From Burkholderia aenigmatica (GTDB lineage Bacteria > Pseudomonadota > Gammaproteobacteria > Burkholderiales > Burkholderiaceae), in assembly GCF_902499175.1 (NCBI RefSeq), contig NZ_CABVQC010000004.1:62001-126000 (forward strand): 64,000 nucleotides of DNA, given 5' to 3'. Within the stretch, counting starts at the first letter, position 1; the number at the start of each line of letters is the position of its first letter. The notes below the pieces were generated by a model. It was not told the origin of the DNA and ran no database searches. It saw nothing but the letters and a program-made list of their open reading frames with translations. Below, in pieces: positions 1 through 64,000 of the stretch. Position numbers and translations under genes: made by a program.

Positions 1-341
1 GTGAGGGCGTCGGGCTCGTGCCCGACGTTTACCACTGTTGGTGGGATCCGGCCTTCGAAGCCGAACTTCGCCGCGCGGGACCACAACGGATCATTACCTT
101 TCACTATTGCGACTGGCTCGTGCCGACACGAAACCTGCGCGATCGCGGCATGGTTGGCGATGGCGTCATCGATATTGCACGAATCAAGGGATGGCTGGAC
201 GACATCGGCTATGCGGGACCGTTCGAGCTGGAAGTTTTCTCCGAGCTGGACTGGTGGGAGCGTCCACCGGATGAGACGGTTCGTGTCGCGATCGAACGCT
301 GCGGACAATATGTCGGCACGGCTTCAACCAAACGAGTCTGA
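1..341 (+). CDS. C-terminal part of a xylose-isomerase-like TIM-barrel protein (5' end outside window)
   Basis: The reading frame is open from the first bases (codons in phase with base 3) and ends at 341, so only about 112 C-terminal residues are present. The visible stretch has the look of the sugar phosphate isomerase/epimerase (AP_endonuc_2) fold: a Trp-rich WWDP segment, an FHYCDW strand with likely metal or substrate ligands, and a late GPFELEVFSE strand whose Glu is often a metal ligand in this family. The usual family length is 270-300 residues, so more than half is missing. The next gene, an MFS transporter, begins 29 bases downstream in the same direction, so this may be a sugar or sugar-acid catabolic operon. 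The substrate cannot be assigned. Confidence 0.7.
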   Translation, partial: EGVGLVPDVYHCWWDPAFEAELRRAGPQRIITFHYCDWLVPTRNLRDRGMVGDGVIDIARIKGWLDDIGYAGPFELEVFSELDWWERPPDETVRVAIERCGQYVGTASTKRV

Positions 342-370
342 GCGCTGTTCATTTGGTTTAAAGGGTCGCA

Positions 371-1828
371 ATGAACCGCTTATCCATCGGAAAAAGCGTG
401 TGTGACGACGAGCGTGCGGAAAGTACGGGCGCGCTCTTCGGTACACGTACGGAAAAGGTACAAGATCAGGTGACACAAGACTCGTCTTCAGTTACTAATC
501 CCGATCCCGCAGATCTCGCTGTTTCGATTCGGCACCTTGGCGCGACCGGTAGCACGGGCCTCGACGCGTTGTATCGCAAGGTAACCGTGCGTTTGCTGAC
601 GCTGTTCTTTCTGTGCTTTTTCGCGGCCTATCTCGACCGTGTCAACATTGGGCTGGCCAAGCTTCAGATGCTTGATGCGCGCGGTTTCAGCGACCGCATT
701 TATGGTCTCGGTGCAGGACTTTTCTTTGTCGGATACATCGTATTCGAGATACCGAGCAATCTCGTGCTTGAAAAAGTGGGTGCCAAGGTCTGGATCGCAC
801 GCGTCATGATTACATGGGGCGGTCTGTCTGCTGCGACACTGCTCGTCAGAACTCCATTGCAGTTTTACATCGTACGCTTTCTTCTCGGGGCCGCAGAGGC
901 CGGCTTCGTACCGGGCGTACTGTTGTATCTGTCGCAATGGTTTCCGTACGAGCGGCGTGCAAGAATTGTTGCGTTGTTCATGATCGCCATGCCCATCTCA
1001 AGCCTTGTTGGTAACCCGCTGTCCGGCTGGCTGATGAACGCGATGGATGGGGTGCGAGGCTTCGGCGGTTGGCAGTGGTTGTTTCTGCTCGAAGCGCTGC
1101 CATCGGTTGCGCTTGGTGCTTTCGTGCTCGTCTGGCTGCCGAATAGCATTGAGCAGACATCTTGGCTTACGATCGATGAAAAGCGTGTCCTGCTCGGCAG
1201 CGTCGACAGCCATGCGCATGTCGAGAAGATATCATCGCTCACGCATGTGTTCATCGACCGGCGCCTATGGATTCTGGGTCTCATCGACGCCTGCATCATG
1301 GTCGGCGTGTATGCGACGAGTTTCTGGCTACCGTCGATCTTGCACGAATCGGGAGTGAGCGATCCGCTCAAGATCGGACTCTGGATGGTGCTACCAAACG
1401 CGGCTGCGGTGTTCAGTATGCTGTGGTGCGGTCGCAGTTCAGATCGCGCACGCGAACGTCGCTGGCATATGGCTGTTCCATGTCTGGTCGCGGGTTGCGG
1501 GTTGTTCGTCGCGGCATTCACGCCGCATGCCACGCTCTCGACCGTCGTACTGTTCACCCTTATCAACGCAGGAGCGGCGGCGACCATACCGGTCATCTGG
1601 ACGTTGCCACCTACGTTCCTTCAAGGGACCGGCGCTGCTGCCGGCATCGCCATGATCACGTCGCTCGCGAATTTGGGGGGCTTTATTGGTACCTATATCT
1701 TGGGGTGGCTGCACGACGAATTCCATTCGCAGCGAGTAGGGCTGCTCGGATTTGGTGTGTGCATGCTGATTGGATGCGCATTGGCGCTCGCCTACCCGAA
1801 GACCAATGGTGCGACGGGGGATTCATGA
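371..1828 (+). CDS. MFS transporter, anion:cation symporter type
   Basis: An inner-membrane carrier of 485 residues, predicted to import an organic anion or sugar acid with protons. After a hydrophilic N-terminus of about 75 residues the first helix contains the LTLFFLCFFAAYLDRVNIG signature typical of the anion:cation symporter (tartrate, phthalate, glucarate, MhpT-like) family. It is followed by GLGAGLFFVGYIVFEIPSNL and a GAAEAGFVPGVLLYLSQWFP segment, both classic for this family, and about twelve hydrophobic segments in total. The N-terminus is some 60 residues longer than usual, so a later start is possible. A short AAAGGG stretch precedes the ATG at 371. It follows the isomerase-like gene closely, so it may import that enzyme's substrate. 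Confidence 0.85.
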   Translation: MNRLSIGKSVCDDERAESTGALFGTRTEKVQDQVTQDSSSVTNPDPADLAVSIRHLGATGSTGLDALYRKVTVRLLTLFFLCFFAAYLDRVNIGLAKLQMLDARGFSDRIYGLGAGLFFVGYIVFEIPSNLVLEKVGAKVWIARVMITWGGLSAATLLVRTPLQFYIVRFLLGAAEAGFVPGVLLYLSQWFPYERRARIVALFMIAMPISSLVGNPLSGWLMNAMDGVRGFGGWQWLFLLEALPSVALGAFVLVWLPNSIEQTSWLTIDEKRVLLGSVDSHAHVEKISSLTHVFIDRRLWILGLIDACIMVGVYATSFWLPSILHESGVSDPLKIGLWMVLPNAAAVFSMLWCGRSSDRARERRWHMAVPCLVAGCGLFVAAFTPHATLSTVVLFTLINAGAAATIPVIWTLPPTFLQGTGAAAGIAMITSLANLGGFIGTYILGWLHDEFHSQRVGLLGFGVCMLIGCALALAYPKTNGATGDS

Positions 1829-2040
1829 GACGCTGGCTGGTGGCATTGTTCAAATACCGCTCGAAGTATGCGCTTGAGCCCTGTTTCTACACGTCGGTGA
1901 TGTCGGCAACGCCGCTTGGTTTCGCGATAAGCGCCCACTACGACGCACGCTCAAAAAGTACGGCGCTTCAAGATGATCGTTTCGTATGGCCTATTGGTGC
2001 GGATTCTAATAGCCGTTTGAGGAAAGAGATCCGTGATTGA
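1825..2040 (+). CDS. Doubtful small ORF overlapping the MFS stop codon
   Basis: A 71-codon frame starts at the ATGA overlap with the upstream transporter gene, an arrangement that favours translation. The predicted peptide (start MRRWLVALFKYRSKYA) is basic at its N-terminus and has no recognisable domain. The frame runs into a region of decayed insertion sequences, so it may be the 5' remnant of a gene cut off by an insertion or deletion. I do not recognise it and would not give it a function. Confidence 0.3.
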   Translation: MRRWLVALFKYRSKYALEPCFYTSVMSATPLGFAISAHYDARSKSTALQDDRFVWPIGADSNSRLRKEIRD

Positions 2041-2107
2041 GTCGGTGTGGCGAACGATCAACCAGAACACACGGTGACGACTGCATATTAAGCCTGATTG
2101 TTCATCC

Positions 2108-2185
2108 ATCGACGAAATCCTTGGCGTCGGCCCGCTTACTACCACGGCGGCGGTGGCCACTGTAGTTAATCCAAAATTATGGTGA
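2108..2185 (+). pseudogene. Remnant of an IS110-family transposase (helix-hairpin-helix part)
   Basis: In the frame beginning at 2108 the sequence encodes IDEILGVGPLTTTAAVATVV before running into a stop at 2183-2185. This resembles the conserved (I/L)PGIGPLTAxALVAxxG motif of the C-terminal Transposase_20 domain of IS110-family transposases; an intact version is present in this window in the IS1111-like element at 22461-23504. No longer homologous stretch is visible on either side, so this is a short, decayed fragment. Confidence 0.5.
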
Positions 2186-2466
2186 ACGGTTAATCCTTTT
2201 AGGATCAGCAAAAAGGACAACAACAATTTGTGCAGGCTCTTGACTCACGGAGCATGCTGCATGCTGGAAAGTGCCGAGGACCTAAGTTCTTGGGGCGAGC
2301 AGCAAAAGAAGAAAACAGGCAGCGAACGTGGTAGTGATCTCATGGGCGAACAAACTGGCACGAGTCACCTTCTGGAGCAGCCCCCTGAAACACCGGACAT
2401 AGCCTCTCACTTAAACTAGCGGGTAGGCATAAGACTGTGTTTTTGACTAACACCAGGCAGGAAGTG

Positions 2467-2832
2467 ATGGAAGTGTTGACGGGCCCGGAGCGTCGGCGGC
2501 GCTGGACGACGGAGCAGAAGCTGGCGATGGTGCGTGAGAGCTTCGACCCAGGGAAGTCGGTTTCGCTGGTCGCGCGCCAGCACGGCGTGAATCCGAACCA
2601 GCTGTTCCATTGGCGCAAGCTGTACCAGGACGGGAGCCTGTCAGCGGTCAAGGCTGGCGAGGAAGTGGTTCCGGCATCGGAGTTGGTCGATGCGCTCAAG
2701 CAGATTCGCGAGCTGCAACGGATGCTCGGCAAGAAGACCATGGAGAACGAGATTCTCCGGGAAGCAGTCGAGTATGGCCGGGCAAAAAAATGGATAGCGC
2801 ACTCGCCCTCGCTGCCGGAGGACGACCAGTGA
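2467..2832 (+). CDS. insA-like: IS2-like transposase OrfA (DNA-binding part)
   Basis: The first reading frame of the IS2-like element encodes a 121-residue protein, the same length as IS2 OrfA. It has a helix-turn-helix ([15 protein letters not shown], then [20 protein letters not shown]) followed by a leucine-rich helix ending [22 protein letters not shown], all diagnostic for the IS2 group. The start at 2467 (ATG, preceded by AGGAAG) gives the family length; a GTG at 2437 in the same frame is less likely. Near the 3' end a run of seven A residues (2784-2790) lies where IS3-family elements shift -1 into orfB to make the active fusion transposase. Confidence 0.9.
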
Positions 2833-3677
2833 AACTGGTTTGTGAAGTTCTCGGCGTGTCGCGCTCGAACGTATCGGCACGACTGTCGCGTCCGGCGACG
2901 TGGCGCGATGGCCGTCAATCGAAGCAGACTGACGATGCGAGCGTGGTCGAGGAAATCCGCCGGGTCGTCGGCGATTTGCCCAGCTATGGCTATCGCCGCG
3001 TCTGGGGCGCGTTGCGTAATGAGCGCGTCGCTGCCGGGCAGGTGCCGTTCAATGCGAAGCGCATCTATCGTGTCATGCGTATGCATGGTCTGCTGATGCA
3101 ACGCCGTTCGATTCCGCCTCGGCCGCAACGTCGGCACGATGGCAAGGTGGCCGTCGCGCGCAGCAACCAGCGATGGTGCTCGGATGGTTTCGAGTTCCGC
3201 TGCGACAACGGCGAACCGCTGCGCGTGACGTTCGCGCTGGACTGCTGCGACCGCGAAGCGATGAGCTGGGCGGCCACGACGGCGGGCCATAGCGGCGACA
3301 TCGTTCGTGACGTGATGCTGGCTGCAGTGGAAAATCGGTTTGGCAACGAGCTGCATACCCCGTCCGAAATCGAATGGCTGACCGACAACGGTTCGGGCTA
3401 TACGGCCGACGAAACGCGCCGGTTCGCGACGGCCATCGGCCTGAAGCCATTGACCACGCCGGTGTGCAGTCCCCAAAGTAACGGGATGGCCGAGAGCTTC
3501 GTGAAGACGATGAAGCGCGACTACGTCGCCTTCATGCCGAAGCCGGACGCAGCGACTGCTGCACGCAACCTGGCCATCGCGTTCGAGCATTACAACGAGA
3601 AGCATCCCCATAGCGCGCTGAAGTACCACTCGCCTCGCGAGTTCCGGCGCTCGATCGATTCAGCAACCTTAGTGTGA
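2790..3677 (+). CDS. insB-like: IS2-like transposase OrfB (DDE integrase domain)
   Basis: The catalytic part of the IS2-like transposase, 295 residues from an ATG that overlaps the A7 frameshift signal. It begins MDSALAL, as IS2 OrfB does. It carries the HTH_21 segment ([12 protein letters not shown]), the first Asp in [11 protein letters not shown], the second in WLTDNGSGY, and the Glu in [13 protein letters not shown], so the full DDE triad is present. The product is normally made as an OrfAB fusion by -1 frameshifting; both frames are undamaged here. Confidence 0.92.
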
Positions 3678-3708
3678 CGCCGTGTCCGGGATTACAGGGC
3701 CAACTCCA

Positions 3709-3950
3709 CCTTCCAACACTCCAAACTTGTCGCCCCGATCGAATTCGACCGTCAGTAGCGATACTTCGGCGCTCTGGTGCAATTCCATCATCAGCACCAC
3801 ATCCGACTCATCGCACTTCACTCGCCAGGCATCCAGGCTATACGTCGCAATGCCTAAACGCTGAGCCAGATCCGCTACCAAACGGTGCTGTTTGGCGACT
3901 CTCTTGACTGCTTCGATCTTGACCTTATCGGTGCACCGCTTGCCGCTCAT
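3709..3950 (-). pseudogene. Degenerate IS3-family orfA, interrupted by the IS2-like element
   Basis: On the minus strand, from an ATG at 3948-3950, the sequence encodes MSGKRCTDKVKIEAVKRVAK and then LAQRLGIATYSLDAWRVK, a clear Transposase_8 (IS3 OrfA) helix-turn-helix. Beyond that the similarity fades. The IS2-like element is inserted at codon 80 or so; joining the flanks across one copy of the 5-bp duplication would give only nine more codons (ending CQFVRP) before a stop at 2340-2342. No matching orfB is visible, so this was already a relic when the IS2-like element arrived. Confidence 0.6.
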
Positions 3951-4343
3951 GCAGTTGACGGAAGGTTGACCGCTCCTGTGGGACTGGTGAGAGGGCGGCT
4001 GACGGGACGCAGGACTAGCCAAACGCGACGGCCAGTCAATTCGAGTGCCTAGAGAGAAATCGCTCGCCCTCATCACTAACGCGACGCATCAAATATTCCT
4101 CGGTGGCGCGTGTAGAGGTGACCCTCCGAAACCTAGCAGGTGGTCAACGCCCAGTGTGCTGTCGTTCTTCGGTCGAGTGCCCTTGCACGATCGGTTACCG
4201 AAGTCGATCCATTGAAACGCGCCGAATGTTTCGCACCGAGATGAGCGCGGCTGGCCGATGCGTTTCTCTCTTACCCGCCCGGGAAAACCCGACCACCTCA
4301 CGGCCCAATTTCTCGTTGACACGCAGATTTTTGCCCTTCTAAT

Positions 4344-4364
4344 ATGTACACAACGATGTACACA
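4344..4364. promoter_or_regulatory. Tandem ATGTACACA repeat, candidate operator
   Basis: ATGTACACA occurs at 4344-4352 and again at 4356-4364, a 12-bp period. Each contains the palindromic core TGTACA. It lies 70-90 bp upstream of the start of the hydroxyproline transport gene. GntR/FadR-type regulators such as the one encoded at the end of this operon often bind short palindromes in such positions; the link is inferred. Confidence 0.4.
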
Positions 4365-4370
4365 GTAAAA

Positions 4371-4386
4371 CACACATTGATGTGTG
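4371..4386. promoter_or_regulatory. Perfect 16-bp palindrome CACACAT-TG-ATGTGTG, candidate operator
   Basis: The two 7-bp arms are exact reverse complements with a two-base spacer. It sits 48-63 bp before the ATG of the first gene of the hydroxyproline operon and 6 bp after the ATGTACACA repeats. It is a plausible binding site for the operon's GntR-type regulator. No T-run follows, so it is not a terminator. Confidence 0.45.
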
Positions 4387-4433
4387 GAGAAATAAGCCGT
4401 CATACGGGTTTACCCATCTCAAGTGAGGTCACC

Positions 4434-5267
4434 ATGAATCGACTGTCTCGTTTCACCCGTCAAATTGCCGCGTGCACCGTGGCGGCGGCATCGCTGGTCG
4501 CGGTCGCGCCTTCGTACGCCGCCGGGCCCGACGCCTGGGCCGCCGTGAAGAAGGCCGGCGTCCTGCGCTGCGGCGCCGCGGTCGCGCCGCCGTACGTGAT
4601 GCGCGATCCGAAGACGGGCGCCTACAGCGGCTTCTTCTCGGATCTGTGCCGCGATTTCGGGCAGAACGTGCTGAAGGTGAAGGTCGAATTCGTCGATACG
4701 AGCTGGGACAACATCGTGGCCGGCCTGCAATCGGACAAGTGGGACCTGTCGCTCGCGCTGAACGACACGCCCGAGCGTGAAAAGGCCATCGCGTTCTCCG
4801 CGCCTGCGACCGACTACAACGTCTCGTTCGTCTACAACAAGAACAACCCGAAGATCACGAAGCCCCTGCGCTCGCTAGCCGATATCGACAAGCCGAACGT
4901 CACGATCGCGGTGATGTCGGGCACGTCGCAGGACAAGGCGATTTCCGCCGAGCTGAAACAGGCGCGGATCATGCGGCTGCCGGGTAACGACGAGACGCGC
5001 CTGTCGCTGATCTCGAAGCGCGCCGACCTGCTCGCCGACGCGAACATCACCAACATGTTGCTGACGGAAGCACACCCGGACTGGGCGGCCAGCTTCAACC
5101 CCGCGCCGCCGCTCGCTCAGCAGGAAGTCGCGTTCGGCCTGCGCAAGGACACGCCGAAAGCCGATCTCGACGTGCTCAACGACTACCTCGCGCAGCAGGT
5201 CAAGTCGGGCGCGGTGAACCGCCTGATCAAGACGTCCGTGCAGGCGATGCTCATCCCGGGCAAGTAA
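4434..5267 (+). CDS. Polar amino-acid ABC transporter substrate-binding protein (probable hydroxyproline binding)
   Basis: Periplasmic binding protein, 277 residues, that would capture the amino acid and hand it to the permeases encoded downstream. The N-terminus has a Sec signal peptide (basic MNRLSRFTR, then a hydrophobic AACTVAAASLVAVAPSYA, likely cut after SYA). The mature part starts KKAGVLRCGAAVAPPYVMRD, the usual opening of the SBP_bac_3 family, and continues with YSGFFSDLCRDFG and WDLSLALNDTPEREKAIAFS. I placed the start at 4434 rather than 4344 because the extra 30 codons precede the signal peptide and overlap the operator-like repeats. It is followed by the ATPase and two permeases. 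The substrate is inferred from the downstream enzymes. Confidence 0.9.
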   Translation: MNRLSRFTRQIAACTVAAASLVAVAPSYAAGPDAWAAVKKAGVLRCGAAVAPPYVMRDPKTGAYSGFFSDLCRDFGQNVLKVKVEFVDTSWDNIVAGLQSDKWDLSLALNDTPEREKAIAFSAPATDYNVSFVYNKNNPKITKPLRSLADIDKPNVTIAVMSGTSQDKAISAELKQARIMRLPGNDETRLSLISKRADLLADANITNMLLTEAHPDWAASFNPAPPLAQQEVAFGLRKDTPKADLDVLNDYLAQQVKSGAVNRLIKTSVQAMLIPGK

Positions 5268-5375
5268 GCGCCGGCCGCACACCCCGCGCCGACGGGCCCG
5301 GCGGATCGCCGCCGGGCGCCGATTTTCCGATTCGCACTTTGCGCGCCGACGTCGGGCGCCGCTGGAGAGACAGTC

Positions 5376-6215
5376 ATGTTGTCGCCTCAAACGACGGCCG
5401 TCAGGTCGGCCATGCACCCCCTTTCGTCCACGCGCTTCGCCGCGTCCGGGCCCGACGGCGATTTTGTGCGGCTGCGCGACGTGCACAAGGCATACGGCCC
5501 GAATCTCGTCGTGATGGACGGCATGAGCCTCGACATGCGCGCCGACGACCGGCTCGTGATCATCGGCCCGAGCGGGAGCGGCAAGAGCTCGCTGCTGCGC
5601 GTGATGATGGGCCTCGAAGGTATCCAGCGTGGCGAGATCGCGTTCCAGGGCGCGTCGTACATCCAAGGCGGCGATGCGCGCGGTGGTTGGCGCATCGACG
5701 CGAAGCTGCAAAAGCAGGTCGGCATGGTGTTCCAGCACTACACGCTGTTTCCGCACCTGTCGGTACTCGGCAACCTGATCCTCGCACCGGTGCGCGTTGG
5801 CGGGCTGTCGAAGACGGACGCGACCGAGCGCGCACGCACGTATCTCGCGCGCCTCGGCCTCGAAAGCAAGCTGCACGCGTACCCGAGCCAGCTGTCCGGC
5901 GGCCAGAAGCAGCGCGTGGCGATCGCGCGCGCGCTGATGCTCGAACCGAAGCTGATGCTGTTCGACGAAGTGACGTCCGCGCTCGATCCGGAAATGGTCG
6001 TCGAAGTCCAGAACGTGATGCTGCAACTCGCCGAACAGAAGATGGCGATGATCATCGTCACGCACGACATGCATTTCGCACGGGACATCGCGACACGCGT
6101 CGTGTTCTGCGCAAACGGCAAGATCGTCGAGCAAGGCGCGCCGGACCAGATTTTCAAGTGTCCGAAGGAAGCCCGCACGCGCGAATTCCTCGAGAAAGTG
6201 CTGCATCTCGACTGA
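5376..6215 (+). CDS. ABC transporter ATP-binding protein, polar amino-acid type
   Basis: The cytoplasmic ATPase of the amino-acid importer, 279 residues. Walker A GPSGSGKSS is at about residues 64-72, the signature LSGGQKQRVAIARAL follows, then Walker B LMLFDEVTSALDPE and the switch His in IIVTHDMHFARD. A GGAGAG ribosome site lies 7 bases before the ATG at 5376. The first 28 residues precede the conserved core and are not typical, so an internal start near 5412 cannot be excluded. It is 108 bp after the binding protein and 10 bp before the first permease, consistent with one transcript. Confidence 0.92.
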   Translation: MLSPQTTAVRSAMHPLSSTRFAASGPDGDFVRLRDVHKAYGPNLVVMDGMSLDMRADDRLVIIGPSGSGKSSLLRVMMGLEGIQRGEIAFQGASYIQGGDARGGWRIDAKLQKQVGMVFQHYTLFPHLSVLGNLILAPVRVGGLSKTDATERARTYLARLGLESKLHAYPSQLSGGQKQRVAIARALMLEPKLMLFDEVTSALDPEMVVEVQNVMLQLAEQKMAMIIVTHDMHFARDIATRVVFCANGKIVEQGAPDQIFKCPKEARTREFLEKVLHLD

Positions 6216-6225
6216 GGCCGATGCC

Positions 6226-6897
6226 ATGAACTATCACTTCGATTTCAGCTTCCTCGCCGGCAGCGTCGGTGCACTGATCGACGGGCTGAAGGTCACCGTC
6301 GTGCTGGCCGTGGCCGCGAACGCGATGGGTCTCGTGCTCGGCTTCGTGCTGTGCCTGCTTGCCATGAGCCGCTGGGCGCTCGTGCGCTGGCCCGCGCAGC
6401 TCTTCATCGAATTCTTCCGCTGCACGCCAGCGCTGCTGCAGATCATCTGGTTCTTCTACTGCATCCCGATGATAGTCGACGTGTTCATCGACCCGGTCAC
6501 GATGGGCGTGCTCGCGCTCGGCCTGAACCTGACCGCATTCAACGCGGAAGCCTATCGCGCCGGCGTGCAGGCGGTGCCGAAGGAGCATCTCGACGCGGCG
6601 GTGGCGCTCGGCCTGAGGCCGTGGCAGCGCACGCTCTTCGTCGTGCTGCCGCAGGCGCTGCGCAGCGCGATGCCGGTGCTGCTGACGAACGGCATCGGCA
6701 GCCTGCAGCAAAGCGCGCTGGTCGCGATCGTCGCGGTGGGCGACCTGATGTACGTCGCGAAGAGCATCGCGACCGAAGCGTACCGGCCGCTCGAAACCTA
6801 TTCGGTCGTCGCGCTCGTATATTTCGCGCTGTCGCTGCCGATCGCGAAACTCGTCAACGTCATCGAGCGCCGCCAGGACGTCGCCGTCCAGCGCTGA
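6226..6897 (+). CDS. Amino-acid ABC transporter permease 1 (HisM/GlnP type)
   Basis: Inner-membrane permease of 223 residues with about five hydrophobic segments. It shows the family features FIEFFRCTPALLQIIWFFY near residue 60 and the cytoplasmic EAA loop (EAYRAGVQAVPKEHLDAAVALG) that contacts the ATPase. It forms the channel together with the next gene, a similar but distinct permease 10 bp downstream. The pair of unlike permeases is the usual arrangement for polar amino-acid importers. Confidence 0.9.
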   Translation: MNYHFDFSFLAGSVGALIDGLKVTVVLAVAANAMGLVLGFVLCLLAMSRWALVRWPAQLFIEFFRCTPALLQIIWFFYCIPMIVDVFIDPVTMGVLALGLNLTAFNAEAYRAGVQAVPKEHLDAAVALGLRPWQRTLFVVLPQALRSAMPVLLTNGIGSLQQSALVAIVAVGDLMYVAKSIATEAYRPLETYSVVALVYFALSLPIAKLVNVIERRQDVAVQR

Positions 6898-6907
6898 GGA
6901 GCCCGTC

Positions 6908-7573
6908 GTGAATCTCGATTTTGCCGTCGTCTGGCCGTACTGGCTCGTGCTCGCGAAAGGCCTCGGGCTGACGCTCGCGTTCACCGTGACCTGTGCACTC
7001 GTCGGCAGCCTGCTCGGCTTCGTGCTGAGCCTGCTGCGGATGTCGCCGTCGCGCTGGCTGCGCGGGCCGGTCACCGCATTCGTCGAATTCTTCCGCGGCA
7101 CGCCGCTGCTGATCCAGCTGTTCTGGGTGTTCTTCTGCTTCCCGGTCGTGCTGCGGCTGCCGATCCCGCCGTACCTGTCGGTGCTGATCTCGCTGACGCT
7201 GTACATGGCCGCGATCACGAGCGAGACGTTTCGCGGTTCGCTGAAATCGATCGCCGGCGAACAGCACGACGCATGCATTGCGCTCAGCCTGTCGCCGCAC
7301 GTGAAGATCGTCTACGTGATCTTTCCGCAGGCATTGCTGCGCGCGATCCCGCCGCTGCTGTCGAACGTCGTGAGCCTGTTCAAGGAGAGCGCGCTCATCT
7401 CGTCGGTGGGGATCGCCGACCTGATGTTCGTCGGCCAGAACGTGTCGAACAGCACCGCACGGCCCGTCGAGTTCCTGACGACGGTTGCCGTCATCTATTT
7501 CCTCGTCGCCTTTCCGCTGACCCGCCTGGTCGGCGTAGTGGAGTCCAGGATGCTCAGGCGCTATGCCTATTAA
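6908..7573 (+). CDS. Amino-acid ABC transporter permease 2
   Basis: Second membrane subunit, 221 residues, starting with GTG at 6908 after a GAGGAG ribosome site. It contains FVEFFRGTPLLIQLFWVFF and the EAA loop SETFRGSLKSIAGEQHDACIALSLS, and ends in a KESALISSVGIADLM segment typical of the family. It would pair with the preceding permease and the ATPase at 5376-6215 to import the operon's substrate. The stop is 34 bp before the deaminase gene, so transport and catabolism appear to be co-transcribed. Confidence 0.9.
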   Translation: MNLDFAVVWPYWLVLAKGLGLTLAFTVTCALVGSLLGFVLSLLRMSPSRWLRGPVTAFVEFFRGTPLLIQLFWVFFCFPVVLRLPIPPYLSVLISLTLYMAAITSETFRGSLKSIAGEQHDACIALSLSPHVKIVYVIFPQALLRAIPPLLSNVVSLFKESALISSVGIADLMFVGQNVSNSTARPVEFLTTVAVIYFLVAFPLTRLVGVVESRMLRRYAY

Positions 7574-7607
7574 CTCGCAACGCTCTCATCCAAGCCGGAG
7601 AAATCTC

Positions 7608-8486
7608 ATGCAACTGAAAGGCATTCTGCCCGCACTCGTTACGCCGTTCTACGCATCGGGCGCGGTCGACCACGATACGCTTGCGTCGATCCTCGAATAT
7701 CAGCTCGCCGCGGGTGTCAGCGGCTTCGTGCCGCTCGGATCCACAGGCGAGTACTACGCGCTCACGAACGACGAGCGCCGTGCGGTGATGAAGACCGTGC
7801 GCGAAGTGGTCGGCAACCGCGGCGAGCTGATTGCCGGCGCGAACGGCTCGTCGACGCGGGAAGTGATCGAGCAGGTCCGCCAGGCACGCGATGCCGGCTA
7901 CACGAACATCCTGATCGCGCCGCCGTACTACGCGCTGCCGTCGCAGGACGAACTGATCGGCCACTACGACGCGATTCTCGCCGCGGTGACCGACGTGAAC
8001 GTGATCCTGTACAACTATCCGGTGCGCACGAACGTCGAGGTCGGCTTCGGCGTGCTCGATGCGTTCAAGGATCACCCGCGCGTAATCGGTATCAAGGAAA
8101 GCAGCGGCAACCTGCTGCGCGCGATCGAGATCGGCGGCAAGTACCGCGACCACTATCAGCTGTCGTGCGGCTCGGACGACCAGGCGCTCGACTTCTTCCT
8201 GTGGGGCGCGACCAGCTGGATCTGCGGGCCTGCGAACTGCTTCGCGAAGCAGGTCGTGAGCTTCTACGACAAGTTCTCGGCCGGCGACCTCGCGGGCGCG
8301 CAGAATGTGATGCGCTCGCTCTTCCCGGTGATGGCGAGCATGGAGTCCGGCAAGTTCATCCAGAAGGTCAAGTACGGTTGCGAGCTGGCCGGCTTCAAGG
8401 TCGGCAATGCACGCATGCCGCTGCAACCGCTGACCGACCAGGAGAAAGCGGAATTCCGCGCGGTCTTCGAGGCGTCGCAAGCGTAA
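7608..8486 (+). CDS. lhpC-like: DapA-family deaminase, probable 1-pyrroline-4-hydroxy-2-carboxylate deaminase
   Basis: A 292-residue class I aldolase-type TIM barrel. The Schiff-base lysine is K163 in [10 protein letters not shown], the catalytic tyrosine Y135 in VILYNYPV, and the carboxylate-binding GSTGE loop is at residues 44-48. In hydroxyproline degradation this enzyme converts 1-pyrroline-4-hydroxy-2-carboxylate, the product of the D-hydroxyproline oxidase, into 2-oxoglutarate semialdehyde and ammonia. The assignment to that reaction rather than to dihydrodipicolinate synthesis rests on the neighbouring epimerase, oxidase and aldehyde dehydrogenase. The start at 7608 follows GGAG at 7597-7600; the longer frame from 7563 overlaps the permease gene. 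Confidence 0.88.
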
Positions 8487-8542
8487 CGCGCACCCGTACC
8501 GGCGCCACGCGGCGTCGGTACGTCGACCGAGGGCATCCCAAC

Positions 8543-9559
8543 ATGACGATTCACAGCTTTACCTGTATCGAAGGCCATACGGAAGGCATGCCGGTGCGCA
8601 TGGTGATCGACGGCGCGCCGACGCTGCAGGGCGCGACGATGAACGCGCGCCGCGAGGATTTCGTCGCGCATCACGACTGGGTTCGCCGCACGCTGATGCT
8701 GGAGCCGCGCGGCCATGCCCACATGTCGGGCACGATCCTCTATCCGCCCGTCAGCGACAACGCCGATTTCAGCCTGCTGTTCATCGAGACGTCCGGCTGC
8801 CTGCCGATGTGCGGCCACGCGACGATCGGCTCGATCGCGTTCGCGATCGAGGAGCGTCTCATCGCGCCGAAGCAGCCGGGCACGGTCACCGTCGACGTGC
8901 CGGCGGGGCGGATCGTCGCGCGCTACGAGATGACCGGCGAGCGCGTCACGTCGGTCCGCTTCACCAACGTGCCGAGCTTCCTGCTCGCGCGCGATGTCGA
9001 GATCGCGATTCCGGCGCTCGGCACGCTTGCCGTCGATATCGCGTACGGCGGAAACTTCTATCCGATCGTCGACGTTCAGCCCAACTTCCCCGGTTGCGAA
9101 CACTTCACGCCGGACGAACTGCTCGCATGGGGCCGCGACGTGCAGCGCGCGGTGAACGACGCAATCGACGTCGTGCATCCCGACCATCCGGCCATTCGCG
9201 GTGTTCGTCATTGCATGTGGACCGGCAAGCCGATCGCGAGCGACGCGCACGGGCGCGCGGTGGTGATCGCCGGCGACAGTCTCGTCGACCGGTCGCCGTG
9301 CGGCACCGGCAGCTCGGCACGCGTCGCGCAGCGCTTCGCGCGCGGCTGGCTGAAAGCGGGCGAAGCGTATCGCCACGAGAGCCTGATCGGCAGCCGCTTC
9401 ATCGGCCGTGTGGAATCGGTCACGCGTCTCGACAGCGGGCTCGACGCCGTGCGGCCGAGCATTGAAGGACGCGCATGGGTCACCGGGCGCGCGCAGTATC
9501 GTGTCGATTCGTCCCAACCGTATGCGCACGGCTTCAGCCTGCAGGAGTTCGTCAATTGA
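8543..9559 (+). CDS. lhpA-like: 4-hydroxyproline 2-epimerase (proline racemase family)
   Basis: A 338-residue cytoplasmic, cofactor-free epimerase predicted to convert trans-4-hydroxy-L-proline to cis-4-hydroxy-D-proline, the first step of the pathway. Both catalytic cysteines are present: C90 in [10 protein letters not shown] and C253 in [10 protein letters not shown]. The Cys/Cys pair with MCGH and SPCGTG is the usual pattern of 4-hydroxyproline epimerases and proline racemases. The neighbouring D-amino-acid oxidase, DapA-like deaminase and semialdehyde dehydrogenase favour hydroxyproline over proline as substrate. A second, divergent family member with Ser in the first position lies at 12358. 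Confidence 0.9.
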
Positions 9560-10848
9560 ACGCGATTCCGCGAGACCATGCGCCCGCATCAACCGGCGCG
9601 GCGCGCAACGAGACGGCCGTCGTGATCGGTGGCGGGATCGTCGGCGTGTGCTGTGCGCTTTATCTGCAGCGCGACGGGTACGCCGTCACGCTGATCGATC
9701 CGGCCGCACCCGGCGACAGCACCGCGAAATGGAGCTGCGGTCAGATGGCCGTCAGCGAGGTCATCCCGCTGTCGAAGCCGGGCATCCTGATGAAGGTCCC
9801 GCGCTGGCTGATGGACCAGAAGGGGCCGCTTGCGCTGCGGCCGGGCGCGCTGCCCGGCATCCTGCCGTGGTTCTTCCGCTTCGTCGCCTCGGCCCGCCAC
9901 GCGAAGATCGTATCGATCGCGCAGGCAATGGCCACGCTGACGCACGACGTCTATCCCGACTACGCGCCGCTGCTCGATGCGTGCGGCGACCGCGCGCTGC
10001 TGGGCCAGCGCCCGGTGCTCGAAGTGTTCGACGATCCGGCCGGCATCACGCACGAGCAACCGCATCTGGACCTGCGGCAGTCGCTCGGATTCGAATCGCA
10101 GCGGCTGACGGCCGCGGACATCGGCGATCTCGAACCGGCGCTCGCCGGCCGGTTCAAGCACGGGGTGCTGTTTCCCGACTGGCGCGCGGTCAGCGATACC
10201 GAAGGCTTCATCGCGGCGCTGACGGCCAGCTTCGAAGCGCAAGGCGGGCGCCGCATCCGCGCGCATGCCGCGCGGATCGACGAAGCACCCGGCCGCGCGA
10301 CGGGTGTGACGCTGGCGAACGGCGAGCGCATCGCGGCCGACCATGTCGTCGTTGCGGCCGGTACCGGCTCGCGACAATTCTTCGGCCCGCTCGGCGTACG
10401 CGTGCCGCTCGAAGGCATCGCCGGCTACCAGGCGCTGCTTGCCGACCCGGGCGTCGAATTCCGTCACTCGGTGATCTACGCGGACGGCGGCTTCTGCTTC
10501 AGCCCGATGACGCGCGGCCTGCAAATCGGCGGCACGATCGAGTTCGCGGGCCGCAACGCGCAACCGAACTTCCGGCGCGCGGACATCATCCTGGAAAAGG
10601 CCCGGCGCATCCTGCCGGAGCTGCGGACCGCGCGAGTCGAGTACGGCGTCGGCTACCGCCCGTTCCTGCCGGACACGAAGCCGGTGATCGACCGATCGAA
10701 GCGGCTACCCAACGCATACATGGCCTTTGGCCACGGCCAGCTCGGCCTCACACTCGGTGCGACGACCGGCCGCCTGATCGGCGACCTCGTCGCCGGCCGC
10801 CCGACGCGGCAGGACCTGTCGCCGTTCAGCGCCTATCGTTTCGCCTGA
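9556..10848 (+). CDS. lhpB-like: FAD-dependent D-amino-acid (D-hydroxyproline) oxidase/dehydrogenase
   Basis: A 430-residue DAO-family flavoprotein. The dinucleotide-binding motif [21 protein letters not shown] is near residues 21-41, followed by [18 protein letters not shown], and the C-terminus has the second FAD contact [17 protein letters not shown]. It should oxidise cis-4-hydroxy-D-proline to 1-pyrroline-4-hydroxy-2-carboxylate; electrons go to oxygen or the respiratory chain. The start is set at a TTG (9556) that overlaps the epimerase stop and has GGAG 8 bases before it; no in-frame ATG precedes the FAD motif closely. It is a single-subunit type, not the multi-subunit dehydrogenase of Pseudomonas. 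Confidence 0.88.
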
Positions 10849-10863
10849 CATTCGAGACCCTTC

Positions 10864-12345
10864 ATGCAAACCTACGAACGACTTTTCATCGACGGCCGCT
10901 GGGTGGCGCCCGTTCGCGGCCATACCTTCGACTCGATCGACCCGAGCGACGAAACCGTGATCGCGAGGGTGGCGGCCGCCACCGCCGAAGACATCGATCT
11001 CGCCGTCACCGCGGCGCGGCGCGCCTTCGACGAAGGCCCGTGGCCGCGCCTGACCGGTGCCGCGCGCGCCACCGTGCTGCGGGCCATCGCGCAAGGCATT
11101 CGCGACCGCCTGCCGGAACTGGCCGAACTCGAAGTGCGCGACAACGGCAAGCCGCTGCCGGAAGCGCTGTGGGATCTCGGCGATGCAGCCGGCTGCTTCG
11201 ACTTCTATGCGGGACTGGCCGAGCAGCTCGACGGCAACGCCGAAACCCCGGTGCCGCTGGCCGACGAGCGCTTCAGCACGGTCGTCCGCAAGGAGCCGAT
11301 CGGCGTGGCCGGCGCGATCATCCCGTGGAATTTTCCGCTGCTGATGGCTGCGTGGAAGGTCGCGCCCGCGCTCGCGGCCGGCTGCACGATGGTGCTCAAG
11401 CCGTCCGAGCTGACGCCGCTCACCGCGCTGGAGCTGGCCGGCATCGCCGACGCGGCCGGGCTGCCGGCCGGCGTGCTGAACGTCGTGACGGGCCTCGGCA
11501 CGGACGCCGGCGCGCCGCTCGCCGAGCATCCGGGCATCGACAAGCTCGCGTTCACCGGCAGCGTGCCGACCGGCAGCCGGATCATGCAGGCCGCCGCACG
11601 CGACATCAAGAACGTGAGCCTCGAACTCGGCGGCAAGTCGCCGTTCATCGTGTTCGGCGACAGCGATCTCGAAGCGGCCGTCGAATGGATCCTGTTCGGC
11701 ATCTTCTGGAACCAGGGCGAAGTGTGCTCGGCCACGTCGCGCGTGCTGGTCGAGCGCTCGCTGTACGCGCCGCTCGTCGAGCGGCTCGCGCAGGAAGCGC
11801 GCAAAATCAGGATCGGCAACGGCCGCGACGACGGCGTGCTGCTCGGACCGCTGGTGAATCGCGGCCAGTACGACAAGGTGTTGACGGCCATCGCGCGCGG
11901 CCGGGAAGAAGGTGCGCGACTCGTGACCGGCGGCGGCCGGCCCGCGCATCTCGAACGCGGCTACTTCATCGAGCCGGCCGTGTTCGCCGACGTGCCGGAA
12001 GACAGCTGGATCTGGCGCGAGGAAATTTTCGGGCCGGTCGTGTGCGTGCGGCCGTTCGATACGGAAGACGAAGCGGTGCGTTCGGCCAATGATTCGCGCT
12101 TCGGTCTCGCGGCTGCAGTGATGTCGGCCGACCTGCCGCGCTGCGAGCGCGTCGCCCGCGCGATGCGCGCGGGCATCGTCTGGATCAACTGCTCGCAGCC
12201 GACGTTTACCGAAGCGCCGTGGGGCGGCTACAAGCAGAGCGGGATCGGGCGCGAACTCGGCGAGTGGGGGCTGAACAACTACCTCGAGGTCAAGCAGATC
12301 ACGCGCTACGACAGCGACAAGCCGTGGGGCTGGTACATCAAGTAA
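10864..12345 (+). CDS. Aldehyde dehydrogenase, probable 2-oxoglutarate semialdehyde dehydrogenase
   Basis: A 493-residue NAD(P)+-dependent aldehyde dehydrogenase. Visible motifs are the substrate-channel segment IIPWNFPLLMAAWKVAPALA with the catalytic Asn, the nucleotide site FTGSVPTGSRI, the general-base Glu in LELGGKSPF and the nucleophilic Cys in NQGEVCSATSR. By context it performs the last step of the hydroxyproline pathway, oxidising 2-oxoglutarate semialdehyde to 2-oxoglutarate, which enters the TCA cycle. Length is normal for the family. It starts 15 bp after the oxidase gene and is 12 bp before the second racemase-family gene. Confidence 0.88.
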   Translation: MQTYERLFIDGRWVAPVRGHTFDSIDPSDETVIARVAAATAEDIDLAVTAARRAFDEGPWPRLTGAARATVLRAIAQGIRDRLPELAELEVRDNGKPLPEALWDLGDAAGCFDFYAGLAEQLDGNAETPVPLADERFSTVVRKEPIGVAGAIIPWNFPLLMAAWKVAPALAAGCTMVLKPSELTPLTALELAGIADAAGLPAGVLNVVTGLGTDAGAPLAEHPGIDKLAFTGSVPTGSRIMQAAARDIKNVSLELGGKSPFIVFGDSDLEAAVEWILFGIFWNQGEVCSATSRVLVERSLYAPLVERLAQEARKIRIGNGRDDGVLLGPLVNRGQYDKVLTAIARGREEGARLVTGGGRPAHLERGYFIEPAVFADVPEDSWIWREEIFGPVVCVRPFDTEDEAVRSANDSRFGLAAAVMSADLPRCERVARAMRAGIVWINCSQPTFTEAPWGGYKQSGIGRELGEWGLNNYLEVKQITRYDSDKPWGWYIK

Positions 12346-12357
12346 GGTGAATCGATC

Positions 12358-13404
12358 ATGCGCTGGAACAAAACGCTGCAGCTCGTCGACGTGCATTGCG
12401 AGGGCGAGATCGGCAAGGTCATCACCGGCGGCGTCCTCGACGTGCCGGGCAAAACCATGCTCGACAAGATGAACTACATCAACGAGACCGACGACAGTTT
12501 GCGGCGCCTGGTCGTGCTCGAACCGCGCGGCTGCCTGCAGATGTCGGTCAACCTGCTGTTGTCGCCGACGCGACCCGACGCGCAGGCGGGTTTCATCGTG
12601 CTGCAGGCCGACAAGGCGCATCCGATGTCGGGCAGCAACTGCATCTGCGTCGTGACCGCCTTGCTCGAACTCGGGATGGTGCCGATGCAGGAGCCCGAGA
12701 CCACCGTCGTGCTCGATACGCCGGCCGGACTCGTCACCGCGCGGGCCGCGTGCCGCGACGGTCGCTGCGTCGGCGTATCGCTCGACATGGTGCCGGCGTT
12801 CGTCGAGCACCTCGACGTTGACGTGCACACGCCGGAGTTCGGCACGATCAAGGTCGACATCGCATTCGGCGGCGTGTACTACGCACTTGTCGACGTCGGC
12901 CAGATCGGGCTCGACATCGCGCCGGGCAACGCGCGGCAGCTCGCGACGCACGGCGTGCGGCTCAAGGAGATCATCAACCGGCAGGTCACGGTGCAGCATC
13001 CGCTGTACCCGGAGATCAACGAAGTCGCCTACGTGATGTTCCGCAACCGTGTCGACGACACGGTGTACCAGACCTGCACGACACTGCCGCCCGGCCGTGT
13101 CGACCGCTCGCCGTGCGGAACCGGCAGCTCGGCCAACCTCGCGACGCTCGCCGCGCGCGGACGCGTGCAGATCGGCGACCGCCTCACGTCGCGCTCGACG
13201 ATCGGCGGCGAATTCCGCGTCGAGCTGCTCGGCACGACCGAAGTGGGCGGGCGAGCGGCCGTGCTGCCGCGCGTCACCGGGCGCGCATGGGTGTTCGGAT
13301 TCCAGCAGCTCGGCGTCGATCCCGACGATCCGCTGGCCGCCGGATTCATGCTCAGCGACACGTGGGGCGACGGATTCGGGCCGTCCGCGGCGTCGGGCAC
13401 GTGA
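12358..13404 (+). CDS. Proline racemase family protein with Ser/Cys active site
   Basis: A 348-residue paralogue of the epimerase at 8543. The first catalytic position is Ser (S91 in HPMSGSNCIC) where the other gene has Cys, while the second Cys is kept (C253 in [10 protein letters not shown]). Ser/Cys members of this family have been described with trans-3-hydroxy-L-proline dehydratase activity, 4-hydroxyproline epimerase activity, or both, and I cannot choose from sequence alone. A dehydratase would let the operon also handle 3-hydroxyproline, which occurs with 4-hydroxyproline in collagen. It is 12 bp after the dehydrogenase gene and 64 bp before the regulator. Confidence 0.85.
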   Translation: MRWNKTLQLVDVHCEGEIGKVITGGVLDVPGKTMLDKMNYINETDDSLRRLVVLEPRGCLQMSVNLLLSPTRPDAQAGFIVLQADKAHPMSGSNCICVVTALLELGMVPMQEPETTVVLDTPAGLVTARAACRDGRCVGVSLDMVPAFVEHLDVDVHTPEFGTIKVDIAFGGVYYALVDVGQIGLDIAPGNARQLATHGVRLKEIINRQVTVQHPLYPEINEVAYVMFRNRVDDTVYQTCTTLPPGRVDRSPCGTGSSANLATLAARGRVQIGDRLTSRSTIGGEFRVELLGTTEVGGRAAVLPRVTGRAWVFGFQQLGVDPDDPLAAGFMLSDTWGDGFGPSAASGT

Positions 13405-13468
13405 GGGCGCGATGCTAAACTCCAGAGCGCGCCCGGCGACCCGGGTCGATTACAGGAAGGGTAGCGAG

Positions 13469-14176
13469 ATGAGCAAAGAGGCCGTTGAAACCGAAGGTGG
13501 CGGCCGCCGGCACGGCGGGCGGTATGTGTATGAGGAATTGCGCAAGCAGATCCTGACGCTCAAGCTGAAACCCGGCGTGCAGCTCGACGAAATCTCGCTG
13601 GCCGCGCAGTTCGGGCTGTCGCGCTCGCCGGTGCGCGACGCCATCGCGCGGCTGAGCAGCGAAGGGCTCGTCACGATCCTGCCGAACCGTACGACGCTCG
13701 TCACGCCGTTCGAGATCGAGGAATTCCCGAAATACATCTCAGCGCTCGACCTGATCCAGCGCGCGGTCACTCGGCTCGCGGCCACGCAGCGCTCGGAAGC
13801 CGACCTCGCGAAGATTCGCAAGGCCGACGACGTCTACATGGAGGCGGTCGAGAGCGGCGACTTCCAGGCGATGTCGGAGACCAACAAGGCGCTCCACATG
13901 GCGATCGCGCATGCGGCGAACAACCCGTACTTTGTTGGCTACTACGAACGGCTGCTGGGGGAAGGTCAACGCCTGCTTCATCTGCATTTCGACTTCACTG
14001 TGAGTTCACCGACGGCAGCCAAGCTCGGTCGCGATCACGACGAACTGATTGATGCGATCGCACGACGCGACGCCGATGCCGCCGAGAGGGCCGCGCACGA
14101 ACACACGATGCTGTTCCAGAAACGCTTCCTCGACTACATGAAGCAGAACATGACTGAGTCGGTGGCAATCCTCTAA
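13469..14176 (+). CDS. GntR-family (FadR subfamily) regulator of the hydroxyproline operon
   Basis: A 235-residue transcription factor. The N-terminal winged helix is typical GntR (YVYEELRKQILTLKLKPGVQL, then FGLSRSPVRDAIARLSSEGLV), followed by an all-helical FCD ligand domain with likely metal ligands (for example HMAIAHAANNP and DHDELIDAI). It presumably senses a pathway intermediate and binds upstream of 4434, where palindromic sites are seen. The start at 13469 is chosen because the conserved fold begins at residue 14 or so and the region before it has no family similarity. Its stop codon TAA (14174-14176) is the left copy of the target duplication of the IS element that follows. Confidence 0.88.
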   Translation: MSKEAVETEGGGRRHGGRYVYEELRKQILTLKLKPGVQLDEISLAAQFGLSRSPVRDAIARLSSEGLVTILPNRTTLVTPFEIEEFPKYISALDLIQRAVTRLAATQRSEADLAKIRKADDVYMEAVESGDFQAMSETNKALHMAIAHAANNPYFVGYYERLLGEGQRLLHLHFDFTVSSPTAAKLGRDHDELIDAIARRDADAAERAAHEHTMLFQKRFLDYMKQNMTESVAIL

Positions 14177-15090
14177 GAGACGGTTTCATAAAGACTGCTC
14201 GGCGCGCCGGAGCGTATTCCAGCAGATCAGGCAGCAACCGAGTTTGAGGAACGCGCCGTGAATGTCGGCACGGCGTTCGAAACGAATACGGATGCGACGG
14301 AAGTGATGCAGCCAAGCATGCGTGCGTTCAACGACCCAGCGATAGTTTCCAAGGCCGCTGCCGTGTTCGGTACGACGCTTGGCAATCACCGGTTCGATAC
14401 CACGATTGCGCAACGCTTTTCGATGTCGCTCGGAGTCGTATCCGCGGTCGGCGTAGACCACACGCGGTCTCTGCATTGGGTGGCCGCGCAATCCGCGAAT
14501 CGGTGGAATCGCGTCGATCAGCGGCAGCAATTGCGTGACGTCGTTGACGTTCGCGCCGGTCAGGATCGCGGCAAGCGGCGTGCCGTTGGCATCGGTGACG
14601 ATGTGGTGCTTCGAACCGGGTCGAGCGCGATCGGTAGGGTTTGGCCCAGTTTTTGGCCCGCCCCAACGGCGCGAATCGATGACGAATCGACAGCGGCTCG
14701 CGAGAAGTCGATCTGGTCTGCTGCTCGCAGCTTCGCGAGCAGCAGCTCGTGCAAGCGGTCCCACACGCCGGCCGCCTGCCAGTCGCGCAGCCGCCGCCAA
14801 CATGTCACGCCCGAGCCGCAACCCATCTCGGCAGGCAGGTCGCGCCAGCGTAGTCCGGTCTTGAGAACGAACAAGATGCCGGTCAGCGCGGCGCGATTCG
14901 AAACAGGCAGGCGGCCCGGGTTCTTCTCGCGCCGCGGCTTGGATGGCGGCAGTAACGGCTCGATCAGTGTCCACAATTCGTCGTCGATGATCGGCTTGCC
15001 CATCTCCTCGGCCTCGGTTGTTCCGATGCCTGAGGTTAACAGTTCGCCGCGAAAGTTAACAGGCCCACGGGCTCTTTTTGAAACCGTCTC
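14177..15090 (-). mobile_element. IS5-family element (IS427 group), 914 bp
   Basis: The ends are perfect 12-bp inverted repeats, GAGACGGTTTCA at 14177-14188 and its complement at 15079-15090. They are flanked by the 3-bp direct repeat TAA (14174-14176 and 15091-15093), which fits the TNA target preference of this group. One transposase is encoded on the minus strand in two overlapping frames. Insertion was directly at the stop codon of the GntR gene, and because the duplicated TAA is itself the stop codon the regulator is unharmed. Confidence 0.9.
14186..15003 (-). CDS. IS5-family transposase encoded in two frames (-1 frameshift)
   Basis: The product starts MGKPIIDDELWTLIEPLLPP at 15003 (DUF4096 N-terminal domain) and contains FVLKTGLRWRDLPAEMG and the first Asp in AAVDSSSIRA. 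It then continues in the -1 frame with TDANGTPLAAILTGANVND, the second Asp in YADRGYDSERHRKAL and the Glu in NYRWVVERTHAWLHHFRR. The change of frame falls at a short A run (T run on the plus strand, 14650-14654), where IS427-group elements use programmed frameshifting. It cannot be excluded that the shift is a mutation. All three catalytic residues are present. Confidence 0.88.
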
Positions 15091-15093
15091 TAA

Positions 15094-15762
15094 GAGTATG
15101 GCTGCTGATTGACCCGAAAGTGGTCTCACTCTTGGTCAAAATATTCCATTCAGGCATAACGGTATCGACGATATCGTGGGCAATCGTCAACTCGGTATTA
15201 CTTTCGTAATGCAGTTGCTGCATAGCAGCTATATCTGCGGCTCGATTCAGTGCCGATCGGCTCGGGTATCGAACGAGATGCTCTGTGATGGGCGACGCGG
15301 CGGCGCGTGGGTTGACAATCCAAATTTCATCAATCGAGTGGCTCGCCTCAGGTCCCAGAAGGCTTGACTGACACCCACGTTCGCGCGGAAGAGCTTCGCG
15401 TTTGTCATTCGGATTTATGAGAAGCGTCGGGACGCGATACTGGGCGCGAAGCCGTTCTGCAAGCTGTCGCCGTTGCCATCCTTCAGCATCTCAGACGAGT
15501 AGAACGCGAAGCGCGTTCCGATGTATCGCTGAGCGTCGGTGGAGACATGATCACGACGCCGCAATTGAAGACGCCATATAGGTGGCGAGTCAGCGAGACG
15601 CGAGGGGGTAGCGTTCTACCCATCTTCTACTTATCTTCCGCAGAGGCATGGATCGTGAGAGCCGTGCTTAGTGGCGAGCCACGGCACGCATGAAAAATGT
15701 CGCGGATCTGGCGAATCGGAACCGGGCTACCCAGGGCGGCCCCGTCACGGGTTCTAGGTGGA
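15094..15762. other. Intergenic region with an unassigned minus-strand coding remnant
   Basis: No intact gene. On the minus strand between about 15420 and 15555 there is an open stretch with natural-looking composition, encoding RYIGTRFAFYSSEMLKDGNG and ending SIASRRFS before a stop, with no start codon or upstream continuation. It looks like the 3' end of a lost gene; I do not recognise the family. A 63-codon plus-strand ORF at 15176-15367 has no support. Confidence 0.4.
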
Positions 15763-15782
15763 AATTGAGTTTATTCTCAATT
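15763..15782. promoter_or_regulatory. Fur-box-like palindrome AATTGAG-N6-CTCAATT
   Basis: The 7-bp arms are perfect complements around TTTATT. The sequence resembles beta-proteobacterial Fur sites of the form AATTGAGAATNATTCTCAATT except in the centre. It lies 82 bp before a small ORF with a strong ribosome site at 15864. There is no iron-uptake gene nearby, so it may be the relic of a deleted Fur-controlled gene. Confidence 0.4.
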
Positions 15783-15863
15783 GCACATGCGCAGTCGAGA
15801 ATCTACGCTCAACGAAGAAATAGATAAATGTGGTTGCACTACGCGACCCTAAAGGAGACGAGT

Positions 15864-15980
15864 ATGTTCGCCAAATTGGTGGAGCGGAGTCGTTTTGCCA
15901 TCAAATCCCCAACCTCAATGTTGCCCGCAAAGGGTGGCGGCATTCAAATAAATCAATCCATGTTTTTTTTGGAAACATAG
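15864..15980 (+). CDS. Small ORF (38 residues) with strong ribosome-binding site
   Basis: The ATG at 15864 is preceded by AAAGGAGACGAGT, a good Shine-Dalgarno sequence at normal distance. The 38-codon frame begins MFAKLVERSRFAIKS and ends MFFLET before TAG. It has no recognisable domain. It could be a small protein, but the abrupt entry into AT-rich sequence with a T8 run (15962-15969) suggests a truncated gene whose promoter and start survive. The Fur-like palindrome upstream could be its operator. Confidence 0.3.
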   Translation: MFAKLVERSRFAIKSPTSMLPAKGGGIQINQSMFFLET

Positions 15981-16734
15981 ATTTTTGATATATGAAGCGC
16001 ACCTGTGAATATAAGAATTCACGAATACCTTAATTCCTCTTATTGAAGCTACTGGTAGTCGAAAAGGTATCGATAGGTGGAATTCTCGATTGGCAATGGG
16101 TATCGGCATTCATGTTTCAGCCGCAACTCAAAGGATGTCGAACCAATGGCGCGCACTCAATAGAGTGTGAGTTATGCCGCTTGAATCGCTTTTCGAGGCT
16201 CATGACGTTGCCGTCACCCAGATTTCGACTTGTGATCCGACGCGAAGAATTATCTCCGATGAGGATCGCGTCATGAAGTAACTCGGGCGACGACTGGTTA
16301 ACGTACATCGCAGTGGTTTAGTTGATGCAATGACATCGCAATTTTATTGCGCTTGAATTCATCTTTCCAGTGCTGTTATTCGCGTGCTTGCGATCGATTT
16401 GGCATCTTTATCATGTCAATTAAAAATCCAGGAATCTGGTTGTGGTTGCACATATCAAATCTCCCTCCAGGCAATCGACTGGGTAATTATTGGAGGGCAC
16501 TGACGACGGGAGCCATTATGCGAAGTAGGGCGGCAGGCTGAATCAGTCGCTCAAGAAAATAAATACTCCAGTTAACGATAAATCAATATCATCAATTAAA
16601 TGGAGGTTGTTTAATTTATTGGTTGGATTGTTTTTTCGATTGTTTTTTGGATTGCTGAAATTTATTTTGAGATGAATTGGTGTGCCCCAGCTTGCGGCGG
16701 CTGATCAGATACTATCTATCGGTATGGAAAAATC
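15981..16734. other. AT-rich region upstream of the DctA gene
   Basis: No gene is supported. The last 200 bases are much richer in A and T than the surrounding DNA and contain the direct repeat GATTGTTTTTT twice near 16625-16650. This is a likely promoter and regulatory region for the carrier gene at 16735, and in this kind of genome also a typical H-NS target. No sigma-70 or sigma-54 promoter could be assigned with confidence. Confidence 0.4.
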
Positions 16735-18015
16735 GTGAAGAAACCTTTCTATAAAATCCTCTACGTTCAGGTAATTGCGGCGATTCTTGCTGGCATCATC
16801 GTCGGGCATTACGCGAGCTCGTTTGCCGTCGACATGAAACCACTCGGCGATGCATTCATCAAAATTATCAAAATGGTGATCGGACCGATCATCTTCTGCA
16901 CAATCGTTACTGGCGTTGCTGGCATGGAGGACATGAAGAAAGTCGGGCGGGTCGGCGGCAAGGCGATCTTATATTTCGAGATCGTGTCTACGTTTGCGCT
17001 GCTGCTTGGACTGTTGGCAACACATTTGCTGCGTCCAGGCGCTGGATTCAACGTCGCTCTGTCAACATTGAACGGCAAGGAGGTCGCATCGTATGCTGCG
17101 AAGGCACACGGGCAATCGATGGTCGACTTCTTTATGCACATCATTCCGGACACGTTAGTCAGCGCGTTTGCACAGGGTGAACTCCTGCAGATCCTACTGA
17201 TCGCATTGTTGTTCGGGAGCGTGCTCGTGCATCTGGGTGAACGCGGCAAGGTCGTCACAGATTTCATCGATGGGATTTCGCGTGTGCTGTTTGGCATCGT
17301 GCACATCGTCACGAAGCTGGCACCGATCGGCGCCTTTGGCGCAATGGCATTCACGATCGGCAAGTACGGCGTCGGCTCGTTGGTGCCGCTGCTCAAGCTG
17401 ATTGGAACGTTCTACCTGACGTCGGTCGTGTTCGTGCTGGTCGTGCTTGGCGGGATCGCACGCTTTGCCGGCTTCTCAATCGTTCGCTTCGTCAGCTACA
17501 TCAAGGAAGAGATGCTGATCGTGCTCGGCACGAGTTCATCGGAAGCCGCGCTGCCGCACCTGATGGAGAAGCTCGAGAAGGCCGGTTGCTCGCGCTCAGT
17601 CGTCGGCCTCGTCGTGCCGACCGGCTATTCGTTCAACCTCGACGGCACCAACATCTACATGACGATGGCCGTGCTGTTCATCGCACAAGCGACCAACATC
17701 GAACTCACGTGGATGCAGCAGCTCACGCTACTCGCTGTCACGATGCTCACGTCCAAGGGAGCGAGCGGCGTGGCTGGCGCGGGCTTCATCACACTCGCCG
17801 CGACGCTTGCGGTCGTGCCGACGATTCCGTTGTCCGGGATGGTGCTGATCCTCGGCATCGACCGTTTCATGAGCGAGTGCCGTGCGCTGACGAACATAGT
17901 GGGGAACGGCGTCGCAACGGTCGTTGTGTCTGCGTGGGAGAACGAACTCGATCGCGCAAAACTGGCCAATGCACTTGGGAGGGAGGTTGGAGTATCGGAG
18001 CGTGTTGAGGCCTGA
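16735..18015 (+). CDS. dctA: C4-dicarboxylate:H+/Na+ symporter, DctA type
   Basis: Inner-membrane carrier of 426 residues in the SDF (DAACS) family, importing succinate, fumarate, malate or related acids. Visible signatures are [27 protein letters not shown] in the N-terminal half, the serine-rich re-entrant loop [20 protein letters not shown], the [25 protein letters not shown] segment and [19 protein letters not shown]. Length and motifs are those of DctA. The start is GTG at 16735, in the [12 protein letters not shown] context typical of the N-terminus. It stands alone between non-coding stretches; regulation is not evident, and no dctBD genes are seen. Confidence 0.93.
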
Positions 18016-18374
18016 TGTGCTCACGCGACATCGATAGTGCTCCAGCGATGGCCAGGTTGATGCAGGAGTGAGGAGTTCCTGTCGCGACAACCCCGCCAGC
18101 TCTGGAAGGAACTGCACGTTGCGTAGTTCCAAATAGGAGAGGCGTTTCAATATCGCTGGATCGGCGCCGGTCGGAAAAAGTGGTCCGGCCCGCCGATCCG
18201 CGCAGTTTGCATAGGAAAGTACAGTATCGACAGAATGCTTCAATCTCGGCACCCGTCGAGGCGAGGAAAGCATTGACTATTTCACGGGGCTCTTGGAGCT
18301 TCCGCGAGAGTCAGGGCTCATGGCGAGGTAAGCCATCTATCAGGACTGTGGCTGTTCCAACTGAAGAAATACGA
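18016..18374. other. Intergenic region between convergent genes
   Basis: The region lies between the ends of the dctA gene and the MFS gene on the opposite strand. No ORF with credible composition and no clear hairpin with a T-run was found. Confidence 0.4.
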
Positions 18375-19574
18375 TCAACCGCGTCGAGCAAGGTGGGTGG
18401 TTGCGGCTTGTGCACGCCGCAACCAGAAAAGACTGGTTGCGGCAATCAACGCCGGCGGCAGCGCCAGGCTGCATACCACGGCCCATCCGTATGTCGTCAG
18501 CAGACTGCCCGACGCAAATGAGCCGACGACCATGGCACCGAACACCACAAAGTCGTAGACGGATTGAACCCGTGGGCCTTCCGCCGGCGTGTGGCAACCC
18601 AATACCATCGCTGAAGCACCAAGGAAACCGAAGTTCCAGCCAAAACCGAGCAACATCAGAGCGACCCAGAAGTGATTCACCGACAAGCCAGACATGCCGG
18701 TGACGGCGGCTAGGGTAATCAATACCAATCCGGCAAAGCTGACCACAGGTGCACCAAAGCGGGCGATCAGCCTCCCGGTGAAGAAGCTCGCCGCGTACAT
18801 GGCGATAACGTGGATCTCGATGCCGTAGTTCGAACGCACTCGCGGGATGCCGCACAACTCCATGGCAAGCGGCGCCGACGTCATCATGAAGTTCATCATC
18901 ATGTAGCTCACGACGCCGCACAGCATGGCGACTGCAAACTGCGGCTGCCGCACGACGGCAGAGATCGGTCGACCTTGTGCAAGGGGCGAGACCGGCGGCT
19001 GGTGCTCAAACCGTACACCCTTCAGGACGACGGCTGAGAGCACCGCCACTCCGGCGGATGCCAGGTAAGTTACCGCATACGCGTATGGAGACCACAAATT
19101 CATGGTGGCTGTCACCAATTGCGGTCCGAGGACGCCAGCGGCGACGCCTCCGGCTAGTACGGTCGACATGGCCCGCGCACGATTATCTGGAGGTACGCAT
19201 TCTGCCGCGGCGAACCGGAATGTCAGCACAACGGCCGCGTATGCACCTCCAAACAGCATGGCAATGCAAAACAGGCTGAACGATTGAATGATTAAGGCTA
19301 GCGCCGCCAGTAGTCCGACGATCACGCCACACGCATTGCCAGACAGGGCTGCAGCCCTCCGCCCGTAGCGTCGGGTCATTACGCCGACGGGAAGTGTTGC
19401 GGTGGCCATGCCGACAACGAAGATGGATACAGGGACCGTTGCCAGGGCGGGATTCGGGGCAAGCATGTGGCCGATGATGGCCCCAGTGGCGTAGACAACA
19501 GTCGAGTTGGCCCCTGCCAAGGCTTGCGCCGTGGCCAAACGGAGGACATCGGCGTTGATTGTTGAAGTGGGCAT
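18375..19574 (-). CDS. MFS transporter of unknown substrate
   Basis: A 399-residue inner-membrane protein with about twelve hydrophobic segments. The loop between helices 2 and 3 reads GVMTRRYGRRAAALSGN, the MFS motif A, and a second similar loop FTGRLIARFGAPVVSFAG occurs in the C-terminal half, consistent with the two-fold repeat. The proline- and charge-rich FEHQPPVSPLAQGRPISAV stretch near residue 210 is the central loop. It resembles the YdhP/Bcr-like drug or metabolite exporters more than sugar importers, but no substrate can be named. It is divergent from nothing and monocistronic. Confidence 0.8.
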   Translation of the reverse strand: MPTSTINADVLRLATAQALAGANSTVVYATGAIIGHMLAPNPALATVPVSIFVVGMATATLPVGVMTRRYGRRAAALSGNACGVIVGLLAALALIIQSFSLFCIAMLFGGAYAAVVLTFRFAAAECVPPDNRARAMSTVLAGGVAAGVLGPQLVTATMNLWSPYAYAVTYLASAGVAVLSAVVLKGVRFEHQPPVSPLAQGRPISAVVRQPQFAVAMLCGVVSYMMMNFMMTSAPLAMELCGIPRVRSNYGIEIHVIAMYAASFFTGRLIARFGAPVVSFAGLVLITLAAVTGMSGLSVNHFWVALMLLGFGWNFGFLGASAMVLGCHTPAEGPRVQSVYDFVVFGAMVVGSFASGSLLTTYGWAVVCSLALPPALIAATSLFWLRRAQAATTHLARRG

Positions 19575-20941
19575 CAGGATTGAATTGTGTGTGAGTTGCC
19601 GTCATCCGACGTTCGTGGTCGGCACCATATGGAATTTGACCTGCACACGCTTCGCTCCCTGATAGCCCTCGTAGGCTGAACATTGGTCAGTAAACTGGAG
19701 TTCGATGTCTTTGCCGATTCAAAGCGCCAGCCCATGATGGTGCTCGGATGGATGCGCTCTCCACCTACCAGTCTCCCTCGGCCCGATCGTCAACCGCTCG
19801 TTGGGCATGTGCATTGCAAATGGCCTTCGCTGCGGCACCAAACTGGGCACGCAAACGTCGTGATGCGTCCCGCGATTTGATGTCCGGAAGCTCGCGGAGT
19901 ACTTCGCCCGAGGCTGTCACCTCTCGATAGCGTCTGCGTCACGCTAGCAGTGAGGCTTAATTTGTCGTCGGCGGTTGTGTATCCCGTCCAATCTACTCCG
20001 GTGTACCCGGCTTCTTCACTTCAATTTTTTTTGCGAGCCTTCTGTTCTGGCATGACTGGTTCTCAATCATGCGAGAACGTATCGTGGTTGTTTCACGTGC
20101 ACCGAGTTGCATATGATCGCTGGTTGCATGCGTCACACCAGCGACATAGCGGGAGAGCCACCGCGCTTGCTGATCGACAACTCCGATGAGTGCAGCGGCT
20201 CAGGCAACAGCCGGTGACACCGACGGCACGGCTGTTGCCTTGGTGCGGAGCAGGGCGCTTGGCTGCAAGCACCGTCCTGTTTGTCCGCTCGTTCAATCCG
20301 TTACCTGTTTGGTCCTCGGTGTCCGGACGGTTGCCATGCAACCGAACGAGGTGAGTGCAGCTAGATAACGTACCCCAAGGTTATGCAGATTGTTGGCTAG
20401 GGACTCTTCTTGGGCAATTGAATCTGATTTCAAGTGATGTGCGTGCTTTGGAGGGCTTCGTTCAGGCGTTGTGCCAGAGCTAGCGAGCCGTTGCTATGAG
20501 TTCATCGTGATATCGGTGTTCTGGTAAATCACCTCATGTACGAATCCGATTGCTCTCGGTACACGAGCGTCATCAAGGGACGGCCAGACGAGGCCTCGCA
20601 TAGAGACTCCTTGGAGTTGATCTCAATTTCACTTGCTTGTGAAAGAGATGAGCAAATATGTTAGACGCAAGTTCACGATAGGTTCGGGGTCGGTACTCCG
20701 GCAAACGGCTTTCCTATTGACAGCCAGTGTCCAGGATTCCGATGGGGCACGCCAAGCGCAATGCCACATCGCAAGCCGTGCTTGCTATACGTTCACGCGT
20801 GCGTGACGCTTACACAAAGAGACAAGTCAGATATTTGGCTAGTACCCGGAGAGTACAGGGCACCGATACGACGTGGAATGGAGTGTCCGGTTCACTCCTC
20901 TCGATCACCGAGCAGCTGAAATACCTCAACAAGGAGCAATG
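19575..20941. other. 1.4-kb region without a convincing gene
   Basis: Several ORFs of 60-80 codons overlap each other here and none has a plausible start, codon bias or motif. One minus-strand frame, 20601 down to 20494 (35 codons, start MRGLVWPSLDDARVPRA), has CAAGGAG before its ATG and may be the 5' remnant of a lost gene. The last 60 bases carry the ribosome site of the lyase gene at 20942. Confidence 0.4.
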
Positions 20942-21829
20942 ATGTCTGATTCGTCCAGCGTACGCCGTGAAAAATTTCGGACCGCGGTAATGGAGCGCCG
21001 AGGCCTACTTATGCCAGGGGCATTCAACGCGCTAAGCGCGCGTGTGATCGCGGACACCGGCTTCACCGCGCTTTACGTAACAGGGGCCGGAGTCACCAAC
21101 ATGTCACTTGGTTTACCGGATCTTGGCTTCATTGGCTTGAGCGATATCGCCGAGCATACTTCCCGGATACGAGAAGTCATCGATTTGCCGATCCTGGTGG
21201 ATGCAGATACCGGATTTGGGAATGCTCTGAATGTGCGTCATACCGTGAGGACCCTGGAGCGTGCCGGCGCAGATGCTATTCAGTTTGAAGATCAGGTTAG
21301 CCCGAAGAAATGCGGGCACTTTTCAGGGAAGGCGGTAATTTCCACCGCTGAGATGGTTGGAAAACTGCATGCTGCGACAGATGCGCGTGAAGACCCCAAT
21401 GTTCTGATTGTCGCACGGACTGACGCATGTGCAGTGCATGGTTTTGATGAGGCTATTGAACGCGCCAATCGCTTCGCGGAGGCGGGTGCAGACGTTCTCT
21501 TTGTCGAGGCGGTCGAGACGTTCGAACAGATCAAGCGTCTGCCATCGCTCGTTCAGGCACCGCAGTTGGTCAATCTTGTTGTCGGTGGGAAGACCCCGGT
21601 CGTTCCACAACCCATGCTCGCGCAATTTGGTTTTGGAATTGTGCTGTACGCGAATGCGGCACTCCAGAGCGCCATAGCGGGTATGAAAAAGGCGCTGACG
21701 ACTTTGCAGCAAGAAGGGACGCTTGATGAGGATCCGGAAATCCTTGCTCCGTTCAGCGAGCGTCAGCGCCTAGTCGACAAACCATTTTTCGATCTACTCG
21801 AGAGACAGTACACGGCAAATGATCGGTAA
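20942..21829 (+). CDS. Isocitrate lyase/PEP mutase superfamily lyase (2-methylisocitrate lyase-like)
   Basis: A 295-residue TIM-barrel enzyme. The Mg2+-binding pair is in LVDADTGFGN (D87, D89), the flexible catalytic loop is SPKKCGHFSGK (KKCGH at residues 122-126), and downstream are FEDQ, LIVARTDA and LFVEAVE, all in family order. The KKCGH loop points to C-C bond cleavage of a 2-hydroxyacid such as 2-methylisocitrate or a dimethylmalate rather than phosphonate chemistry. There are no methylcitrate-cycle genes beside it, so a housekeeping prpB role is unlikely and the substrate is open. The second of two adjacent ATGs is preferred because AAGGAG ends 5 bases before it. Confidence 0.8.
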   Translation: MSDSSSVRREKFRTAVMERRGLLMPGAFNALSARVIADTGFTALYVTGAGVTNMSLGLPDLGFIGLSDIAEHTSRIREVIDLPILVDADTGFGNALNVRHTVRTLERAGADAIQFEDQVSPKKCGHFSGKAVISTAEMVGKLHAATDAREDPNVLIVARTDACAVHGFDEAIERANRFAEAGADVLFVEAVETFEQIKRLPSLVQAPQLVNLVVGGKTPVVPQPMLAQFGFGIVLYANAALQSAIAGMKKALTTLQQEGTLDEDPEILAPFSERQRLVDKPFFDLLERQYTANDR

Positions 21830-21950
21830 CGGGGGAAAGGCGGCAATGCTGAGGGGAAAGTTTGCCCTGTGACCGTAGCCCACAAAACTGTCCCATTTGG
21901 AAGTGGAAAATTCCGGCATGACGTTGTCATCAAGGCCAGGAGGTCATGCC

Positions 21951-22209
21951 GTGAAGAAGAGCAAGTTCACCGACGAGCAGATTACATACGCATTGAAGCA
22001 GGCCGAACTGGGTACGCCGGTCGCGGAGGTCTGCCGCAAGATGGGGATCAGCGACGCGACGTTCTACAACTGGCGGACGAAATACGGCGGGCTGTCGCCC
22101 TCGGAACTGCGCCGACTGAAGCAGCTTGAGGAAGAAAACGCGAAGCTCAAGCGCCTCGTGGCCGATCTGTCGCTGGATAAGGCCATGCTGCAGGACGTGC
22201 TGTCAAAAA
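21951..22209 (+). pseudogene. orfA of the IS407-like element, truncated by insertion
   Basis: From GTG at 21951 (AGGAGGTC upstream) the frame encodes KKSKFTDEQITYALKQAE, the HTH, KMGISDATFYNWRTKYGG and the leucine-zipper region LKQLEEENAKLKRLVADLSL, typical of IS407-group OrfA. After MLQDVLSK the sequence changes to the end of the inserted IS1111-like element; the missing codons resume near 23571. The frame then runs on for about 17 unrelated codons to a stop at 22272-22274. Confidence 0.8.
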
Positions 22210-23570
22210 ATGTATGGTCCGCCCCGGCGTTGCAAGGCGAGCGTTGTCGATCCGACGCATGTCAGTTTGCGTAAATGTATCCGGCCTCTCGCGAGTCGAA
22301 CGCTTTTGGCGTTCAGGCCATGATGAGATCTGCGCGTACCGTTCCTAATAAGCTGGTTCGGGCTTGCTAGCCCGCTTTTTTGACCAAGGCTTACGACACG
22401 CCAGTCAACTGTTGCGTCATCTCGATTCCACGTCCCTGCAAACTTGAAGTCGATTCGGTTCTAGAAGCGAGGATCCATTTTTTCGTACAAGGCTCCCGGA
22501 CGCGTGAGCACAACCCACGCGACGCGAGCAAGTTTGTTCGCCAGCGCTATCACGACCTTGTTGTGATGCATCCTGCTCTCGAGCGTATCCAGCCATCGCC
22601 CGAGCCGATCTCTTGAGCGATCCAGATGCATCAGACAGGACTGAGCGCCCAATACAAGTAAGCGACGCAGGTACGTATTGCCGCGTTTGCTGATGCCCAA
22701 GAGCGTAGGCTTGCCGCCGGTCGTATGCTGACGCGGAACGAGGCCGATCCACGCGGCCAAGTCGCGTCCGCTGCGAAACTGTTTGCCGTTTCCAACGGCT
22801 GTGCACAAAGCGCTTGCCCCAAGCGGGCCAATTCCCGGAATCGTCGTGAGGCGCTGTACAACGTCATCGTGCTTGGCAGAGGCTTCGATCTGATCGGAAA
22901 GTGCGGTGACGCGCTCGTTGATACGCAGGAAGTCCGACCACAGATCCGTCAGCAGTTGTCGCATCGTCGGCGTCAGATCGTTGGAATCGTCCGCGAGAAT
23001 GCGAGTCGCATCGCGTCGAAACATGCCGATACCGGTGTGGATTGCGATGCCGTATTCGAGCAGAAAGCAGCGAAACTGACTCACCAGGGCCGTGCGCTGA
23101 TGAACGAATTGGGCACGCACGCGGTGCAGCGCTTGCATGTCAAGTTGCTCGTGGCGTTTGACAGGGACGAAGCGCATCGTTGGGCGCGTTACTGCTTCGG
23201 CGATTGCCTCGGCGTCGAGCGTGTCATTCTTGTTCGACTTCAGATAGGGCTTGACGAATTGGGCCGGGATCAACTTGACGTCGTGGCCGAACGCGATCAG
23301 TTTCCTTGCCAGCCAATGGGATCCCGGACAAGCTTCCATGCCCACGCGCGCGGGAGACGCGGTCGCAAAGAACTGTAGCAAGGCGTCGCGACGAAGCTTG
23401 ATTCTCAGTGTGGGCCGTCCATGCTGGTCGGCTCCGGCGATGTGAAACGTCGTCTTGCCCAGGTCGACACCGTAGACGGCGCAGTTGTGAGGAACGATAC
23501 GCATGATCATTCTCCGACGGTTTCGGGGCTTCAGTATCCACCTTCGGGGAGGGGCGGACCATCCTATTAA
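22210..23570 (-). mobile_element. IS1111-like element (IS110 family) inserted in the IS3-type orfA
   Basis: A 12-bp inverted repeat, ATGGTCCGCCCC at 22214-22225 and its complement at 23551-23562, lies a few bases inside the junctions with the interrupted orfA. Subterminal rather than terminal repeats are a mark of the IS1111 group. No direct repeat of the target is evident, also usual for the group. The transposase gene on the minus strand is intact. Confidence 0.82.
22461..23504 (-). CDS. IS110/IS1111-family transposase
   Basis: A 347-residue DEDD transposase. The RuvC-like N-terminal domain has the first Asp in YGVDLGKTTFHIAG, the Glu in VGMEACPGSHWLARKL and the paired Asp residues in NDTLDAEAIAEA. 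The C-terminal Transposase_20 domain has the helix-hairpin-helix TTIPGIGPLGASALCTAVG and the serine-containing loop DLAAWIGLVPRQHTTGGK. The second of two ATGs (23504) is preferred because GGAGA precedes it by six bases. Upstream frame extension to 23903 enters the neighbouring element and is not coding. Confidence 0.92.
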   Translation of the reverse strand: MRIVPHNCAVYGVDLGKTTFHIAGADQHGRPTLRIKLRRDALLQFFATASPARVGMEACPGSHWLARKLIAFGHDVKLIPAQFVKPYLKSNKNDTLDAEAIAEAVTRPTMRFVPVKRHEQLDMQALHRVRAQFVHQRTALVSQFRCFLLEYGIAIHTGIGMFRRDATRILADDSNDLTPTMRQLLTDLWSDFLRINERVTALSDQIEASAKHDDVVQRLTTIPGIGPLGASALCTAVGNGKQFRSGRDLAAWIGLVPRQHTTGGKPTLLGISKRGNTYLRRLLVLGAQSCLMHLDRSRDRLGRWLDTLESRMHHNKVVIALANKLARVAWVVLTRPGALYEKMDPRF

Positions 23571-24578
23571 CTCTGAAGCCTTCTCGGCGCCGTGATCTGG
23601 CCACGGACTTGATGCAGCGTCGGCGCAAGCCAGCGGCAGACCTGCGCGTTGTTGCAGCTGTCCCGCACGGTCTACCGCTACGAGTCGGTCGTGCGGGATC
23701 AAAGCGCACTGGAAATGCGCATCAAGGAGATCACGGAAGTGCGAGTGCAATACGGTGCGCCCCGCGTGTACGTGATGCTTCGCCGGGAAGGCTGGAGAGA
23801 CAACCACAAGAGAGTAGAACGCGTGTATCGCGAACTGGGTCTTTCGTTGCGCCACAAGTGACCTCGTCGAAACAAGTCTGCCCGGCGCCGACGACCGAAG
23901 CAATCAGTAAGCGCAATCAACGAAATCTGGAGTATGGATTTCGTCGCTGACGCGCTGTTTGATGGTCGACGCTTGCGCATGCTCACGATCGTGGATAACT
24001 ACACGCGGGAATGCTTGGCGATTGAAGTCGACGGCTCGCTGCGTGGCGAGTACGTTGTCGCTGCGCTGACTCGGCTTGCGCATCATCGTCCGCTTCCCCG
24101 CTATATCAAAGCAGACAATGGCAGCGAGTTCATTTCGAAGGCGCTCGACAAATGGGCGTACGAGAACGGCGTGGAGATTGACTTCTCGCGCCCTGGCAAG
24201 CCGACTGACAACGCGAAGAACGAATCCTTCAACGGACGCTTCCGGGAGGAATACCTCAATGCGCATTGGTTCTTGTCACTGGAGGACGCCAGACGCAAAA
24301 TCGAAGTCTGGCGCGAGTACTATAACGAGGCGTGCCCTCACTCTGTGCTGCAGTGGATGATCCCGGCGGAATTCGCCCGCCAGTGCACCGATCGGGCCGA
24401 TTCGGCCCGCCCCGCCCCGAAGAGCCGGAATTTTCCAACTAAGACCGGGACGGAAATTGGGCTAGCCTCACATTGCTGCCGATATTGGATTGCGACTGGC
24501 CCAAATATGGGTAGGACCGTGGGTGGCGAGCAATCTGCGACTGCGGGAGTGTTACCTAAAGGGTCTTGCGAGCGGTGA
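23571..24578 (+). pseudogene. orfB of the IS407-like element, frameshifted and with an in-frame stop
   Basis: The codons interrupted at 22209 resume here as LKPSRRRDLATDLMQ. A frame change near 23612-23625 is needed to reach SRTVYRYESVVRDQSALEM. A TGA at 23859-23861 after LSLRHK then breaks the frame, which continues unchanged on the other side with PRRNKSA and the DDE domain (IWSMDFVADALFDG, YIKADNGSEFISKAL, NESFNGRFREEYLN). Normal OrfB would end near the right inverted repeat; here the frame reads through the element end to 24578. Two lesions plus the insertion show it is inactive. Confidence 0.85.
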
Positions 24579-24837
24579 TTGGAGGCTGCCGCCTGATGCG
24601 AGGTCGACCGAATTTGCCGATATTTGATAGTATCGCTGCCATGCGTGAAATAGAGTCGCCGCGGAGACGAACGGCATGGATTCCAAAGGACCGCGGACAT
24701 CTTTAATGTTGGGGCGGCTAAGGCGGATCTGAATCGCTTGGACCGGCAAGGCTTGATACAGATTCAAATGGGTCTGCAGCATGAAGCTACAGGCCCAAAG
24801 AGTGTCCGTAGGGCGACCGATCGCTACGCTGCGGCGA
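24453..24837. other. Intergenic region between the IS nest and hns
   Basis: No credible gene was seen. It includes the run-on end of the dead orfB frame and the downstream region of the H-NS gene, which reads toward it. Confidence 0.4.
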
Positions 24838-25131
24838 TCATTCAGCGATCAAGAAGCGATCGCGTTTCTTACCCTTGATCCATGACGGTTCGCGGCCACG
24901 CCCGCTCCACGTCTTGCCCGTTTTCGGATCCTGATACTTCGGCGTCGCGGGTTGGCTGCCATTCGCGCTACGTACGCGCTTACGACCGAAGACCTGTTCC
25001 GGCGTGAGACCATACTCTTGAACCCGCGCGCGAACTTCTTCGAGCACGGTCTCTAGTTCGGCCTGCCTAGCTTCTTCAGCTTGCACGAGCAGTGCTTCAG
25101 CCTTGGCTTTCAACTCATGATATGTGGCCAT
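24838..25131 (-). CDS. H-NS family nucleoid protein
   Basis: A 97-residue DNA-binding protein of the H-NS/BpH3 type. The N-terminal half is a coiled coil for dimerisation (ELKAKAEALLVQAEEARQAELETVL), a linker follows, and the C-terminus has the signature KTWSGRGREPSWIKG, in which the GRGR hook enters the AT-rich minor groove. Proteins of this length are often encoded on mobile DNA in Burkholderia in addition to chromosomal copies. Its position beside the quorum-sensing and biosynthetic block, and near AT-rich non-coding DNA, suggests a role in silencing acquired genes; that part is inference. Confidence 0.92.
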   Translation of the reverse strand: MATYHELKAKAEALLVQAEEARQAELETVLEEVRARVQEYGLTPEQVFGRKRVRSANGSQPATPKYQDPKTGKTWSGRGREPSWIKGKKRDRFLIAE

Positions 25132-25803
25132 TCTTCACTCCGCGTGGTTAAAAGAAACAGTATCAAATCGTCGCTTTGAGCAGCGCAATTCCGTGCGACG
25201 CATCATGTCTGCGGCATGTCATTGTCGGCAGCGCAATTGGAACGATTACGCGATTTTCTCATCGTTTGCACCAGGAGTCGATCATTTATCGTTCCCGTGG
25301 CCACAAACCCGGTGGAACAATCGAAGCCATGCATTGGACGATTGCGGTTGGGTAGGCAAATTGCCGACGATCATCAGCAAGCAGTCGGGCGGCCGCACGT
25401 CGGGCGCCGATGTACGGTCAACCGCTCTTATCCGGCAGGGGGCACGGCCGTCTGTATTGGATTACGTTGAAGACACAATGAGGAGAGCTATTTTTGTGTT
25501 CGCCAGGCCATGCCAAAGAGTAAAACGTCAGACAAGCCGCGTTATTTTTTGAGGACGCGCGTGACCTAGTGCAAGTGACATACCAACTCTGCGGCAATGT
25601 TGTGGTTGGACGTTTCTTTTTTTTCATAGACCTCAAACTTGGCAGACGAGCTGATTGCTACTGGTGTCCCCCCAATCTTCACAGTTGACACTGCTGCGTG
25701 AAGGAACGAAAAAAGACGCACTGATCTGGGCCGGCGCGATAAGTCCGGTCAGTTCGGTGCATCAGCGATCCGATTTCTCGCGGTGTGTGGAGTACATATC
25801 GCC
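25132..25803. other. Intergenic region between divergent hns and a hypothetical gene
   Basis: Over 600 bases with only overlapping short ORFs of no evident coding character. It must contain the promoters for hns (minus) and for the gene at 25804 (plus). No specific element can be assigned. Confidence 0.4.
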
Positions 25804-26391
25804 ATGTTCGAGGCGAGGCCTGCTATGGAGCAACGCGATAATGTTTGGCGATCGAGTGATACAAGCGCATGCTCGGCGCCGGCCTGCGATTGCGCGACCT
25901 TACAGATCCGTTTGCGAAGGGCCGAAACGCAGATTCGTCGTCTCACAAGATGCGTTCAACTGAAAGACGAGAAGCTGTGCGAGCTTGGCAAGGTCCTGGC
26001 GAACTCGGCGACCGCGCACTATTGCGTTGAAGAGCGATTGCAGCGTGAACTTGACGCGCTGCGGATAGACCTGCCGGCCGACGTGCCGAGCGATCACTAC
26101 GGTCCCGTTGATGGCAATTCGATGGGAGGCGGTGTAGTCGTTCGCCTGCCTTATCTGACCGCGATCCTCTCAGTTTTGTTCGACGCGATGCATGTGTTCT
26201 GGGCGGAATGCGATGACGGCCGCCTGCCAAAATCTTCGACTGTTGCCCATGCAATTGACGAACGTCTCGGACTGCGCGCACAGGCAAGCGGCGAAGGTTC
26301 ACGCACCGGTCAGGCCTATGCGTCCGCCATCCGGCCGGATTGGGTAAAGGACGCGGATAACCGGCATCACCGCCGGCGATCCACATCCTAG
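25804..26391 (+). CDS. Conserved hypothetical protein of Burkholderia type
   Basis: A 195-residue cytoplasmic protein without a signal peptide or membrane segment. The first 90 residues form a predicted coiled coil or long helix (QIRLRRAETQIRRLTRCVQL). The second half, GGGVVVRLPYLTAILSVLFDAMHVFWAEC, then AIDERLGLRAQASGEGSRTG and YASAIRPDWVKDAD, resembles a set of uncharacterised Burkholderia proteins with a Leu-Pro-Tyr segment and a C-terminal IRPD motif. Function is unknown. It converges on luxI, ending 65 bp from the luxI stop. The start at 25804 has GGAG upstream; 25783 and 25825 are alternatives. Confidence 0.6.
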   Translation: MFEARPAMEQRDNVWRSSDTSACSAPACDCATLQIRLRRAETQIRRLTRCVQLKDEKLCELGKVLANSATAHYCVEERLQRELDALRIDLPADVPSDHYGPVDGNSMGGGVVVRLPYLTAILSVLFDAMHVFWAECDDGRLPKSSTVAHAIDERLGLRAQASGEGSRTGQAYASAIRPDWVKDADNRHHRRRSTS

Positions 26392-26456
26392 TTGTGGTCG
26401 TGGAAGTCGAGTGCACTAATTTCGGCGAAGCGCGACGGTCGCCGCTGGGACGGGAC

Positions 26457-27110
26457 CTATTGCACGTCTGCTGCGCAACGAGCAGCGCGTGGTACCGTCC
26501 TCACCACCGAGCCACGAACATTCGGCGTGAGCGAACGATGCCACGTGATTGAAGATTGGAGACTATCGAGATCGGATCCAAGTTTGGCGAACGCCGCGGG
26601 CGTGAGATCAATAGCACAGACGACGAACGGACAGCTAGCGGTCTCCGGATGAGGTCCCACATACTGAAGATCGAGACCGAAGCGGCGATACAGTCGTGCG
26701 ATGGCCGGGGTGACGACACCAATGATGCGGGTCGCGCCGAGGGATGCCGCGACGGCCATGACATAGGGAAAGAGTTGCATGCCCGAGCCGGCGAACCGCG
26801 ATAGCTCCCATACGGTGGGTGACGAGGGAAAATCGAGGTTCGACGAGCGAGGAAGTAGTTCTCGGAGCAGGTACGGGGCGGTAGTTGGCATCAGACGTGC
26901 GCAACCACATATCTGCCCTTCGGAAGTGAGTTCAACAACCTGAATGGTGTTTTCTCCATCGAAGTGATCCCATTCTATGGTTTCATTTTCCTTAACATCG
27001 GGTAGCGGCCAGCCGAGGCGGCGCACGAACACGTCGTACCGGAACGCGCCGAGTCCACCACGAAGTTCAAGCGGCAAGTCGCTCAACCTACCCGCAATAA
27101 TGAGTGGCAT
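26457..27110 (-). CDS. LuxI-family N-acyl-homoserine lactone synthase
   Basis: A 217-residue enzyme that makes an acyl-homoserine lactone signal from S-adenosylmethionine and an acyl-ACP. All landmark residues of the family are seen: R and F in GAFRYDVFVRRLGW, the acidic cluster in ETIEWDHFDGEN, R in CGCARLMPTTAPYLL, and E and R in TVWELSRFAGSG. The C-terminus is about 20 residues longer than in CepI and rich in Arg and Ser. The chosen ATG gives the usual MPLIIAGRLSDL opening. It lies downstream of luxR on the same strand, 246 bp away. Acyl chain length cannot be deduced. Confidence 0.93.
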   Translation of the reverse strand: MPLIIAGRLSDLPLELRGGLGAFRYDVFVRRLGWPLPDVKENETIEWDHFDGENTIQVVELTSEGQICGCARLMPTTAPYLLRELLPRSSNLDFPSSPTVWELSRFAGSGMQLFPYVMAVAASLGATRIIGVVTPAIARLYRRFGLDLQYVGPHPETASCPFVVCAIDLTPAAFAKLGSDLDSLQSSITWHRSLTPNVRGSVVRTVPRAARCAADVQ

Positions 27111-27287
27111 GTGCGTTCTCCATCGTTTATCGATGGGCGCCACCGTATCAAGTCGAAGCAACAACAGGAACTAGTTAGGTAGGGAGGAGTAGGCGCAAAT
27201 GAATATTGGCCACGCATTATCCATGCGAGATTGAAGATCCCTGGCTGGTCCAGAATTATTCAATATATGGGATTCGAGAGGCCCGGG

Positions 27288-27306
27288 GGCATGGTTAAAT
27301 CATGCC
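27288..27306. repeat. Inverted repeat GGCATG-N7-CATGCC between luxR and luxI
   Basis: A 19-bp dyad with perfect 6-bp arms, 50 bp after the luxR stop and about 180 bp before the luxI start. It does not match the lux-box consensus (CTG-N10-CAG) and has no T-run for termination. It may be an operator; the purpose is unknown. Confidence 0.35.
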
Positions 27307-27356
27307 AGCGATGTGATCACAAATTATTCGGAAAATTTCGACTGAAAATAAGAGGG

Positions 27357-28139
27357 CTAATCAAGTAGGCCGTAATTGGAGGCAATGACGGCGGCTGCTA
27401 TCCTGCTATTCACGTTCAGGACCTTCATTGCTTCAGTGATATGATATTCGACGGTATGGCGGGATATTTCGAGAATCATGCAAATATCCGTCGATGTTTT
27501 TCCTTGTGCGACCCATGAAAGGCATTGGCGCTGGCGCGGGGAAAGTTGAACGAACGCCTTCGGATGGGGAGGAGCGAACCGATCCAGCTCCAAACGAAAT
27601 AGATTGCTGATTACGCTCGCGAGCTGCCGACTCGTCCCTGTATTGATACTGGATGACGGCCCTGACAGATTGATGAGCAAAACACTGCCCCCGATCTCAC
27701 GAATTGGAATGCTCAGCCCGTTTTTGAGTCCGGCGTCGCATGCTTCCACGAGCACATGTCGCTCAGCATGGTTCAAATCGGTAATATCGCCCCAGCGATA
27801 AGGTCCTGAGGAAGTAAAAGCCGCTCGATGTACGGGATCAACGGGGCCATAGTTGTGCTGTAGATAGTGCTGCACCCAGTTATTGGGATAATGTGAGCAG
27901 ATTGCCTCCATGGACATGCTAGGTCTAGAGCGAATGCAAGTCAGGGAGATCCGTGTGACGGCGTAACATGGAAAACCCAATGGAAGCACCGCATTGCCAA
28001 GTAAGTCGGAAAGCGAAGAAATATCCTTTGCATCGGTAAAGAGAGACAGGATTGGCGCCATTCGGGTGGCTAATGTGACATTCCATGGTGGTGGCTTGGA
28101 CGCCTTTTTGCTTGTGCGATGCCGAAATCGAGTTCTCAT
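27357..28139 (-). CDS. LuxR-family quorum-sensing transcription factor
   Basis: A 260-residue regulator. The autoinducer-binding domain has the diagnostic NNWVQHYLQHNYGPVDPV segment with Trp, Tyr and Asp-Pro, followed by the Trp of GPYRWGD and the Gly of GLSIPI. The C-terminal HTH (GKTSTDICMILEISRHTVEYHITEAMKVL) is typical. The residue that aligns with the nearly invariant Glu of the HTH start (E178 in TraR) is Gln here, in LSPRQRQCL. The first 25 residues are basic and extend beyond the usual start. It precedes luxI on the same strand and the biosynthetic operon ends 341 bp upstream of it, so it is the likely local activator or repressor. Confidence 0.92.
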   Translation of the reverse strand: MRTRFRHRTSKKASKPPPWNVTLATRMAPILSLFTDAKDISSLSDLLGNAVLPLGFPCYAVTRISLTCIRSRPSMSMEAICSHYPNNWVQHYLQHNYGPVDPVHRAAFTSSGPYRWGDITDLNHAERHVLVEACDAGLKNGLSIPIREIGGSVLLINLSGPSSSINTGTSRQLASVISNLFRLELDRFAPPHPKAFVQLSPRQRQCLSWVAQGKTSTDICMILEISRHTVEYHITEAMKVLNVNSRIAAAVIASNYGLLD

Positions 28140-28480
28140 GACTTCTACCTCACTTTTTGCCTAGTGGAATTCAAGGGAAATGCTGGAGCAGGGCGCCAGC
28201 ACTGTGGCAGCGACTCCGGCAAACGGTATGGTAGTGGGGTGCTGAATACCCGCGCAACTGCTAAGCGATGGCCGACGTCGGAGGTTACGTCGAGATGGAC
28301 GGTGGGTGCGTAGCTAGTGTGGAGTCTAATGGTTGGAATCGGAACGTCATCCAATAGATTGTAATAATTTAATACGCGATATTTTTTGAAAGTCACCACC
28401 CAGAACGGGAGCGATATTGCGACGTATTTAGCGATCGCGTGCCGCGCCATCAGCGAAATTTCCTGAATTCAACGATCCTG
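28140..28480. other. Intergenic region between the biosynthetic operon and luxR
   Basis: The region contains the luxR promoter. A 101-codon minus-strand ORF spans most of it (28145-28450) but has no family resemblance and an unusual composition. No CTG-N10-CAG lux box was found. Confidence 0.4.
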
Positions 28481-29407
28481 TTAGCGAACGAATAGCGCCG
28501 CTGCGGTAAATCCTCCAACTCCGCGGGCGCATAGCAGGAAAGGCTTACCGGGAACCAGATCATCGCAGTCGGCGAGATTGATGAATGGATCGCTGACCGT
28601 CACATGTGCGACGCGAGCAAAGTTGTCAGTAAACAGGCAGCGTGCAGGAAGACCGAGCGATGCAGTAGTTCGGCGCCAGGTTGGCAGATCAAGATGGGAA
28701 GGCAAGATGCGCTGAATCTCGGCTAGGGGCACATTCGCGTCAGCGCTTGTTTGCGTCGCGAGTCGACGCGCCGCAAAGAAGTACTGAGCCGCGAAACGCG
28801 ATTCATCTTCTTCCAGTGTGCCTCGCCAACCTTCTCCACTCGCGTGAAAGGCCAGCGCGACCAATCGATTGATCGAGGTATCGCGCTCGACGAGCACAGC
28901 ACATGCGCCGTCGCTGAGCAATCCGGCCCCGGCTATTGACCGGTCGCTTGCGAGGGGCATGACGTCTGCGCCGACCAGCAGACCGCGGTTGATGGCGGGA
29001 CGGGCGGTAAACATCGCGCGCATGATCCGTAGCGCGCCCAGTGATGAGGCGCAATGCTGCTGTGCAAACGAGAATGCCTCCGCCTGCTCGAAACCAAAGT
29101 GTTCGCATAGCAGGCGTGGCAGGGATAGCGGCGGAGGGGCGACGCTGCCCTGAAGCGTATGAACGTAGACGAGAAAGTCGATCGTGTCGGGCCCAAGCTG
29201 GGTCGCACGAACGAGCGATTGGATGGCGTTCGCGGCGAGTGAAAGCGCAGTCTGTCCCCGAGCGTCATAGAACAAGCGCACCCCCGCTTTTTCGAGGCGT
29301 TTGACGGTCTCGGCGGACTGCTTCGTTCGTTGGGCCCAGCTGCGGACATCCTCGGCCGGCTCAGGCAGATAGTAAGCGGTATGGACGATCCCGATAGAAG
29401 CGCTCAT
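28481..29407 (-). CDS. FabH-like (KAS III) condensing enzyme with catalytic Cys, PqsC-like; pair 1
   Basis: A 308-residue thiolase-fold protein. The nucleophile is C119 in SFAQQHCASSLGALRIM, the position of the FabH cysteine, and the active-site His is likely H238 in ILPSHLDLPTW. The FabH Asn motif is replaced by FTDNFARVAHVTVSDPFIN. The 'QHC' context and loss of the classical GNTSA asparagine loop resemble PqsC-type enzymes that transfer acyl groups to a small nucleophile as part of a heterodimer. The start at 29407 overlaps the stop of the preceding gene by four bases (ATGA), so translation is coupled with its Cys-less partner. It is the last gene of the operon. Confidence 0.8.
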   Translation of the reverse strand: MSASIGIVHTAYYLPEPAEDVRSWAQRTKQSAETVKRLEKAGVRLFYDARGQTALSLAANAIQSLVRATQLGPDTIDFLVYVHTLQGSVAPPPLSLPRLLCEHFGFEQAEAFSFAQQHCASSLGALRIMRAMFTARPAINRGLLVGADVMPLASDRSIAGAGLLSDGACAVLVERDTSINRLVALAFHASGEGWRGTLEEDESRFAAQYFFAARRLATQTSADANVPLAEIQRILPSHLDLPTWRRTTASLGLPARCLFTDNFARVAHVTVSDPFINLADCDDLVPGKPFLLCARGVGGFTAAALFVR

Positions 29408-30444
29408 GACGGATTGAGATATAAGAGCGGCCTGCCATGCGATTCGAACAGTGCGCAACCGACGAAGCCGCCCAGGCCGATGCCCCACGTCAGGATTCGA
29501 TCGCAAACTGACAGATCGTGAGATTCGAGTGCATCCGCGAGCTGCACGATAGGTTCGGCCGCGCCTAGATGGGCGCGGCGGCGGTCGGAAAATTCAATGA
29601 CACGGCGACTGAGATGTCGGCAAATAGCTTCATCAAGTTTCGGATCTATTCCTGCTCCTACGACGGTGCCAATGTCGTTCGGTTGAAGCTCGTGCCGGCG
29701 CAGTATCGCGTCGATCGTCGATCGCAGCGCCGGAACCCAATCTGTGCGGATATCCAGGCTTGAGTGCGGGGCGGGTGTCGCGAACCGGTGGAGGCGGCTG
29801 GCGCGTGCGTCGATCACCACCAGTCCGCAAGACGCGGGTCTGGAACGTTCCACCAGGATGGCACCGGCTGCGTCTCCCTGCACGAATCCCTGATCCGTCC
29901 ATCGCGAGAACGGCGGACACCACTTTTCTGCAGCGACGATCAAGAGGGTGTGGATTTCGGGCTCCGCAATCAGCAGATCACTCGCCAGCTGGAGCGCCGT
30001 GAACGTGGAGGCCCCCTGCAGTTGGGAGATGGAGAACGGGAAGCAGGGCGTTCCGATTACTGCACGCAAGCGTCCAGCGGTCGTTGTGGACACATGCTCG
30101 TTGAGGCTACTGTGACAGAACATTGCAATATCGATCGGCGCTGCATTGGCTGGCCGCGCAGCACATATTGTCTGCGCCACTTTCGCGGCGAGCCCGGATA
30201 GATCGGTATTGCGCTCAACAGGCACACAACGAAATTCGTCCGGCGCTGCGCTGACTGCAGCACTTCTGGTTGCAGCCGCTTTCTTTGCGGGGTGGGGGGC
30301 GTAATCCGCTTGCCACGACGCGACCCACGCGTGCCAACCGGACCGTATCGGAGCACCGAGCGTCGGCTCGATTCCGCACTTACGATGTACAGCGACTGTG
30401 CGCGGCACATAGCTGGCAAGTGCCGTGATCACGGGTGTATTCAT
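29404..30444 (-). CDS. FabH-like protein lacking the catalytic Cys, PqsB-like; pair 1
   Basis: A 346-residue relative of KAS III. The segment aligning with the nucleophile region reads FSISQLQGASTFTALQLA, with Gly at the Cys position (about G144). The His and Asn loops are also not recognisable. The fold signature is kept, for instance LLIVAAEKW, QGDAAGAILVER and the C-terminal GIGLGGFVGCALFE. A dead subunit next to an active one (28481-29407), joined by an ATGA overlap, suggests an obligate heterodimer like PqsB/PqsC. In PqsBC the Cys-less subunit is needed for structure and the substrate channel. The role here is inferred from that precedent. Confidence 0.75.
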   Translation of the reverse strand: MNTPVITALASYVPRTVAVHRKCGIEPTLGAPIRSGWHAWVASWQADYAPHPAKKAAATRSAAVSAAPDEFRCVPVERNTDLSGLAAKVAQTICAARPANAAPIDIAMFCHSSLNEHVSTTTAGRLRAVIGTPCFPFSISQLQGASTFTALQLASDLLIAEPEIHTLLIVAAEKWCPPFSRWTDQGFVQGDAAGAILVERSRPASCGLVVIDARASRLHRFATPAPHSSLDIRTDWVPALRSTIDAILRRHELQPNDIGTVVGAGIDPKLDEAICRHLSRRVIEFSDRRRAHLGAAEPIVQLADALESHDLSVCDRILTWGIGLGGFVGCALFESHGRPLLYLNPS

Positions 30445-31034
30445 GGTGCGCGTGGTAGCGCGAGGTCCTCGGGCAGTAGGTCGTAAAGGAGCCGCCCGAC
30501 GCGCGTGTCATCGACGAGATGGCAGTCTCGTTGCAGTCCGATCAGGCGAAAACCCAAGCGCGCGAGCAGACGTTGCGACGGAACATTGCAGTCGACAGCC
30601 CATGCGGTGATGCACCGCAACCGATCACGGACGAACGCTTCATGAAGTAGGTGTGTAGCAGCGTTATAAGCCATATTGACGCAGATTGGCCGCAACCGGT
30701 CGCGAAGGATCCAGAATGAGCCCGTCGCAAAGCGATGCGTGACATCACTGACGGCGACTACACCGCTCGGGACGGTATAGCCAGCCGAACCGAACACGCG
30801 TATTCGATGCTGTCTGCTATGGACCATCGCTTGGACTGCCAATGCGGGCAGGGCTTGGCGGCCGAGCCCGAAGTCGAACCACCGACTGATGGTCGGCTGC
30901 GCGAACCACGCGACGATGTCGTCGATGTCATTCGGCCCTGGTTCGCGTAACCAGCACGTGGAGGACGTTACATGCGTTGCAGCATTGTCCACCGAGGGCT
31001 GAAGCGTGCCGTCCGTAGGGGCGCAACCACTCAT
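30441..31034 (-). CDS. GNAT-family N-acetyltransferase (RimJ/RimL-like)
   Basis: A 197-residue protein with the GNAT fold. The N-terminal CWLREPGPNDIDDIVAWF is the usual opening of the Acetyltransf_3 type, and the C-terminal half has NMAYNAATHLLHEAFV (pyrophosphate-loop region) and the NVPSQRLLARLGFRLIG motif that is typical of RimL-like enzymes. It could acylate an amino group of the pathway product or of a protein. It overlaps both neighbours by four bases, so it belongs to the operon and is likely a tailoring enzyme. The acyl donor and acceptor are unknown. Confidence 0.8.
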   Translation of the reverse strand: MSGCAPTDGTLQPSVDNAATHVTSSTCWLREPGPNDIDDIVAWFAQPTISRWFDFGLGRQALPALAVQAMVHSRQHRIRVFGSAGYTVPSGVVAVSDVTHRFATGSFWILRDRLRPICVNMAYNAATHLLHEAFVRDRLRCITAWAVDCNVPSQRLLARLGFRLIGLQRDCHLVDDTRVGRLLYDLLPEDLALPRAP

Positions 31035-32140
31035 CCGTCGACCTCCTCATTCGCGACCCGTGGCTCCGCGAGCCAGCCGAGTGCTGTGTCGATGCGCTGC
31101 AGCAGGAAGGCAAACCAGTGGCCCGTCTGGAAGCGGGCTGCCGGCGGGAGGCCTTCAACATAACCGTGACCGCCGCAAAGCTGCACGAATTCACGACTGA
31201 CGTTGACCGACTCGGCCGCGACGTGTCGCAGTAACTGACGAATCAGCGAGACCGGCGCCGACGGGCGGGCCGCACTGACAGCTTGTAGAAAAAGATGGGT
31301 GCCATGGGCGGCGATCAGCATATCGGATAATCGCGCCGCGACGAGTTGATGGTTTGACAACGGCTTTCGGAACGCTTGCCGAGTCGCTGCGTAATCGAAC
31401 GCGAACCGGACGCTATGTTGCATGGCGCCCGTCAAGAGCGCAGCGAGATAGAAGCCGATTTCCGTCATGTACGTTTGCGCGGGAGGAACGCTATCGCTGT
31501 CGGCCCGCGTAATCACGGCGAGCGGCGTTTCGGCCGCGGCCTCGTCAGAATGCAATTGCTCCAATACAAGGGCGCCGAGCGTGGCGATGCCTGTCGATCT
31601 CGAAGATCGCCGATCACGTGGGCGCTCGGTGAGGAGGAGGCGCCGCTTGTCATCTAACCGCATGGTGAGGGTCACCGCGCCGCCCAGTGGACCAAGTTGC
31701 CATATTGTTGAGTTTTCGATGCCCGGCACGGACAACGCGATCGCTGTTGTGCCGTCGAAATACGCCTGAACAGGCCGAGCCAGAACCGAACCGAGCGCAT
31801 TGTGCATCCGGAGCACCATGAGCGCGGGTGCTGTCAGCGTCAACTCCAACGCACGCTCAAGCGGTCCGGCGGCGAGCGCTTCGACAACAAGTGCCAGGCC
31901 GTGACGGTCGATTCCTAGGCCGCCGTGTTCCTCGGGTAGGACCATTGCTCCAAGATCAAGTGTTGCGGCAGCGAGTCTGACGGTTTCTTGCCACGCTGCT
32001 ACGCTGGGTGAACCGGCAAGCAAGGGCTCCAGTCGGTCGCGCGCGAAGTGTTGACTCGCCATATAGAGATTGAGTTGATCATCGGTCAGTGCCCGCGGCG
32101 CCGGAGCTGGCCCTGGCGGGAAGGAATCAGGGGAGAACAT
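31031..32140 (-). CDS. Acyl-CoA dehydrogenase-like flavoprotein, lacking the usual catalytic Glu
   Basis: A 369-residue member of the acyl-CoA dehydrogenase superfamily. Recognisable parts are VLPEEHGGLGIDRHGLALV, the domain-3 start TEIGFYLAALLTGAMQHSVRFAFDYAATRQAFRKPLSNHQ and REFVQLCGGHGYVEGLPPAARF. The C-terminal motif that normally supplies the base (EGTxxI) is replaced by AFLLQRID, and the FAD-contacting middle domain is short and divergent. It may be a partner subunit or a non-oxidising homologue. ATG at 32140 is preferred because GGAGG is six bases upstream; a frame extending to 32452 overlaps the decarboxylase gene. It is 28 bp after that gene. Confidence 0.78.
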   Translation of the reverse strand: MFSPDSFPPGPAPAPRALTDDQLNLYMASQHFARDRLEPLLAGSPSVAAWQETVRLAAATLDLGAMVLPEEHGGLGIDRHGLALVVEALAAGPLERALELTLTAPALMVLRMHNALGSVLARPVQAYFDGTTAIALSVPGIENSTIWQLGPLGGAVTLTMRLDDKRRLLLTERPRDRRSSRSTGIATLGALVLEQLHSDEAAAETPLAVITRADSDSVPPAQTYMTEIGFYLAALLTGAMQHSVRFAFDYAATRQAFRKPLSNHQLVAARLSDMLIAAHGTHLFLQAVSAARPSAPVSLIRQLLRHVAAESVNVSREFVQLCGGHGYVEGLPPAARFQTGHWFAFLLQRIDTALGWLAEPRVANEEVDG

Positions 32141-32168
32141 CACAATCCTCCACAAAGAACGAGGGTGG

Positions 32169-33377
32169 TCAGACGAGCATCTCGATCGCATCAGGGTGGC
32201 CGAGAAAGTCCCTCGGGCTGGCCGAGCGTCCATACGCACCCGACTGAAATACGACCACAAAGTCCCCAATGCGAGCCTCGGGAAGCAGCACGTCGTCGGC
32301 GATCCGGTCGAGCGGCGTGCACAGGCATCCGACGATGTGGCAACGCTCCGTCGGGGCTTGTGTCTGGCGATTCCCAATGGCGACCGGAAAATTGCGACGC
32401 AGGATCTGACCGAAGTTTCCGGATGCGGCCAGGTGGTGGTGCAGGCCGCCATCGGTGATCAGGAACGTTCGGTCTCGGGATACCTTGCGATCGATGATGC
32501 GGCACACATAGATGCCGGCTTCCCCGACCAAATATCGTCCAAATTCCAGGACCGTGCGCGTGTCCGGAAAGCTGCCGCGGAACACGCCGAGCCAATCGTG
32601 CATGGCCTCGGTGACTGCAGCGAGGTCGAGTGGCGTTTCTCCCGCGAAATAGGGGATGCCGAAACCGCCTCCGAAGTTCACGTATTGCGGAGCGAGCGAC
32701 AGGCCAGCGGCTAGTCTCACGACGAGATCCGAGCTTTTCCGTTGAGCCTCGATGACGGTCGGGGCGTGCAGACACTGGGATCCCCAAAAAATGTGAAAAC
32801 CGGCCAACGTCACTTCTCTAGCATCGAGCTCCCGTAGTAACTCGGGCACCTGCTCCGCGTCGAGCCCAAAAGGGGTGGCCCCGCCACCCATACGCATGCC
32901 GCTGTGATCGACGTGAAAGTCCGGGTTGACTCGAATGGCGACCTTCGGCTGCACACCGAGCTCCCAGCCGAGTGCTGTCACGAGGTGCAGCTGGGTGCTC
33001 GATTCGAGGTGAATGTTGACACCGCTTGCGACGGCGCGACGCAAGTCGTCCCGGCTTTTGCCTGGGCCGGCAAAGCCGATCAGTTCTGCGGGCATGCCCG
33101 CGTTTAGCGCAAGCGCCATCTCGTTGGCCGATGCCACGTCGAACCCGTCCATCTGTGGCGCAAGGTGATGGACGACCGCGGGCATTGGGTTGGCCTTGAT
33201 CGAGTAATGTAGGTCGATACCGGCTGGCAGCGTATCGCGCAGCGTGCATACACGCGCGTCGAGCATTGCGCGATCATAGGCGAAGAACGGTGTGCGCCCT
33301 GCGCGATCGGCCAGGCGATTGATCTCGACGCCGCCGACGGTGAGGATGCCTTCGCGCTCGCCAAACAGTCCGTTCAT
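32169..33377 (-). CDS. PLP-dependent decarboxylase, LysA/BtrK-like
   Basis: A 402-residue fold-type III decarboxylase. The PLP lysine is K61 in DLHYSIKANPMPAV, the phosphate-binding glycines are in YVNFGGGFGIPY, and the C-terminal Cys of the other subunit is in GCLCTPLDRIADD. The family includes diaminopimelate and ornithine decarboxylases, but members that sit beside an AMP ligase and an ACP (BtrK of butirosin, and the exosortase-A-associated type) act on, or are thought to act on, carrier-bound amino acids. The neighbouring ligase and ACP put this gene in that group. It overlaps the ligase stop by four bases. Confidence 0.85.
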   Translation of the reverse strand: MNGLFGEREGILTVGGVEINRLADRAGRTPFFAYDRAMLDARVCTLRDTLPAGIDLHYSIKANPMPAVVHHLAPQMDGFDVASANEMALALNAGMPAELIGFAGPGKSRDDLRRAVASGVNIHLESSTQLHLVTALGWELGVQPKVAIRVNPDFHVDHSGMRMGGGATPFGLDAEQVPELLRELDAREVTLAGFHIFWGSQCLHAPTVIEAQRKSSDLVVRLAAGLSLAPQYVNFGGGFGIPYFAGETPLDLAAVTEAMHDWLGVFRGSFPDTRTVLEFGRYLVGEAGIYVCRIIDRKVSRDRTFLITDGGLHHHLAASGNFGQILRRNFPVAIGNRQTQAPTERCHIVGCLCTPLDRIADDVLLPEARIGDFVVVFQSGAYGRSASPRDFLGHPDAIEMLV

Positions 33378-34993
33378 GATTGCCTCGCTTCGGCGGCGGC
33401 GTCCGGATTGGAGAAGGCGGCGCGCAATGCGGCTCGATCGAATTTCCCGTTAGGGTTGCGCGGAACTGTCTCGCGAACCACGATGCGATGCGGCACCATG
33501 TAGCGCGGCAGATGCTCCACACACCAAGCCTGAAGTGTTTGAACATCGAAGCCCGTGGCGGTCGGCACGACCAACAGGACGATCGCTTCGCCAAGTTCAT
33601 CATTGGGGATGCCGAAGGCAACCGCTTCCGTGACAAGACCACTGTCGTGAACGATTTCTTCGATCTCTTCCGGGCTGATGCGATAACCGGAGCTCTTGAT
33701 TTGGGCGTCGTTGCGCGCGACGAAGTACAGGAATCCTTCTGCATCTCGTCGTACCAGATCACCTGACCAGACAGCACGATCTCGCGGCGCGCCACCGGGT
33801 TTCAGCTCGGGCGAAGGTCGATAGCGCTGGGCTGTGCGCGTCGCGTCATTCCAATAACCGAGCGTGACGCAGGCTCCGACATGGACGAGTTCTCCGGTTT
33901 CGTCCGGTCCACAAGGCGAGCCATCATCGCGAACGACCAGAATTCGGGCGTTAGGTACGGCTTTCCCGATGGAGTCGGGGCGACGATCGACCTCTGAGGG
34001 GTCGAGAAACGTGGAGCGAAATGCCTCGGTCAGGCCATACATTAGATAGGGTTTGGCATGCGGAAACAATGCTCGGAGTTGCTGCAATACGGGTGCCGGC
34101 AGCTTGCCGCCGGTGTTCGCAAAGTAGCGCAGCTTCCGGCGTGCCGTTTCGGGCCAAGCCGCACGGGCCAGTTGCATCCATAAGGGCGGCACACCCGTGA
34201 TTGCTGTAATACGTTCGCTCGCGCACGCATCAATGACGTCTTGCGGTGCAAGATAGTTGATGAGCACGGCCGTGGCCCCCACGGCCCAGGTGGATGTGAG
34301 CTGACTCAGGCCAGCATCGAAACTGAGCGGCAGGGCCGCGAGGATTCGATCGGATGAGGCGTGGTTCAGATAATGGGCAACGCTCCAGGCACCCTCGAGC
34401 AGGTTGCGGTGGCTTAGCATGACGCCTTTTGGCAGTCCGGTCGAGCCTGAGGTGTACAGGATGGCGGCCAGATCCGTGTCGACATTGGCCGACGCCGGTG
34501 ATTGTGGTGGATTTTCACTATCGCGTTCCGTGCGATTTCCGCTTGCGGACTCGGGCCAGCTTTGAACGTGCGTTGTTGTTCGGAGATGTCGGCTTGCGGA
34601 GCCGGCATCGTCCACGATGATTGTGTTGGAAACGCCGGTAAGACCATGTTCGTCAAGGACCCGCGCGCGCAGCGCGCTGGTAATCAGGCAATCGGCACCG
34701 GAATCGAGCAGGATGTGAGCGACCTGCTGAGGTTTGAGGAGCGGATTGATCGGAACGAACACGCATTGCGCGGCAGCTGCGCCAAGCATCGACACGACGG
34801 TTTCGACACGTTTGTCCAGATAGATCGCAATGCGCGCGCCGGCCGTGAATCCAAGCGCGTAGAGCGCATTGCCCATGCCTCGCGCGCGGTGAACCAGGTC
34901 CTGATAGGTTACTCGGGCGGAACCGCAGACGAGAGCTTCCGCGTCAGGTGTGCGGTTTGCAGCGGTGTGCATGAGGTCGAGGACGTTTCTCAT
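33374..34993 (-). CDS. AMP-forming acyl/aminoacyl ligase (ANL superfamily)
   Basis: A 539-residue adenylating enzyme. The P-loop motif AAILYTSGSTGLPKGVMLSH lies near residue 185, LMYGLTEAF supplies the acid-recognition and ATP contact, DLVRRDAEGFLYFVAR is the hinge, and RNPNGKFDRAAL has the C-terminal catalytic Lys. It would activate a carboxylic or amino acid and load it onto the pathway's ACP (37009-37287). Its overall character is like the ligases found with LysA-like decarboxylases in exosortase-associated clusters and like prolyl-AMP ligases of pyrrole pathways. The substrate pocket cannot be read from sequence by eye. Confidence 0.85.
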   Translation of the reverse strand: MRNVLDLMHTAANRTPDAEALVCGSARVTYQDLVHRARGMGNALYALGFTAGARIAIYLDKRVETVVSMLGAAAAQCVFVPINPLLKPQQVAHILLDSGADCLITSALRARVLDEHGLTGVSNTIIVDDAGSASRHLRTTTHVQSWPESASGNRTERDSENPPQSPASANVDTDLAAILYTSGSTGLPKGVMLSHRNLLEGAWSVAHYLNHASSDRILAALPLSFDAGLSQLTSTWAVGATAVLINYLAPQDVIDACASERITAITGVPPLWMQLARAAWPETARRKLRYFANTGGKLPAPVLQQLRALFPHAKPYLMYGLTEAFRSTFLDPSEVDRRPDSIGKAVPNARILVVRDDGSPCGPDETGELVHVGACVTLGYWNDATRTAQRYRPSPELKPGGAPRDRAVWSGDLVRRDAEGFLYFVARNDAQIKSSGYRISPEEIEEIVHDSGLVTEAVAFGIPNDELGEAIVLLVVPTATGFDVQTLQAWCVEHLPRYMVPHRIVVRETVPRNPNGKFDRAALRAAFSNPDAAAEARQS

Positions 34994-35043
34994 GATGGTA
35001 TCCGGATCGAATGTCGAGCGTTGAAAGGAAATCGTTCAGGTGA

Positions 35044-35991
35044 TCAGTGGCGGACGACCATGGCACCGAAGCAGCCAGCGAGGCCACACGAGAACAGCAG
35101 CGACCAGCCGCCCGGTTCCCGGTTCGAACATGTCTGGAAGTTAATGAAGGGATCCGCGCCAAAGACGTGACCGATTGGCGCGAAGTTCGCCGTGAAAAGT
35201 CGCTCACGAGGAATGGAAAGCATTGTCATCAGCCTGAACCAGCCCGGAAGATTGGCGTGATGAGGCAGTACGTGCGTAATCTCGCGTGTCGTGATGCCTG
35301 CTTGTTGAATGGCGGCCCGCATGGTCGTGAATGCAGACCAGTAGTACCGGTCGTCGGGAATCGGCTGCAGATCCTCGTCGGTGCCGCGGAAGGATCGTCC
35401 ATCTGTGTACACGTGCAGGCCCGCAATGGCGTTTCGATGACCGTCTCGTTCTAGCAATAGCGCACAAGCACCGTCGCTATGGAGGGCAAGATCCTGGATT
35501 GCTCGCAGTCGGTCGCAGTGGGATCCGATCACATCGGCACAGACCACAATTGCGCGCCGGATGGAGGGCCGTCGCATGGCGAGCGCCTGCAACACACGGA
35601 TCGCGGCCATTGGCGAGACGCAGTGCTGCTGCGTGACTGAAAATGCCAGCGCACTGTTCAGATTCGTTTGGGACTGAATCTGTTGGGCGGTACTTGCTGG
35701 TGGCGCGATAACGCTGGTCTGAATCGTGTGCGTGTACACGAACGCATCGATCGATTCAGGTGCTATTCGGGTGTCGCGTAGCAGGGACGATATAGCGTCA
35801 ACGGCGAGCGTCACGGGCGATTCGCCAGCTGCGTCGTGGAACTGCGTTACGCCGTTTTCGATCAGTGCACGCGCTCGAATCGACGGCTGACCACAGCGCT
35901 GCGCCCAGCGATGTGCATCCACAGTTCGATCCGGCAGACTGAATGCGATGCCAGACAGTGCAAGCGAGCTAGCCTGTTGCGACGCAATCAT
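35044..35991 (-). CDS. FabH-like (KAS III) condensing enzyme with catalytic Cys, PqsC-like; pair 2
   Basis: A 315-residue thiolase-fold enzyme. The nucleophile is C124 in AFSVTQQHCVSPMAAIRVL, and the catalytic His is H244 or H245 in HVLPHHANLPGW, which keeps the HxAN spacing of FabH. The third loop reads FTANFAPIGHVFGADPFIN, the same pattern as the paralogue at 28481-29407, so the two are each other's close relatives. It overlaps its Cys-less partner (35988-37025) by four bases. By analogy with PqsC it transfers an acyl chain from a carrier or CoA to a second substrate, with or without decarboxylative condensation. Confidence 0.82.
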   Translation of the reverse strand: MIASQQASSLALSGIAFSLPDRTVDAHRWAQRCGQPSIRARALIENGVTQFHDAAGESPVTLAVDAISSLLRDTRIAPESIDAFVYTHTIQTSVIAPPASTAQQIQSQTNLNSALAFSVTQQHCVSPMAAIRVLQALAMRRPSIRRAIVVCADVIGSHCDRLRAIQDLALHSDGACALLLERDGHRNAIAGLHVYTDGRSFRGTDEDLQPIPDDRYYWSAFTTMRAAIQQAGITTREITHVLPHHANLPGWFRLMTMLSIPRERLFTANFAPIGHVFGADPFINFQTCSNREPGGWSLLFSCGLAGCFGAMVVRH

Positions 35992-37025
35992 GATCCACCT
36001 CCACGAAATTCAAGGAGAGCGCAACCGGCCTGCCCTTGGAAGCCGGCGGACCAAACGAGGGCATGTTGTCCCTCGCTAGGGTTGATCGACCGCAGCAACG
36101 CGTCGAGCCGTGCAGGCGTGTCGGCGGCGCAGAAATGGCCGGGCGCGTCCATACGTATGTGGCAGACCCGTTCGGGCCGCAGTCCGCAACGCGTATTGAT
36201 TTCGCGAGCCAGTCGAGTCTCGATTGGCGCCGGAAGTACCCAGTCGACATTCGCAGGTTGCAAATCCGCGCCTGAGCACGTCTCGCTAATGACGTTCGTG
36301 AGCGTCGATGTGTAGACGGGTTCGCGCTCACTTGCGAGCGGTGGGATTCCGGGCGTCAGTACGGTGAGCCCGCTCACGCGCCATCCCGGGCCGGGGTGTC
36401 TCGCGATCAGTACGGCAGCGGCCCCGTCACCCATGTCGATCAGTGCACCGATCCGACGTGAGAACGGCCGGCGCCAGCGTTCCGCGGCGACAATCACGAC
36501 GGTATTCAGTCGGATATCAGCGGCCATCATCGCCACGGCAATCTCCAACGCCATCAGGAACGACACGCCTTGAAGCTGGCCGACCGCCAGCGGTGCTCGG
36601 CTTGATCCAAGTTCGCTGTGGAGGCGGCAGGCACACGACAATGCCAGATCATGCTCGAAGCTCGTTGTGCATACGATGATTTGATCGGGTGTGGGCGTGG
36701 CGACCTGAGGCGACGATTCAAGCAGCGCTCGCACCGTGGCAAGTGCCATGTCGGACAACGTCAGGTCGGATTCCACAGCGACCCGGTGATCAGTAGCTCG
36801 TGATGCTTGCGGCAACGGAATACCGGCCACGCCGAATGGGGCACCACTGTCGCGCCACCGCAGCGTATCGGCGTATACGGCTTGCATCACGTCCTCTCGC
36901 GCGGATCCACCCGAAACCATGAATGGTTCGAGATGTGCATCGGCCGGGACATCGTGCGGTGGGATATATCGTGCCGTGGCGACAATGCACGGTTCGTCGC
37001 CAGTGACGTTAGTCGAAGGACGCAT
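35988..37025 (-). CDS. FabH-like protein lacking the catalytic Cys, PqsB-like; pair 2
   Basis: A 345-residue KAS III relative. The nucleophile region reads LAVGQLQGVSFLMALEIA with Gly (about G153) at the Cys position, matching the other Cys-less copy at 29404-30444 (QLQG in both). The core VVIVAAERW, DMGDGAAAVLIAR and C-terminal GFQGQAGCALLEF show that the fold is kept. It overlaps the ACP gene by 17 bases and its active partner by four, so the two are translationally coupled. It probably forms the structural half of a heterodimer. Confidence 0.76.
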   Translation of the reverse strand: MRPSTNVTGDEPCIVATARYIPPHDVPADAHLEPFMVSGGSAREDVMQAVYADTLRWRDSGAPFGVAGIPLPQASRATDHRVAVESDLTLSDMALATVRALLESSPQVATPTPDQIIVCTTSFEHDLALSCACRLHSELGSSRAPLAVGQLQGVSFLMALEIAVAMMAADIRLNTVVIVAAERWRRPFSRRIGALIDMGDGAAAVLIARHPGPGWRVSGLTVLTPGIPPLASEREPVYTSTLTNVISETCSGADLQPANVDWVLPAPIETRLAREINTRCGLRPERVCHIRMDAPGHFCAADTPARLDALLRSINPSEGQHALVWSAGFQGQAGCALLEFRGGGS

Positions 37026-37287
37026 GGGATTCGACGAACGCGACGAGATTGCCGAAACGCAGGAACAAATCGGCGGATAGATCTTCGGGGGCCAGCGTGA
37101 AGCCGAAGCGCTGTTCGAGTTGCAGCAGCAAGTCCGTCATATTCATTGAATCCACACCGACGTCGAAGAGGTTGGTGTCATCTACGATGAGATCGGTGCT
37201 TAGGGTGCTGCCAAGTACCGATAGCAAGCAGGTTTTTACTGTCTCGGACACGCTGGCGGAGCTGGGGGAAGCGGGATGGGTTGCCAT
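37009..37287 (-). CDS. Acyl/peptidyl carrier protein
   Basis: A 92-residue stand-alone carrier protein. The phosphopantetheine attachment serine is S47 in FDVGVDSMNMTDLLLQLEQ, with the usual acidic helix 2 after it and FTLAPEDLSADLF as helix 3. It would hold the intermediates that the ligase, decarboxylase, dehydrogenases and condensing enzymes of this operon act on. The GVDSMNM motif is closer to pathway-specific carriers than to AcpP (which has LGADSLD). No phosphopantetheinyl transferase is encoded in the window, so a housekeeping one must act. Confidence 0.9.
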   Translation of the reverse strand: MATHPASPSSASVSETVKTCLLSVLGSTLSTDLIVDDTNLFDVGVDSMNMTDLLLQLEQRFGFTLAPEDLSADLFLRFGNLVAFVESHASFD

Positions 37288-37319
37288 GAACGATCTCCAG
37301 TGCGAAATTTCGGCCGGGT

Positions 37320-38579
37320 TCAGGATTGGTGCGCTTCTGTAGAGCGGTGCGACGCGGGAGAGATGGCCTCCCAGGGAAGAGTCGCCGAGCGGAGTGCGGA
37401 GCGAGCAATCATGAGCCGCTGTAGGTCCCCGGTACCTTCCATGATGTCGAAGGCCTTTGCATCACGATAGCTTTGCTCGAGCGAGGGAAAGGCAGCGGTA
37501 CCATCAAGGCCGGCGAGATCGATGGCTGTCCTGGTGATGCGGGCGGCTACTTGTGATGCATATGCCTTGGCCATTGACGAGTCCATGGAAGTCGCGATGC
37601 CTTGATCGGTCTTCCACGCCGCGTGTCGGCAGAGCAACTGGGCTGTAGTGATTTGCCGATCGATATCGAGCAGGGTTTCGTTCACATTCGCAGTGCGGTG
37701 GCGTTGATTCACAGGATGCCCGCCTGCTTCGAAGTAGGCCGCGAGATCGTCGCGTACTCGTCGACATGCGCCGACCATGACCGCGGAAAGTAGGGGGCGG
37801 AAGTAGTCCCATGCGTGTTGTGCGCCCGAAAACGCGTCGTTGAGGGGCTTTTCGTCACCGCGTCTGAGAAGCGCGTCGTCAGGGACTTCGCAATCGGTGT
37901 AAGAGAGAATCGCAAGCTGACTCGCGCGCAGGCCGACCATTTTCTCGATGCGATCGACAGAGAAGCCCGGGATATTGCGATCGACGTGGAACGCTCGAAC
38001 GCCGAAACGACCAGCGTGCCGATTAATGGTGGCGAACGTGATCACGTCGTCCGCGCGTGCGCCGTTGGTGATGAAGCACTTGGTACCGTTCAGCACCCAG
38101 CCGCGTGCCGTCTTGCGAGCGGTGGTCCGCATCGCGGTCGCATCCGAGCCGCAGTCGGGCTCCGTAATGGCAAACGCACCCCAGCGCGGTGTGTCGCTGC
38201 GAAATCGTTTGAAGAAGCGGGTCTGTTGCTCGCCGCTGCCGAGTGCGAGGACGGGTGGCATTGCAAGGCCAGGGCCGGGCAGCGCAAGCGCTAGCGCCGC
38301 GTCGGCGTACCCGAGATATTCCATGAGTGTGGTGCGCGACATCAGTGATTGCACGTCCATGCAACCGCCGTATGCGGCCGGAACGAGATTCAAGTTCAGC
38401 GCAGTTACGTCCGAGGGGGCACAAACTGCATCTGGAATTTGCCGTGTCCGGTCGGCTTCGGGGCCGTGCAAACGCATGCGTGCAGCAAGCTGATCCAGTT
38501 CCAGCCCGTCGGCCAAGAGGTTGGCACGGATTGTCGCAAGCGTGGATTGCACCTGAGACGACTTCACCGACTGTGACAT
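37320..38579 (-). CDS. Acyl-CoA dehydrogenase-like flavoprotein (probable acyl-ACP dehydrogenase)
   Basis: The first gene of the operon, 419 residues. Conserved features are FAITEPDCGSDATAMRTTA (FAD and substrate loop), KCFITNGARADDVITFAT, and a C-terminal AKAFDIMEGTGDLQRLMIARS in which the Glu of MEGTGD is the catalytic base. Such enzymes introduce a double bond alpha-beta to a thioester, and several act on carrier-bound amino acids, for example prolyl-carrier dehydrogenases of pyrrole pathways. The second dehydrogenase-like gene at 31031 lacks this Glu, so this one is probably the redox-active member. The ACP gene starts 32 bp downstream. Confidence 0.85.
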   Translation of the reverse strand: MSQSVKSSQVQSTLATIRANLLADGLELDQLAARMRLHGPEADRTRQIPDAVCAPSDVTALNLNLVPAAYGGCMDVQSLMSRTTLMEYLGYADAALALALPGPGLAMPPVLALGSGEQQTRFFKRFRSDTPRWGAFAITEPDCGSDATAMRTTARKTARGWVLNGTKCFITNGARADDVITFATINRHAGRFGVRAFHVDRNIPGFSVDRIEKMVGLRASQLAILSYTDCEVPDDALLRRGDEKPLNDAFSGAQHAWDYFRPLLSAVMVGACRRVRDDLAAYFEAGGHPVNQRHRTANVNETLLDIDRQITTAQLLCRHAAWKTDQGIATSMDSSMAKAYASQVAARITRTAIDLAGLDGTAAFPSLEQSYRDAKAFDIMEGTGDLQRLMIARSALRSATLPWEAISPASHRSTEAHQS

Positions 38580-38676
38580 GAGGGATTCCCTCCTGCTGGC
38601 GACCTATATCGAGTGACCGACATGCAGGGAAGCTGCGGGTACTCGGCGCATGGCGTTCGGATTGCAGCGTAGGTCT

Positions 38677-38685
38677 TGGTTACCA
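38677..38685. promoter_or_regulatory. TGGTTACCA palindrome, candidate GntR/FadR operator
   Basis: A perfect 9-bp palindrome TGGT-T-ACCA in the divergent gap between the biosynthetic operon (start 38579, minus) and the FadR-type regulator gene (plus). FadR-subfamily proteins typically bind TGGTNNNACCA-like sites, here with a shorter centre. The position makes it a candidate for autoregulation or joint control; not proven. Confidence 0.4.
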
Positions 38686-38694
38686 TGCCTGCTA

Positions 38695-38710
38695 CTCCTA
38701 ACGTTGGGAG
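38695..38710. repeat. Imperfect 16-bp palindrome CTCCTAAC/GTTGGGAG
   Basis: Arms match at seven of eight positions. It lies 10 bp from the TGGTTACCA site and about 116 bp upstream of the first biosynthetic gene. It could be a second regulator site; it does not fit a lux box. Confidence 0.3.
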
Positions 38711-38806
38711 GGGGCATGAAGCCGGAAATCTCGCCGTGCCGGGCGGGGATGCCTGATAATGGCGCCGGGATACAGCAGTGAATGGCCAACGACGGACGTG
38801 ACCGAT

Positions 38807-39643
38807 ATGGCAGGGCGAAAACCGACAACCGAAAAGAAGATGTCGCCGGCGCAGCCGGATAAACGAGGTTCGCGCGCAATCAAGCGCGGCGACCAAGTGG
38901 CCGAGCAGATCAAGCGTTGGATTAACGACGGGCAGGCACGGCCAGGAAAGCGCTTGAACAAGGAGGCCGAGCTTCAGCAGATGTTCAACGTCAGCCGGGG
39001 TTCGATGCGCGATGCGCTCAAGGCGCTGGAGATGCAAGGGCTCGTGAGACTGAGTACCGGGCCGGATGGCGGCGCGACGATTACGCGCGTACCACTGGCC
39101 CGAGCATTCCAGTCGCTGCAGAACTATCTGTTTTTCGAGAGCATCACGCTTGAGGACATTTATGCGGTACGCCGCACGCTGGAACCCATGGTGGCGGCGG
39201 GTGCGGTTCCCCATCTGAGCGACGCGGACTTCGATGCGCTCGAGCGCAGTGTGTCCGTCTGCGAGCCGTTCGAAGCACGTCACGCCGAGGCGCTCGACCA
39301 GCGGCACGAGGATATCCATTTCCACGATGTACTGGCTGCAGCACATCCGAATGCGTTTCTGCGTAGCCTATGCCAGATCATCAACCAGATGCTGCACACG
39401 CTCGTGATCGTGGCGGGGAACGTGACGCAGCAGGACTATCAGGCATTCGGGCGGCACACGGTTGCCGCGCACCGCGCGATACTGGACGCCGCGCGACGTC
39501 GGGATGCCGACGCAGTCGCGCAACTCATGACGGCGCACATGGACGAAGCGCATTCGCAGTTGCGCACAGTGCACGCTGCGCTGCAGCAGAAGCTGGTGCT
39601 GGATTCAGAGTTGGACCTGGATTCCGATCGTGATGCCGGCTAA
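38807..39643 (+). CDS. GntR-family regulator, FadR subfamily (FCD)
   Basis: A transcription factor of about 278 residues. The winged helix begins RGDQVAEQIKRWINDGQARPG and contains MFNVSRGSMRDALKALEMQGLV; the FCD domain follows with the metal-type ligands in HEDIHFHDVLAAAHPNAF and HRAILDAARRRDADA. The start is uncertain: ATGs at 38759, 38807 and 38840 share the frame, and none has a strong ribosome site; 38807 is taken as the middle choice. It is divergent from the biosynthetic operon and converges with an amidase gene. It might control either; regulators of this type usually sense small acids from a catabolic pathway. Confidence 0.85.
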   Translation: MAGRKPTTEKKMSPAQPDKRGSRAIKRGDQVAEQIKRWINDGQARPGKRLNKEAELQQMFNVSRGSMRDALKALEMQGLVRLSTGPDGGATITRVPLARAFQSLQNYLFFESITLEDIYAVRRTLEPMVAAGAVPHLSDADFDALERSVSVCEPFEARHAEALDQRHEDIHFHDVLAAAHPNAFLRSLCQIINQMLHTLVIVAGNVTQQDYQAFGRHTVAAHRAILDAARRRDADAVAQLMTAHMDEAHSQLRTVHAALQQKLVLDSELDLDSDRDAG

Positions 39644-39684
39644 AGCATTCAGACCGGATCCGGTCGACTTCTGCTCTTAGCTCA

Positions 39685-41109
39685 TTAGGCAGGGGTTGCG
39701 CCGGCCGCGGAGGCGAAGAGCTCGCGTGTCAGCTCGGCGAACGGGGCGCGCCCAAATGCGCGTTCGAGCATATGACTCGCCCACAACACCAACGCATCGG
39801 CATGGCGACTGCCTACAATCTGGATGCTGACGGGCAGGCGCGTGGCAGTCATCCCGGCATAGAGGCTTGCCGCCGGCAGTCCCAGCTGATTGCACCATGC
39901 CGTGAAATGCGGAAACAAGGCTGTGCTTGAACTCACTTCGGCAAGTGACGGGGCCACGTCGGGATATACCGGGCAGATGAGGAGATCGTGCCGCTCGAAA
40001 AACGCATTGACGGCGGCGCCCAACTCTCCCCGTTCGATCAGCGCGCCCAATAGCTCCCCCCGCGAGATGCCGTTGCCGGCTTGCGCGTATGCCTGCAGCG
40101 ATGGGTCGAGTTCGGCCCACCTGTCGGTCATGCCGTCCGTGAGCTGACGGCAGCATGCACGCCAAAGTGTTGTGTGGATCGCATTGCACTGCGCGACGCC
40201 AGGCGGATCGGCGACGTGAACGAGTGCTCCAAGTTCGCGAAACATCGCTGCAGTTCGTACCACGGCATCGTGGATTTCAGCCTCGGCGATGACAGGCAAT
40301 CCGAGCGTGGGACTGCACGCAATACGAATGCCGCCCGGAACGGGAAGGCATGACAGCCCGCGCGCATAGTCTGCTCCCTCGAACGGTAAAGCGTACCAGT
40401 CGCGGCTGTCCGGGCGGGTGATGATCGTTAGGATCTGCGCGGCATCCTCGACGCAACGTGTCATCGGGCCGACATGACTGAGCAGACCGAAGGGACCGCG
40501 AGGTGCGTGGGGTACTCGCCCAAAACTGGGCTTGAATCCGAAGACGCCGGTGAAGGAGGCTGGGATGCGAATGGATCCGCCGCCGTCCGTGCCGATGGCC
40601 ACCGGGCCCATTCCGAGCGCAACGGCGACGGCCGCACCTCCGCTGCTGCCACCCGGCGTACGCGAGCGGTCCCATGGATTGCGCGTGGTGCCGGTGAGGG
40701 GACTGTCGGTGACGATCTTGTGTGCGAAATCCGGCATGGTCGTTTTGCCAAAGCAGATTGCCCCCGCTTCACGTAGGCGCGCCACGCTGGGACTGTCCGA
40801 TGCGGCGGCTTCCGGCATCGTTGCCCGCGACCCGTATCGCGTGGGGAGTCCGGCAACGGCGATGTTGTCCTTGATGCTGACCGGGACGCCGTCGAGTTGG
40901 CTGAGGGGCGCGCCACGTTGCCAGCGCGCCTCGGACGCCCGCGCCAATTCGAGAGCCTCATCGGCGACTTGGCAGAATGCGTTGACCGTCGGATCCAATG
41001 ACTGGATCCGTTCCAAGATGGTCTTCATCACATCGACGGGCGACGTCCGTCCGTTCGCATACAGCCCGCTAAGTTCCCATGCAGTCAGTTCACGCAGGTC
41101 GATTCCCAT
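39685..41109 (-). CDS. Amidase-signature-family hydrolase 1
   Basis: A 474-residue enzyme with the Ser-cisSer-Lys catalytic triad: Lys in PVSIKDNIAVAG, the cis-Ser in the TPGGSSGGAAVAVALGMG loop, and the nucleophilic Ser in DGGGSIRIPASF. It hydrolyses a C-N amide bond; the substrate is unknown. It is a paralogue of the amidase at 47075, sharing the unusual KIVTDSPLTG-TRNPWDR segment. The ATG at 41109 follows GGAGG by five bases; a TTG 12 bases upstream is less likely. It is transcribed away from the Liv transporter genes and may be under the nearby XRE regulators. Confidence 0.88.
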   Translation of the reverse strand: MGIDLRELTAWELSGLYANGRTSPVDVMKTILERIQSLDPTVNAFCQVADEALELARASEARWQRGAPLSQLDGVPVSIKDNIAVAGLPTRYGSRATMPEAAASDSPSVARLREAGAICFGKTTMPDFAHKIVTDSPLTGTTRNPWDRSRTPGGSSGGAAVAVALGMGPVAIGTDGGGSIRIPASFTGVFGFKPSFGRVPHAPRGPFGLLSHVGPMTRCVEDAAQILTIITRPDSRDWYALPFEGADYARGLSCLPVPGGIRIACSPTLGLPVIAEAEIHDAVVRTAAMFRELGALVHVADPPGVAQCNAIHTTLWRACCRQLTDGMTDRWAELDPSLQAYAQAGNGISRGELLGALIERGELGAAVNAFFERHDLLICPVYPDVAPSLAEVSSSTALFPHFTAWCNQLGLPAASLYAGMTATRLPVSIQIVGSRHADALVLWASHMLERAFGRAPFAELTRELFASAAGATPA

Positions 41110-41469
41110 GCCATCCTCCAATTAATTATAATAAACTAACGGTAGGCGTGACCGGCCACGTTTGTCAAGCTGCGGGGCATCATGCTAGAGGGAGAGTTGC
41201 CGGGTAAACGCTTGGATGGGGCACGTTGACGAGTGACCGTGACGAGCGTAGATTTAATGATAATAAATAGGTAGTGCGCCAAGCGTGATCCGCAGCGGAG
41301 ACGCAGAATGCGTGACATGCCGCGTATTTCGGGGCGCAAGGTGTCCAGTCACCGAAATCGGCGACGCGTCGTTTGCTCGAGAGAACTGGGGGCGTATTGG
41401 GAGGGTACGTGGTGTCGTTGCCGACACCGAGGGTGCTGCGATGCGCCCGGTGAGGAGCGACTTTGAGCG
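41110..41469. other. Intergenic region upstream of amidase 1
   Basis: A 360-bp gap holding the promoter of the minus-strand amidase gene. An AT-rich stretch with TATAAT on the minus strand lies near 41125-41135. No gene and no CTAAG-N5-CTTAG operator is seen here. Confidence 0.4.
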
Positions 41470-41796
41470 CTATTCCTGCGCGAGTGCTTCCGCGCTCGCA
41501 ATGAGTGCTCTTTTCTTTTCCTTGCTCAGTCGGCCGGCGATGGCAAGAAGGGTTGCGAGCAGGTCGTCGTCCTCATAGAGGAAGCTGGTGGGAACGAGCA
41601 TCGCGCGCGCCAGACGTTGGCTGGTTTGAAGCGTGGGCGTATGTTTGCCCTTTTCGTACTGATTGACGCGGGCGCTGGCGGAAAATTCGTCGATGCCCGC
41701 CTGAATGCCGAGCTGTTCCTGTGTAAGGCCCGAGCGTAATCGAGCCTGTTTCAGGCGCTTGGGAAACACGGAGGGAGAGGTGGCATCGCTGGACAT
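41470..41796 (-). CDS. XRE-family regulator 1
   Basis: A 108-residue DNA-binding protein. The HTH_3 domain spans FPKRLKQARLRSGLTQEQLG, then NQYEKGKHTPTLQTSQRLARA. A C-terminal helix ends SKEKKRALIASAEALAQE. It is a close paralogue of the next gene (41861-42211), the two sharing most of the HTH and the YEDDDLLA/YEEDDLLA tail. A perfect CTAAG-N5-CTTAG palindrome lies 35-49 bp upstream of its start codon, suggesting auto- or cross-regulation. Confidence 0.9.
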   Translation of the reverse strand: MSSDATSPSVFPKRLKQARLRSGLTQEQLGIQAGIDEFSASARVNQYEKGKHTPTLQTSQRLARAMLVPTSFLYEDDDLLATLLAIAGRLSKEKKRALIASAEALAQE

Positions 41797-41830
41797 TCAC
41801 GGAGTGTCCGGGAAAGGCGTGCCGTTTTTA

Positions 41831-41845
41831 CTAAGTAACTCTTAG
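41831..41845. promoter_or_regulatory. CTAAG-N5-CTTAG operator copy 1
   Basis: CTAAG-TAACT-CTTAG with perfect 5-bp arms, between the two XRE genes and upstream of the first. Two more copies with different spacers lie upstream of the second XRE gene, so it is a conserved site and probably the binding site of these paralogues. Confidence 0.65.
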
Positions 41846-41860
41846 TCTGCAGGCTAAAAA

Positions 41861-42211
41861 CTACTTGGTCTTGGAGGTCAGGCCGATAGTCTGCGTCAAC
41901 GCTTCAGCGCTCTTGAGGAGGGCCTTTCTCTTTTCGCGAGGCAACCTTGCAGCAGTTGCGAGAAGGCTTGCGAGCAGGTCGTCTTCTTCGTAAAGGTAAC
42001 TGGTCGGAACCTGCAGTGCACTGGCCAGCCGTTGCCCCATCTGCAGCTTGGGTGTGTGCTTTCCGCTTTCGTATTGGTTCACGCGCGCGCTTGCGGAGAA
42101 TTCGTCGATACCCGCTGCGATCCCAAGTTGCTCCTGGGTGAGGCGCGAGTGCAGACGGGCCTGTTTCAGGCGCTTGGGGAAAGCAGAGGATGTCGATGAG
42201 GGCCGAGGCAT
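41861..42211 (-). CDS. XRE-family regulator 2
   Basis: A 116-residue paralogue of the preceding regulator: FPKRLKQARLHSRLTQEQLG, NQYESGKHTPKLQMGQRLASA, YLYEEDDLLASLLATAARLP, plus a slightly longer C-terminus. The tandem arrangement indicates duplication in place. Its start codon lies 3 bp from an imperfect, and 35 bp from a perfect, CTAAG-type palindrome. It is divergent from the Liv transporter operon starting at 42392, so the operator block can serve both directions. Confidence 0.9.
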   Translation of the reverse strand: MPRPSSTSSAFPKRLKQARLHSRLTQEQLGIAAGIDEFSASARVNQYESGKHTPKLQMGQRLASALQVPTSYLYEEDDLLASLLATAARLPREKRKALLKSAEALTQTIGLTSKTK

Positions 42212-42213
42212 CC

Positions 42214-42229
42214 TAAGAGTTTCTTTAGT
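42214..42229. promoter_or_regulatory. Imperfect CTAAG-type operator, copy 2
   Basis: CTAAG-AGTTT-CTTTAG has the left arm intact and the right arm with one extra T. It lies directly before the start codon of the second XRE gene. Listed because it is in line with the two perfect copies; a weak or degenerate site. Confidence 0.4.
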
Positions 42230-42245
42230 TATTGCAGGATTTTTA

Positions 42246-42260
42246 CTAAGTATCTCTTAG
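42246..42260. promoter_or_regulatory. CTAAG-N5-CTTAG operator copy 3
   Basis: CTAAG-TATCT-CTTAG with perfect arms, in the divergent gap between the second XRE gene and the Liv operon. Its centre is 23 bp from that of copy 4, close to two helical turns, a spacing often used for cooperative dimers. Confidence 0.65.
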
Positions 42261-42268
42261 CCTAAAAA

Positions 42269-42283
42269 CTAAGAATGTCTTAG
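42269..42283. promoter_or_regulatory. CTAAG-N5-CTTAG operator copy 4
   Basis: CTAAG-AATGT-CTTAG with perfect arms and a spacer unlike the other copies, which shows that the arms and not the spacer are conserved. It is 109-123 bp upstream of the livH-like start codon. Confidence 0.65.
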
Positions 42284-42391
42284 CCTGATGGCGGCGAAGT
42301 GATGACTTTTCCGCTTGGTGAAACGAGACTCCGCAGCTTCTCGAGTTGGACAGGATTGGCATGGCGGACATGACATGACGGACTTTTGACG

Positions 42392-43267
42392 ATGGCGACA
42401 ATCTTGAACATCCTCAGCTACGTGAGCATCCTCGCGCTAGTCGCGCTGGGTCTCGCGATCATCTTCGGTTTGATGGACATCGTGAACCTCGCACACGCGG
42501 AATGGGTGACGATCGGTGCCTACACGTTGGCAGTGGCGCAATCTTTGGGCGGCCCACATGCGTTCTGGCTCGCGTTGTTTGTGGCGCCGGTGGTTGGTGC
42601 GGTGCTCGGGTGGTTCCTTGAGCGCCTCGTGATCCGACTGCTCTACGACCGTCCGCTCGACACATTGCTCGCGACGTACGCGATCAGCTTGATCGTCCAG
42701 AAAGCCCTCGAACTGATTTTCGGCACACATCCGATGTTGGTGTACGCGCCCATAGATGGGGCGATTCCCGTGCCGGGAGGCAGCTATCCGGCGTATCGGT
42801 TGTTCGTGATTAGCGTTGCAGCGGTGGTGACGACCGGTTGCTGGCTGCTATTCACCTATACGCGCTTCGGAACTCAGCTGCGTGCGGTGATCCAGCACCC
42901 AGCGATGGCAGAGGCAGTCGGTATCGACACGCGGCGGCTGAACCGGCTGGCGTTCTGTGGCGGTGCCGCACTCGCATCGCTGGCCGGCGTACTTGTCGCG
43001 CCGATGATATCAGTGGAGTCCCACCTTGGCGTCGCCTATCTGGCCAAGGCGTTTTTCGTGATCGTGTTGGGCGGTATCGGTTCGATCGCCGGCAGTCTGC
43101 TAGGCAGTGCCTTCGTCGGCACGGCTGAAACGCTGCTCAGCTATCGCGTGGATCCGTCACTCGCCTCGGCGATCGTGCTGGTCCTGTCCATCGTTCTGAT
43201 CCGTTTTCGGCCACAAGGCCTGTTACCCGGTTTCAGCGCCGCCCATCAGCTCCACGGCAAAGGTTGA
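42392..43267 (+). CDS. livH-like: Branched-chain-type ABC transporter permease (LivH-like)
   Basis: First gene of a five-gene transporter operon; 291 residues, with about eight hydrophobic segments. It shows the LivH features ALGLAIIFGLMDIVNLAHAEWVTIGAY near the N-terminus and the FVIVLGGIGSIAGSLLGSAFVG segment near the C-terminus that contacts the ATPases. Family members import branched-chain amino acids, urea or short amides. With an amidase downstream in the same operon, an amide is the more likely substrate. ATG at 42392 is preferred over TTG at 42386. Control by the CTAAG-type operators 110 bp upstream is likely. Confidence 0.88.
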   Translation: MATILNILSYVSILALVALGLAIIFGLMDIVNLAHAEWVTIGAYTLAVAQSLGGPHAFWLALFVAPVVGAVLGWFLERLVIRLLYDRPLDTLLATYAISLIVQKALELIFGTHPMLVYAPIDGAIPVPGGSYPAYRLFVISVAAVVTTGCWLLFTYTRFGTQLRAVIQHPAMAEAVGIDTRRLNRLAFCGGAALASLAGVLVAPMISVESHLGVAYLAKAFFVIVLGGIGSIAGSLLGSAFVGTAETLLSYRVDPSLASAIVLVLSIVLIRFRPQGLLPGFSAAHQLHGKG

Positions 43268-43270
43268 ATC

Positions 43271-44344
43271 ATGCTCCAACAACTTCTTGCGAGTACGCGC
43301 CGCTGGCTGTTTCAACCAGCGATCGGTATCGACGACATCTCTCCGATGGCAATCGGCGCAGCGATTGTTGCTGCCGCATTGATCTTGCCGTTTTGCCTAG
43401 GGAGCTATCTGCTTTCGACCGTGCGGGATGCGCTGATCATGGGACTGCTGGCGCTGAGCTACGACCTGTTGTGGGGCAGGGCTGGCGTGCTCACGCTCGG
43501 ACACACGACCTTCTTCGGACTCGGCGCGTACGGTTTCGCAATCGCCACCGTGCAATATGGACAGACGTCCGTCGTCGGAGTGATCGTGGGACTGGTCTGT
43601 GCCGTGGTCGTCGCGGCCGTGTTGGGCTATTTCCTGTTGTTCGCCGGTGTGCGGTTGCACTTTTTCGCCATTATCAGCATGGCCGTGCTGATTGTCGTCC
43701 AGCAATTGGCGACAAGCTGGCAGTCGGTCACGGGCGGTGATACGGGCCTCCTCGGCATTCCGGGATTGTCCTTCTCACCGGTCGGGCAGACGCTCGATTT
43801 GAGCGGACCGCGCGGGTCCTGGTACACGGTCGTGACCGTGCTTGCCGTGCTGCTCGTCGCGACCTGGCTCGTATGCCGCAGCCGGTACGGCAAAGTTCTG
43901 ACCGCGATCGCGACGAACGAATGGCGCGCAAAGGCGTGCGGCTATCACACGTCCGGGCACCTTTTGCTGGTGTTCGTTGCATCGGCCGGACTTGCCGCTA
44001 TCGCAGGAACGTTGATGGCCGCCTGTTCGGGGGTGGTGGCGCCCGATGTGTTCTCGCCGGTGCTGGCCACCGAAGTCATTCTATGGGTGGCGATCGGCGG
44101 TAAAGGCACGCTCGGTGGTCCGGTGCTCGCCGCCGTCGGGTTGACGCTGCTTAAGCAAACGGTATCGAGCGCAACTACTGACGGATGGCCGCTGCTGCTC
44201 GGCGCATTGTTCCTCTGCTGCGTGCTGTTCCTGCCCAACGGCGTACGACTCGGTGGCTTGATCGCCGGGGCACGTCGGATCGATCGAATTCGACGGGGAC
44301 GTAGCCCCTTACATCGTGCCGAACGCGTGGAAGGAGGCCGGTAA
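43271..44344 (+). CDS. livM-like: Branched-chain-type ABC transporter permease (LivM-like)
   Basis: Second membrane subunit, 357 residues, with about nine hydrophobic segments. The YDLLWGRAGVLTLGHTTFFGLGAYGFA segment and the C-terminal TEVILWVAIGGKGTLGGPVLAAVG are family signatures. The C-terminus ends in a basic tail rich in Arg. It starts three bases after livH and its stop overlaps the livG start by one base (TAATG), so the subunits are translated together. Confidence 0.88.
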   Translation: MLQQLLASTRRWLFQPAIGIDDISPMAIGAAIVAAALILPFCLGSYLLSTVRDALIMGLLALSYDLLWGRAGVLTLGHTTFFGLGAYGFAIATVQYGQTSVVGVIVGLVCAVVVAAVLGYFLLFAGVRLHFFAIISMAVLIVVQQLATSWQSVTGGDTGLLGIPGLSFSPVGQTLDLSGPRGSWYTVVTVLAVLLVATWLVCRSRYGKVLTAIATNEWRAKACGYHTSGHLLLVFVASAGLAAIAGTLMAACSGVVAPDVFSPVLATEVILWVAIGGKGTLGGPVLAAVGLTLLKQTVSSATTDGWPLLLGALFLCCVLFLPNGVRLGGLIAGARRIDRIRRGRSPLHRAERVEGGR

Positions 44345-45078
44345 TGGATACGCCGCTGATAAGAGGTGAAGGGTTGCAGCGCGCGTTCGGCGGCATTCAT
44401 GCGGTCGACAACGTCGATGTGTCGATTGGCTCGCACGACCTGCTGTGCGTGATTGGCCCGAACGGCGCTGGCAAGAGCACTTTGGTCGGGCTGTTGTCCG
44501 GAGCGATCGCGCCGGGGGCCGGGGAGTTGTATCTCGCCGGTGTGCGCATGACGGGGCGGCCGATGCACCGATTCTGCCGACGCGGCGTGGTCCGCAAGTT
44601 CCAAGGCACGAACACATTTCTTTCAATGAGCGTGCGCGAGAACCTCGTCGTCGCGGGCCTCGGTGTTGCGTCGTACCGGGACACGCCGATGCCGAACCCG
44701 GACGCCATTCTGGACGAGATAGGACTGTCGGACCAGGCCAACTTATGTGCGATGACCCTGCCGCATGGTGAACGCCAATGGCTGGAGATCGGTATGGCGA
44801 TGATGTGCCAACCCGCGTTGCTCTTGCTCGATGAACCGGCCGCCGGCCTGTCGGCCGCCGATGCGCAACGGCTCGTACGCTTGATTCACCGTCTGCGCGA
44901 GCGCTGCGCGGTACTCGCGATCGAGCACGACCTGATCTTTGTCGAGGCGCTGCAGTGCGAGACCTGGGTCATGCATCGAGGCCAGATTGTTCGGCGAGGC
45001 TCCTATGCGGACATCGCGCGCGATGAAGAAATCCGGCGCATTTATCTCGGTCAGGGAGCGGGTCATGCTACACATTGA
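44344..45078 (+). CDS. livG-like: Branched-chain-type ABC transporter ATPase (LivG-like)
   Basis: First of the two cytoplasmic ATPases, 244 residues. Walker A is CVIGPNGAGKSTLVG, the signature region TLPHGERQWLEIGMAM, Walker B ALLLLDEPAAGLS, and the switch His is in LAIEHDLIFVEAL. The signature is a variant (LPHGERQ in place of LSGGQ/LSYGQ), which is common in LivG proteins. It overlaps livF by 14 bases. Confidence 0.9.
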   Translation: MDTPLIRGEGLQRAFGGIHAVDNVDVSIGSHDLLCVIGPNGAGKSTLVGLLSGAIAPGAGELYLAGVRMTGRPMHRFCRRGVVRKFQGTNTFLSMSVRENLVVAGLGVASYRDTPMPNPDAILDEIGLSDQANLCAMTLPHGERQWLEIGMAMMCQPALLLLDEPAAGLSAADAQRLVRLIHRLRERCAVLAIEHDLIFVEALQCETWVMHRGQIVRRGSYADIARDEEIRRIYLGQGAGHATH

Positions 45079-45835
45079 GAATCTGTCTGCCGGATATGGC
45101 GACGTCGCGGTGCTGCATCAACTCGACCTCGACGTCGTGCCAAACGAAGTTGTTGGCGTGCTCGGCTGTAATGGCGCGGGCAAGACGACCCTGGTCAAAG
45201 CGATCATGGGCTTGCTGCCACGCGTGACGGGCGACGTGCGGTTTCAGGGGCAATCCATCAACGGCTTGCGCACCCATGCGATTGCCCGACGCGGCATCGG
45301 ATTGGTTCCTCAGGGGCGCTGGATCTTTCCCAAGCTGACCGTGCGCGAGAACCTCATGATGGGCACGCAGGCTGCGGGTGGTGGGGAGATTCTCGACGAG
45401 GTGTTCGAATATTTCCCTATTCTCAAGTCCAGACTCTCGCAGCACGGAGGCACGCTGTCCGGCGGTGAGCAACAGGTGCTCGCCATTGCCCGCGCGCTGT
45501 GCGGTAGGCCGAAACTGCTGGTGCTGGACGAACCGTCCGACGGTGTGCAGCCGAATCTGGTCGAGCTGATCGGCGAGGTTATCCCAACGTTGTGCCGCCG
45601 ATCGCAGCTCGCCGTGCTCCTGGTCGAGCAGAACCTCGATCTCGTGCTGCGCAGCGCACAGCGCTGCATCGTGCTCAAGAACGGGCGACTTGCCCATGCC
45701 GGCCGCATCGAGCCGCGAAGCGGTGCCGCGGGGGCTCATCCGTTGGCGCAATACCTGTCGCCGGCCGCCGAGTCTGACACGTCTTCAATCTCTTCACCAC
45801 ATTCGACGCATTCCAACCTGAACTTCACCCAATGA
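45065..45835 (+). CDS. livF-like: Branched-chain-type ABC transporter ATPase (LivF-like)
   Basis: Second ATPase, 256 residues: Walker A GVLGCNGAGKTTLVKA, signature LSGGEQQVLAIARAL, Walker B LLVLDEPSDGVQPN, and LVEQNLDLVL, the Gln-for-His-type switch seen in LivF. The start at 45065 (MLHIENLSAGYG) is the family start; a long upstream frame lies inside livG. The serine-rich C-terminal tail of about 25 residues is an extra. It overlaps the binding-protein gene by four bases. Confidence 0.9.
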   Translation: MLHIENLSAGYGDVAVLHQLDLDVVPNEVVGVLGCNGAGKTTLVKAIMGLLPRVTGDVRFQGQSINGLRTHAIARRGIGLVPQGRWIFPKLTVRENLMMGTQAAGGGEILDEVFEYFPILKSRLSQHGGTLSGGEQQVLAIARALCGRPKLLVLDEPSDGVQPNLVELIGEVIPTLCRRSQLAVLLVEQNLDLVLRSAQRCIVLKNGRLAHAGRIEPRSGAAGAHPLAQYLSPAAESDTSSISSPHSTHSNLNFTQ

Positions 45836-47022
45836 AGAACATGATGAACCGCCGTGCCTTTACCAGAACCGCCTTATTCAGTGCTGTCGGCGCACTCACC
45901 GCGTCCGCTATGCCATCGTTGGTACGGGCCACCACGCCGCTCAAGATTGGCTTGCTTGCACCGCTGAGCGGTCCGCTCACCCGCGTGGGTGAGACCAACC
46001 GCAACTGCGCGCAGTTGGCCGTCGACGAAATCAACGCCGCGGGTGGATTGCTGGGACGCCCGTTGCAACTGAGCGTCGAGGATACCCAGATGTCCACCGC
46101 TGTGACGCTGCAGAAGGCCCGACAACTGTTGATGCGCGATGAGGTCGCGGTCCTGACAGGCATGGTGCTACCGTCCGAGCGCGAAGCAGCGTTGCAGGCC
46201 GCCAAGTCCGCTGGGCGGCTCGTGATCTACCCGAACTTCGACGAGGGGCGCTGCGATCCGAATCTGTTCACTACGGGGCTGACTGTCAACCAACGCATCG
46301 ATCCACTGATCGATTGGCTGATGCGCAAGGGTGGTCGCACGGTGTGCGCGGTGGTCTCCGACATCGGCAGCAACCGCAAGGTGCTGGTGCCCAGACTGCA
46401 GGCAGCGGTGAAGCGTTACGGCGGGCAGTTTCTCAACGTGTATTGGTTGCCGTTCGGCACGCGCGATTATGGTGCGGTGCTGCAGCAGATCGCCAGCCAG
46501 CGCCCACAGATCGTCTGGCACAGCATCGGCGACGACCCGGTCACCTTCGTCAAACAGTACCGCTCGTTCGGCATGAAACCGCAACTGGTGACTGACATTG
46601 CGCACGAGTCGCTGTCGATTGCAACCACCGGCGCGTCGACCGGGATCATCGGCGTGTCCTCGTATTTCATGAGCGTCGACAACCCAGAGAACCGAGACTT
46701 TCTCGCGCGCTACACGGCGCGTGAAGCTGGGCCACACGACCCTCGGTTAGGGCAGTTGGCCGTGGTGCTACCGCACGGTGAGTGCACGTATGCCGGACTT
46801 CGCCTATTTGCCGCGGCAGTCAAGGCGGCCGGCAGCGTCGACGTGGCACGCGTGAAAGCCGCGTTGCCTAGCGTGTCGTTGAATCTGCCGCGTGGCAAGG
46901 CGGGTGTGAGCCAGGACGGGGATCATGTGTTATGCCAAACCCGCATCGGTCGGGCACTGGCGGACAACAGTTTCGCGGTGTTGGATTCGGCCGGACCGAT
47001 TCCACCGCAGTGCGAGGGATAG
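45832..47022 (+). CDS. Branched-chain-type (Peripla_BP_6) substrate-binding protein
   Basis: A 396-residue periplasmic binding protein. The N-terminus MNRRAFTRTALFSAVG has a twin-Arg segment followed by a hydrophobic stretch ending SLVRATT, consistent with Tat or Sec export. The mature part begins LKIGLLAPLSGPLTRVGETN, the usual Peripla_BP_6 opening, and continues with AQLAVDEINAAGGLLGRPL. The urea/amide-binding (FmdD, UrtA) and amidase-operon AmiC-like proteins belong to this group. The gene order H-M-G-F-binding protein, then amidase, suggests that the ligand is an amide that the amidase hydrolyses after import. Confidence 0.88.
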   Translation: MKNMMNRRAFTRTALFSAVGALTASAMPSLVRATTPLKIGLLAPLSGPLTRVGETNRNCAQLAVDEINAAGGLLGRPLQLSVEDTQMSTAVTLQKARQLLMRDEVAVLTGMVLPSEREAALQAAKSAGRLVIYPNFDEGRCDPNLFTTGLTVNQRIDPLIDWLMRKGGRTVCAVVSDIGSNRKVLVPRLQAAVKRYGGQFLNVYWLPFGTRDYGAVLQQIASQRPQIVWHSIGDDPVTFVKQYRSFGMKPQLVTDIAHESLSIATTGASTGIIGVSSYFMSVDNPENRDFLARYTAREAGPHDPRLGQLAVVLPHGECTYAGLRLFAAAVKAAGSVDVARVKAALPSVSLNLPRGKAGVSQDGDHVLCQTRIGRALADNSFAVLDSAGPIPPQCEG

Positions 47023-47074
47023 GCACGAGGGAATCGAGCGCGTTCTAATTTATCTCAATTATTAAGGATTGCAT

Positions 47075-48487
47075 ATGGATGACGTACTGAGAATGAACGC
47101 CGAGCAGCTAATGGCCGGCTACCGGCGTCGCACGTTCTCGCCCGTCGAAGTTATCTGCGCGGTGCTGGACCGGGTTGCGCACTTCGATCCCTTTGTCAAC
47201 GGGGTGTGCAGCCTCGACGAGGACAGCGCGCTGGCCGCCGCGCGCGAGTCGGAGCGACGCTGGATGCGGGGGGAGCCGTGTGGATTGCTGGATGGCGTGC
47301 CGGTCTCGGTCAAGGACCTCATTGCCGTGCGCGGACTGCCTACCCGATACGGATCGCTCACGTCACCCAGTGCGCCGGAGGCCGATGACGCACCCGCGGT
47401 CGCGCGACTGCGACAAGCCGGCGCGCTGCTGTTCGGCAAGACCACGACCTCGGAGTTTGGAAACAAGATCGTCACGGACAGCCCGCTCACCGGCATTACC
47501 CGTAACCCGTGGGACCGGCGTCTCACGTCCGGCGGGAGCAGCGGTGGATCAGCTGTAGCGGTTGCGCTCGGCATGGGACCGTTGTCGCTGGCCACCGACG
47601 GCGGCGGCTCAATCCGCGTCCCAGCCTGCTGGAGCGGGGTGGTCGGAATGAAACCGTCGTTCAACCTGGTGCCAGCCGGCGCGGCGGTGAGTTGGACGCA
47701 CCTATCGACGCTTGGGCCGATCGCGCGCTGCGTAAGCGACGCGGCGCTGATGCTGACCGTGATGGCCCGCCAGAGCGATGCGCGAAGACTGGTTTCTGCT
47801 TGTCCCGATCTGCGCATCGGTCTGGATGATGGCATCGCCGGATTGCGCATCGCCTACTGCCCGGCGCCTGCTGGCGTACAGGTTGAGCCTGACATCACCG
47901 TGAGCGTTTGTCAGGCGGTGGGCCTGTTCGAGGCACTCGGGGCACGGGTCGAGGAAACGGACGTGAAGCCGCTTGACGGCTATCTGGAGAGCCGCATACA
48001 CGCCATTCAGTGGGCCGTGTTCTTTGCACAAAGGGTCCGGCAGCTTCATCCCGCTGCGCGGCCGCAGCTCGATCCGGATGTGTGTGCGCTGGCTGAGGCG
48101 GGCGATAGCGTCCTCACTTCGACCTTTGTCGATGCGCTTCAGGCGCGCCACGCGCTCACGGTCGCGATGGCTGCGTTCTTTGAAGACTACGACCTGCTGG
48201 TCACGCCGACATTCCACTGTGCCCCACCGCTCGCGGAGGGGCGGCGCGAGCAATCGCGTATGGCGCCGCCATTGACGTCATGGTGTAACCAGACTGGTTT
48301 GCCTGCGGCGAGCGTTCCGTGTGGTTTGCCAGGTGGATTGCCGACGGGCCTACAGATCATCGGGCCACCGGGCGGCGATGCGCTGGTGTTGCGTGTGGCA
48401 CGTGCGTACGAATCCGCACGCGGTCCGTTTCCGGTTCCGACAGAAGCAATGCAGGGCCAGACGGAGGGCGCGGAGGTGCGGACATGA
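47075..48487 (+). CDS. Amidase-signature-family hydrolase 2
   Basis: A 470-residue enzyme with Lys in PVSVKDLIAVRG, the SGGSSGGSAVAVALGMG loop and the nucleophile in DGGGSIRVPACW, so the triad is complete. It is closely related to the amidase at 39685-41109 (shared NKIVTDSPLTGITRNPWDR segment, same length), a duplication that has been separated by the regulators and transporter. An AAGGA site stands before the ATG at 47075. It lies 52 bp after the binding-protein gene and overlaps the next gene by four bases, so it is part of the transporter operon. Confidence 0.88.
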   Translation: MDDVLRMNAEQLMAGYRRRTFSPVEVICAVLDRVAHFDPFVNGVCSLDEDSALAAARESERRWMRGEPCGLLDGVPVSVKDLIAVRGLPTRYGSLTSPSAPEADDAPAVARLRQAGALLFGKTTTSEFGNKIVTDSPLTGITRNPWDRRLTSGGSSGGSAVAVALGMGPLSLATDGGGSIRVPACWSGVVGMKPSFNLVPAGAAVSWTHLSTLGPIARCVSDAALMLTVMARQSDARRLVSACPDLRIGLDDGIAGLRIAYCPAPAGVQVEPDITVSVCQAVGLFEALGARVEETDVKPLDGYLESRIHAIQWAVFFAQRVRQLHPAARPQLDPDVCALAEAGDSVLTSTFVDALQARHALTVAMAAFFEDYDLLVTPTFHCAPPLAEGRREQSRMAPPLTSWCNQTGLPAASVPCGLPGGLPTGLQIIGPPGGDALVLRVARAYESARGPFPVPTEAMQGQTEGAEVRT

Positions 48488-49038
48488 ATCCTCCCATTAC
48501 CAAAATCGTCGTCCAACTCCTCGAACGGCGCGCCGAACTGCACGTACCGATCGACCCGCCACATCGGCAGGTCGTGGTGGCGGCAGTGCTCCAATTCGAC
48601 GACTGGCGCGCGGACTCGCCACGCGCGGCGCTCGAGCCGCTCTATGAACTCGGCGCTGAGCTGGGCACGTTGCTGACCGGACGGGCGCGATGGGCGCTGG
48701 ATGTCGCGCCGTCGGCAATTCAGGCCTACGGCAAGGCCGCGCTCGTAGGCAGCGCGGTACCGCTCGAGTGTGCCGCGGCGCTTTTGCATCCCCGCATGGG
48801 CAAGGCCATGCGCGAGAGCTTGCCTGGTGCCACGTCGTTGATCCCGTCGGTGACCAAGCGCGGTGCGCCAGGCACATGCATGGACATTCCGTTGCACGGC
48901 AGTACCGACATGTGGAGCTTCGACCACTTCGACGCGGTATCGCTCACGCTCGCCGATGCGCCAGCGTCGAACGAGATCGTGGTGGCAATCGCGCTGGCCG
49001 ACAGCGGTCGGCCGCTCGCGCGGGTACGTCCGGATTGA
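48484..49038 (+). CDS. DUF1185 (amino acid synthesis family) protein
   Basis: A 184-residue cytoplasmic protein. Features are ITKIVVQLLERRAELHVPID at the N-terminus, LLTGRARWALDVAPSAIQAYGKAALVG in the middle, HPRMGKAMRESLPGATSLIPSVTKRG and GTCMDIPLHG towards the end. This order matches the uncharacterised family annotated as amino acid synthesis proteins (DUF1185), known from Bordetella and Burkholderia genomic contexts with amidases and Liv transporters. The biochemical role is not established. The ATGA overlap with the amidase gene suggests that it acts in the same pathway, perhaps on the amidase product. Confidence 0.75.
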   Translation: MNPPITKIVVQLLERRAELHVPIDPPHRQVVVAAVLQFDDWRADSPRAALEPLYELGAELGTLLTGRARWALDVAPSAIQAYGKAALVGSAVPLECAAALLHPRMGKAMRESLPGATSLIPSVTKRGAPGTCMDIPLHGSTDMWSFDHFDAVSLTLADAPASNEIVVAIALADSGRPLARVRPD

Positions 49039-49099
49039 GCAAGGGCGAGGCCAAGACACCACGACACGTACAGACAATCACAAAGACGAAGGAGACATC

Positions 49100-50137
49100 A
49101 TGCTGTTAAGGAAATTTCGGGGTAACGCAGGGAAATGGGCTGTGATGTTAGGCATCTCAACCTGTGCGGGGATCGCACATGCGCAATCATCGGTCTCGCT
49201 CTATGGGCTGGCCGACGCATTCGTTGGCGAAGTGCATCCTGCCGGTGCAGCCGGCAACGCGTGGCAAGTCGGTTCTGGCGGGATGACGACTTCGTATTGG
49301 GGGATGTCCGGTACGGAGGATCTGGGCGGCGCCATGAAGGCCGTCTTCACCCTCGAGAGCTTTTATCGTATCAACGGTGGCCAGGCCGGTTCGTTTCCTG
49401 GACAGTCATTTTTCGGGCGAAATGCCTTCGTTGGTCTGAGCGGCCATTTCGGGGAGTTGACGCTGGGGCGCAATACCGCGCCGCTGTTCGTGTCGACGCT
49501 GCTGTTCAATCCGTTCGGCAATTCGTTTGTCTTCTCGCCGATCGTCGTGCATAGTTTCCTTGGCTCGGCCATGGGTGCTGCGTCACTCCAGAGCGATACG
49601 GCGATCGACAATTCGCTCCTTTATCAGACACCCGAGGTGGCCGGTCTGTCGGGAAGTCTGCTTTACAGCAACGCCGGCGTCGCCGGCCATGCAGGGCAAG
49701 CCAACTATAGCGCGAACGTGTTGTACTTCGCGGGCCCGTTTTCCGCGACGGCCGCCGTGCAGAGCCTGCACACGGCATCGCTGTTTCTCAACGGCGCAAC
49801 CGCGCAGACCGCCTGGATGGCCGGTGGCGCGTATCGGTTGCGTGCGGTTAAGCTGTTCGCACAGTACGAACGCGTGGACAATAACATTCACGTCACGGAC
49901 GATACGGTACAGCTCGGGGCAAGTGTTCGGATAGGGTTAGGAAGCGTACTGATGTCGTGGGCGGGAACGCGGCGACGACCGTCGGTAGGCGATCATATCC
50001 GTTGGTCGACGGTCGCGTTGGGTTACGACTACCCGCTGTCGAAGCGAACAGATGTGTATGCAGCTTGGCGTTATGACACGATCACAGGTGTGTCGTCTGG
50101 CAATGGCGTGGGTGCCGGGATGCGAGTCAAATTCTGA
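49100..50137 (+). CDS. Outer-membrane porin (Gram-negative OmpC/Bordetella type)
   Basis: A 345-residue outer-membrane protein. A signal peptide ends in GIAHAQ, and the mature protein begins SSVSLYGLADAFVG, the standard opening of beta-proteobacterial trimeric porins. The conserved FFGRNAFVGLSGHFGELTLGRNT follows, and the C-terminal end GAGMRVKF terminates in Phe as needed for BAM-mediated assembly. GAAGGAG precedes the ATG by five bases. It is last in the transporter-amidase operon and probably provides outer-membrane passage for the substrate. Confidence 0.9.
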   Translation: MLLRKFRGNAGKWAVMLGISTCAGIAHAQSSVSLYGLADAFVGEVHPAGAAGNAWQVGSGGMTTSYWGMSGTEDLGGAMKAVFTLESFYRINGGQAGSFPGQSFFGRNAFVGLSGHFGELTLGRNTAPLFVSTLLFNPFGNSFVFSPIVVHSFLGSAMGAASLQSDTAIDNSLLYQTPEVAGLSGSLLYSNAGVAGHAGQANYSANVLYFAGPFSATAAVQSLHTASLFLNGATAQTAWMAGGAYRLRAVKLFAQYERVDNNIHVTDDTVQLGASVRIGLGSVLMSWAGTRRRPSVGDHIRWSTVALGYDYPLSKRTDVYAAWRYDTITGVSSGNGVGAGMRVKF

Positions 50138-50287
50138 GCCGCACGACCTCGTTAGGGTAGAACACGGCCGGATCGTGTGTCCGGCCTTCAGTGCAGCGCT
50201 TGCTTGGGTTCGAGACCAGGATATATTCGGCTGGATGTGAGGCGCGCGGTATCATGTCTCAACATCATCAAGAGTACTTCATGCCTC

Positions 50288-50746
50288 ATGGTTTTGCAGA
50301 AAGTCCGACGCCCGGGTCGCAAGCCGCTTACGAAAGGTGACCTCTTGCCATTGCCGACCGCGAAGGTCCGTGAGCTGTCCCTCGAAAATCATATGGCGCT
50401 GGCCGCTGTGCGGGCCGGTCATGGGGGAGAAGAGCAAATCAGTTGTCTGTTACGAGTCGTCTACCTCGCGTTCTACATGCGCAGCGAGACCGACACAGGC
50501 GCGGATTCGAGTATGTACCGGCAAGCCGAAGCCGCTTTGGAAGCATGCATTGCACGCGCGGAGCAGGGCGCGGCTTGGCTGTTGCTCGATCGCGAGCAGT
50601 CCATGATCGAGCAGATCCTGGTCGTTCATGACGATCAGTTGGCGGCCGTGCCGATGCACCGGTACTGCGCAGCCTGGGAAAACCTCCAACGATTGATGAC
50701 GGGACAGCTCGCGTCACCCATTGCAACGCTGAACGTGGCGTCGTGA
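50288..50746 (+). CDS. Hypothetical protein at the edge of the conjugation region
   Basis: A 152-residue cytoplasmic protein, largely helical, with RRPGRKPLTKGDLLPLPTAK at the N-terminus, LLRVVYLAFYMR in the middle and RYCAAWENLQRLM near the C-terminus. No known domain is recognised. It lies directly upstream of the AlpA-like regulator and the T4SS genes, and similar small proteins occur on mobile elements, so it may be part of the element backbone. The start at 50288 is chosen because the upstream 37 codons have no protein-like character; 50177 would be the longest start. Confidence 0.5.
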   Translation: MVLQKVRRPGRKPLTKGDLLPLPTAKVRELSLENHMALAAVRAGHGGEEQISCLLRVVYLAFYMRSETDTGADSSMYRQAEAALEACIARAEQGAAWLLLDREQSMIEQILVVHDDQLAAVPMHRYCAAWENLQRLMTGQLASPIATLNVAS

Positions 50747-51025
50747 AACCAACAAGTCTCCCGTAAAAGTACCCCGAGATCTTCCTCCCTGCCTATAGGC
50801 GAGTAGCGGCGTCGGCCGCTGCAGGAACGTTGCATCAATGCGCGATGGCTTCACACTCGCCTCGAGCGCGCGTGCCTCGACCATGTCATATGTGAGTTCC
50901 GCGGAGATGCCGCTCTGAACCGACGGGATGTCCCGTCGATAAGACGGGTTTGGCCCTTCGTCGTGTTCGCTGCTTGAATGCCTTTCAGTTCCGGCCACGT
51001 TCGTGCCGGGTATGGAGGGCGAATC

Positions 51026-51277
51026 ATGTCTTGGAATGATGACGGAACGCGGACAATCTTGCGCCGACGACAGGTCGAGCAGTGCACCGGTCTATCGAGG
51101 TCGACGATCTACAAGCGCATGCAAGACGGAACGTTTCCTCGTGCCATTGCGCTTGGCGGGCGAATGGTAGGGTGGCGGGCGGCCGATATCGAACAGTTCT
51201 TGGCAGATCCTGCGCGATATCGCGCGTCGCAGGCGCGCGAACCTGAAGAGCAGGACGGCAGCGGTGAAAAACGATAA
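51026..51277 (+). CDS. AlpA/MerR-type HTH regulator (excisionase-like)
   Basis: An 83-residue DNA-binding protein of the AlpA family. The motif RRRQVEQCTGLSRSTIYKRM, then FPRAIALGGRMVGWRAADIEQFL, is the standard winged helix-turn-helix with the recognition helix at STIYKRM. Such proteins regulate or act as excisionases for prophage and integrative elements. A GGAGGG ribosome site is upstream. It overlaps the next gene by 14 bases. With no integrase in the window, it is only circumstantial evidence for an integrative conjugative element. Confidence 0.88.
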   Translation: MSWNDDGTRTILRRRQVEQCTGLSRSTIYKRMQDGTFPRAIALGGRMVGWRAADIEQFLADPARYRASQAREPEEQDGSGEKR

Positions 51278-51557
51278 GCCGCCGCCGTCGCTCGATGAGC
51301 GTCTTCGCAACTGGGGGCAGTCGAATCGTGGTGCCCATGATCCCGTTGATGCCGAATATGTGACCCGAGCATGGCGAACACTGCCGCCACGAGATCGGGA
51401 CCTTCTGCGCATGATCTATCTCTGGCATGCGAGTCGGGAAGTCGTGTGTCGACGGCTGAAGATTGCCCGCCATCCACGTCAGCATTTCGATCTGGAACTC
51501 CATGCGGCACGGTCCGCGCTTGCCCGCGCCCTTGCAGAAGGCGAGACCGAACAGTGA
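51264..51557 (+). CDS. Hypothetical protein, possible sigma-like or Q-like regulator
   Basis: A 97-residue protein coupled by overlap to the AlpA-like gene. LPPRDRDLLRMIYLWHASREVVCRRLKI has the spacing of a region-4-like helix-turn-helix (as in sigma factors and phage late regulators), followed by a helix LELHAARSALARALAE. This is similarity of form only. It probably belongs to the regulatory module of the mobile element. Confidence 0.55.
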   Translation: MKNDKPPPSLDERLRNWGQSNRGAHDPVDAEYVTRAWRTLPPRDRDLLRMIYLWHASREVVCRRLKIARHPRQHFDLELHAARSALARALAEGETEQ

Positions 51558-51886
51558 CATTCGCGTGATGAATGTTCGGCGACTTCCATAGCACGGGAGC
51601 TCGTGCGACATGAGTCGCACTCGACTCGTGCAGGTCCGCGGTGGACACGATCGAGTTCACCTCGAACACGAAATAAATATAGGAACAGCGAGGAGCTTCA
51701 CGGCACGATAGGGACATCGTCTCATCTCGTCGACGCATGTCGGCCCTTGAATCGACGTGGCAGCTGACCTACAGTGAAGCCAACAATCTGATCCGGTCAA
51801 CGTGCACAGCACGACCGAGTACGCGTTAGCGGCCCCGCAGCATTGACGTCTGTGTGATGGCGTAGTGTGCCGTAGCGTTCGTGAGA
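51558..51886. other. Intergenic region ending in a terminator-like hairpin
   Basis: No ORF of merit. It may carry the promoter for a transcript that ends at the strong hairpin at 51887, or the end of the upstream mRNA. Confidence 0.4.
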
Positions 51887-51910
51887 AAGCCTGCAATCGC
51901 AGGCTTTTCT
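51887..51910 (+). terminator. Rho-independent terminator-like hairpin
   Basis: AAGCCTGC at 51887-51894 pairs perfectly with GCAGGCTT at 51899-51906 across the tetraloop AATC, with four T residues (51905-51908) at and just after the end of the stem. The stem is GC-rich and complete. It lies about 330 bp after the last upstream ORF, so it could terminate the regulator mRNA or a small RNA encoded between. Confidence 0.7.
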
Positions 51911-52031
51911 GCTTTATGACGTGCTCTCAAGAATGCACGTTGAACTCGTCGCGACCCTTCCTCGTGCCGAGACTCTCTCACTTCCATGAAAAGACGTCGC
52001 TGCTCGGAGCCCCATCCGAGGAATGACAACC

Positions 52032-52877
52032 ATGAAATCGCTTCTGGTGGCTTCGGCCCATGGTGGTACAGGCAGAACGACCGTGGTGTGTCAGTTCGCC
52101 CATTATCTTCGTCTCGTACGTGGATATCGGGTGTTGGTGCTTGATCTGGCCGAGCCGGCATGTAGTGCCATTTCGCTTACACGCGGTGCACGTGCACGCT
52201 CGATGAAGTGCGCAAAACACGATATTCGGTGCGACCGGCAACCTGATATGGCTGGACCCTGCATTTGCGTGCTTGCTGCGCACGCCATTGCCGGCATTGC
52301 GTATCGAGCTGATCCGGCTGGCGTACGTTGCTACGCCAACTTGCGACACCTGTTGACACACGTCGCTCCGTTGTTCGACGTCTGTTTGATCGATAGCCCG
52401 CCGTGGCCTGACTCGCGTGCCATTTGTGCGGCTGCGCTTGCCGACGCGCTGGTCAGTCCCGTTCTGTTGTCGCCGGACACGCTCGAGCAGGTGGTCGAAT
52501 TCATCAATGGCAGCAATGGCGTGCGTAGCGTTCGAGCCCGGCTCAATCCATCGTTGTGCTTTATCGGCATCGTGCCCAACTGCGTCGAGATGACTCCGCC
52601 GCAGCGGGCCCGAATCAAGCCGTTCGAAGCGTGCATGGCCACCTGGCTGGTTCCGCATGATCAGAGCCCAAGCGGCTATCTGTTGCTCCCCCGGATTGAC
52701 GCCATTTCGCAGGCGCAGGCGAATGGGACCTCGGTCATGGATCTCATTCCAGCCGGTCTGGCGGCCAATCGCGAATGGCAGGCCATGAGCGCGTGTTTCG
52801 ACGTGCTCGCTCGACGACTCGATTCTGCAAATGACGTGGCATTGCCTTCTGAAATGGCCGAGGCATACCATGCGTAA
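52032..52877 (+). CDS. ParA/MinD-like P-loop ATPase with altered Walker A
   Basis: A 281-residue member of the ParA/MinD family, first gene of the T4SS block. The deviant Walker A motif reads SAHGGTGRTTVVCQFA: the signature Lys of KGG is His and the P-loop Lys is Arg. The rest of the fold is present, namely VLVLDLAEP (Walker A'), FDVCLIDSPPWPDS (Walker B) and SPVLLSPDTLEQVVEF. ParA-like proteins on conjugative elements help partition the element or place the secretion complex at the pole, as VirC1 does. The ATG at 52032 is chosen because GAGGA directly abuts the earlier ATG at 52023. Confidence 0.75.
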   Translation: MKSLLVASAHGGTGRTTVVCQFAHYLRLVRGYRVLVLDLAEPACSAISLTRGARARSMKCAKHDIRCDRQPDMAGPCICVLAAHAIAGIAYRADPAGVRCYANLRHLLTHVAPLFDVCLIDSPPWPDSRAICAAALADALVSPVLLSPDTLEQVVEFINGSNGVRSVRARLNPSLCFIGIVPNCVEMTPPQRARIKPFEACMATWLVPHDQSPSGYLLLPRIDAISQAQANGTSVMDLIPAGLAANREWQAMSACFDVLARRLDSANDVALPSEMAEAYHA

Positions 52878-53235
52878 TTCCGCGTTGATTCCGGATGTGC
52901 GACAAAACGTGTGGCGTGGCGTGGTGTCGCTTGTGGTCGTGCTTGGAACGTCGATGGCGTGGCCCGATGTTGCACGAGCGGACGATTGGGGTTGTCAGGT
53001 GATGTTGTGTCTGTCTAACCCCGATGGCCCGGAGCAGTACGCCGAATGCGTACCGCCAATCGAGAGACTATGGGCCGCGCTGCGAGATGGCGATCCTTTC
53101 CCAACCTGTGATCTTGCTACGGTTGGCACGCTGAACGGAGCGGCACGCAACAATACACATTCCGCCCATTATCCCGCGACGTCGGCAGTGCATCTCCTGC
53201 AGCAGGTCGTTCGCCCGGGAGAGGGAGATCGATAA
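52870..53235 (+). CDS. trbM-like: TrbM/KikA-family conjugal transfer protein
   Basis: A 121-residue exported protein. The N-terminus has a signal peptide (hydrophobic VVSLVVVLGTSMAWP, ending ARA). The mature part starts DDWGCQVMLCLSNPDGPEQ and has AECVPPIERLW and FPTCDLA, the Cys-rich pattern CxxxLCLS...ECxP...F..C typical of the TrbM family (TrbM of RP4, KikA of pKM101). Its exact role in conjugation is not established; periplasmic disulfides are likely. It overlaps the ParA-like gene by eight bases and the VirB1-like gene by one. Confidence 0.78.
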   Translation: MRNSALIPDVRQNVWRGVVSLVVVLGTSMAWPDVARADDWGCQVMLCLSNPDGPEQYAECVPPIERLWAALRDGDPFPTCDLATVGTLNGAARNNTHSAHYPATSAVHLLQQVVRPGEGDR

Positions 53236-53912
53236 TGCCACTCGATTTCTTGTCGCTCGTGCACGACTGCGCGCCGCAGATCGCCCCGGCCACGATGGCG
53301 GCGATCGTGCGCACCGAATCAGGATTCAATCCCTACGCGATCGGCGTCGTTCACGGGCGGCTGCGTCGACAGCCATCGAATTTGGCCGAAGCGGTCGCGA
53401 CGGTACGCGCGCTGGAGGTGGGCGGCTGGAATTTCAGTGTCGGGCTCGCGCAGGTGAATCGCGCGAACTGGCTGGCCTATGGTCTGACCGCCGAGAACGC
53501 ATTCGAGCCATGTCGCAACCTAGCTGCTGGTGCTGCGATTCTCCATCGCTGCTTTACCGCGGCGGTGACGAGCGGAAAGTTCTACGCAGCGACCGATTAT
53601 CAGGCTGATGTACAGGCCGCACTACGCGCGAGCCTGTCCTGCTATGCGAGCGGCAATTTCACGACCGGCTACCAGACGGGCTACGTCCAGCGTGTCGTGG
53701 AGAGCGCAGCGGTGCAAGCTTCCTCGAATTCGTCTGTTCCGGCGATTGCGCCCATTCCGATCGTACCGATTGGTTCTGCAGTGCCGATTCGAGCTCCTCG
53801 CTATGAACCTGCGGTTCACCGGCTATTGCGGCGGGATCGTGATGGGATGAACGCCGCTTCGCCCGTGACAGAGGAGCGTCACAAACCGGACAGTAGCGCA
53901 GTGGTGTTCTAA
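53235..53912 (+). CDS. virB1: VirB1-like lytic transglycosylase
   Basis: A 225-residue peptidoglycan hydrolase (SLT domain) that opens the cell wall for assembly of the secretion channel. The catalytic Glu is E28 in AAIVRTESGFNPYAIG, followed by FSVGLAQVNRANW and a NLAAGAAIL segment, as in VirB1 and PilT-like transglycosylases. No conventional signal peptide is seen, as for several IncP/VirB1 homologues. The C-terminal 70 residues are Pro-rich and variable. It starts on the A of the preceding stop codon (TAATG). Confidence 0.9.
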   Translation: MPLDFLSLVHDCAPQIAPATMAAIVRTESGFNPYAIGVVHGRLRRQPSNLAEAVATVRALEVGGWNFSVGLAQVNRANWLAYGLTAENAFEPCRNLAAGAAILHRCFTAAVTSGKFYAATDYQADVQAALRASLSCYASGNFTTGYQTGYVQRVVESAAVQASSNSSVPAIAPIPIVPIGSAVPIRAPRYEPAVHRLLRRDRDGMNAASPVTEERHKPDSSAVVF

Positions 53913-53959
53913 CTCGACATTGACGAATCAGATAGAGATATATCGGAAAGGAGTTAATT

Positions 53960-54301
53960 GTGTACTTAGGAATGCGATATAAATCATTGGTATTCGTCGA
54001 ACGGACGATGCAATTTCTGTCTGACCGAAAGACGGCGCTGGCGATCATTCTTGCCACTTCGTCCCTGATGTTCACGGCTCCGGCCTGCGCGCAACTCTCA
54101 CAGGTCAATGCGCTGCTCAACACGATCCAGACGACGTTGTTGAGCGTCGGGGGCGTGATTTGTTCGATTTCCATCATCTGGGCGGGCTTTCGGATGATGT
54201 TCCAGCACGCCCGGTTCGGTGATATCGCGAACGTGTTTATCGGCGGCCTGTTCGTCGGTTGCGCGACCGTCATCGCCGGCATGCTGATTCCTTCGAGCTG
54301 A
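53960..54301 (+). CDS. virB2: VirB2-like major pilin precursor
   Basis: A 113-residue precursor. After a long signal region ending in PACAQ, the mature subunit has two hydrophobic helices, LLSVGGVICSISIIWAGFRMMF and VFIGGLFVGCATVIAGMLI, the arrangement of VirB2/TrbC pilins. GTG at 53960 is the likely start, as AAGGAG is seven bases upstream; ATG at 53972 is an alternative. The leader is unusually long (over 40 residues), as in some VirB2 proteins. It lies between VirB1- and VirB3-like genes. Confidence 0.88.
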   Translation: MYLGMRYKSLVFVERTMQFLSDRKTALAIILATSSLMFTAPACAQLSQVNALLNTIQTTLLSVGGVICSISIIWAGFRMMFQHARFGDIANVFIGGLFVGCATVIAGMLIPSS

Positions 54302-54317
54302 TCCGGGGGGCCGAACC

Positions 54318-54638
54318 ATGGATTCTCTTAAGGATCCCGTCTTCAAAGGTTGCACACGTCCCGCGATGCTTTGGGGGGTGCCGCTGGTGCCATTCCTGAT
54401 GGTCGGCGGCGGCATGCTGATCCCCGCGATCTGGGCACTGCTGGCCAGCCCTGCGCTGGGTGTCGCGATCCTCCTTTTGATGATTCCGGTGTTCGCCGCG
54501 ATGCGGGTGATGACGCGTCATGACGACCAACGGCTTGCGCAGCACGCGCGACGCGTTCGCATGGCGTTGCGTCAGGGCAATCGCCGCTTCTGGGATGCAC
54601 ATGCCTATGTGCCGGTGCGCCTGAAGAGGAGGGCATGA
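54318..54638 (+). CDS. virB3: VirB3-like inner-membrane protein
   Basis: A 106-residue protein with two close hydrophobic segments near the N-terminus (LWGVPLVPFLMVGGGMLIPAIWALLASP and then LGVAILLLMIPVFAAM), the VirB3 topology. The N-terminal LKDPVFKGCTRPAM is the conserved VirB3 opening. It associates with VirB4 in pilus assembly and its gene ends one base before virB4. Confidence 0.9.
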   Translation: MDSLKDPVFKGCTRPAMLWGVPLVPFLMVGGGMLIPAIWALLASPALGVAILLLMIPVFAAMRVMTRHDDQRLAQHARRVRMALRQGNRRFWDAHAYVPVRLKRRA

Positions 54639-54639
54639 C

Positions 54640-57108
54640 ATGCCGCGCAAATCGCACGTCGGATCCGTCGCGAGCCGGGAAGTGCCGCTTGCCGGCTATA
54701 TCCCGTACTCGACGCATGTGACCGACCACGTCATCAAGACGCGGGAAGGCGACTACCTGCAAATCTGGAAGATCGCCGGCATTGCGTTCGAGGCAGCCGA
54801 TCCCGCTGACATCCTTGCGCGCCATGAAGGGTTCAACCAATTTGTGCGTGGACTGGCGGGCGGCCATGTGGCGCTGTGGTCGCATCGTCTGCGCCGACGG
54901 GTGTCGGACCGATTCTCGACGCAGTACGACAATCGTTTCTGCGAGGAACTGGCGACGCGCTACTACGCGAGTTTTGCCGGCTACCGGATGATGGCCAACG
55001 AGTTGTTTCTGACGGTGGTCTACCGGCCAAACCGCACCCGCCTCGGACGTGTCTTCAGCCGTGCGGCCCGCCGCACGCGCGACGATATCCGGCGCGATCA
55101 ACTCGACGCACTGAAGATGATGTCGGAGCTCGCGGCTCAGGTCGAATCGAGCCTGAAACCCTATGAACCGGTCGCGCTCGGTGTCTATCGCCGGCCGAGT
55201 CCCATCGTGGCCACTTCGCGCCGCTATTCGTCAGCGCTGGAACTGCTCGGCTATCTGGTCAACGGAGTCTGGGAACCTGAGCCCGTGCCAGCCGGCGCGA
55301 TTCGCGAGGCGCTGCCGATTTCGCGGCTCTTTGTTGGCGCCGAGAAAATCGAGATTCGCATGCCGACGGCAACGCGGTTCGCGGCGATGCTGGACCTCAA
55401 GGATTATCCGGAAGACACCGAGCCGGGCATGCTCAATGGCATGCTGTACGGCGACTTCGAATATATCGAGACGCAGAGCTTCACGATTCTGGATAAACCC
55501 ACGGCGAAGGAGGCATTGGAGCGGCAGCGCAATCAGCTTATCGCCGGTGAGGACGTTGCCCTGTCTCAGGTCGACGCGATCGACCGCGCGCTCGATGATC
55601 TGATCAACGGAAATTTTGTTCTTGGCGAGTATCACTACTCGCTGGCGGTGCTCGGCGACTCGCTGAATGAAGTGTCTCGAAGCATCGCGAAGGCACGAAC
55701 GCAACTGGCCGATGCCGGGTTCCAGACGGCATTGATCGATCTCGTGGCTGATGCAGCCTGGTTTGCGCAACTACCGGCAAACTGGCGCCACCGACCGCGC
55801 GAAGCGAAGCTCACGTCGCGCAATTTTTGCGGTCTGGCAAGCCTGCACAACTTCGCGACCGGCAAGCGCGAAGGCAATCCGTGGGGCGAGGCAATCACGA
55901 TCGTCAAGACACCCAGCGGCCAGCCGCTCTATCTGAACTTCCACGCGACACCGGATAAGCAGGATTCACTCGACGAGAAGGCACTCGCCAACACGCAGAT
56001 CATCGGCCGGGCGGGAGCGGGCAAGACGGTGCTCGAGCTGTTCATGCTCGCGATGGCGACCAAGTATGACCTTACGGTGGTGCTGTTCGACAAGGATCGC
56101 GGCACGGAGATTGCGATTCGTGCGATGGGCGGCACCTATACCGTGTTCCGCCGCGGCGAGCCCACCGGGCTGAACCCATTCCAGATGGCGCCGGATGAGC
56201 CGGTGATCGATTTCTGGGAGCGTCTCGTGCGCAAGCTCGTCGACGTCGGCGAGACATTGTCTGCAAAGGACGAACTCGACATCTCACGTGCCGTGCGAGA
56301 GGTCGCGCGTATGGACAAGCCACTGCGCCGTCTGTCGATGGTGCGGCAGCTTCTACCGAACGTGGGCGAAAACAGCCTGCATGCGCGGTTGGCCAAATGG
56401 TGCGCGGGCGGACGTCTGGGGTGGGTACTCGATAATCCGGCGGATCGTATCGATCTGGCGCACGCGAAACTGTTTGGTTTCGACGACACCGAGCTGCTGG
56501 ACGATCCCGAGGTGTCGACGCCGGTGACGATGTACCTGCTGCATCGGACCGAAAATTTAATCGACGGTCGACGCTTCATCTATGTGATGACCGAGTTCTG
56601 GAAGCGGCTCGGGGACCCAGTCTTCACGGATTTTGCGAAGAACAAGCAGAAGACAATCCGCAAGCAGAACGGACTGGGGATTTTTGATACCCAGTCGCCG
56701 GCCGACGTATTGCGAAGCGAAATCGCCAGCGCGCTGATCGAGCAGAGCGCGACGTTTTTCTTCCTGCCGAATCCACGTGCCGACTACGACGATTACGTGC
56801 ATGGCTTCAAACTGACCGAAGCCGAATTCAATATCGTGCGCAACCTGGGCGAGAGCAGCCGTTTGTTCCTGGTCAAGCAGGGTCATCGCTCCGCGATCGG
56901 TCGACTCGATCTCGCGGGGCTTGGCGATGTGCTCGATGTCCTGTCCGGCACGACCGATAACGTCGAATTGCTCGATGCGATCCGTGCCGAAGTCGGAGAT
57001 ATGCCCAAAGATTGGTTGCCCGTTTTTCATGAGCGACTAGCGAAGCGCCGGGCGGCCCAGGCAAGCTCGCGCTTGTCTCCGACGCCCGGGCCGGGAGGTG
57101 CGCGATGA
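54640..57108 (+). CDS. virB4: VirB4-like T4SS ATPase
   Basis: An 822-residue ATPase that powers pilus assembly and substrate transfer. Walker A GRAGAGKTV is near residues 455-463, with the Walker B region LIDGRRFIYVMTEFWKRLGD later, and ATP-binding arginine-finger features are typical of the CagE/TrbE/VirB family. The N-terminal 400 residues match the VirB4 N-domain (MLYGDFEYIETQSFTILDKP, NQLIAGEDVALSQVDAID). Length is normal. The stop overlaps the virB6 start by four bases. Confidence 0.93.
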   Translation: MPRKSHVGSVASREVPLAGYIPYSTHVTDHVIKTREGDYLQIWKIAGIAFEAADPADILARHEGFNQFVRGLAGGHVALWSHRLRRRVSDRFSTQYDNRFCEELATRYYASFAGYRMMANELFLTVVYRPNRTRLGRVFSRAARRTRDDIRRDQLDALKMMSELAAQVESSLKPYEPVALGVYRRPSPIVATSRRYSSALELLGYLVNGVWEPEPVPAGAIREALPISRLFVGAEKIEIRMPTATRFAAMLDLKDYPEDTEPGMLNGMLYGDFEYIETQSFTILDKPTAKEALERQRNQLIAGEDVALSQVDAIDRALDDLINGNFVLGEYHYSLAVLGDSLNEVSRSIAKARTQLADAGFQTALIDLVADAAWFAQLPANWRHRPREAKLTSRNFCGLASLHNFATGKREGNPWGEAITIVKTPSGQPLYLNFHATPDKQDSLDEKALANTQIIGRAGAGKTVLELFMLAMATKYDLTVVLFDKDRGTEIAIRAMGGTYTVFRRGEPTGLNPFQMAPDEPVIDFWERLVRKLVDVGETLSAKDELDISRAVREVARMDKPLRRLSMVRQLLPNVGENSLHARLAKWCAGGRLGWVLDNPADRIDLAHAKLFGFDDTELLDDPEVSTPVTMYLLHRTENLIDGRRFIYVMTEFWKRLGDPVFTDFAKNKQKTIRKQNGLGIFDTQSPADVLRSEIASALIEQSATFFFLPNPRADYDDYVHGFKLTEAEFNIVRNLGESSRLFLVKQGHRSAIGRLDLAGLGDVLDVLSGTTDNVELLDAIRAEVGDMPKDWLPVFHERLAKRRAAQASSRLSPTPGPGGAR

Positions 57109-58268
57109 GCGGCCTCTTTACTGCAGTGGGGGGCACCCTCGAAAACGGCATGTTGACCTACGTGACGACCGTATCGTCGGCGCTTTCCGGCGCACTCGTG
57201 CCGGTCGTGACCACGGGCGTCACGATCTGGGTGCTGGCCTATGGTCTCGCGGTGGTGCGTGGCGAAGCCCACGAGGCGATGCCAGCCTTTGCCTGGCGAG
57301 GGCTGAAAGTGTCGATCACGCTGGCGTTTGCGCTGAGCGCCGGGATCTACCAGCAGCAGGTCGTCACAGCCGTCAACGGCGCGACGGCCGGGCTGGCCCA
57401 GACCATTCAGAACGCGGCGAACACGACAGGCGGGGGCAACCCGGGATGCGGGTCGGCCAACGGCAGCACCGTGACGGGACAGGGCGCGGCGACCAGCATT
57501 TACCGGACGCTCGATTGCTACGACCAACAGGTCGACCTCGTGATGGACGCCTACTTCAACAAGGCGACGCATGAGGGAATCAGTCCGAGCGGTCTGGCCG
57601 CCGCGATTGGGGATTTCCTCTGCGGTCTCATTGCTGCGCTCGGCGGGTCCATCTTTTTGATCGTGCTGGCCTTCGAGGTCGTGATGGCGAGGATGCTGCT
57701 CGATCTCGTGCTCGGACTGGGCCCGATCTTCATCGCGTGCGCCGCGTTTGCGCCCACTGCGCGATTTTTCGAAGCGTGGACCGCGAAGGTTGCCAATTAC
57801 GCGTTGCTACAGGTTCTGGTTGCTGCCTTCCTTGGCATGGCGCTCACGGCATTCTCAGCCGATCTCACTTCGTTCCACGCGACGGGCGGCTCACCCGGCG
57901 CCGATTCGTCAACCCTGATGCAAGCCGTTTCCGCCTCCCTAGACGATGCCGCAGCTGCTGCTGCCGCGATTGGGCTCTTTGCGACCGGGGTGTTCCTCGC
58001 GATGGTCGGTTGGCAGTTGCCTTCGGTTGCAGCGGGCTTGTCTGGCGGCGCCACTCTGTCGGGTTTCGGCGCGTTTGTGGCCGGCATGGCATCGCGAAGC
58101 CTCGTCACGGCGATCGGGCGGGCGTTCAGCCGTACCGGACGAGGCCCGCCCTCCGGTGGCGAAATTCGCGACCGGACGGGTTCGGGTGGGAGATCTGGGT
58201 CGAGCGGCGGCGGGACCCCAGCTTACCAGCGCGCTGCGCGCGCGAATTTGGGCCAGCAGGACAGCTGA
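57105..58268 (+). CDS. virB6: VirB6/TrbL-like polytopic membrane protein
   Basis: A 387-residue inner-membrane protein with six or so hydrophobic segments. Family features are VPVVTTGVTIWVLAYGLAVVRGE near the N-terminus, a central periplasmic loop rich in Gly, Asn and Thr (residues about 105-145), and the conserved MLLDLVLGLGPIFIACAAF segment with W (FFEAWTAKV) used in substrate transfer. The C-terminus is cytoplasmic, Gly/Ser-rich. The position before the VirB5-like gene differs from the Ti plasmid order, where virB5 comes first. Confidence 0.85.
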   Translation: MSGLFTAVGGTLENGMLTYVTTVSSALSGALVPVVTTGVTIWVLAYGLAVVRGEAHEAMPAFAWRGLKVSITLAFALSAGIYQQQVVTAVNGATAGLAQTIQNAANTTGGGNPGCGSANGSTVTGQGAATSIYRTLDCYDQQVDLVMDAYFNKATHEGISPSGLAAAIGDFLCGLIAALGGSIFLIVLAFEVVMARMLLDLVLGLGPIFIACAAFAPTARFFEAWTAKVANYALLQVLVAAFLGMALTAFSADLTSFHATGGSPGADSSTLMQAVSASLDDAAAAAAAIGLFATGVFLAMVGWQLPSVAAGLSGGATLSGFGAFVAGMASRSLVTAIGRAFSRTGRGPPSGGEIRDRTGSGGRSGSSGGGTPAYQRAARANLGQQDS

Positions 58269-58284
58269 CCAGGAGGTAACGATC

Positions 58285-58980
58285 ATGAACGGGCGAAGCA
58301 AATGGATCACTGTCGCATTTGCGTGTGCGGGGCAGTGCGCTGGCGCTCACGCGCAAGGGATCCCGGTTTACGACGCGCAGAGCGTTGTGCAGGCCGTTGC
58401 CACCGTGGGCCAACTCAAGCAGCAAGTGCAGCAAGAAATGCAGATCTACCAGTCGACGATCGGCACACGCGGTTTCGGCGCGCTTCTGAGCAATCCAGTC
58501 GTCGCCAACTCGTTGCCGTCGAACTGGCAGAGCGTCTATACCGCGATCCAGAACGGCGGCTACGCGGGCCTGACGGGCAGTGCGCAGGCATTGCGCTCGG
58601 CCAACCGGATCTACGACTGCGAGGACCAGACCGGGGTGGATCAGCAGGTGTGTCGGCGCACGCTCAACAAGCCCTACCAGGACAAGGCGTTCGGCCTGCA
58701 GGCATACCAGACCGAGCTGCAGGAGCTGGATCAGATCCAGAGTCTCGCGCAACAGATCAACGCGACGCAGGACCCAAAGGGCGTCGCGGAGTTGCAAGCG
58801 CGTATTCAGACCGAATCTACAGCGGTCGGCAACGAGATGACCAAACTGCAGCTCTTTCGCATGCTGGCCGAGACGGAGGACAAGCTCGTAGCCGAGCAGC
58901 AAAGTGAACTGGTGCTGAGCCGAGCGGGTAAGACCAACCGGCTCCAGGACCAGATGGTGCCCGCGTCATTCGGAAACTGA
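58285..58980 (+). CDS. virB5: VirB5-like minor pilus protein
   Basis: A 231-residue exported protein: a signal peptide ending GAHAQG, then IPVYDAQSVVQAVATVGQLKQQ, a helical coil with heptad character, and the central VirB5/TraC-type region GFGALLSNPVVANSLPSNWQ and the NKPYQDKAFGLQ. The C-terminal half is a long helix (TELQELDQIQSLAQQI). It is a minor component at the pilus tip in related systems. AGGAGGT precedes the ATG at a good distance. Confidence 0.86.
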   Translation: MNGRSKWITVAFACAGQCAGAHAQGIPVYDAQSVVQAVATVGQLKQQVQQEMQIYQSTIGTRGFGALLSNPVVANSLPSNWQSVYTAIQNGGYAGLTGSAQALRSANRIYDCEDQTGVDQQVCRRTLNKPYQDKAFGLQAYQTELQELDQIQSLAQQINATQDPKGVAELQARIQTESTAVGNEMTKLQLFRMLAETEDKLVAEQQSELVLSRAGKTNRLQDQMVPASFGN

Positions 58981-58989
58981 GGCGACACC

Positions 58990-59193
58990 ATGACCATACT
59001 GAGTTCGTTGACGTTCGCCGGGTGCCTCGCCTGGAGTCTTGCCGCCTGCAGCAGCGGGCCACCCAAGCCCGTATTGCCGGACGGCCTGCACCGCGTGCCG
59101 GTCAATCGTGTCCCACCCGTGCCTGACGTGCCAACGCCCGTGCCGGCTGCTCCGGACCAGCCCGCGGTGCCGGATGCGGGAGATTACTCATGA
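58990..59193 (+). CDS. virB7: Small VirB7-like lipoprotein
   Basis: A 67-residue lipoprotein. The signal peptide ends in the lipobox LAAC, Cys at about residue 20. The short mature part is Pro-rich (PVNRVPPVPDVPTPVPAAP), the pattern of small lipoproteins that stabilise VirB9 in the outer-membrane core. It is located just before virB8 and overlaps it by four bases. The identification rests on lipobox, size and position, not on sequence similarity. Confidence 0.75.
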   Translation: MTILSSLTFAGCLAWSLAACSSGPPKPVLPDGLHRVPVNRVPPVPDVPTPVPAAPDQPAVPDAGDYS

Positions 59194-59885
59194 GCTTGCA
59201 CGGTTATGGCCGCGTACTCGACATCGAGGCGTCGCTGACGCACCTGCAGGAGTGCTCCGAGCGGCGTGCATGGCACATCGCTTATGCGGCAGTGGGCATT
59301 GCCGTGCTGAGCACGGTAGCACTCGCCGTGATGGTGCCGTTCTATCGCGTAGTGCCTCTGCCCATCGAGGTCGATCGCCTGACGGGCGAATCCCAGGTGA
59401 TCGACGTGCTCGACGCCCGCCACGTGCATACGAAGGAGATCCAGGACAAGCACTGGGTCGAGACTTATGTGCGCGCACGCGAGCGCTATGACTGGGGACT
59501 GCTGCAGATGGACTACGACAGCGTGCTCACGATGAGCGATGACGTCGTTGCTCGCGATTACCGTGGCATCTACAGCGGTCCCGATGCACTGGATCGGCAG
59601 TTGGGGGCTGGTGTCGAGCGGCGCATCCGGATTCTCTCGGTCACGCTGCCGCCCGACGAACCCGGTCGTGCAGTCGTGCACGTCGAACGGACGTCGTTCA
59701 AGAATGGCGAGGCCCATGCCGAGCCAACCCAGCGTTTCGTGATCACGCTGGCTTATACCTACTGGCCGCCCGTGTTCACGCGTGAGAGCGTGGCAATCGC
59801 CAACCCGTTCGGCTTCAAGGTCACAGCCTATAGCCGGGATGCGGAATATACGCCGTCGGCGTCGGCAGTAGGAGGCACACCATGA
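59190..59885 (+). CDS. virB8: VirB8-like inner-membrane core protein
   Basis: A 231-residue bitopic protein. A cytoplasmic N-terminus of about 35 residues is followed by one transmembrane helix (AYAAVGIAVLSTVALAVMVPFY), then the periplasmic VirB8 domain with DKHWVETYVRARERYDW and the conserved QRFVITLAYTYWPP, and an ANPFGFKVTAYSRD end. It links the inner-membrane parts of the T4SS with VirB9 and VirB10. Family length is normal. Confidence 0.92.
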   Translation: MSLHGYGRVLDIEASLTHLQECSERRAWHIAYAAVGIAVLSTVALAVMVPFYRVVPLPIEVDRLTGESQVIDVLDARHVHTKEIQDKHWVETYVRARERYDWGLLQMDYDSVLTMSDDVVARDYRGIYSGPDALDRQLGAGVERRIRILSVTLPPDEPGRAVVHVERTSFKNGEAHAEPTQRFVITLAYTYWPPVFTRESVAIANPFGFKVTAYSRDAEYTPSASAVGGTP

Positions 59886-60706
59886 GAGTGCGTCCGTTCG
59901 GCATCGCGCTGGCGAGTCTGCTACTCGTGGGGGGCGCGAGGGCGGTTGATCTGCCCGGTTGGAACGGCGACTCGCGCGTTCGCCAGGTGATCTATCGAGC
60001 CGATGAGGTGGTGCGCGTGGAGGCTCAACGCGGCTTTGCGACGCACATCGCGCTGGGTTCCCACGAGCACATTCAGGTGGTCGCACCTGGAGATCGAGAC
60101 GGCTGGCAGGTGGTGGCGAACAAGGGCGATCACGATGTGTACTTGAAACCGCAGCTTGCCGCCCACGATTCGAATCTCGAAATTCGCACCGACCGGCACA
60201 GCTACAGCTTTGATCTCGTTGTGCTTCCGCTGAAGTCGAAGTTCGGCAATGACCGCGTGATGTATCGCGTGACTTTCGTCTATCTGGACGAGTTGGCGAA
60301 GCGGGCGTCGAGGGAATCGGACGTCGAGTTGGTTGCGAAGCGCCTGACGCAGCCCGCGGCCGTGCGTAACGCACGGTATTCGATGCAGGTGATGCCGAGC
60401 TCCGACGACATCGCACCGACCGCGGCATGGGACGACGGACGTTTTACGTATCTGCGTATTCCGAACAACCGACGCATGCCGGCGATTTTCCGGGTGGCCG
60501 ATGACGGTACGGAAAGCGTGGTCGACAAGCACATCGACGGTGACACGATCGTCATACATGAGGTGGCGAAGCGATTCGTGTTGCGGCTCGCACGAGAGGT
60601 CGTTGGAATCTGGAATGACGCTTACGACATCGACGGCGTGCCGGCTCATGACGGCACGACGGTCAACGGGGTGAAGCGCATTCTGCGGAGCCATCGCGAT
60701 GAATGA
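59882..60706 (+). CDS. virB9: VirB9-like outer-membrane core protein
   Basis: A 274-residue periplasmic and outer-membrane protein with a signal peptide ending ARAVD. It contains the CagX/VirB9 segments RVRQVIYRADEVVRVEAQRGFAT near the N-terminus, NLEIRTDRHSYSFDLVVLP in the middle and the C-terminal DGRFTYLRIPNNRRMPAIFRV used to contact VirB7 and VirB10. It overlaps virB10 by eight bases. Confidence 0.92.
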   Translation: MRVRPFGIALASLLLVGGARAVDLPGWNGDSRVRQVIYRADEVVRVEAQRGFATHIALGSHEHIQVVAPGDRDGWQVVANKGDHDVYLKPQLAAHDSNLEIRTDRHSYSFDLVVLPLKSKFGNDRVMYRVTFVYLDELAKRASRESDVELVAKRLTQPAAVRNARYSMQVMPSSDDIAPTAAWDDGRFTYLRIPNNRRMPAIFRVADDGTESVVDKHIDGDTIVIHEVAKRFVLRLAREVVGIWNDAYDIDGVPAHDGTTVNGVKRILRSHRDE

Positions 60707-61925
60707 CGATACCCCGCGCAACGTGATTGAGCCCGACGATGACTCTGAGCGTCAGTCTGAAGGTGGCCAGAACGCGGACGCATCAAATGCTTCCGCTGAT
60801 CGCGGTATGCCAGCGTTGGGGCAATACCGAGGTGCACGTCCGCGCGCCTGGTGGCTGACGCCCGTGGTGATCGTGCTGATCGTCGGTGTGGGCGCCGTCT
60901 GGACCGTGCACGGTTTTCTCGCGCGGCACGATGCCGAATCGAAGGCGCGGCGCGATTCGATGGCCGGTACGTCGTCCCAGGGGCGCATGTTCAACGATCT
61001 GCCCGCGTCGTCGGTCGGTAACACAGCCTCGGCCACGGTACCGGCAAGCGCGGTTGCCGTGCGCCTCGCATCGACTTCGGGTGTGGTCACGCCTGCTCGC
61101 GTCGCACACGCTGCGACACCTCGCAGCTACTACGATGCGCCGCTGCTTGCAACGGGCGGTGGGCAGGAACTCGCGGGTGTGGCGCTAGGCGTGCCGGGGT
61201 CGGGTGGTGTGTCTTTCCCGCTTACCGGCGGTGTAAACGGCGGTGCAGGCGCGTCAGCCCAAGGTTCGGGGCAGATGGGGAGCGGGCTCGCCCAGGCGCT
61301 GATGCCGACCGTGACACCGCGTGTTCAGGCCGGAACGCTCGGTAATCGGAGCCTGGTGCTTGCGCAGGGCGCCAAGATCGACTGCGCGGGCGATACGGCG
61401 TTTGATTCGACCGAGGCCGGCTTGTCGACCTGCACGGTGACCAAGAACGTGTATTCCGACGACGGCCACGTCGTGCTGATTGAGCGGGGTTCGCAGATCA
61501 ACAGCCAGTATCGTTCGAACATGTCTCCGGGACAGAAGCGGGTATTCGTGCTGTCGGCCCGTATCAAGACGCCAAACGGTGTCACGGTCGAGATCGATTC
61601 GCCGGCGGCCGACGCACTCGGCCGCATGGGCATCGACGGCTACGTGGACAACCACTGGAGTCAGCGCATTGGTGCGGCGATGCTGCTTGGCGTTACGCAG
61701 GACGCGATCGGCTATCTGTCGACGCGCGGTGGCAACGCCAACGGATCGGTGGTGTTCCAGAGCACGCAACAGCAGGGCAACGACATGGCCACGCGCGTGC
61801 TCGACAGCACGATCGGTATCCCACCGACGCTCACCCAGAACCAGGGCGCGGAGTTCACGATCGTGATTGCGCGCGATCTGGATTTCGGATCGGTGTATGC
61901 ACTGCAGCCGGAGGGCACGCGATGA
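60699..61925 (+). CDS. virB10: VirB10-like core complex protein
   Basis: A 408-residue bitopic protein spanning both membranes. A cytoplasmic N-terminus rich in Asp and Ser is followed by a transmembrane helix (WWLTPVVIVLIVGVGAVWTVHGFL), a Pro/Gly-poor variable periplasmic region, and the TrbI/VirB10 C-terminal domain with GAKIDCAGDTAFDSTEAG, VLIERGSQINSQYRS, RMGIDGYVDNHWSQRIG and the end AEFTIVIARDLDF. It senses ATP use by VirD4 and VirB11 in related systems. Overlaps virB11 by four bases. Confidence 0.92.
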   Translation: MNDDTPRNVIEPDDDSERQSEGGQNADASNASADRGMPALGQYRGARPRAWWLTPVVIVLIVGVGAVWTVHGFLARHDAESKARRDSMAGTSSQGRMFNDLPASSVGNTASATVPASAVAVRLASTSGVVTPARVAHAATPRSYYDAPLLATGGGQELAGVALGVPGSGGVSFPLTGGVNGGAGASAQGSGQMGSGLAQALMPTVTPRVQAGTLGNRSLVLAQGAKIDCAGDTAFDSTEAGLSTCTVTKNVYSDDGHVVLIERGSQINSQYRSNMSPGQKRVFVLSARIKTPNGVTVEIDSPAADALGRMGIDGYVDNHWSQRIGAAMLLGVTQDAIGYLSTRGGNANGSVVFQSTQQQGNDMATRVLDSTIGIPPTLTQNQGAEFTIVIARDLDFGSVYALQPEGTR

Positions 61926-63040
61926 TGATTCACTCGCATCTGCTAGATGCATCGCGCGACGCGGTGCTGGCTCGGCTGCCCGACGACGCATCCGTACGCG
62001 AACTGATGCGACCGTTCGCGCCACTGCTCGATGATCCCGATGTGACTGAACTGGTGATCAATCGGCCGCAACGTGTTTTGACCGAAAACTCGGTCGGTTG
62101 GCACGGCCACGACTACGCCGACCTCGATTTCGACCGGCTGATGTCATTCGCGGTGTCGGTAGCGACCCTGACCAACCAGGAAGTATCGTCGCAGCATCCG
62201 ATTCTGTCCGCGCTGTTGCCGGACGACGCGCGTATCCAGATCGTGGTTCCGCCGGTCGTGCCGGCGCGGACGGTGTCGGTCACGATTCGCCGTCCGTCCC
62301 CGGACGAAAAGACGCTCTGTGCATGTCGCGACGAGGGATTGTTCGACGCTACGGTATGGCGGAGGCCGGACGGGCTCGATTCTGTTTTGGCAGACTTGTC
62401 TGCCGAAGACCGCAATCTCGTCCAGTGCCTGGAAGAGCATGACTGGGTTCCCTTTTTCGAGCACGCTGTCACGGGAAAACGCAACATCGCGGTGGTCGGC
62501 AATACAGGGTCCGGCAAGACCAGTTTCATGAAGACCCTATGCCGCTCGATTCCTGCGACCGAGCGGATCGTGACGATCGAGGACGTACGGGAGCTATTCA
62601 TCCGGCACGTCGAGAACTGCGTGCATCTTCTATATAGCAAGGGCGGGCATGGTCACGCGCAGGTGACGCCCGCGGACCTCATTGCAAGTGCGATGCGCAT
62701 GCGCCCGGATCGCGTGCTGTTGGCCGAACTGCGTGGCGCCGAAGCCTACGACTTCCTGAAGCTTCTGACGACAGGACATGCAGGGTCGATCACGAGCTAT
62801 CACGCGCCCAATGTGACCGTCGCGATCGAGCGATTCGCGCTGATGGCAAAGGAACATCCGGAGGCCGCCGCCTGGGACGATGCCGCACTCAAGAGATTGT
62901 TGTTCCTGACAGTCGATGTCGTCGCGCACATGGAATCACACCCAGTGTTCGACGTAGAGGGTAAGCAGACCGGCAGGCGCTGGGGCATGACCGAAGTCTG
63001 GTTCGATCCGGTGCGCAAGGCGCGCACCGCGTTTGTATAG
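61922..63040 (+). CDS. virB11: VirB11-like secretion ATPase
   Basis: A 372-residue hexameric traffic ATPase. Walker A VVGNTGSGKTSFM is near residues 190-202, the Asp box VTIEDVRELFI and the Walker B region MRPDRVLLAELRGAEAYDFL follow, and the His box is GHAGSITSYHAPN. The N-terminal domain (DDPDVTELVINRPQRVL) is as in VirB11. It couples with VirB4 and VirD4 for pilus formation and transfer. The next ORF begins nine bases after its stop. Confidence 0.94.
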   Translation: MMIHSHLLDASRDAVLARLPDDASVRELMRPFAPLLDDPDVTELVINRPQRVLTENSVGWHGHDYADLDFDRLMSFAVSVATLTNQEVSSQHPILSALLPDDARIQIVVPPVVPARTVSVTIRRPSPDEKTLCACRDEGLFDATVWRRPDGLDSVLADLSAEDRNLVQCLEEHDWVPFFEHAVTGKRNIAVVGNTGSGKTSFMKTLCRSIPATERIVTIEDVRELFIRHVENCVHLLYSKGGHGHAQVTPADLIASAMRMRPDRVLLAELRGAEAYDFLKLLTTGHAGSITSYHAPNVTVAIERFALMAKEHPEAAAWDDAALKRLLFLTVDVVAHMESHPVFDVEGKQTGRRWGMTEVWFDPVRKARTAFV

Positions 63041-63048
63041 GGGCGGCC

Positions 63049-63423
63049 ATGGGTCATCCGTCGTCGCCTTTGCGCCAGCATATTCGGACAGCTGTAGTGA
63101 CGTTGGTCGCGCTAGCTTGCTTAATGGCTGGGCTGGCGGCGTCGCTCGGGCTCGCGTCATTCCTCCTCTATGCCAGCCTGCGCATTAATCCGCTGCACGC
63201 GGGACTGTGGGGTTGGCTCGATGCGGCGCTGATGTGGCGCGACGGGGCGATGCCGAACGTCGGACGTAAGCTGGTTGGGGCGGCGCTGTTCGGTGTACTC
63301 GTGTGCATGGGGGGACCGGTATTAGGCGTTCATGCGCTATGGGTGAACTCGCATCGACGTCGTCTCTATGGCAGTGCGCGCTTTGCGAATGAATCGGAAA
63401 TCCGGCAGGCGGGGCTGCTATGA
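63049..63423 (+). CDS. virD4 (N-part): Membrane domain of a VirD4-type coupling protein, as a separate ORF
   Basis: A 124-residue protein with two transmembrane helices (AVVTLVALACLMAGLAASLGLASFLLYASL and LVGAALFGVLVCMGGPVLGVHALW), with a periplasmic loop between. It ends with RRRLYGSARFANESEIRQAG, the stretch that in complete VirD4/TraG proteins lies directly before the nucleotide-binding domain. Here it stops at a TGA that overlaps the ATG of the next ORF (63420). So the anchor and the motor of the coupling protein are either two coupled polypeptides or the result of a frameshift. Confidence 0.8.
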   Translation: MGHPSSPLRQHIRTAVVTLVALACLMAGLAASLGLASFLLYASLRINPLHAGLWGWLDAALMWRDGAMPNVGRKLVGAALFGVLVCMGGPVLGVHALWVNSHRRRLYGSARFANESEIRQAGLL

Positions 63424-64000
63424 CGACGCACGCCCATCTCAATACGCCGCCTGCGATTGTCGTGGGGGTATGGCGCGGCCGTTACCTGCGATTTGCCGGT
63501 CAGCAATTCGTGCTACTTGCTGCCCCTGCTCGCTCTGGCAAGGGTGTCGCTGTGGTGATCCCGAATCTTCTCACCTTTCCACATTCGGTGGTGGTGCTTG
63601 ACATCAAGCTGGAAAACTATGTGGTCACAGCCGGCTTCCGCCGCGCGAATGGGCAGGATGTTTATCTGTTCAATCCGTTTGCCGAAGATGGCCGGACACA
63701 CCGCTACAACCCACTGTCTGCGATCTCCGATGGCTTGTTCCGGGTGGGCGACATTCTCGCGATCGGCTATGCACTATATCCACCAGGCGGCCACGACGAT
63801 TTCTGGAAAGATCAGGCGCGAAATCTGTTCCTCGGTATCGTGCTTCTGCTGTGCGAATGGCGTGATGCGCACCGGGCTGGCAAGGATGCATCGACTCCTG
63901 ATTTTCCCGTCACGATGGGCGAAGTGCTGCGGCAATCGTCGGGCAATGGCATGCCGGTCAAAACCTATTTGCAGCGAGCGCTGGTCCGGCATCGTGGCTT
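63420..64000 (+). CDS. virD4: VirD4/TraG-type coupling protein ATPase domain (3' end outside window)
   Basis: From ATG at 63420 the frame is open to the window end, giving 193 residues. It starts MTTHAHLNTPPAIVVGVWRG and then has RYLRFAGQQFVLLAAP and the P-loop APARSGKGVAVVIPNLL with the typical downstream VVLDIKLENYVVTAG, FNPFAEDGRTHRYNPLS and HDDFWKDQARNLF, all hallmarks of T4SS coupling proteins that deliver DNA-protein complexes to the channel. It lacks the transmembrane part, which is encoded in the preceding ORF in a different frame with an ATGA overlap. Confidence 0.88.
   Translation, partial: MTTHAHLNTPPAIVVGVWRGRYLRFAGQQFVLLAAPARSGKGVAVVIPNLLTFPHSVVVLDIKLENYVVTAGFRRANGQDVYLFNPFAEDGRTHRYNPLSAISDGLFRVGDILAIGYALYPPGGHDDFWKDQARNLFLGIVLLLCEWRDAHRAGKDASTPDFPVTMGEVLRQSSGNGMPVKTYLQRALVRHRG

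Follow-up and report, generated by a model that had tools for sequence, protein, structure and literature searches.

Which small molecule could be made by ten minus-strand genes that lie beside a luxR-luxI pair, with no megasynthase at hand? The initial annotation had placed these genes between 38579 and 28481 of the window (the whole 64,000-nucleotide stretch of DNA analyzed), and the gene calls confirm that placement. We consider it rather probable that they encode a megasynthase-free pathway to an N-acyl (dehydro-)beta-alanine metabolite, and that its own LuxR-LuxI pair controls the operon directly.

In the pathway that we propose, lig would adenylate L-Asp at the beta-carboxylate and load it onto the ACP, and the BtrK-like decarboxylase would remove the alpha-carboxylate to give beta-alanyl-ACP. 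The beta-alanyl amine would then be acylated, either by the GNAT or by one of the KAS-III pairs, each of which combines a Cys enzyme and a Cys-less partner, and acad1, with acad2 as a noncatalytic partner, would desaturate the N-acyl-beta-alanyl unit to a dehydro-beta-alanyl enamide. The second KAS-III pair would release the ACP-bound chain by passing it on to a final acceptor. Together with the LuxI signal, LuxR would activate both luxI and the operon via boxes 21 to 23 nt upstream of -10-like sites. All of these reactions are inferred, and so are the order of the N-acylation, desaturation, and release steps, the identities of acyl group and acceptor, and the regulation.

Gene content and conservation of the operon

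All of the families named earlier were confirmed, namely, two ACAD-like proteins, an ACP, four KAS-III-like proteins, an AMP ligase, a LysA/BtrK-like decarboxylase, and a GNAT (Table 1). The description of the junctions as mostly 4-base overlaps was roughly right: five of nine overlap by 4 bases (ks1/ks2, lig/dec, acad2/gnat, and gnat/ks3, plus ks3/ks4 if ks4 begins at the ATG at 29407), acp and ks1 overlap by 17 bases, and the remaining three junctions are gaps of 32, 50, and 28 bases. The starts of ks4 and acad2 are probably at 29407 and 32140, rather than at far upstream start codons. Two flanking ORFs were rejected as genes. One (38564-39346), a candidate eleventh gene, has no family match and overlaps a GntR gene on the opposite strand (38759-39643), the product of which shares 78% identity with its LB400 counterpart; the other (28145-28450) also has no family match.

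Table 1. Positions of operon genes, regulatory genes, and promoter elements in the window
Feature	Description	Position	Strand	Basis
acad1	Acyl-CoA-dehydrogenase-like	37320..38579	-	Pfam; alignments
acp	Free-standing carrier protein, DSM serine motif	37009..37287	-	PF00550; sequence
ks1	KAS-III-like, catalytic position without Cys	35988..37025	-	Pfam; alignments
ks2	KAS-III-like, Cys124/His275/Asp280 (acyltransferase-type triad)	35044..35991	-	Pfam; CerJ alignment; fold search
lig	Free-standing adenylation enzyme, AfcQ-type pocket	33374..34993	-	TIGR03098; pocket comparison
dec	PLP-dependent BtrK-like aminoacyl-ACP decarboxylase	32169..33377	-	TIGR03099; solved relatives
acad2	Second ACAD-like protein, catalytic Glu motif missing	31031..32140	-	Pfam; alignment; likely start
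gnat	GNAT acyltransferase	30441..31034	-	PF13302
ks3	ks1 paralogue, without Cys	29404..30444	-	Pfam; alignments
ks4	ks2 paralogue, Cys kept	28481..29407	-	Start from 4-base overlap with ks3
luxR	Autoinducer-binding and HTH regulator	27357..28139	-	PF03472, PF00196; linkage
luxI	Acyl-homoserine-lactone synthase family	26457..27110 (or to 27164 from TTG)	-	PF00765; alignment
Operon box	Lux-type box CCCTCCCAACGTTAGGAGTA (NNCT-N12-AGNN), upstream of operon	38693..38712	-	Matrix scan; footprint
Operon -10	-10-like hexamer TACGCT, 21 nt after operon box	38666..38671	-	TANNNT spacing
luxI box	Probable second lux-type box TCCTCCCTACCTAACTAGTT, upstream of luxI	27169..27188	-	Conserved position in 20 sources
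luxI -10	-10-like hexamer TACGGT, 21 nt after luxI box	27142..27147	-	TANNNT spacing

No PKS or NRPS was seen among the window ORFs scanned (the scan covered part of the ORFs), which agrees with the initial annotation, and the sequence supports its idea of a small-molecule pathway with no megasynthase close by. The operon is more than a chance assembly, as all ten genes recur with their order kept in every one of the 23 untruncated loci from Burkholderiaceae. Downstream of it, luxI is found in every locus readable that far (27/27 among L009-L038). A locus from Rubrivivax (L040), also Burkholderiales, is without LuxI.

We found no description of this ten-gene operon in the open-licence literature searched. 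The earlier view that no described pathway has this set stands for the two KAS-III pairs, ACAD2, GNAT, and LuxRI. It does not stand for the core of A domain, carrier protein, decarboxylase, KAS-III proteins, and ACAD, which by comparison is already known from bolagladin and AFC-BC11.

Proposed amino acid activation and decarboxylation

Both lig and dec score above the curated cut-offs of NCBIfam models, lig with 692.9 bits for TIGR03098 (cut-off, 592.35) and dec with 564.6 bits for TIGR03099 (cut-off, 478.45). Going by the names of these models, the two enzymes would serve exopolysaccharide or PEP-CTERM processing of the exosortase-A type, and one paper has raised a link of XenI2/R2 to exopolysaccharide as a possibility. 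We regard such a role as very improbable. The 4.5-kb loci of exosortase type share only dec with the operon and, in one case, a weak ACP match, and the operon is linked to LuxRI instead. The initial annotation was to be given up if the operon proved confined to primary lipid or exosortase loci, without linkage to luxRI; for exosortase loci this fails, because a TIGR02602 profile search of the strain's own genome gave no match and luxI is linked in all loci of this arrangement, as noted above.

The substrate pocket of lig also bears on this question. Its ten positions, in GrsA numbering assigned from motifs, were compared with those of ten relatives, six from related clusters and four from other Burkholderia loci (three of these four afc-like). 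Nine positions are identical throughout and the tenth is Gly or Ala, whereas five of six exosortase-type ligases differ at three of the ten, where they carry Tyr, Thr, and Ser. Because the pocket is common to afc-locus ligases, unlike most exosortase-type ones, the chemistry of the operon appears to match AFC-BC11/bolagladin logic. The spacing from Arg326 to Lys517 is 191, compared with 192 in three afc-locus ligases and 192 between Arg311 and Lys503 of AfcQ, an enzyme reported to take L-Asp (PMC12186527). Judged by pocket positions and Arg-Lys spacing, lig looks to be a free-standing A domain with an AfcQ-type pocket and the selectivity Arg, and it is predicted, most likely, to activate L-Asp at the beta-carboxylate.

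A free-standing carrier protein and a PLP aminoacyl-ACP decarboxylase are both represented, by family, in the operon. The best solved relatives of dec are two BtrK entries (E about 1e-73), which score about twice as high as the next solved relatives. BtrK decarboxylates a carrier-bound amino acid in the butirosin pathway, as would dec here; in that pathway, glutamate is loaded by a ligase of a different type. The BtrK score, together with an identity of only 25 to 27% between dec and the afc-locus enzyme, would suit a variant in which lig loads L-Glu at the gamma-carboxylate, dec gives GABA-ACP, and acad1 forms a 4-aminocrotonyl unit, the remainder proceeding as in the aspartate route. We consider glutamate improbable, given that the pocket of lig is of the AfcQ type, for which L-Asp was shown (PMC12186527), and that a butirosin-like decarboxylase has been proposed on the aspartate route of bolagladin (PMC7756342). 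The earlier proposals of amino acid activation, ACP loading, BtrK-like decarboxylation, and desaturation are supported by sequence, with the amino acid now refined to, most likely, L-aspartate.

KAS-III pairs, ACAD-like proteins, and related pathways

In alignments, the operon holds KAS-III-like proteins of both Cys/His/Asp and Cys-replaced types. The paralogues ks1 and ks3 are 29% identical and both lack the Cys, while ks2 and ks4 are 38% identical and both bear it; ks3 falls slightly under the cut-offs of the C-terminal and N-terminal Pfam models. By sequence pattern there are thus two pairs, each of a Cys enzyme and a Cys-less partner, the dimers being predicted only. In ks2, Cys124, His275, and Asp280 are invariant in all 26 rows of the alignment, and the set aligns with that of CerJ (His275, Asp280). 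A fold search with ks2 returned a confident KAS-III fold and decides nothing on chemistry, since FabH, ChlB3, DpsC, CerJ, and PqsBC score close together.

Some enzymes of the KAS-III fold carry out condensation, and PqsBC of Pseudomonas aeruginosa consists of Cys and Cys-less partners of this fold. The initial annotation had read the pairs as two PqsBC-like condensing heterodimers. On a PqsBC-type reading, the pairs would form C-C bonds between acyl chains and an aminoacyl or beta-keto unit and give an acylated or cyclized amine or ketone under LuxRI control. The Cys/Cys-less sequence pattern fits that reading, and PqsC, PqsD, and PqsBC are among the sequence and fold matches. However, in the alignment the triad follows the CerJ type, unlike PqsBC and unlike FabH, whose catalytic pair is His/Asn. 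No gene that would provide a malonyl or beta-keto substrate is present in the operon, and the other quinolone-route genes are absent from it. Moreover, AfcL, with the same Cys/His/Asp triad, is reported to catalyze peptidyl transfer onto an amine (PMC12186527). Although the triad alignment is not decisive by itself, it and AfcL lead us to favor acyl transfer by the KAS-III pairs, with condensation less likely, and a PqsBC-type route as a whole seems unlikely to us.

Of the two ACAD-like proteins, acad1 retains the catalytic Glu motif (MEGT) and acad2 is without it; we propose that acad1 is the N-acyl-beta-alanyl-ACP desaturase and acad2 its noncatalytic partner. The NCBIfam relatives of acad1 include acryloyl-CoA reductase, RedW, and PigA among others, all far below cut-off, and the afc stretches and genomes searched gave only weak matches to it. 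For gnat there was a single weak solved relative (E 0.00058).

For bolagladin of B. gladioli, the authors describe aspartate on a free-standing ACP, decarboxylation, proposed N-acylation by KAS-III homologues, and ACAD desaturation to dehydro-beta-alanine, and deletion of bolQ (ACAD) gave the beta-alanine analogue (PMC7756342). The likeness of the operon to bol is at the level of this described logic. The bol pathway supplies an NRPS and draws on a fatty acid derived from citrate, whereas no NRPS was found near the operon among the ORFs scanned. The afc locus of the Burkholderia cepacia complex, which makes AFC-BC11 (PMC12186527), shares with the operon a free-standing adenylation enzyme (same pocket, 49% identity), a carrier protein, a PLP decarboxylase (25 to 27%), and KAS-III-like proteins of the Cys and Cys-replaced types (25 to 32%), and condensation domains are absent from both. 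Peculiar to afc are a FAAL, genes of citrate-synthase-like and methyltransferase type, numerous membrane proteins, and control by ShvR (PMC12186527); the operon differs in its two KAS-III pairs, ACAD2, GNAT, and LuxRI. The condensation-domain-free AFC logic would extend to many species, including the soil strain LB400, and the predicted small-molecule family would escape searches keyed to PKS or NRPS.

Lux-type boxes and the LuxR-LuxI pair

Coordinates and family domains confirm that the luxR-luxI pair follows the operon in the same orientation. Upstream of the operon lies a 20-bp lux-type box that is the best of 63,981 window positions by a matrix trained on other loci and that has no second occurrence in the window when as many as 3 mismatches are allowed. 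It ranks first in 25 of 25 sources when the matrix leaves out the source scored, and its mean pairwise identity is 83%, versus 32 to 42% in the flanks (22 sources aligned on the box). A TANNNT hexamer follows it by 21 to 23 nt in 24/24 sources. The luxI box is weaker and alone is not significant in the window (a fraction of 0.24 of random windows score equally); 14 of 20 luxI boxes fit NNCT-N12-AGNN, and in all 20 sources the distance from the box to TANNNT is exactly 21 nt. As computed lux-type boxes precede both the operon and luxI, each 21 to 23 nt before TANNNT, direct control of the operon by LuxR is very probable. Quorum control, which the initial annotation had suggested, is supported at this level by LuxRI linkage and the promoter layout common to the operon and luxI.

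Among the fetched loci up to L049, the operon box was not found at 5 or fewer mismatches in L035-L037 and L039-L049. L032 and the start of the operon in L033, with 6 mismatches each, likewise fell outside this limit, and the single site in L034 lies on the opposite strand. As it was not found in these remaining loci, the box is a feature of Burkholderiaceae loci only. A sigma-70 consensus scan found 0 promoters (4.3 on average in shuffles), a null that could fit an activator box replacing the -35 element and is not counted as support.

The only LuxI match on chromosome 3 of P. xenovorans LB400 is the luxI of this cluster, so the pair there is the chromosome-3 luxRI, the published place of XenR2/XenI2 (PMC3742214). 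By this correspondence, the window luxR and luxI appear to be counterparts of the LB400 genes at the XenR2/XenI2 places. The signal given in the literature for the LB400 system is 3-OH-C8-HSL, and the available portion of PMC3742214 makes no link of XenI2/R2 to a biosynthetic operon. We tentatively suggest that the operon is a dedicated XenI2/XenR2 output, a widespread PKS- and NRPS-free route to an N-acyl-dehydro-beta-alanine (enamide) with two duplicated Cys/Cys-less KAS-III pairs and an ACAD heteromer, whose product may itself serve as a second signal, gated by density, or as a light-sensitive antifungal made by plant-associated Paraburkholderia. The XenI2/R2 circuit of plant-beneficial Paraburkholderia gains a concrete, conserved, and testable target, and the operon promoter predicts when to look for the product. 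In the window luxI, the match to PF00765 spans only about half of the profile; the core residues of luxI are retained, and it has an 11-residue loop deletion relative to L011.

Operon content and distribution

All ten minus-strand genes (in order acad1, acp, ks1, ks2, ligase, decarboxylase, acad2, gnat, ks3, ks4) are present with the families named in the initial annotation, followed on the same strand by luxR and then luxI, and no PKS or NRPS was found among the window ORFs scanned. With ks4 taken to start from the ATG at 29407, four-base overlaps occur at five of nine junctions. A 17-base overlap joins acp to ks1, and the genes at the remaining three junctions are separated by 32, 50, and 28 bases. 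That annotation proposed an amino acid that is activated, decarboxylated on an ACP, and joined to acyl chains. Its observations hold, and we refine the chemistry: the operon is predicted to use a beta-alanyl thioester logic that dispenses with condensation domains, in a LuxRI-linked variant that has its own gene set and promoters of a common layout.

Features of the operon region and its surroundings (window positions)
Feature	Position	Strand	Remark
Two proline-racemase-type genes, DAO-type oxidoreductase, aldehyde dehydrogenase	8165-13404		Looks like hydroxyproline catabolism
IS110-family transposase, rve integrase gene	22461-24578		On the luxI side
luxR	27357-28139	-
Ten-gene operon	28481-38579	-
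acad1 box	38693-38712		CCCTCCCAACGTTAGGAGTA
GntR/FCD regulator	38759-39643	+	78% identity in P. xenovorans
Amidase	39685-41121	-	73% identity in P. xenovorans
Branched-chain/urea-type ABC transporter genes, second amidase, porin	42386-50137		Perhaps a separate amide-uptake locus
VirB/Trb-type conjugation genes (CagE/TrbE/VirB, TrbL, TrbI, T2SSE)	54640-63040		At least ~16 kb from the operon

A search with a ks2 alignment gave 37 related loci (L009-L045), of which 26 (L009-L033 and L038) belong to Burkholderiaceae, going by record titles. Three of these (L009, L024, and L029) run off a contig end, and the remaining 23 all share the order and orientation of the ten genes; because L011/L031 and L016/L017 look like near-duplicates, the number of independent loci is below 23. 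Conservation of the flank reaches past the operon, since the upstream regulator and amidase are both kept in P. xenovorans. The decarboxylase gene of L025 (B. cenocepacia NCTC13227) is split by an insertion of ~2.4 kb (pieces 12580-13110 and 15575-16309), and acad1 of L033 appears as two alignment pieces.

Most of the gene set recurs in loci titled Mitsuaria, Pelomonas, Roseateles, and Paracidovorax (L034-L037). No acad1 was found upstream of the operon in these four, and in L037 an acad1 piece comes after luxI; L034 has a MatE-family gene between ks2 and the ligase gene. Farther off, the seven loci L039-L045 retain ks2 along with further KAS-III genes and ACAD genes, arranged in other orders. 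All seven except L044 gave a ligase match. The decarboxylase was found in L041, L042, L043, and L045, the remaining three loci ending at or before the ligase. L041 has one KAS-III pair only and no GNAT match; a MatE gene accompanies an ATP-grasp gene in L044 and a FabA-like gene in L045. By whole-genome search, 10 of the 65 genomes searched in the genus have a ks2 protein at E <= 1e-130; at 1e-30 the count is 28 of 65, those beyond the 10 being weaker relatives. Across the family, 23 of 398 sampled genomes have the protein at E <= 1e-90. The distribution is patchy but widespread.

Ligase, decarboxylase, and the predicted amino acid

The ligase scores above the TIGR03098 cut-off and the decarboxylase above that of TIGR03099, both models named after exosortase A; a search of the operon's own genome gave no exosortase match. 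Other Burkholderia have afc-like loci (L046-L048; L048 was scanned for gene content) in which identity is 49% for the ligase, 25-27% for the decarboxylase, and 25-32% for the KAS-III proteins. In AFC-BC11 synthesis, L-Asp is the amino acid activated by AfcQ, whose selectivity residue is Arg311, with the beta-carboxylate as the inferred site; AfcP converts the loaded Asp to beta-Ala by decarboxylation (PMC12186527). The window ligase keeps this Arg (326), which precedes the catalytic Lys by 191 residues, compared with 192 in AfcQ and three afc-locus ligases. Ten pocket positions were compared under a GrsA numbering assigned from motifs: nine agree between the window ligase and ten relatives (L026, L034, L041, L042, L043, L045, and L046-L049), and the tenth is Gly or Ala. 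The AfcQ-type pocket and the retained Arg predict L-Asp as substrate. Glutamate stays a rival because BtrK, which acts on glutamyl-ACP, is the nearest solved relative of the decarboxylase; against it stands the ligase pocket, which is of the type of AfcQ, an L-Asp-activating enzyme (PMC12186527).

Six high-scoring TIGR03098 ligases were also taken from exosortase-bearing genomes (L054-L059); only genome G443 has an exosortase gene no more than 25 kb away on the ligase's contig. Overall identity of these ligases is similar (48-51%). Five (L054 and L056-L059), each next to a 51-54% identical decarboxylase, carry Tyr236, Thr299, and Ser301, with Asn239 and Cys278 in addition in three of them, and L055 has the AfcQ-type pocket. 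Given their different pocket, the five may use an amino acid other than aspartate. Besides the ten-gene operon, Burkholderia genome G047 carries a further variant (L049), in which the ligase is 46% identical and KAS-III relatives are present.

KAS-III pairs and ACAD-like proteins

Cys124, His275, and Asp280 of ks2 are invariant in 26/26 alignment rows, and the latter two align, counted by hand, with CerJ His295 and Asp300. As read off the alignment, none of 20 ks1 rows has Cys at the Cys position, where the window has Gly. Identity is 29% for ks1-ks3 and 38% for ks2-ks4, and similarity is much weaker within a pair, so that ks3/ks4 looks like a duplicate of ks1/ks2 as a unit. The EGT glutamate motif, kept by ACAD1 in 5/5 rows and missing from ACAD2 in 6/6, suggests a catalytic and a non-catalytic subunit, respectively. 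A fold search did not discriminate between KAS-III chemistries. KAS-III-like AfcL is described as holding a peptidyl chain and handing it over to the lysyl-CoA amine (PMC12186527). For bolagladin, the enzyme proposed for acylating beta-alanyl-ACP is a KAS-III homologue, and bolQ deletion gave the beta-alanine analogue of bolagladin (PMC7756342).

luxR-luxI linkage and promoter boxes

Downstream of the operon, luxR and luxI lie in the same orientation in 25 loci. In L023 and L025, luxI falls past the fetched DNA, ~5 kb and <=1.6 kb beyond ks4, respectively (distances from genome coordinates, with contig identity inferred from those of ks2). Leaving out L009, L024, and L029, luxI is downstream in 27/27 of the L009-L038 loci readable that far. 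Among the distant loci, L044 has the pair directly upstream of the cluster, L045 has a LuxI gene nearby on the opposite strand, and the genome of L041 has one LuxI, which could not be placed near the cluster; none was found in the genomes of L039, L040 (titled Rubrivivax), L042, and L043. Window LuxI shares with L010 an 11-residue loop deletion relative to L011 and matches PF00765 over about half of the profile. Its core residues, going by family motifs, are kept; its activity is not assured.

P. xenovorans LB400 has exactly two PF00765 matches: one is on contig 2, and the other, at 438,664 of contig 3, falls within the operon locus. Since a review (PMC3742214) places BraI/R on chromosome 2 and XenI2/R2 (3-OH-C8-HSL) on chromosome 3 of LB400, the operon's pair corresponds to XenI2/R2. 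Exopolysaccharide has been raised as a possible XenI2/R2 output (PMC10902836), not a neat fit here. Also, xenI2/R2 is reported absent from P. kururiensis (PMC6692535), not a neat fit either with a ks2 relative of 81% identity listed from that species.

Upstream of acad1 lies a lux-type box, a 20-bp inverted repeat with consensus CCCTCCCAATGTTCGGAGGT. Sites were first picked as the best consensus match upstream of acad1; with matrices that exclude the source being scored (the window, L009, and L010 being excluded as a group), this box was the top site of the whole source in 25/25 sources. It fits NNCT-N12-AGNN, a pattern of lux-type boxes, in 21/25, and its mean identity is 83% versus 32-42% for the flanks (22 sources; box-anchored ungapped alignment, which lowers the flank figure somewhat). 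No such box was found at the operon start of Roseateles-type loci. The case for a box at luxI is softer: a weaker similar element fits the pattern in 14/20, and with the acad1 matrix <=2% of random windows score as well as the luxI region in 10/24 loci. That figure exceeds 5% in the window (24%), L011, L030, L032, and L034-L037, and the best site in L013 and L026 is not at the shared position. By raw count, a TANNNT hexamer follows the luxI box by exactly 21 nt in 20/20 sources and the acad1 box by 21-23 nt in 24/24, although these box and spacing counts are not independent events, the loci being related by descent. Such spacing is the layout of those LuxR-activated promoters in which the box takes the place of the -35 element, and both boxes are predicted lux-type sites sharing it.
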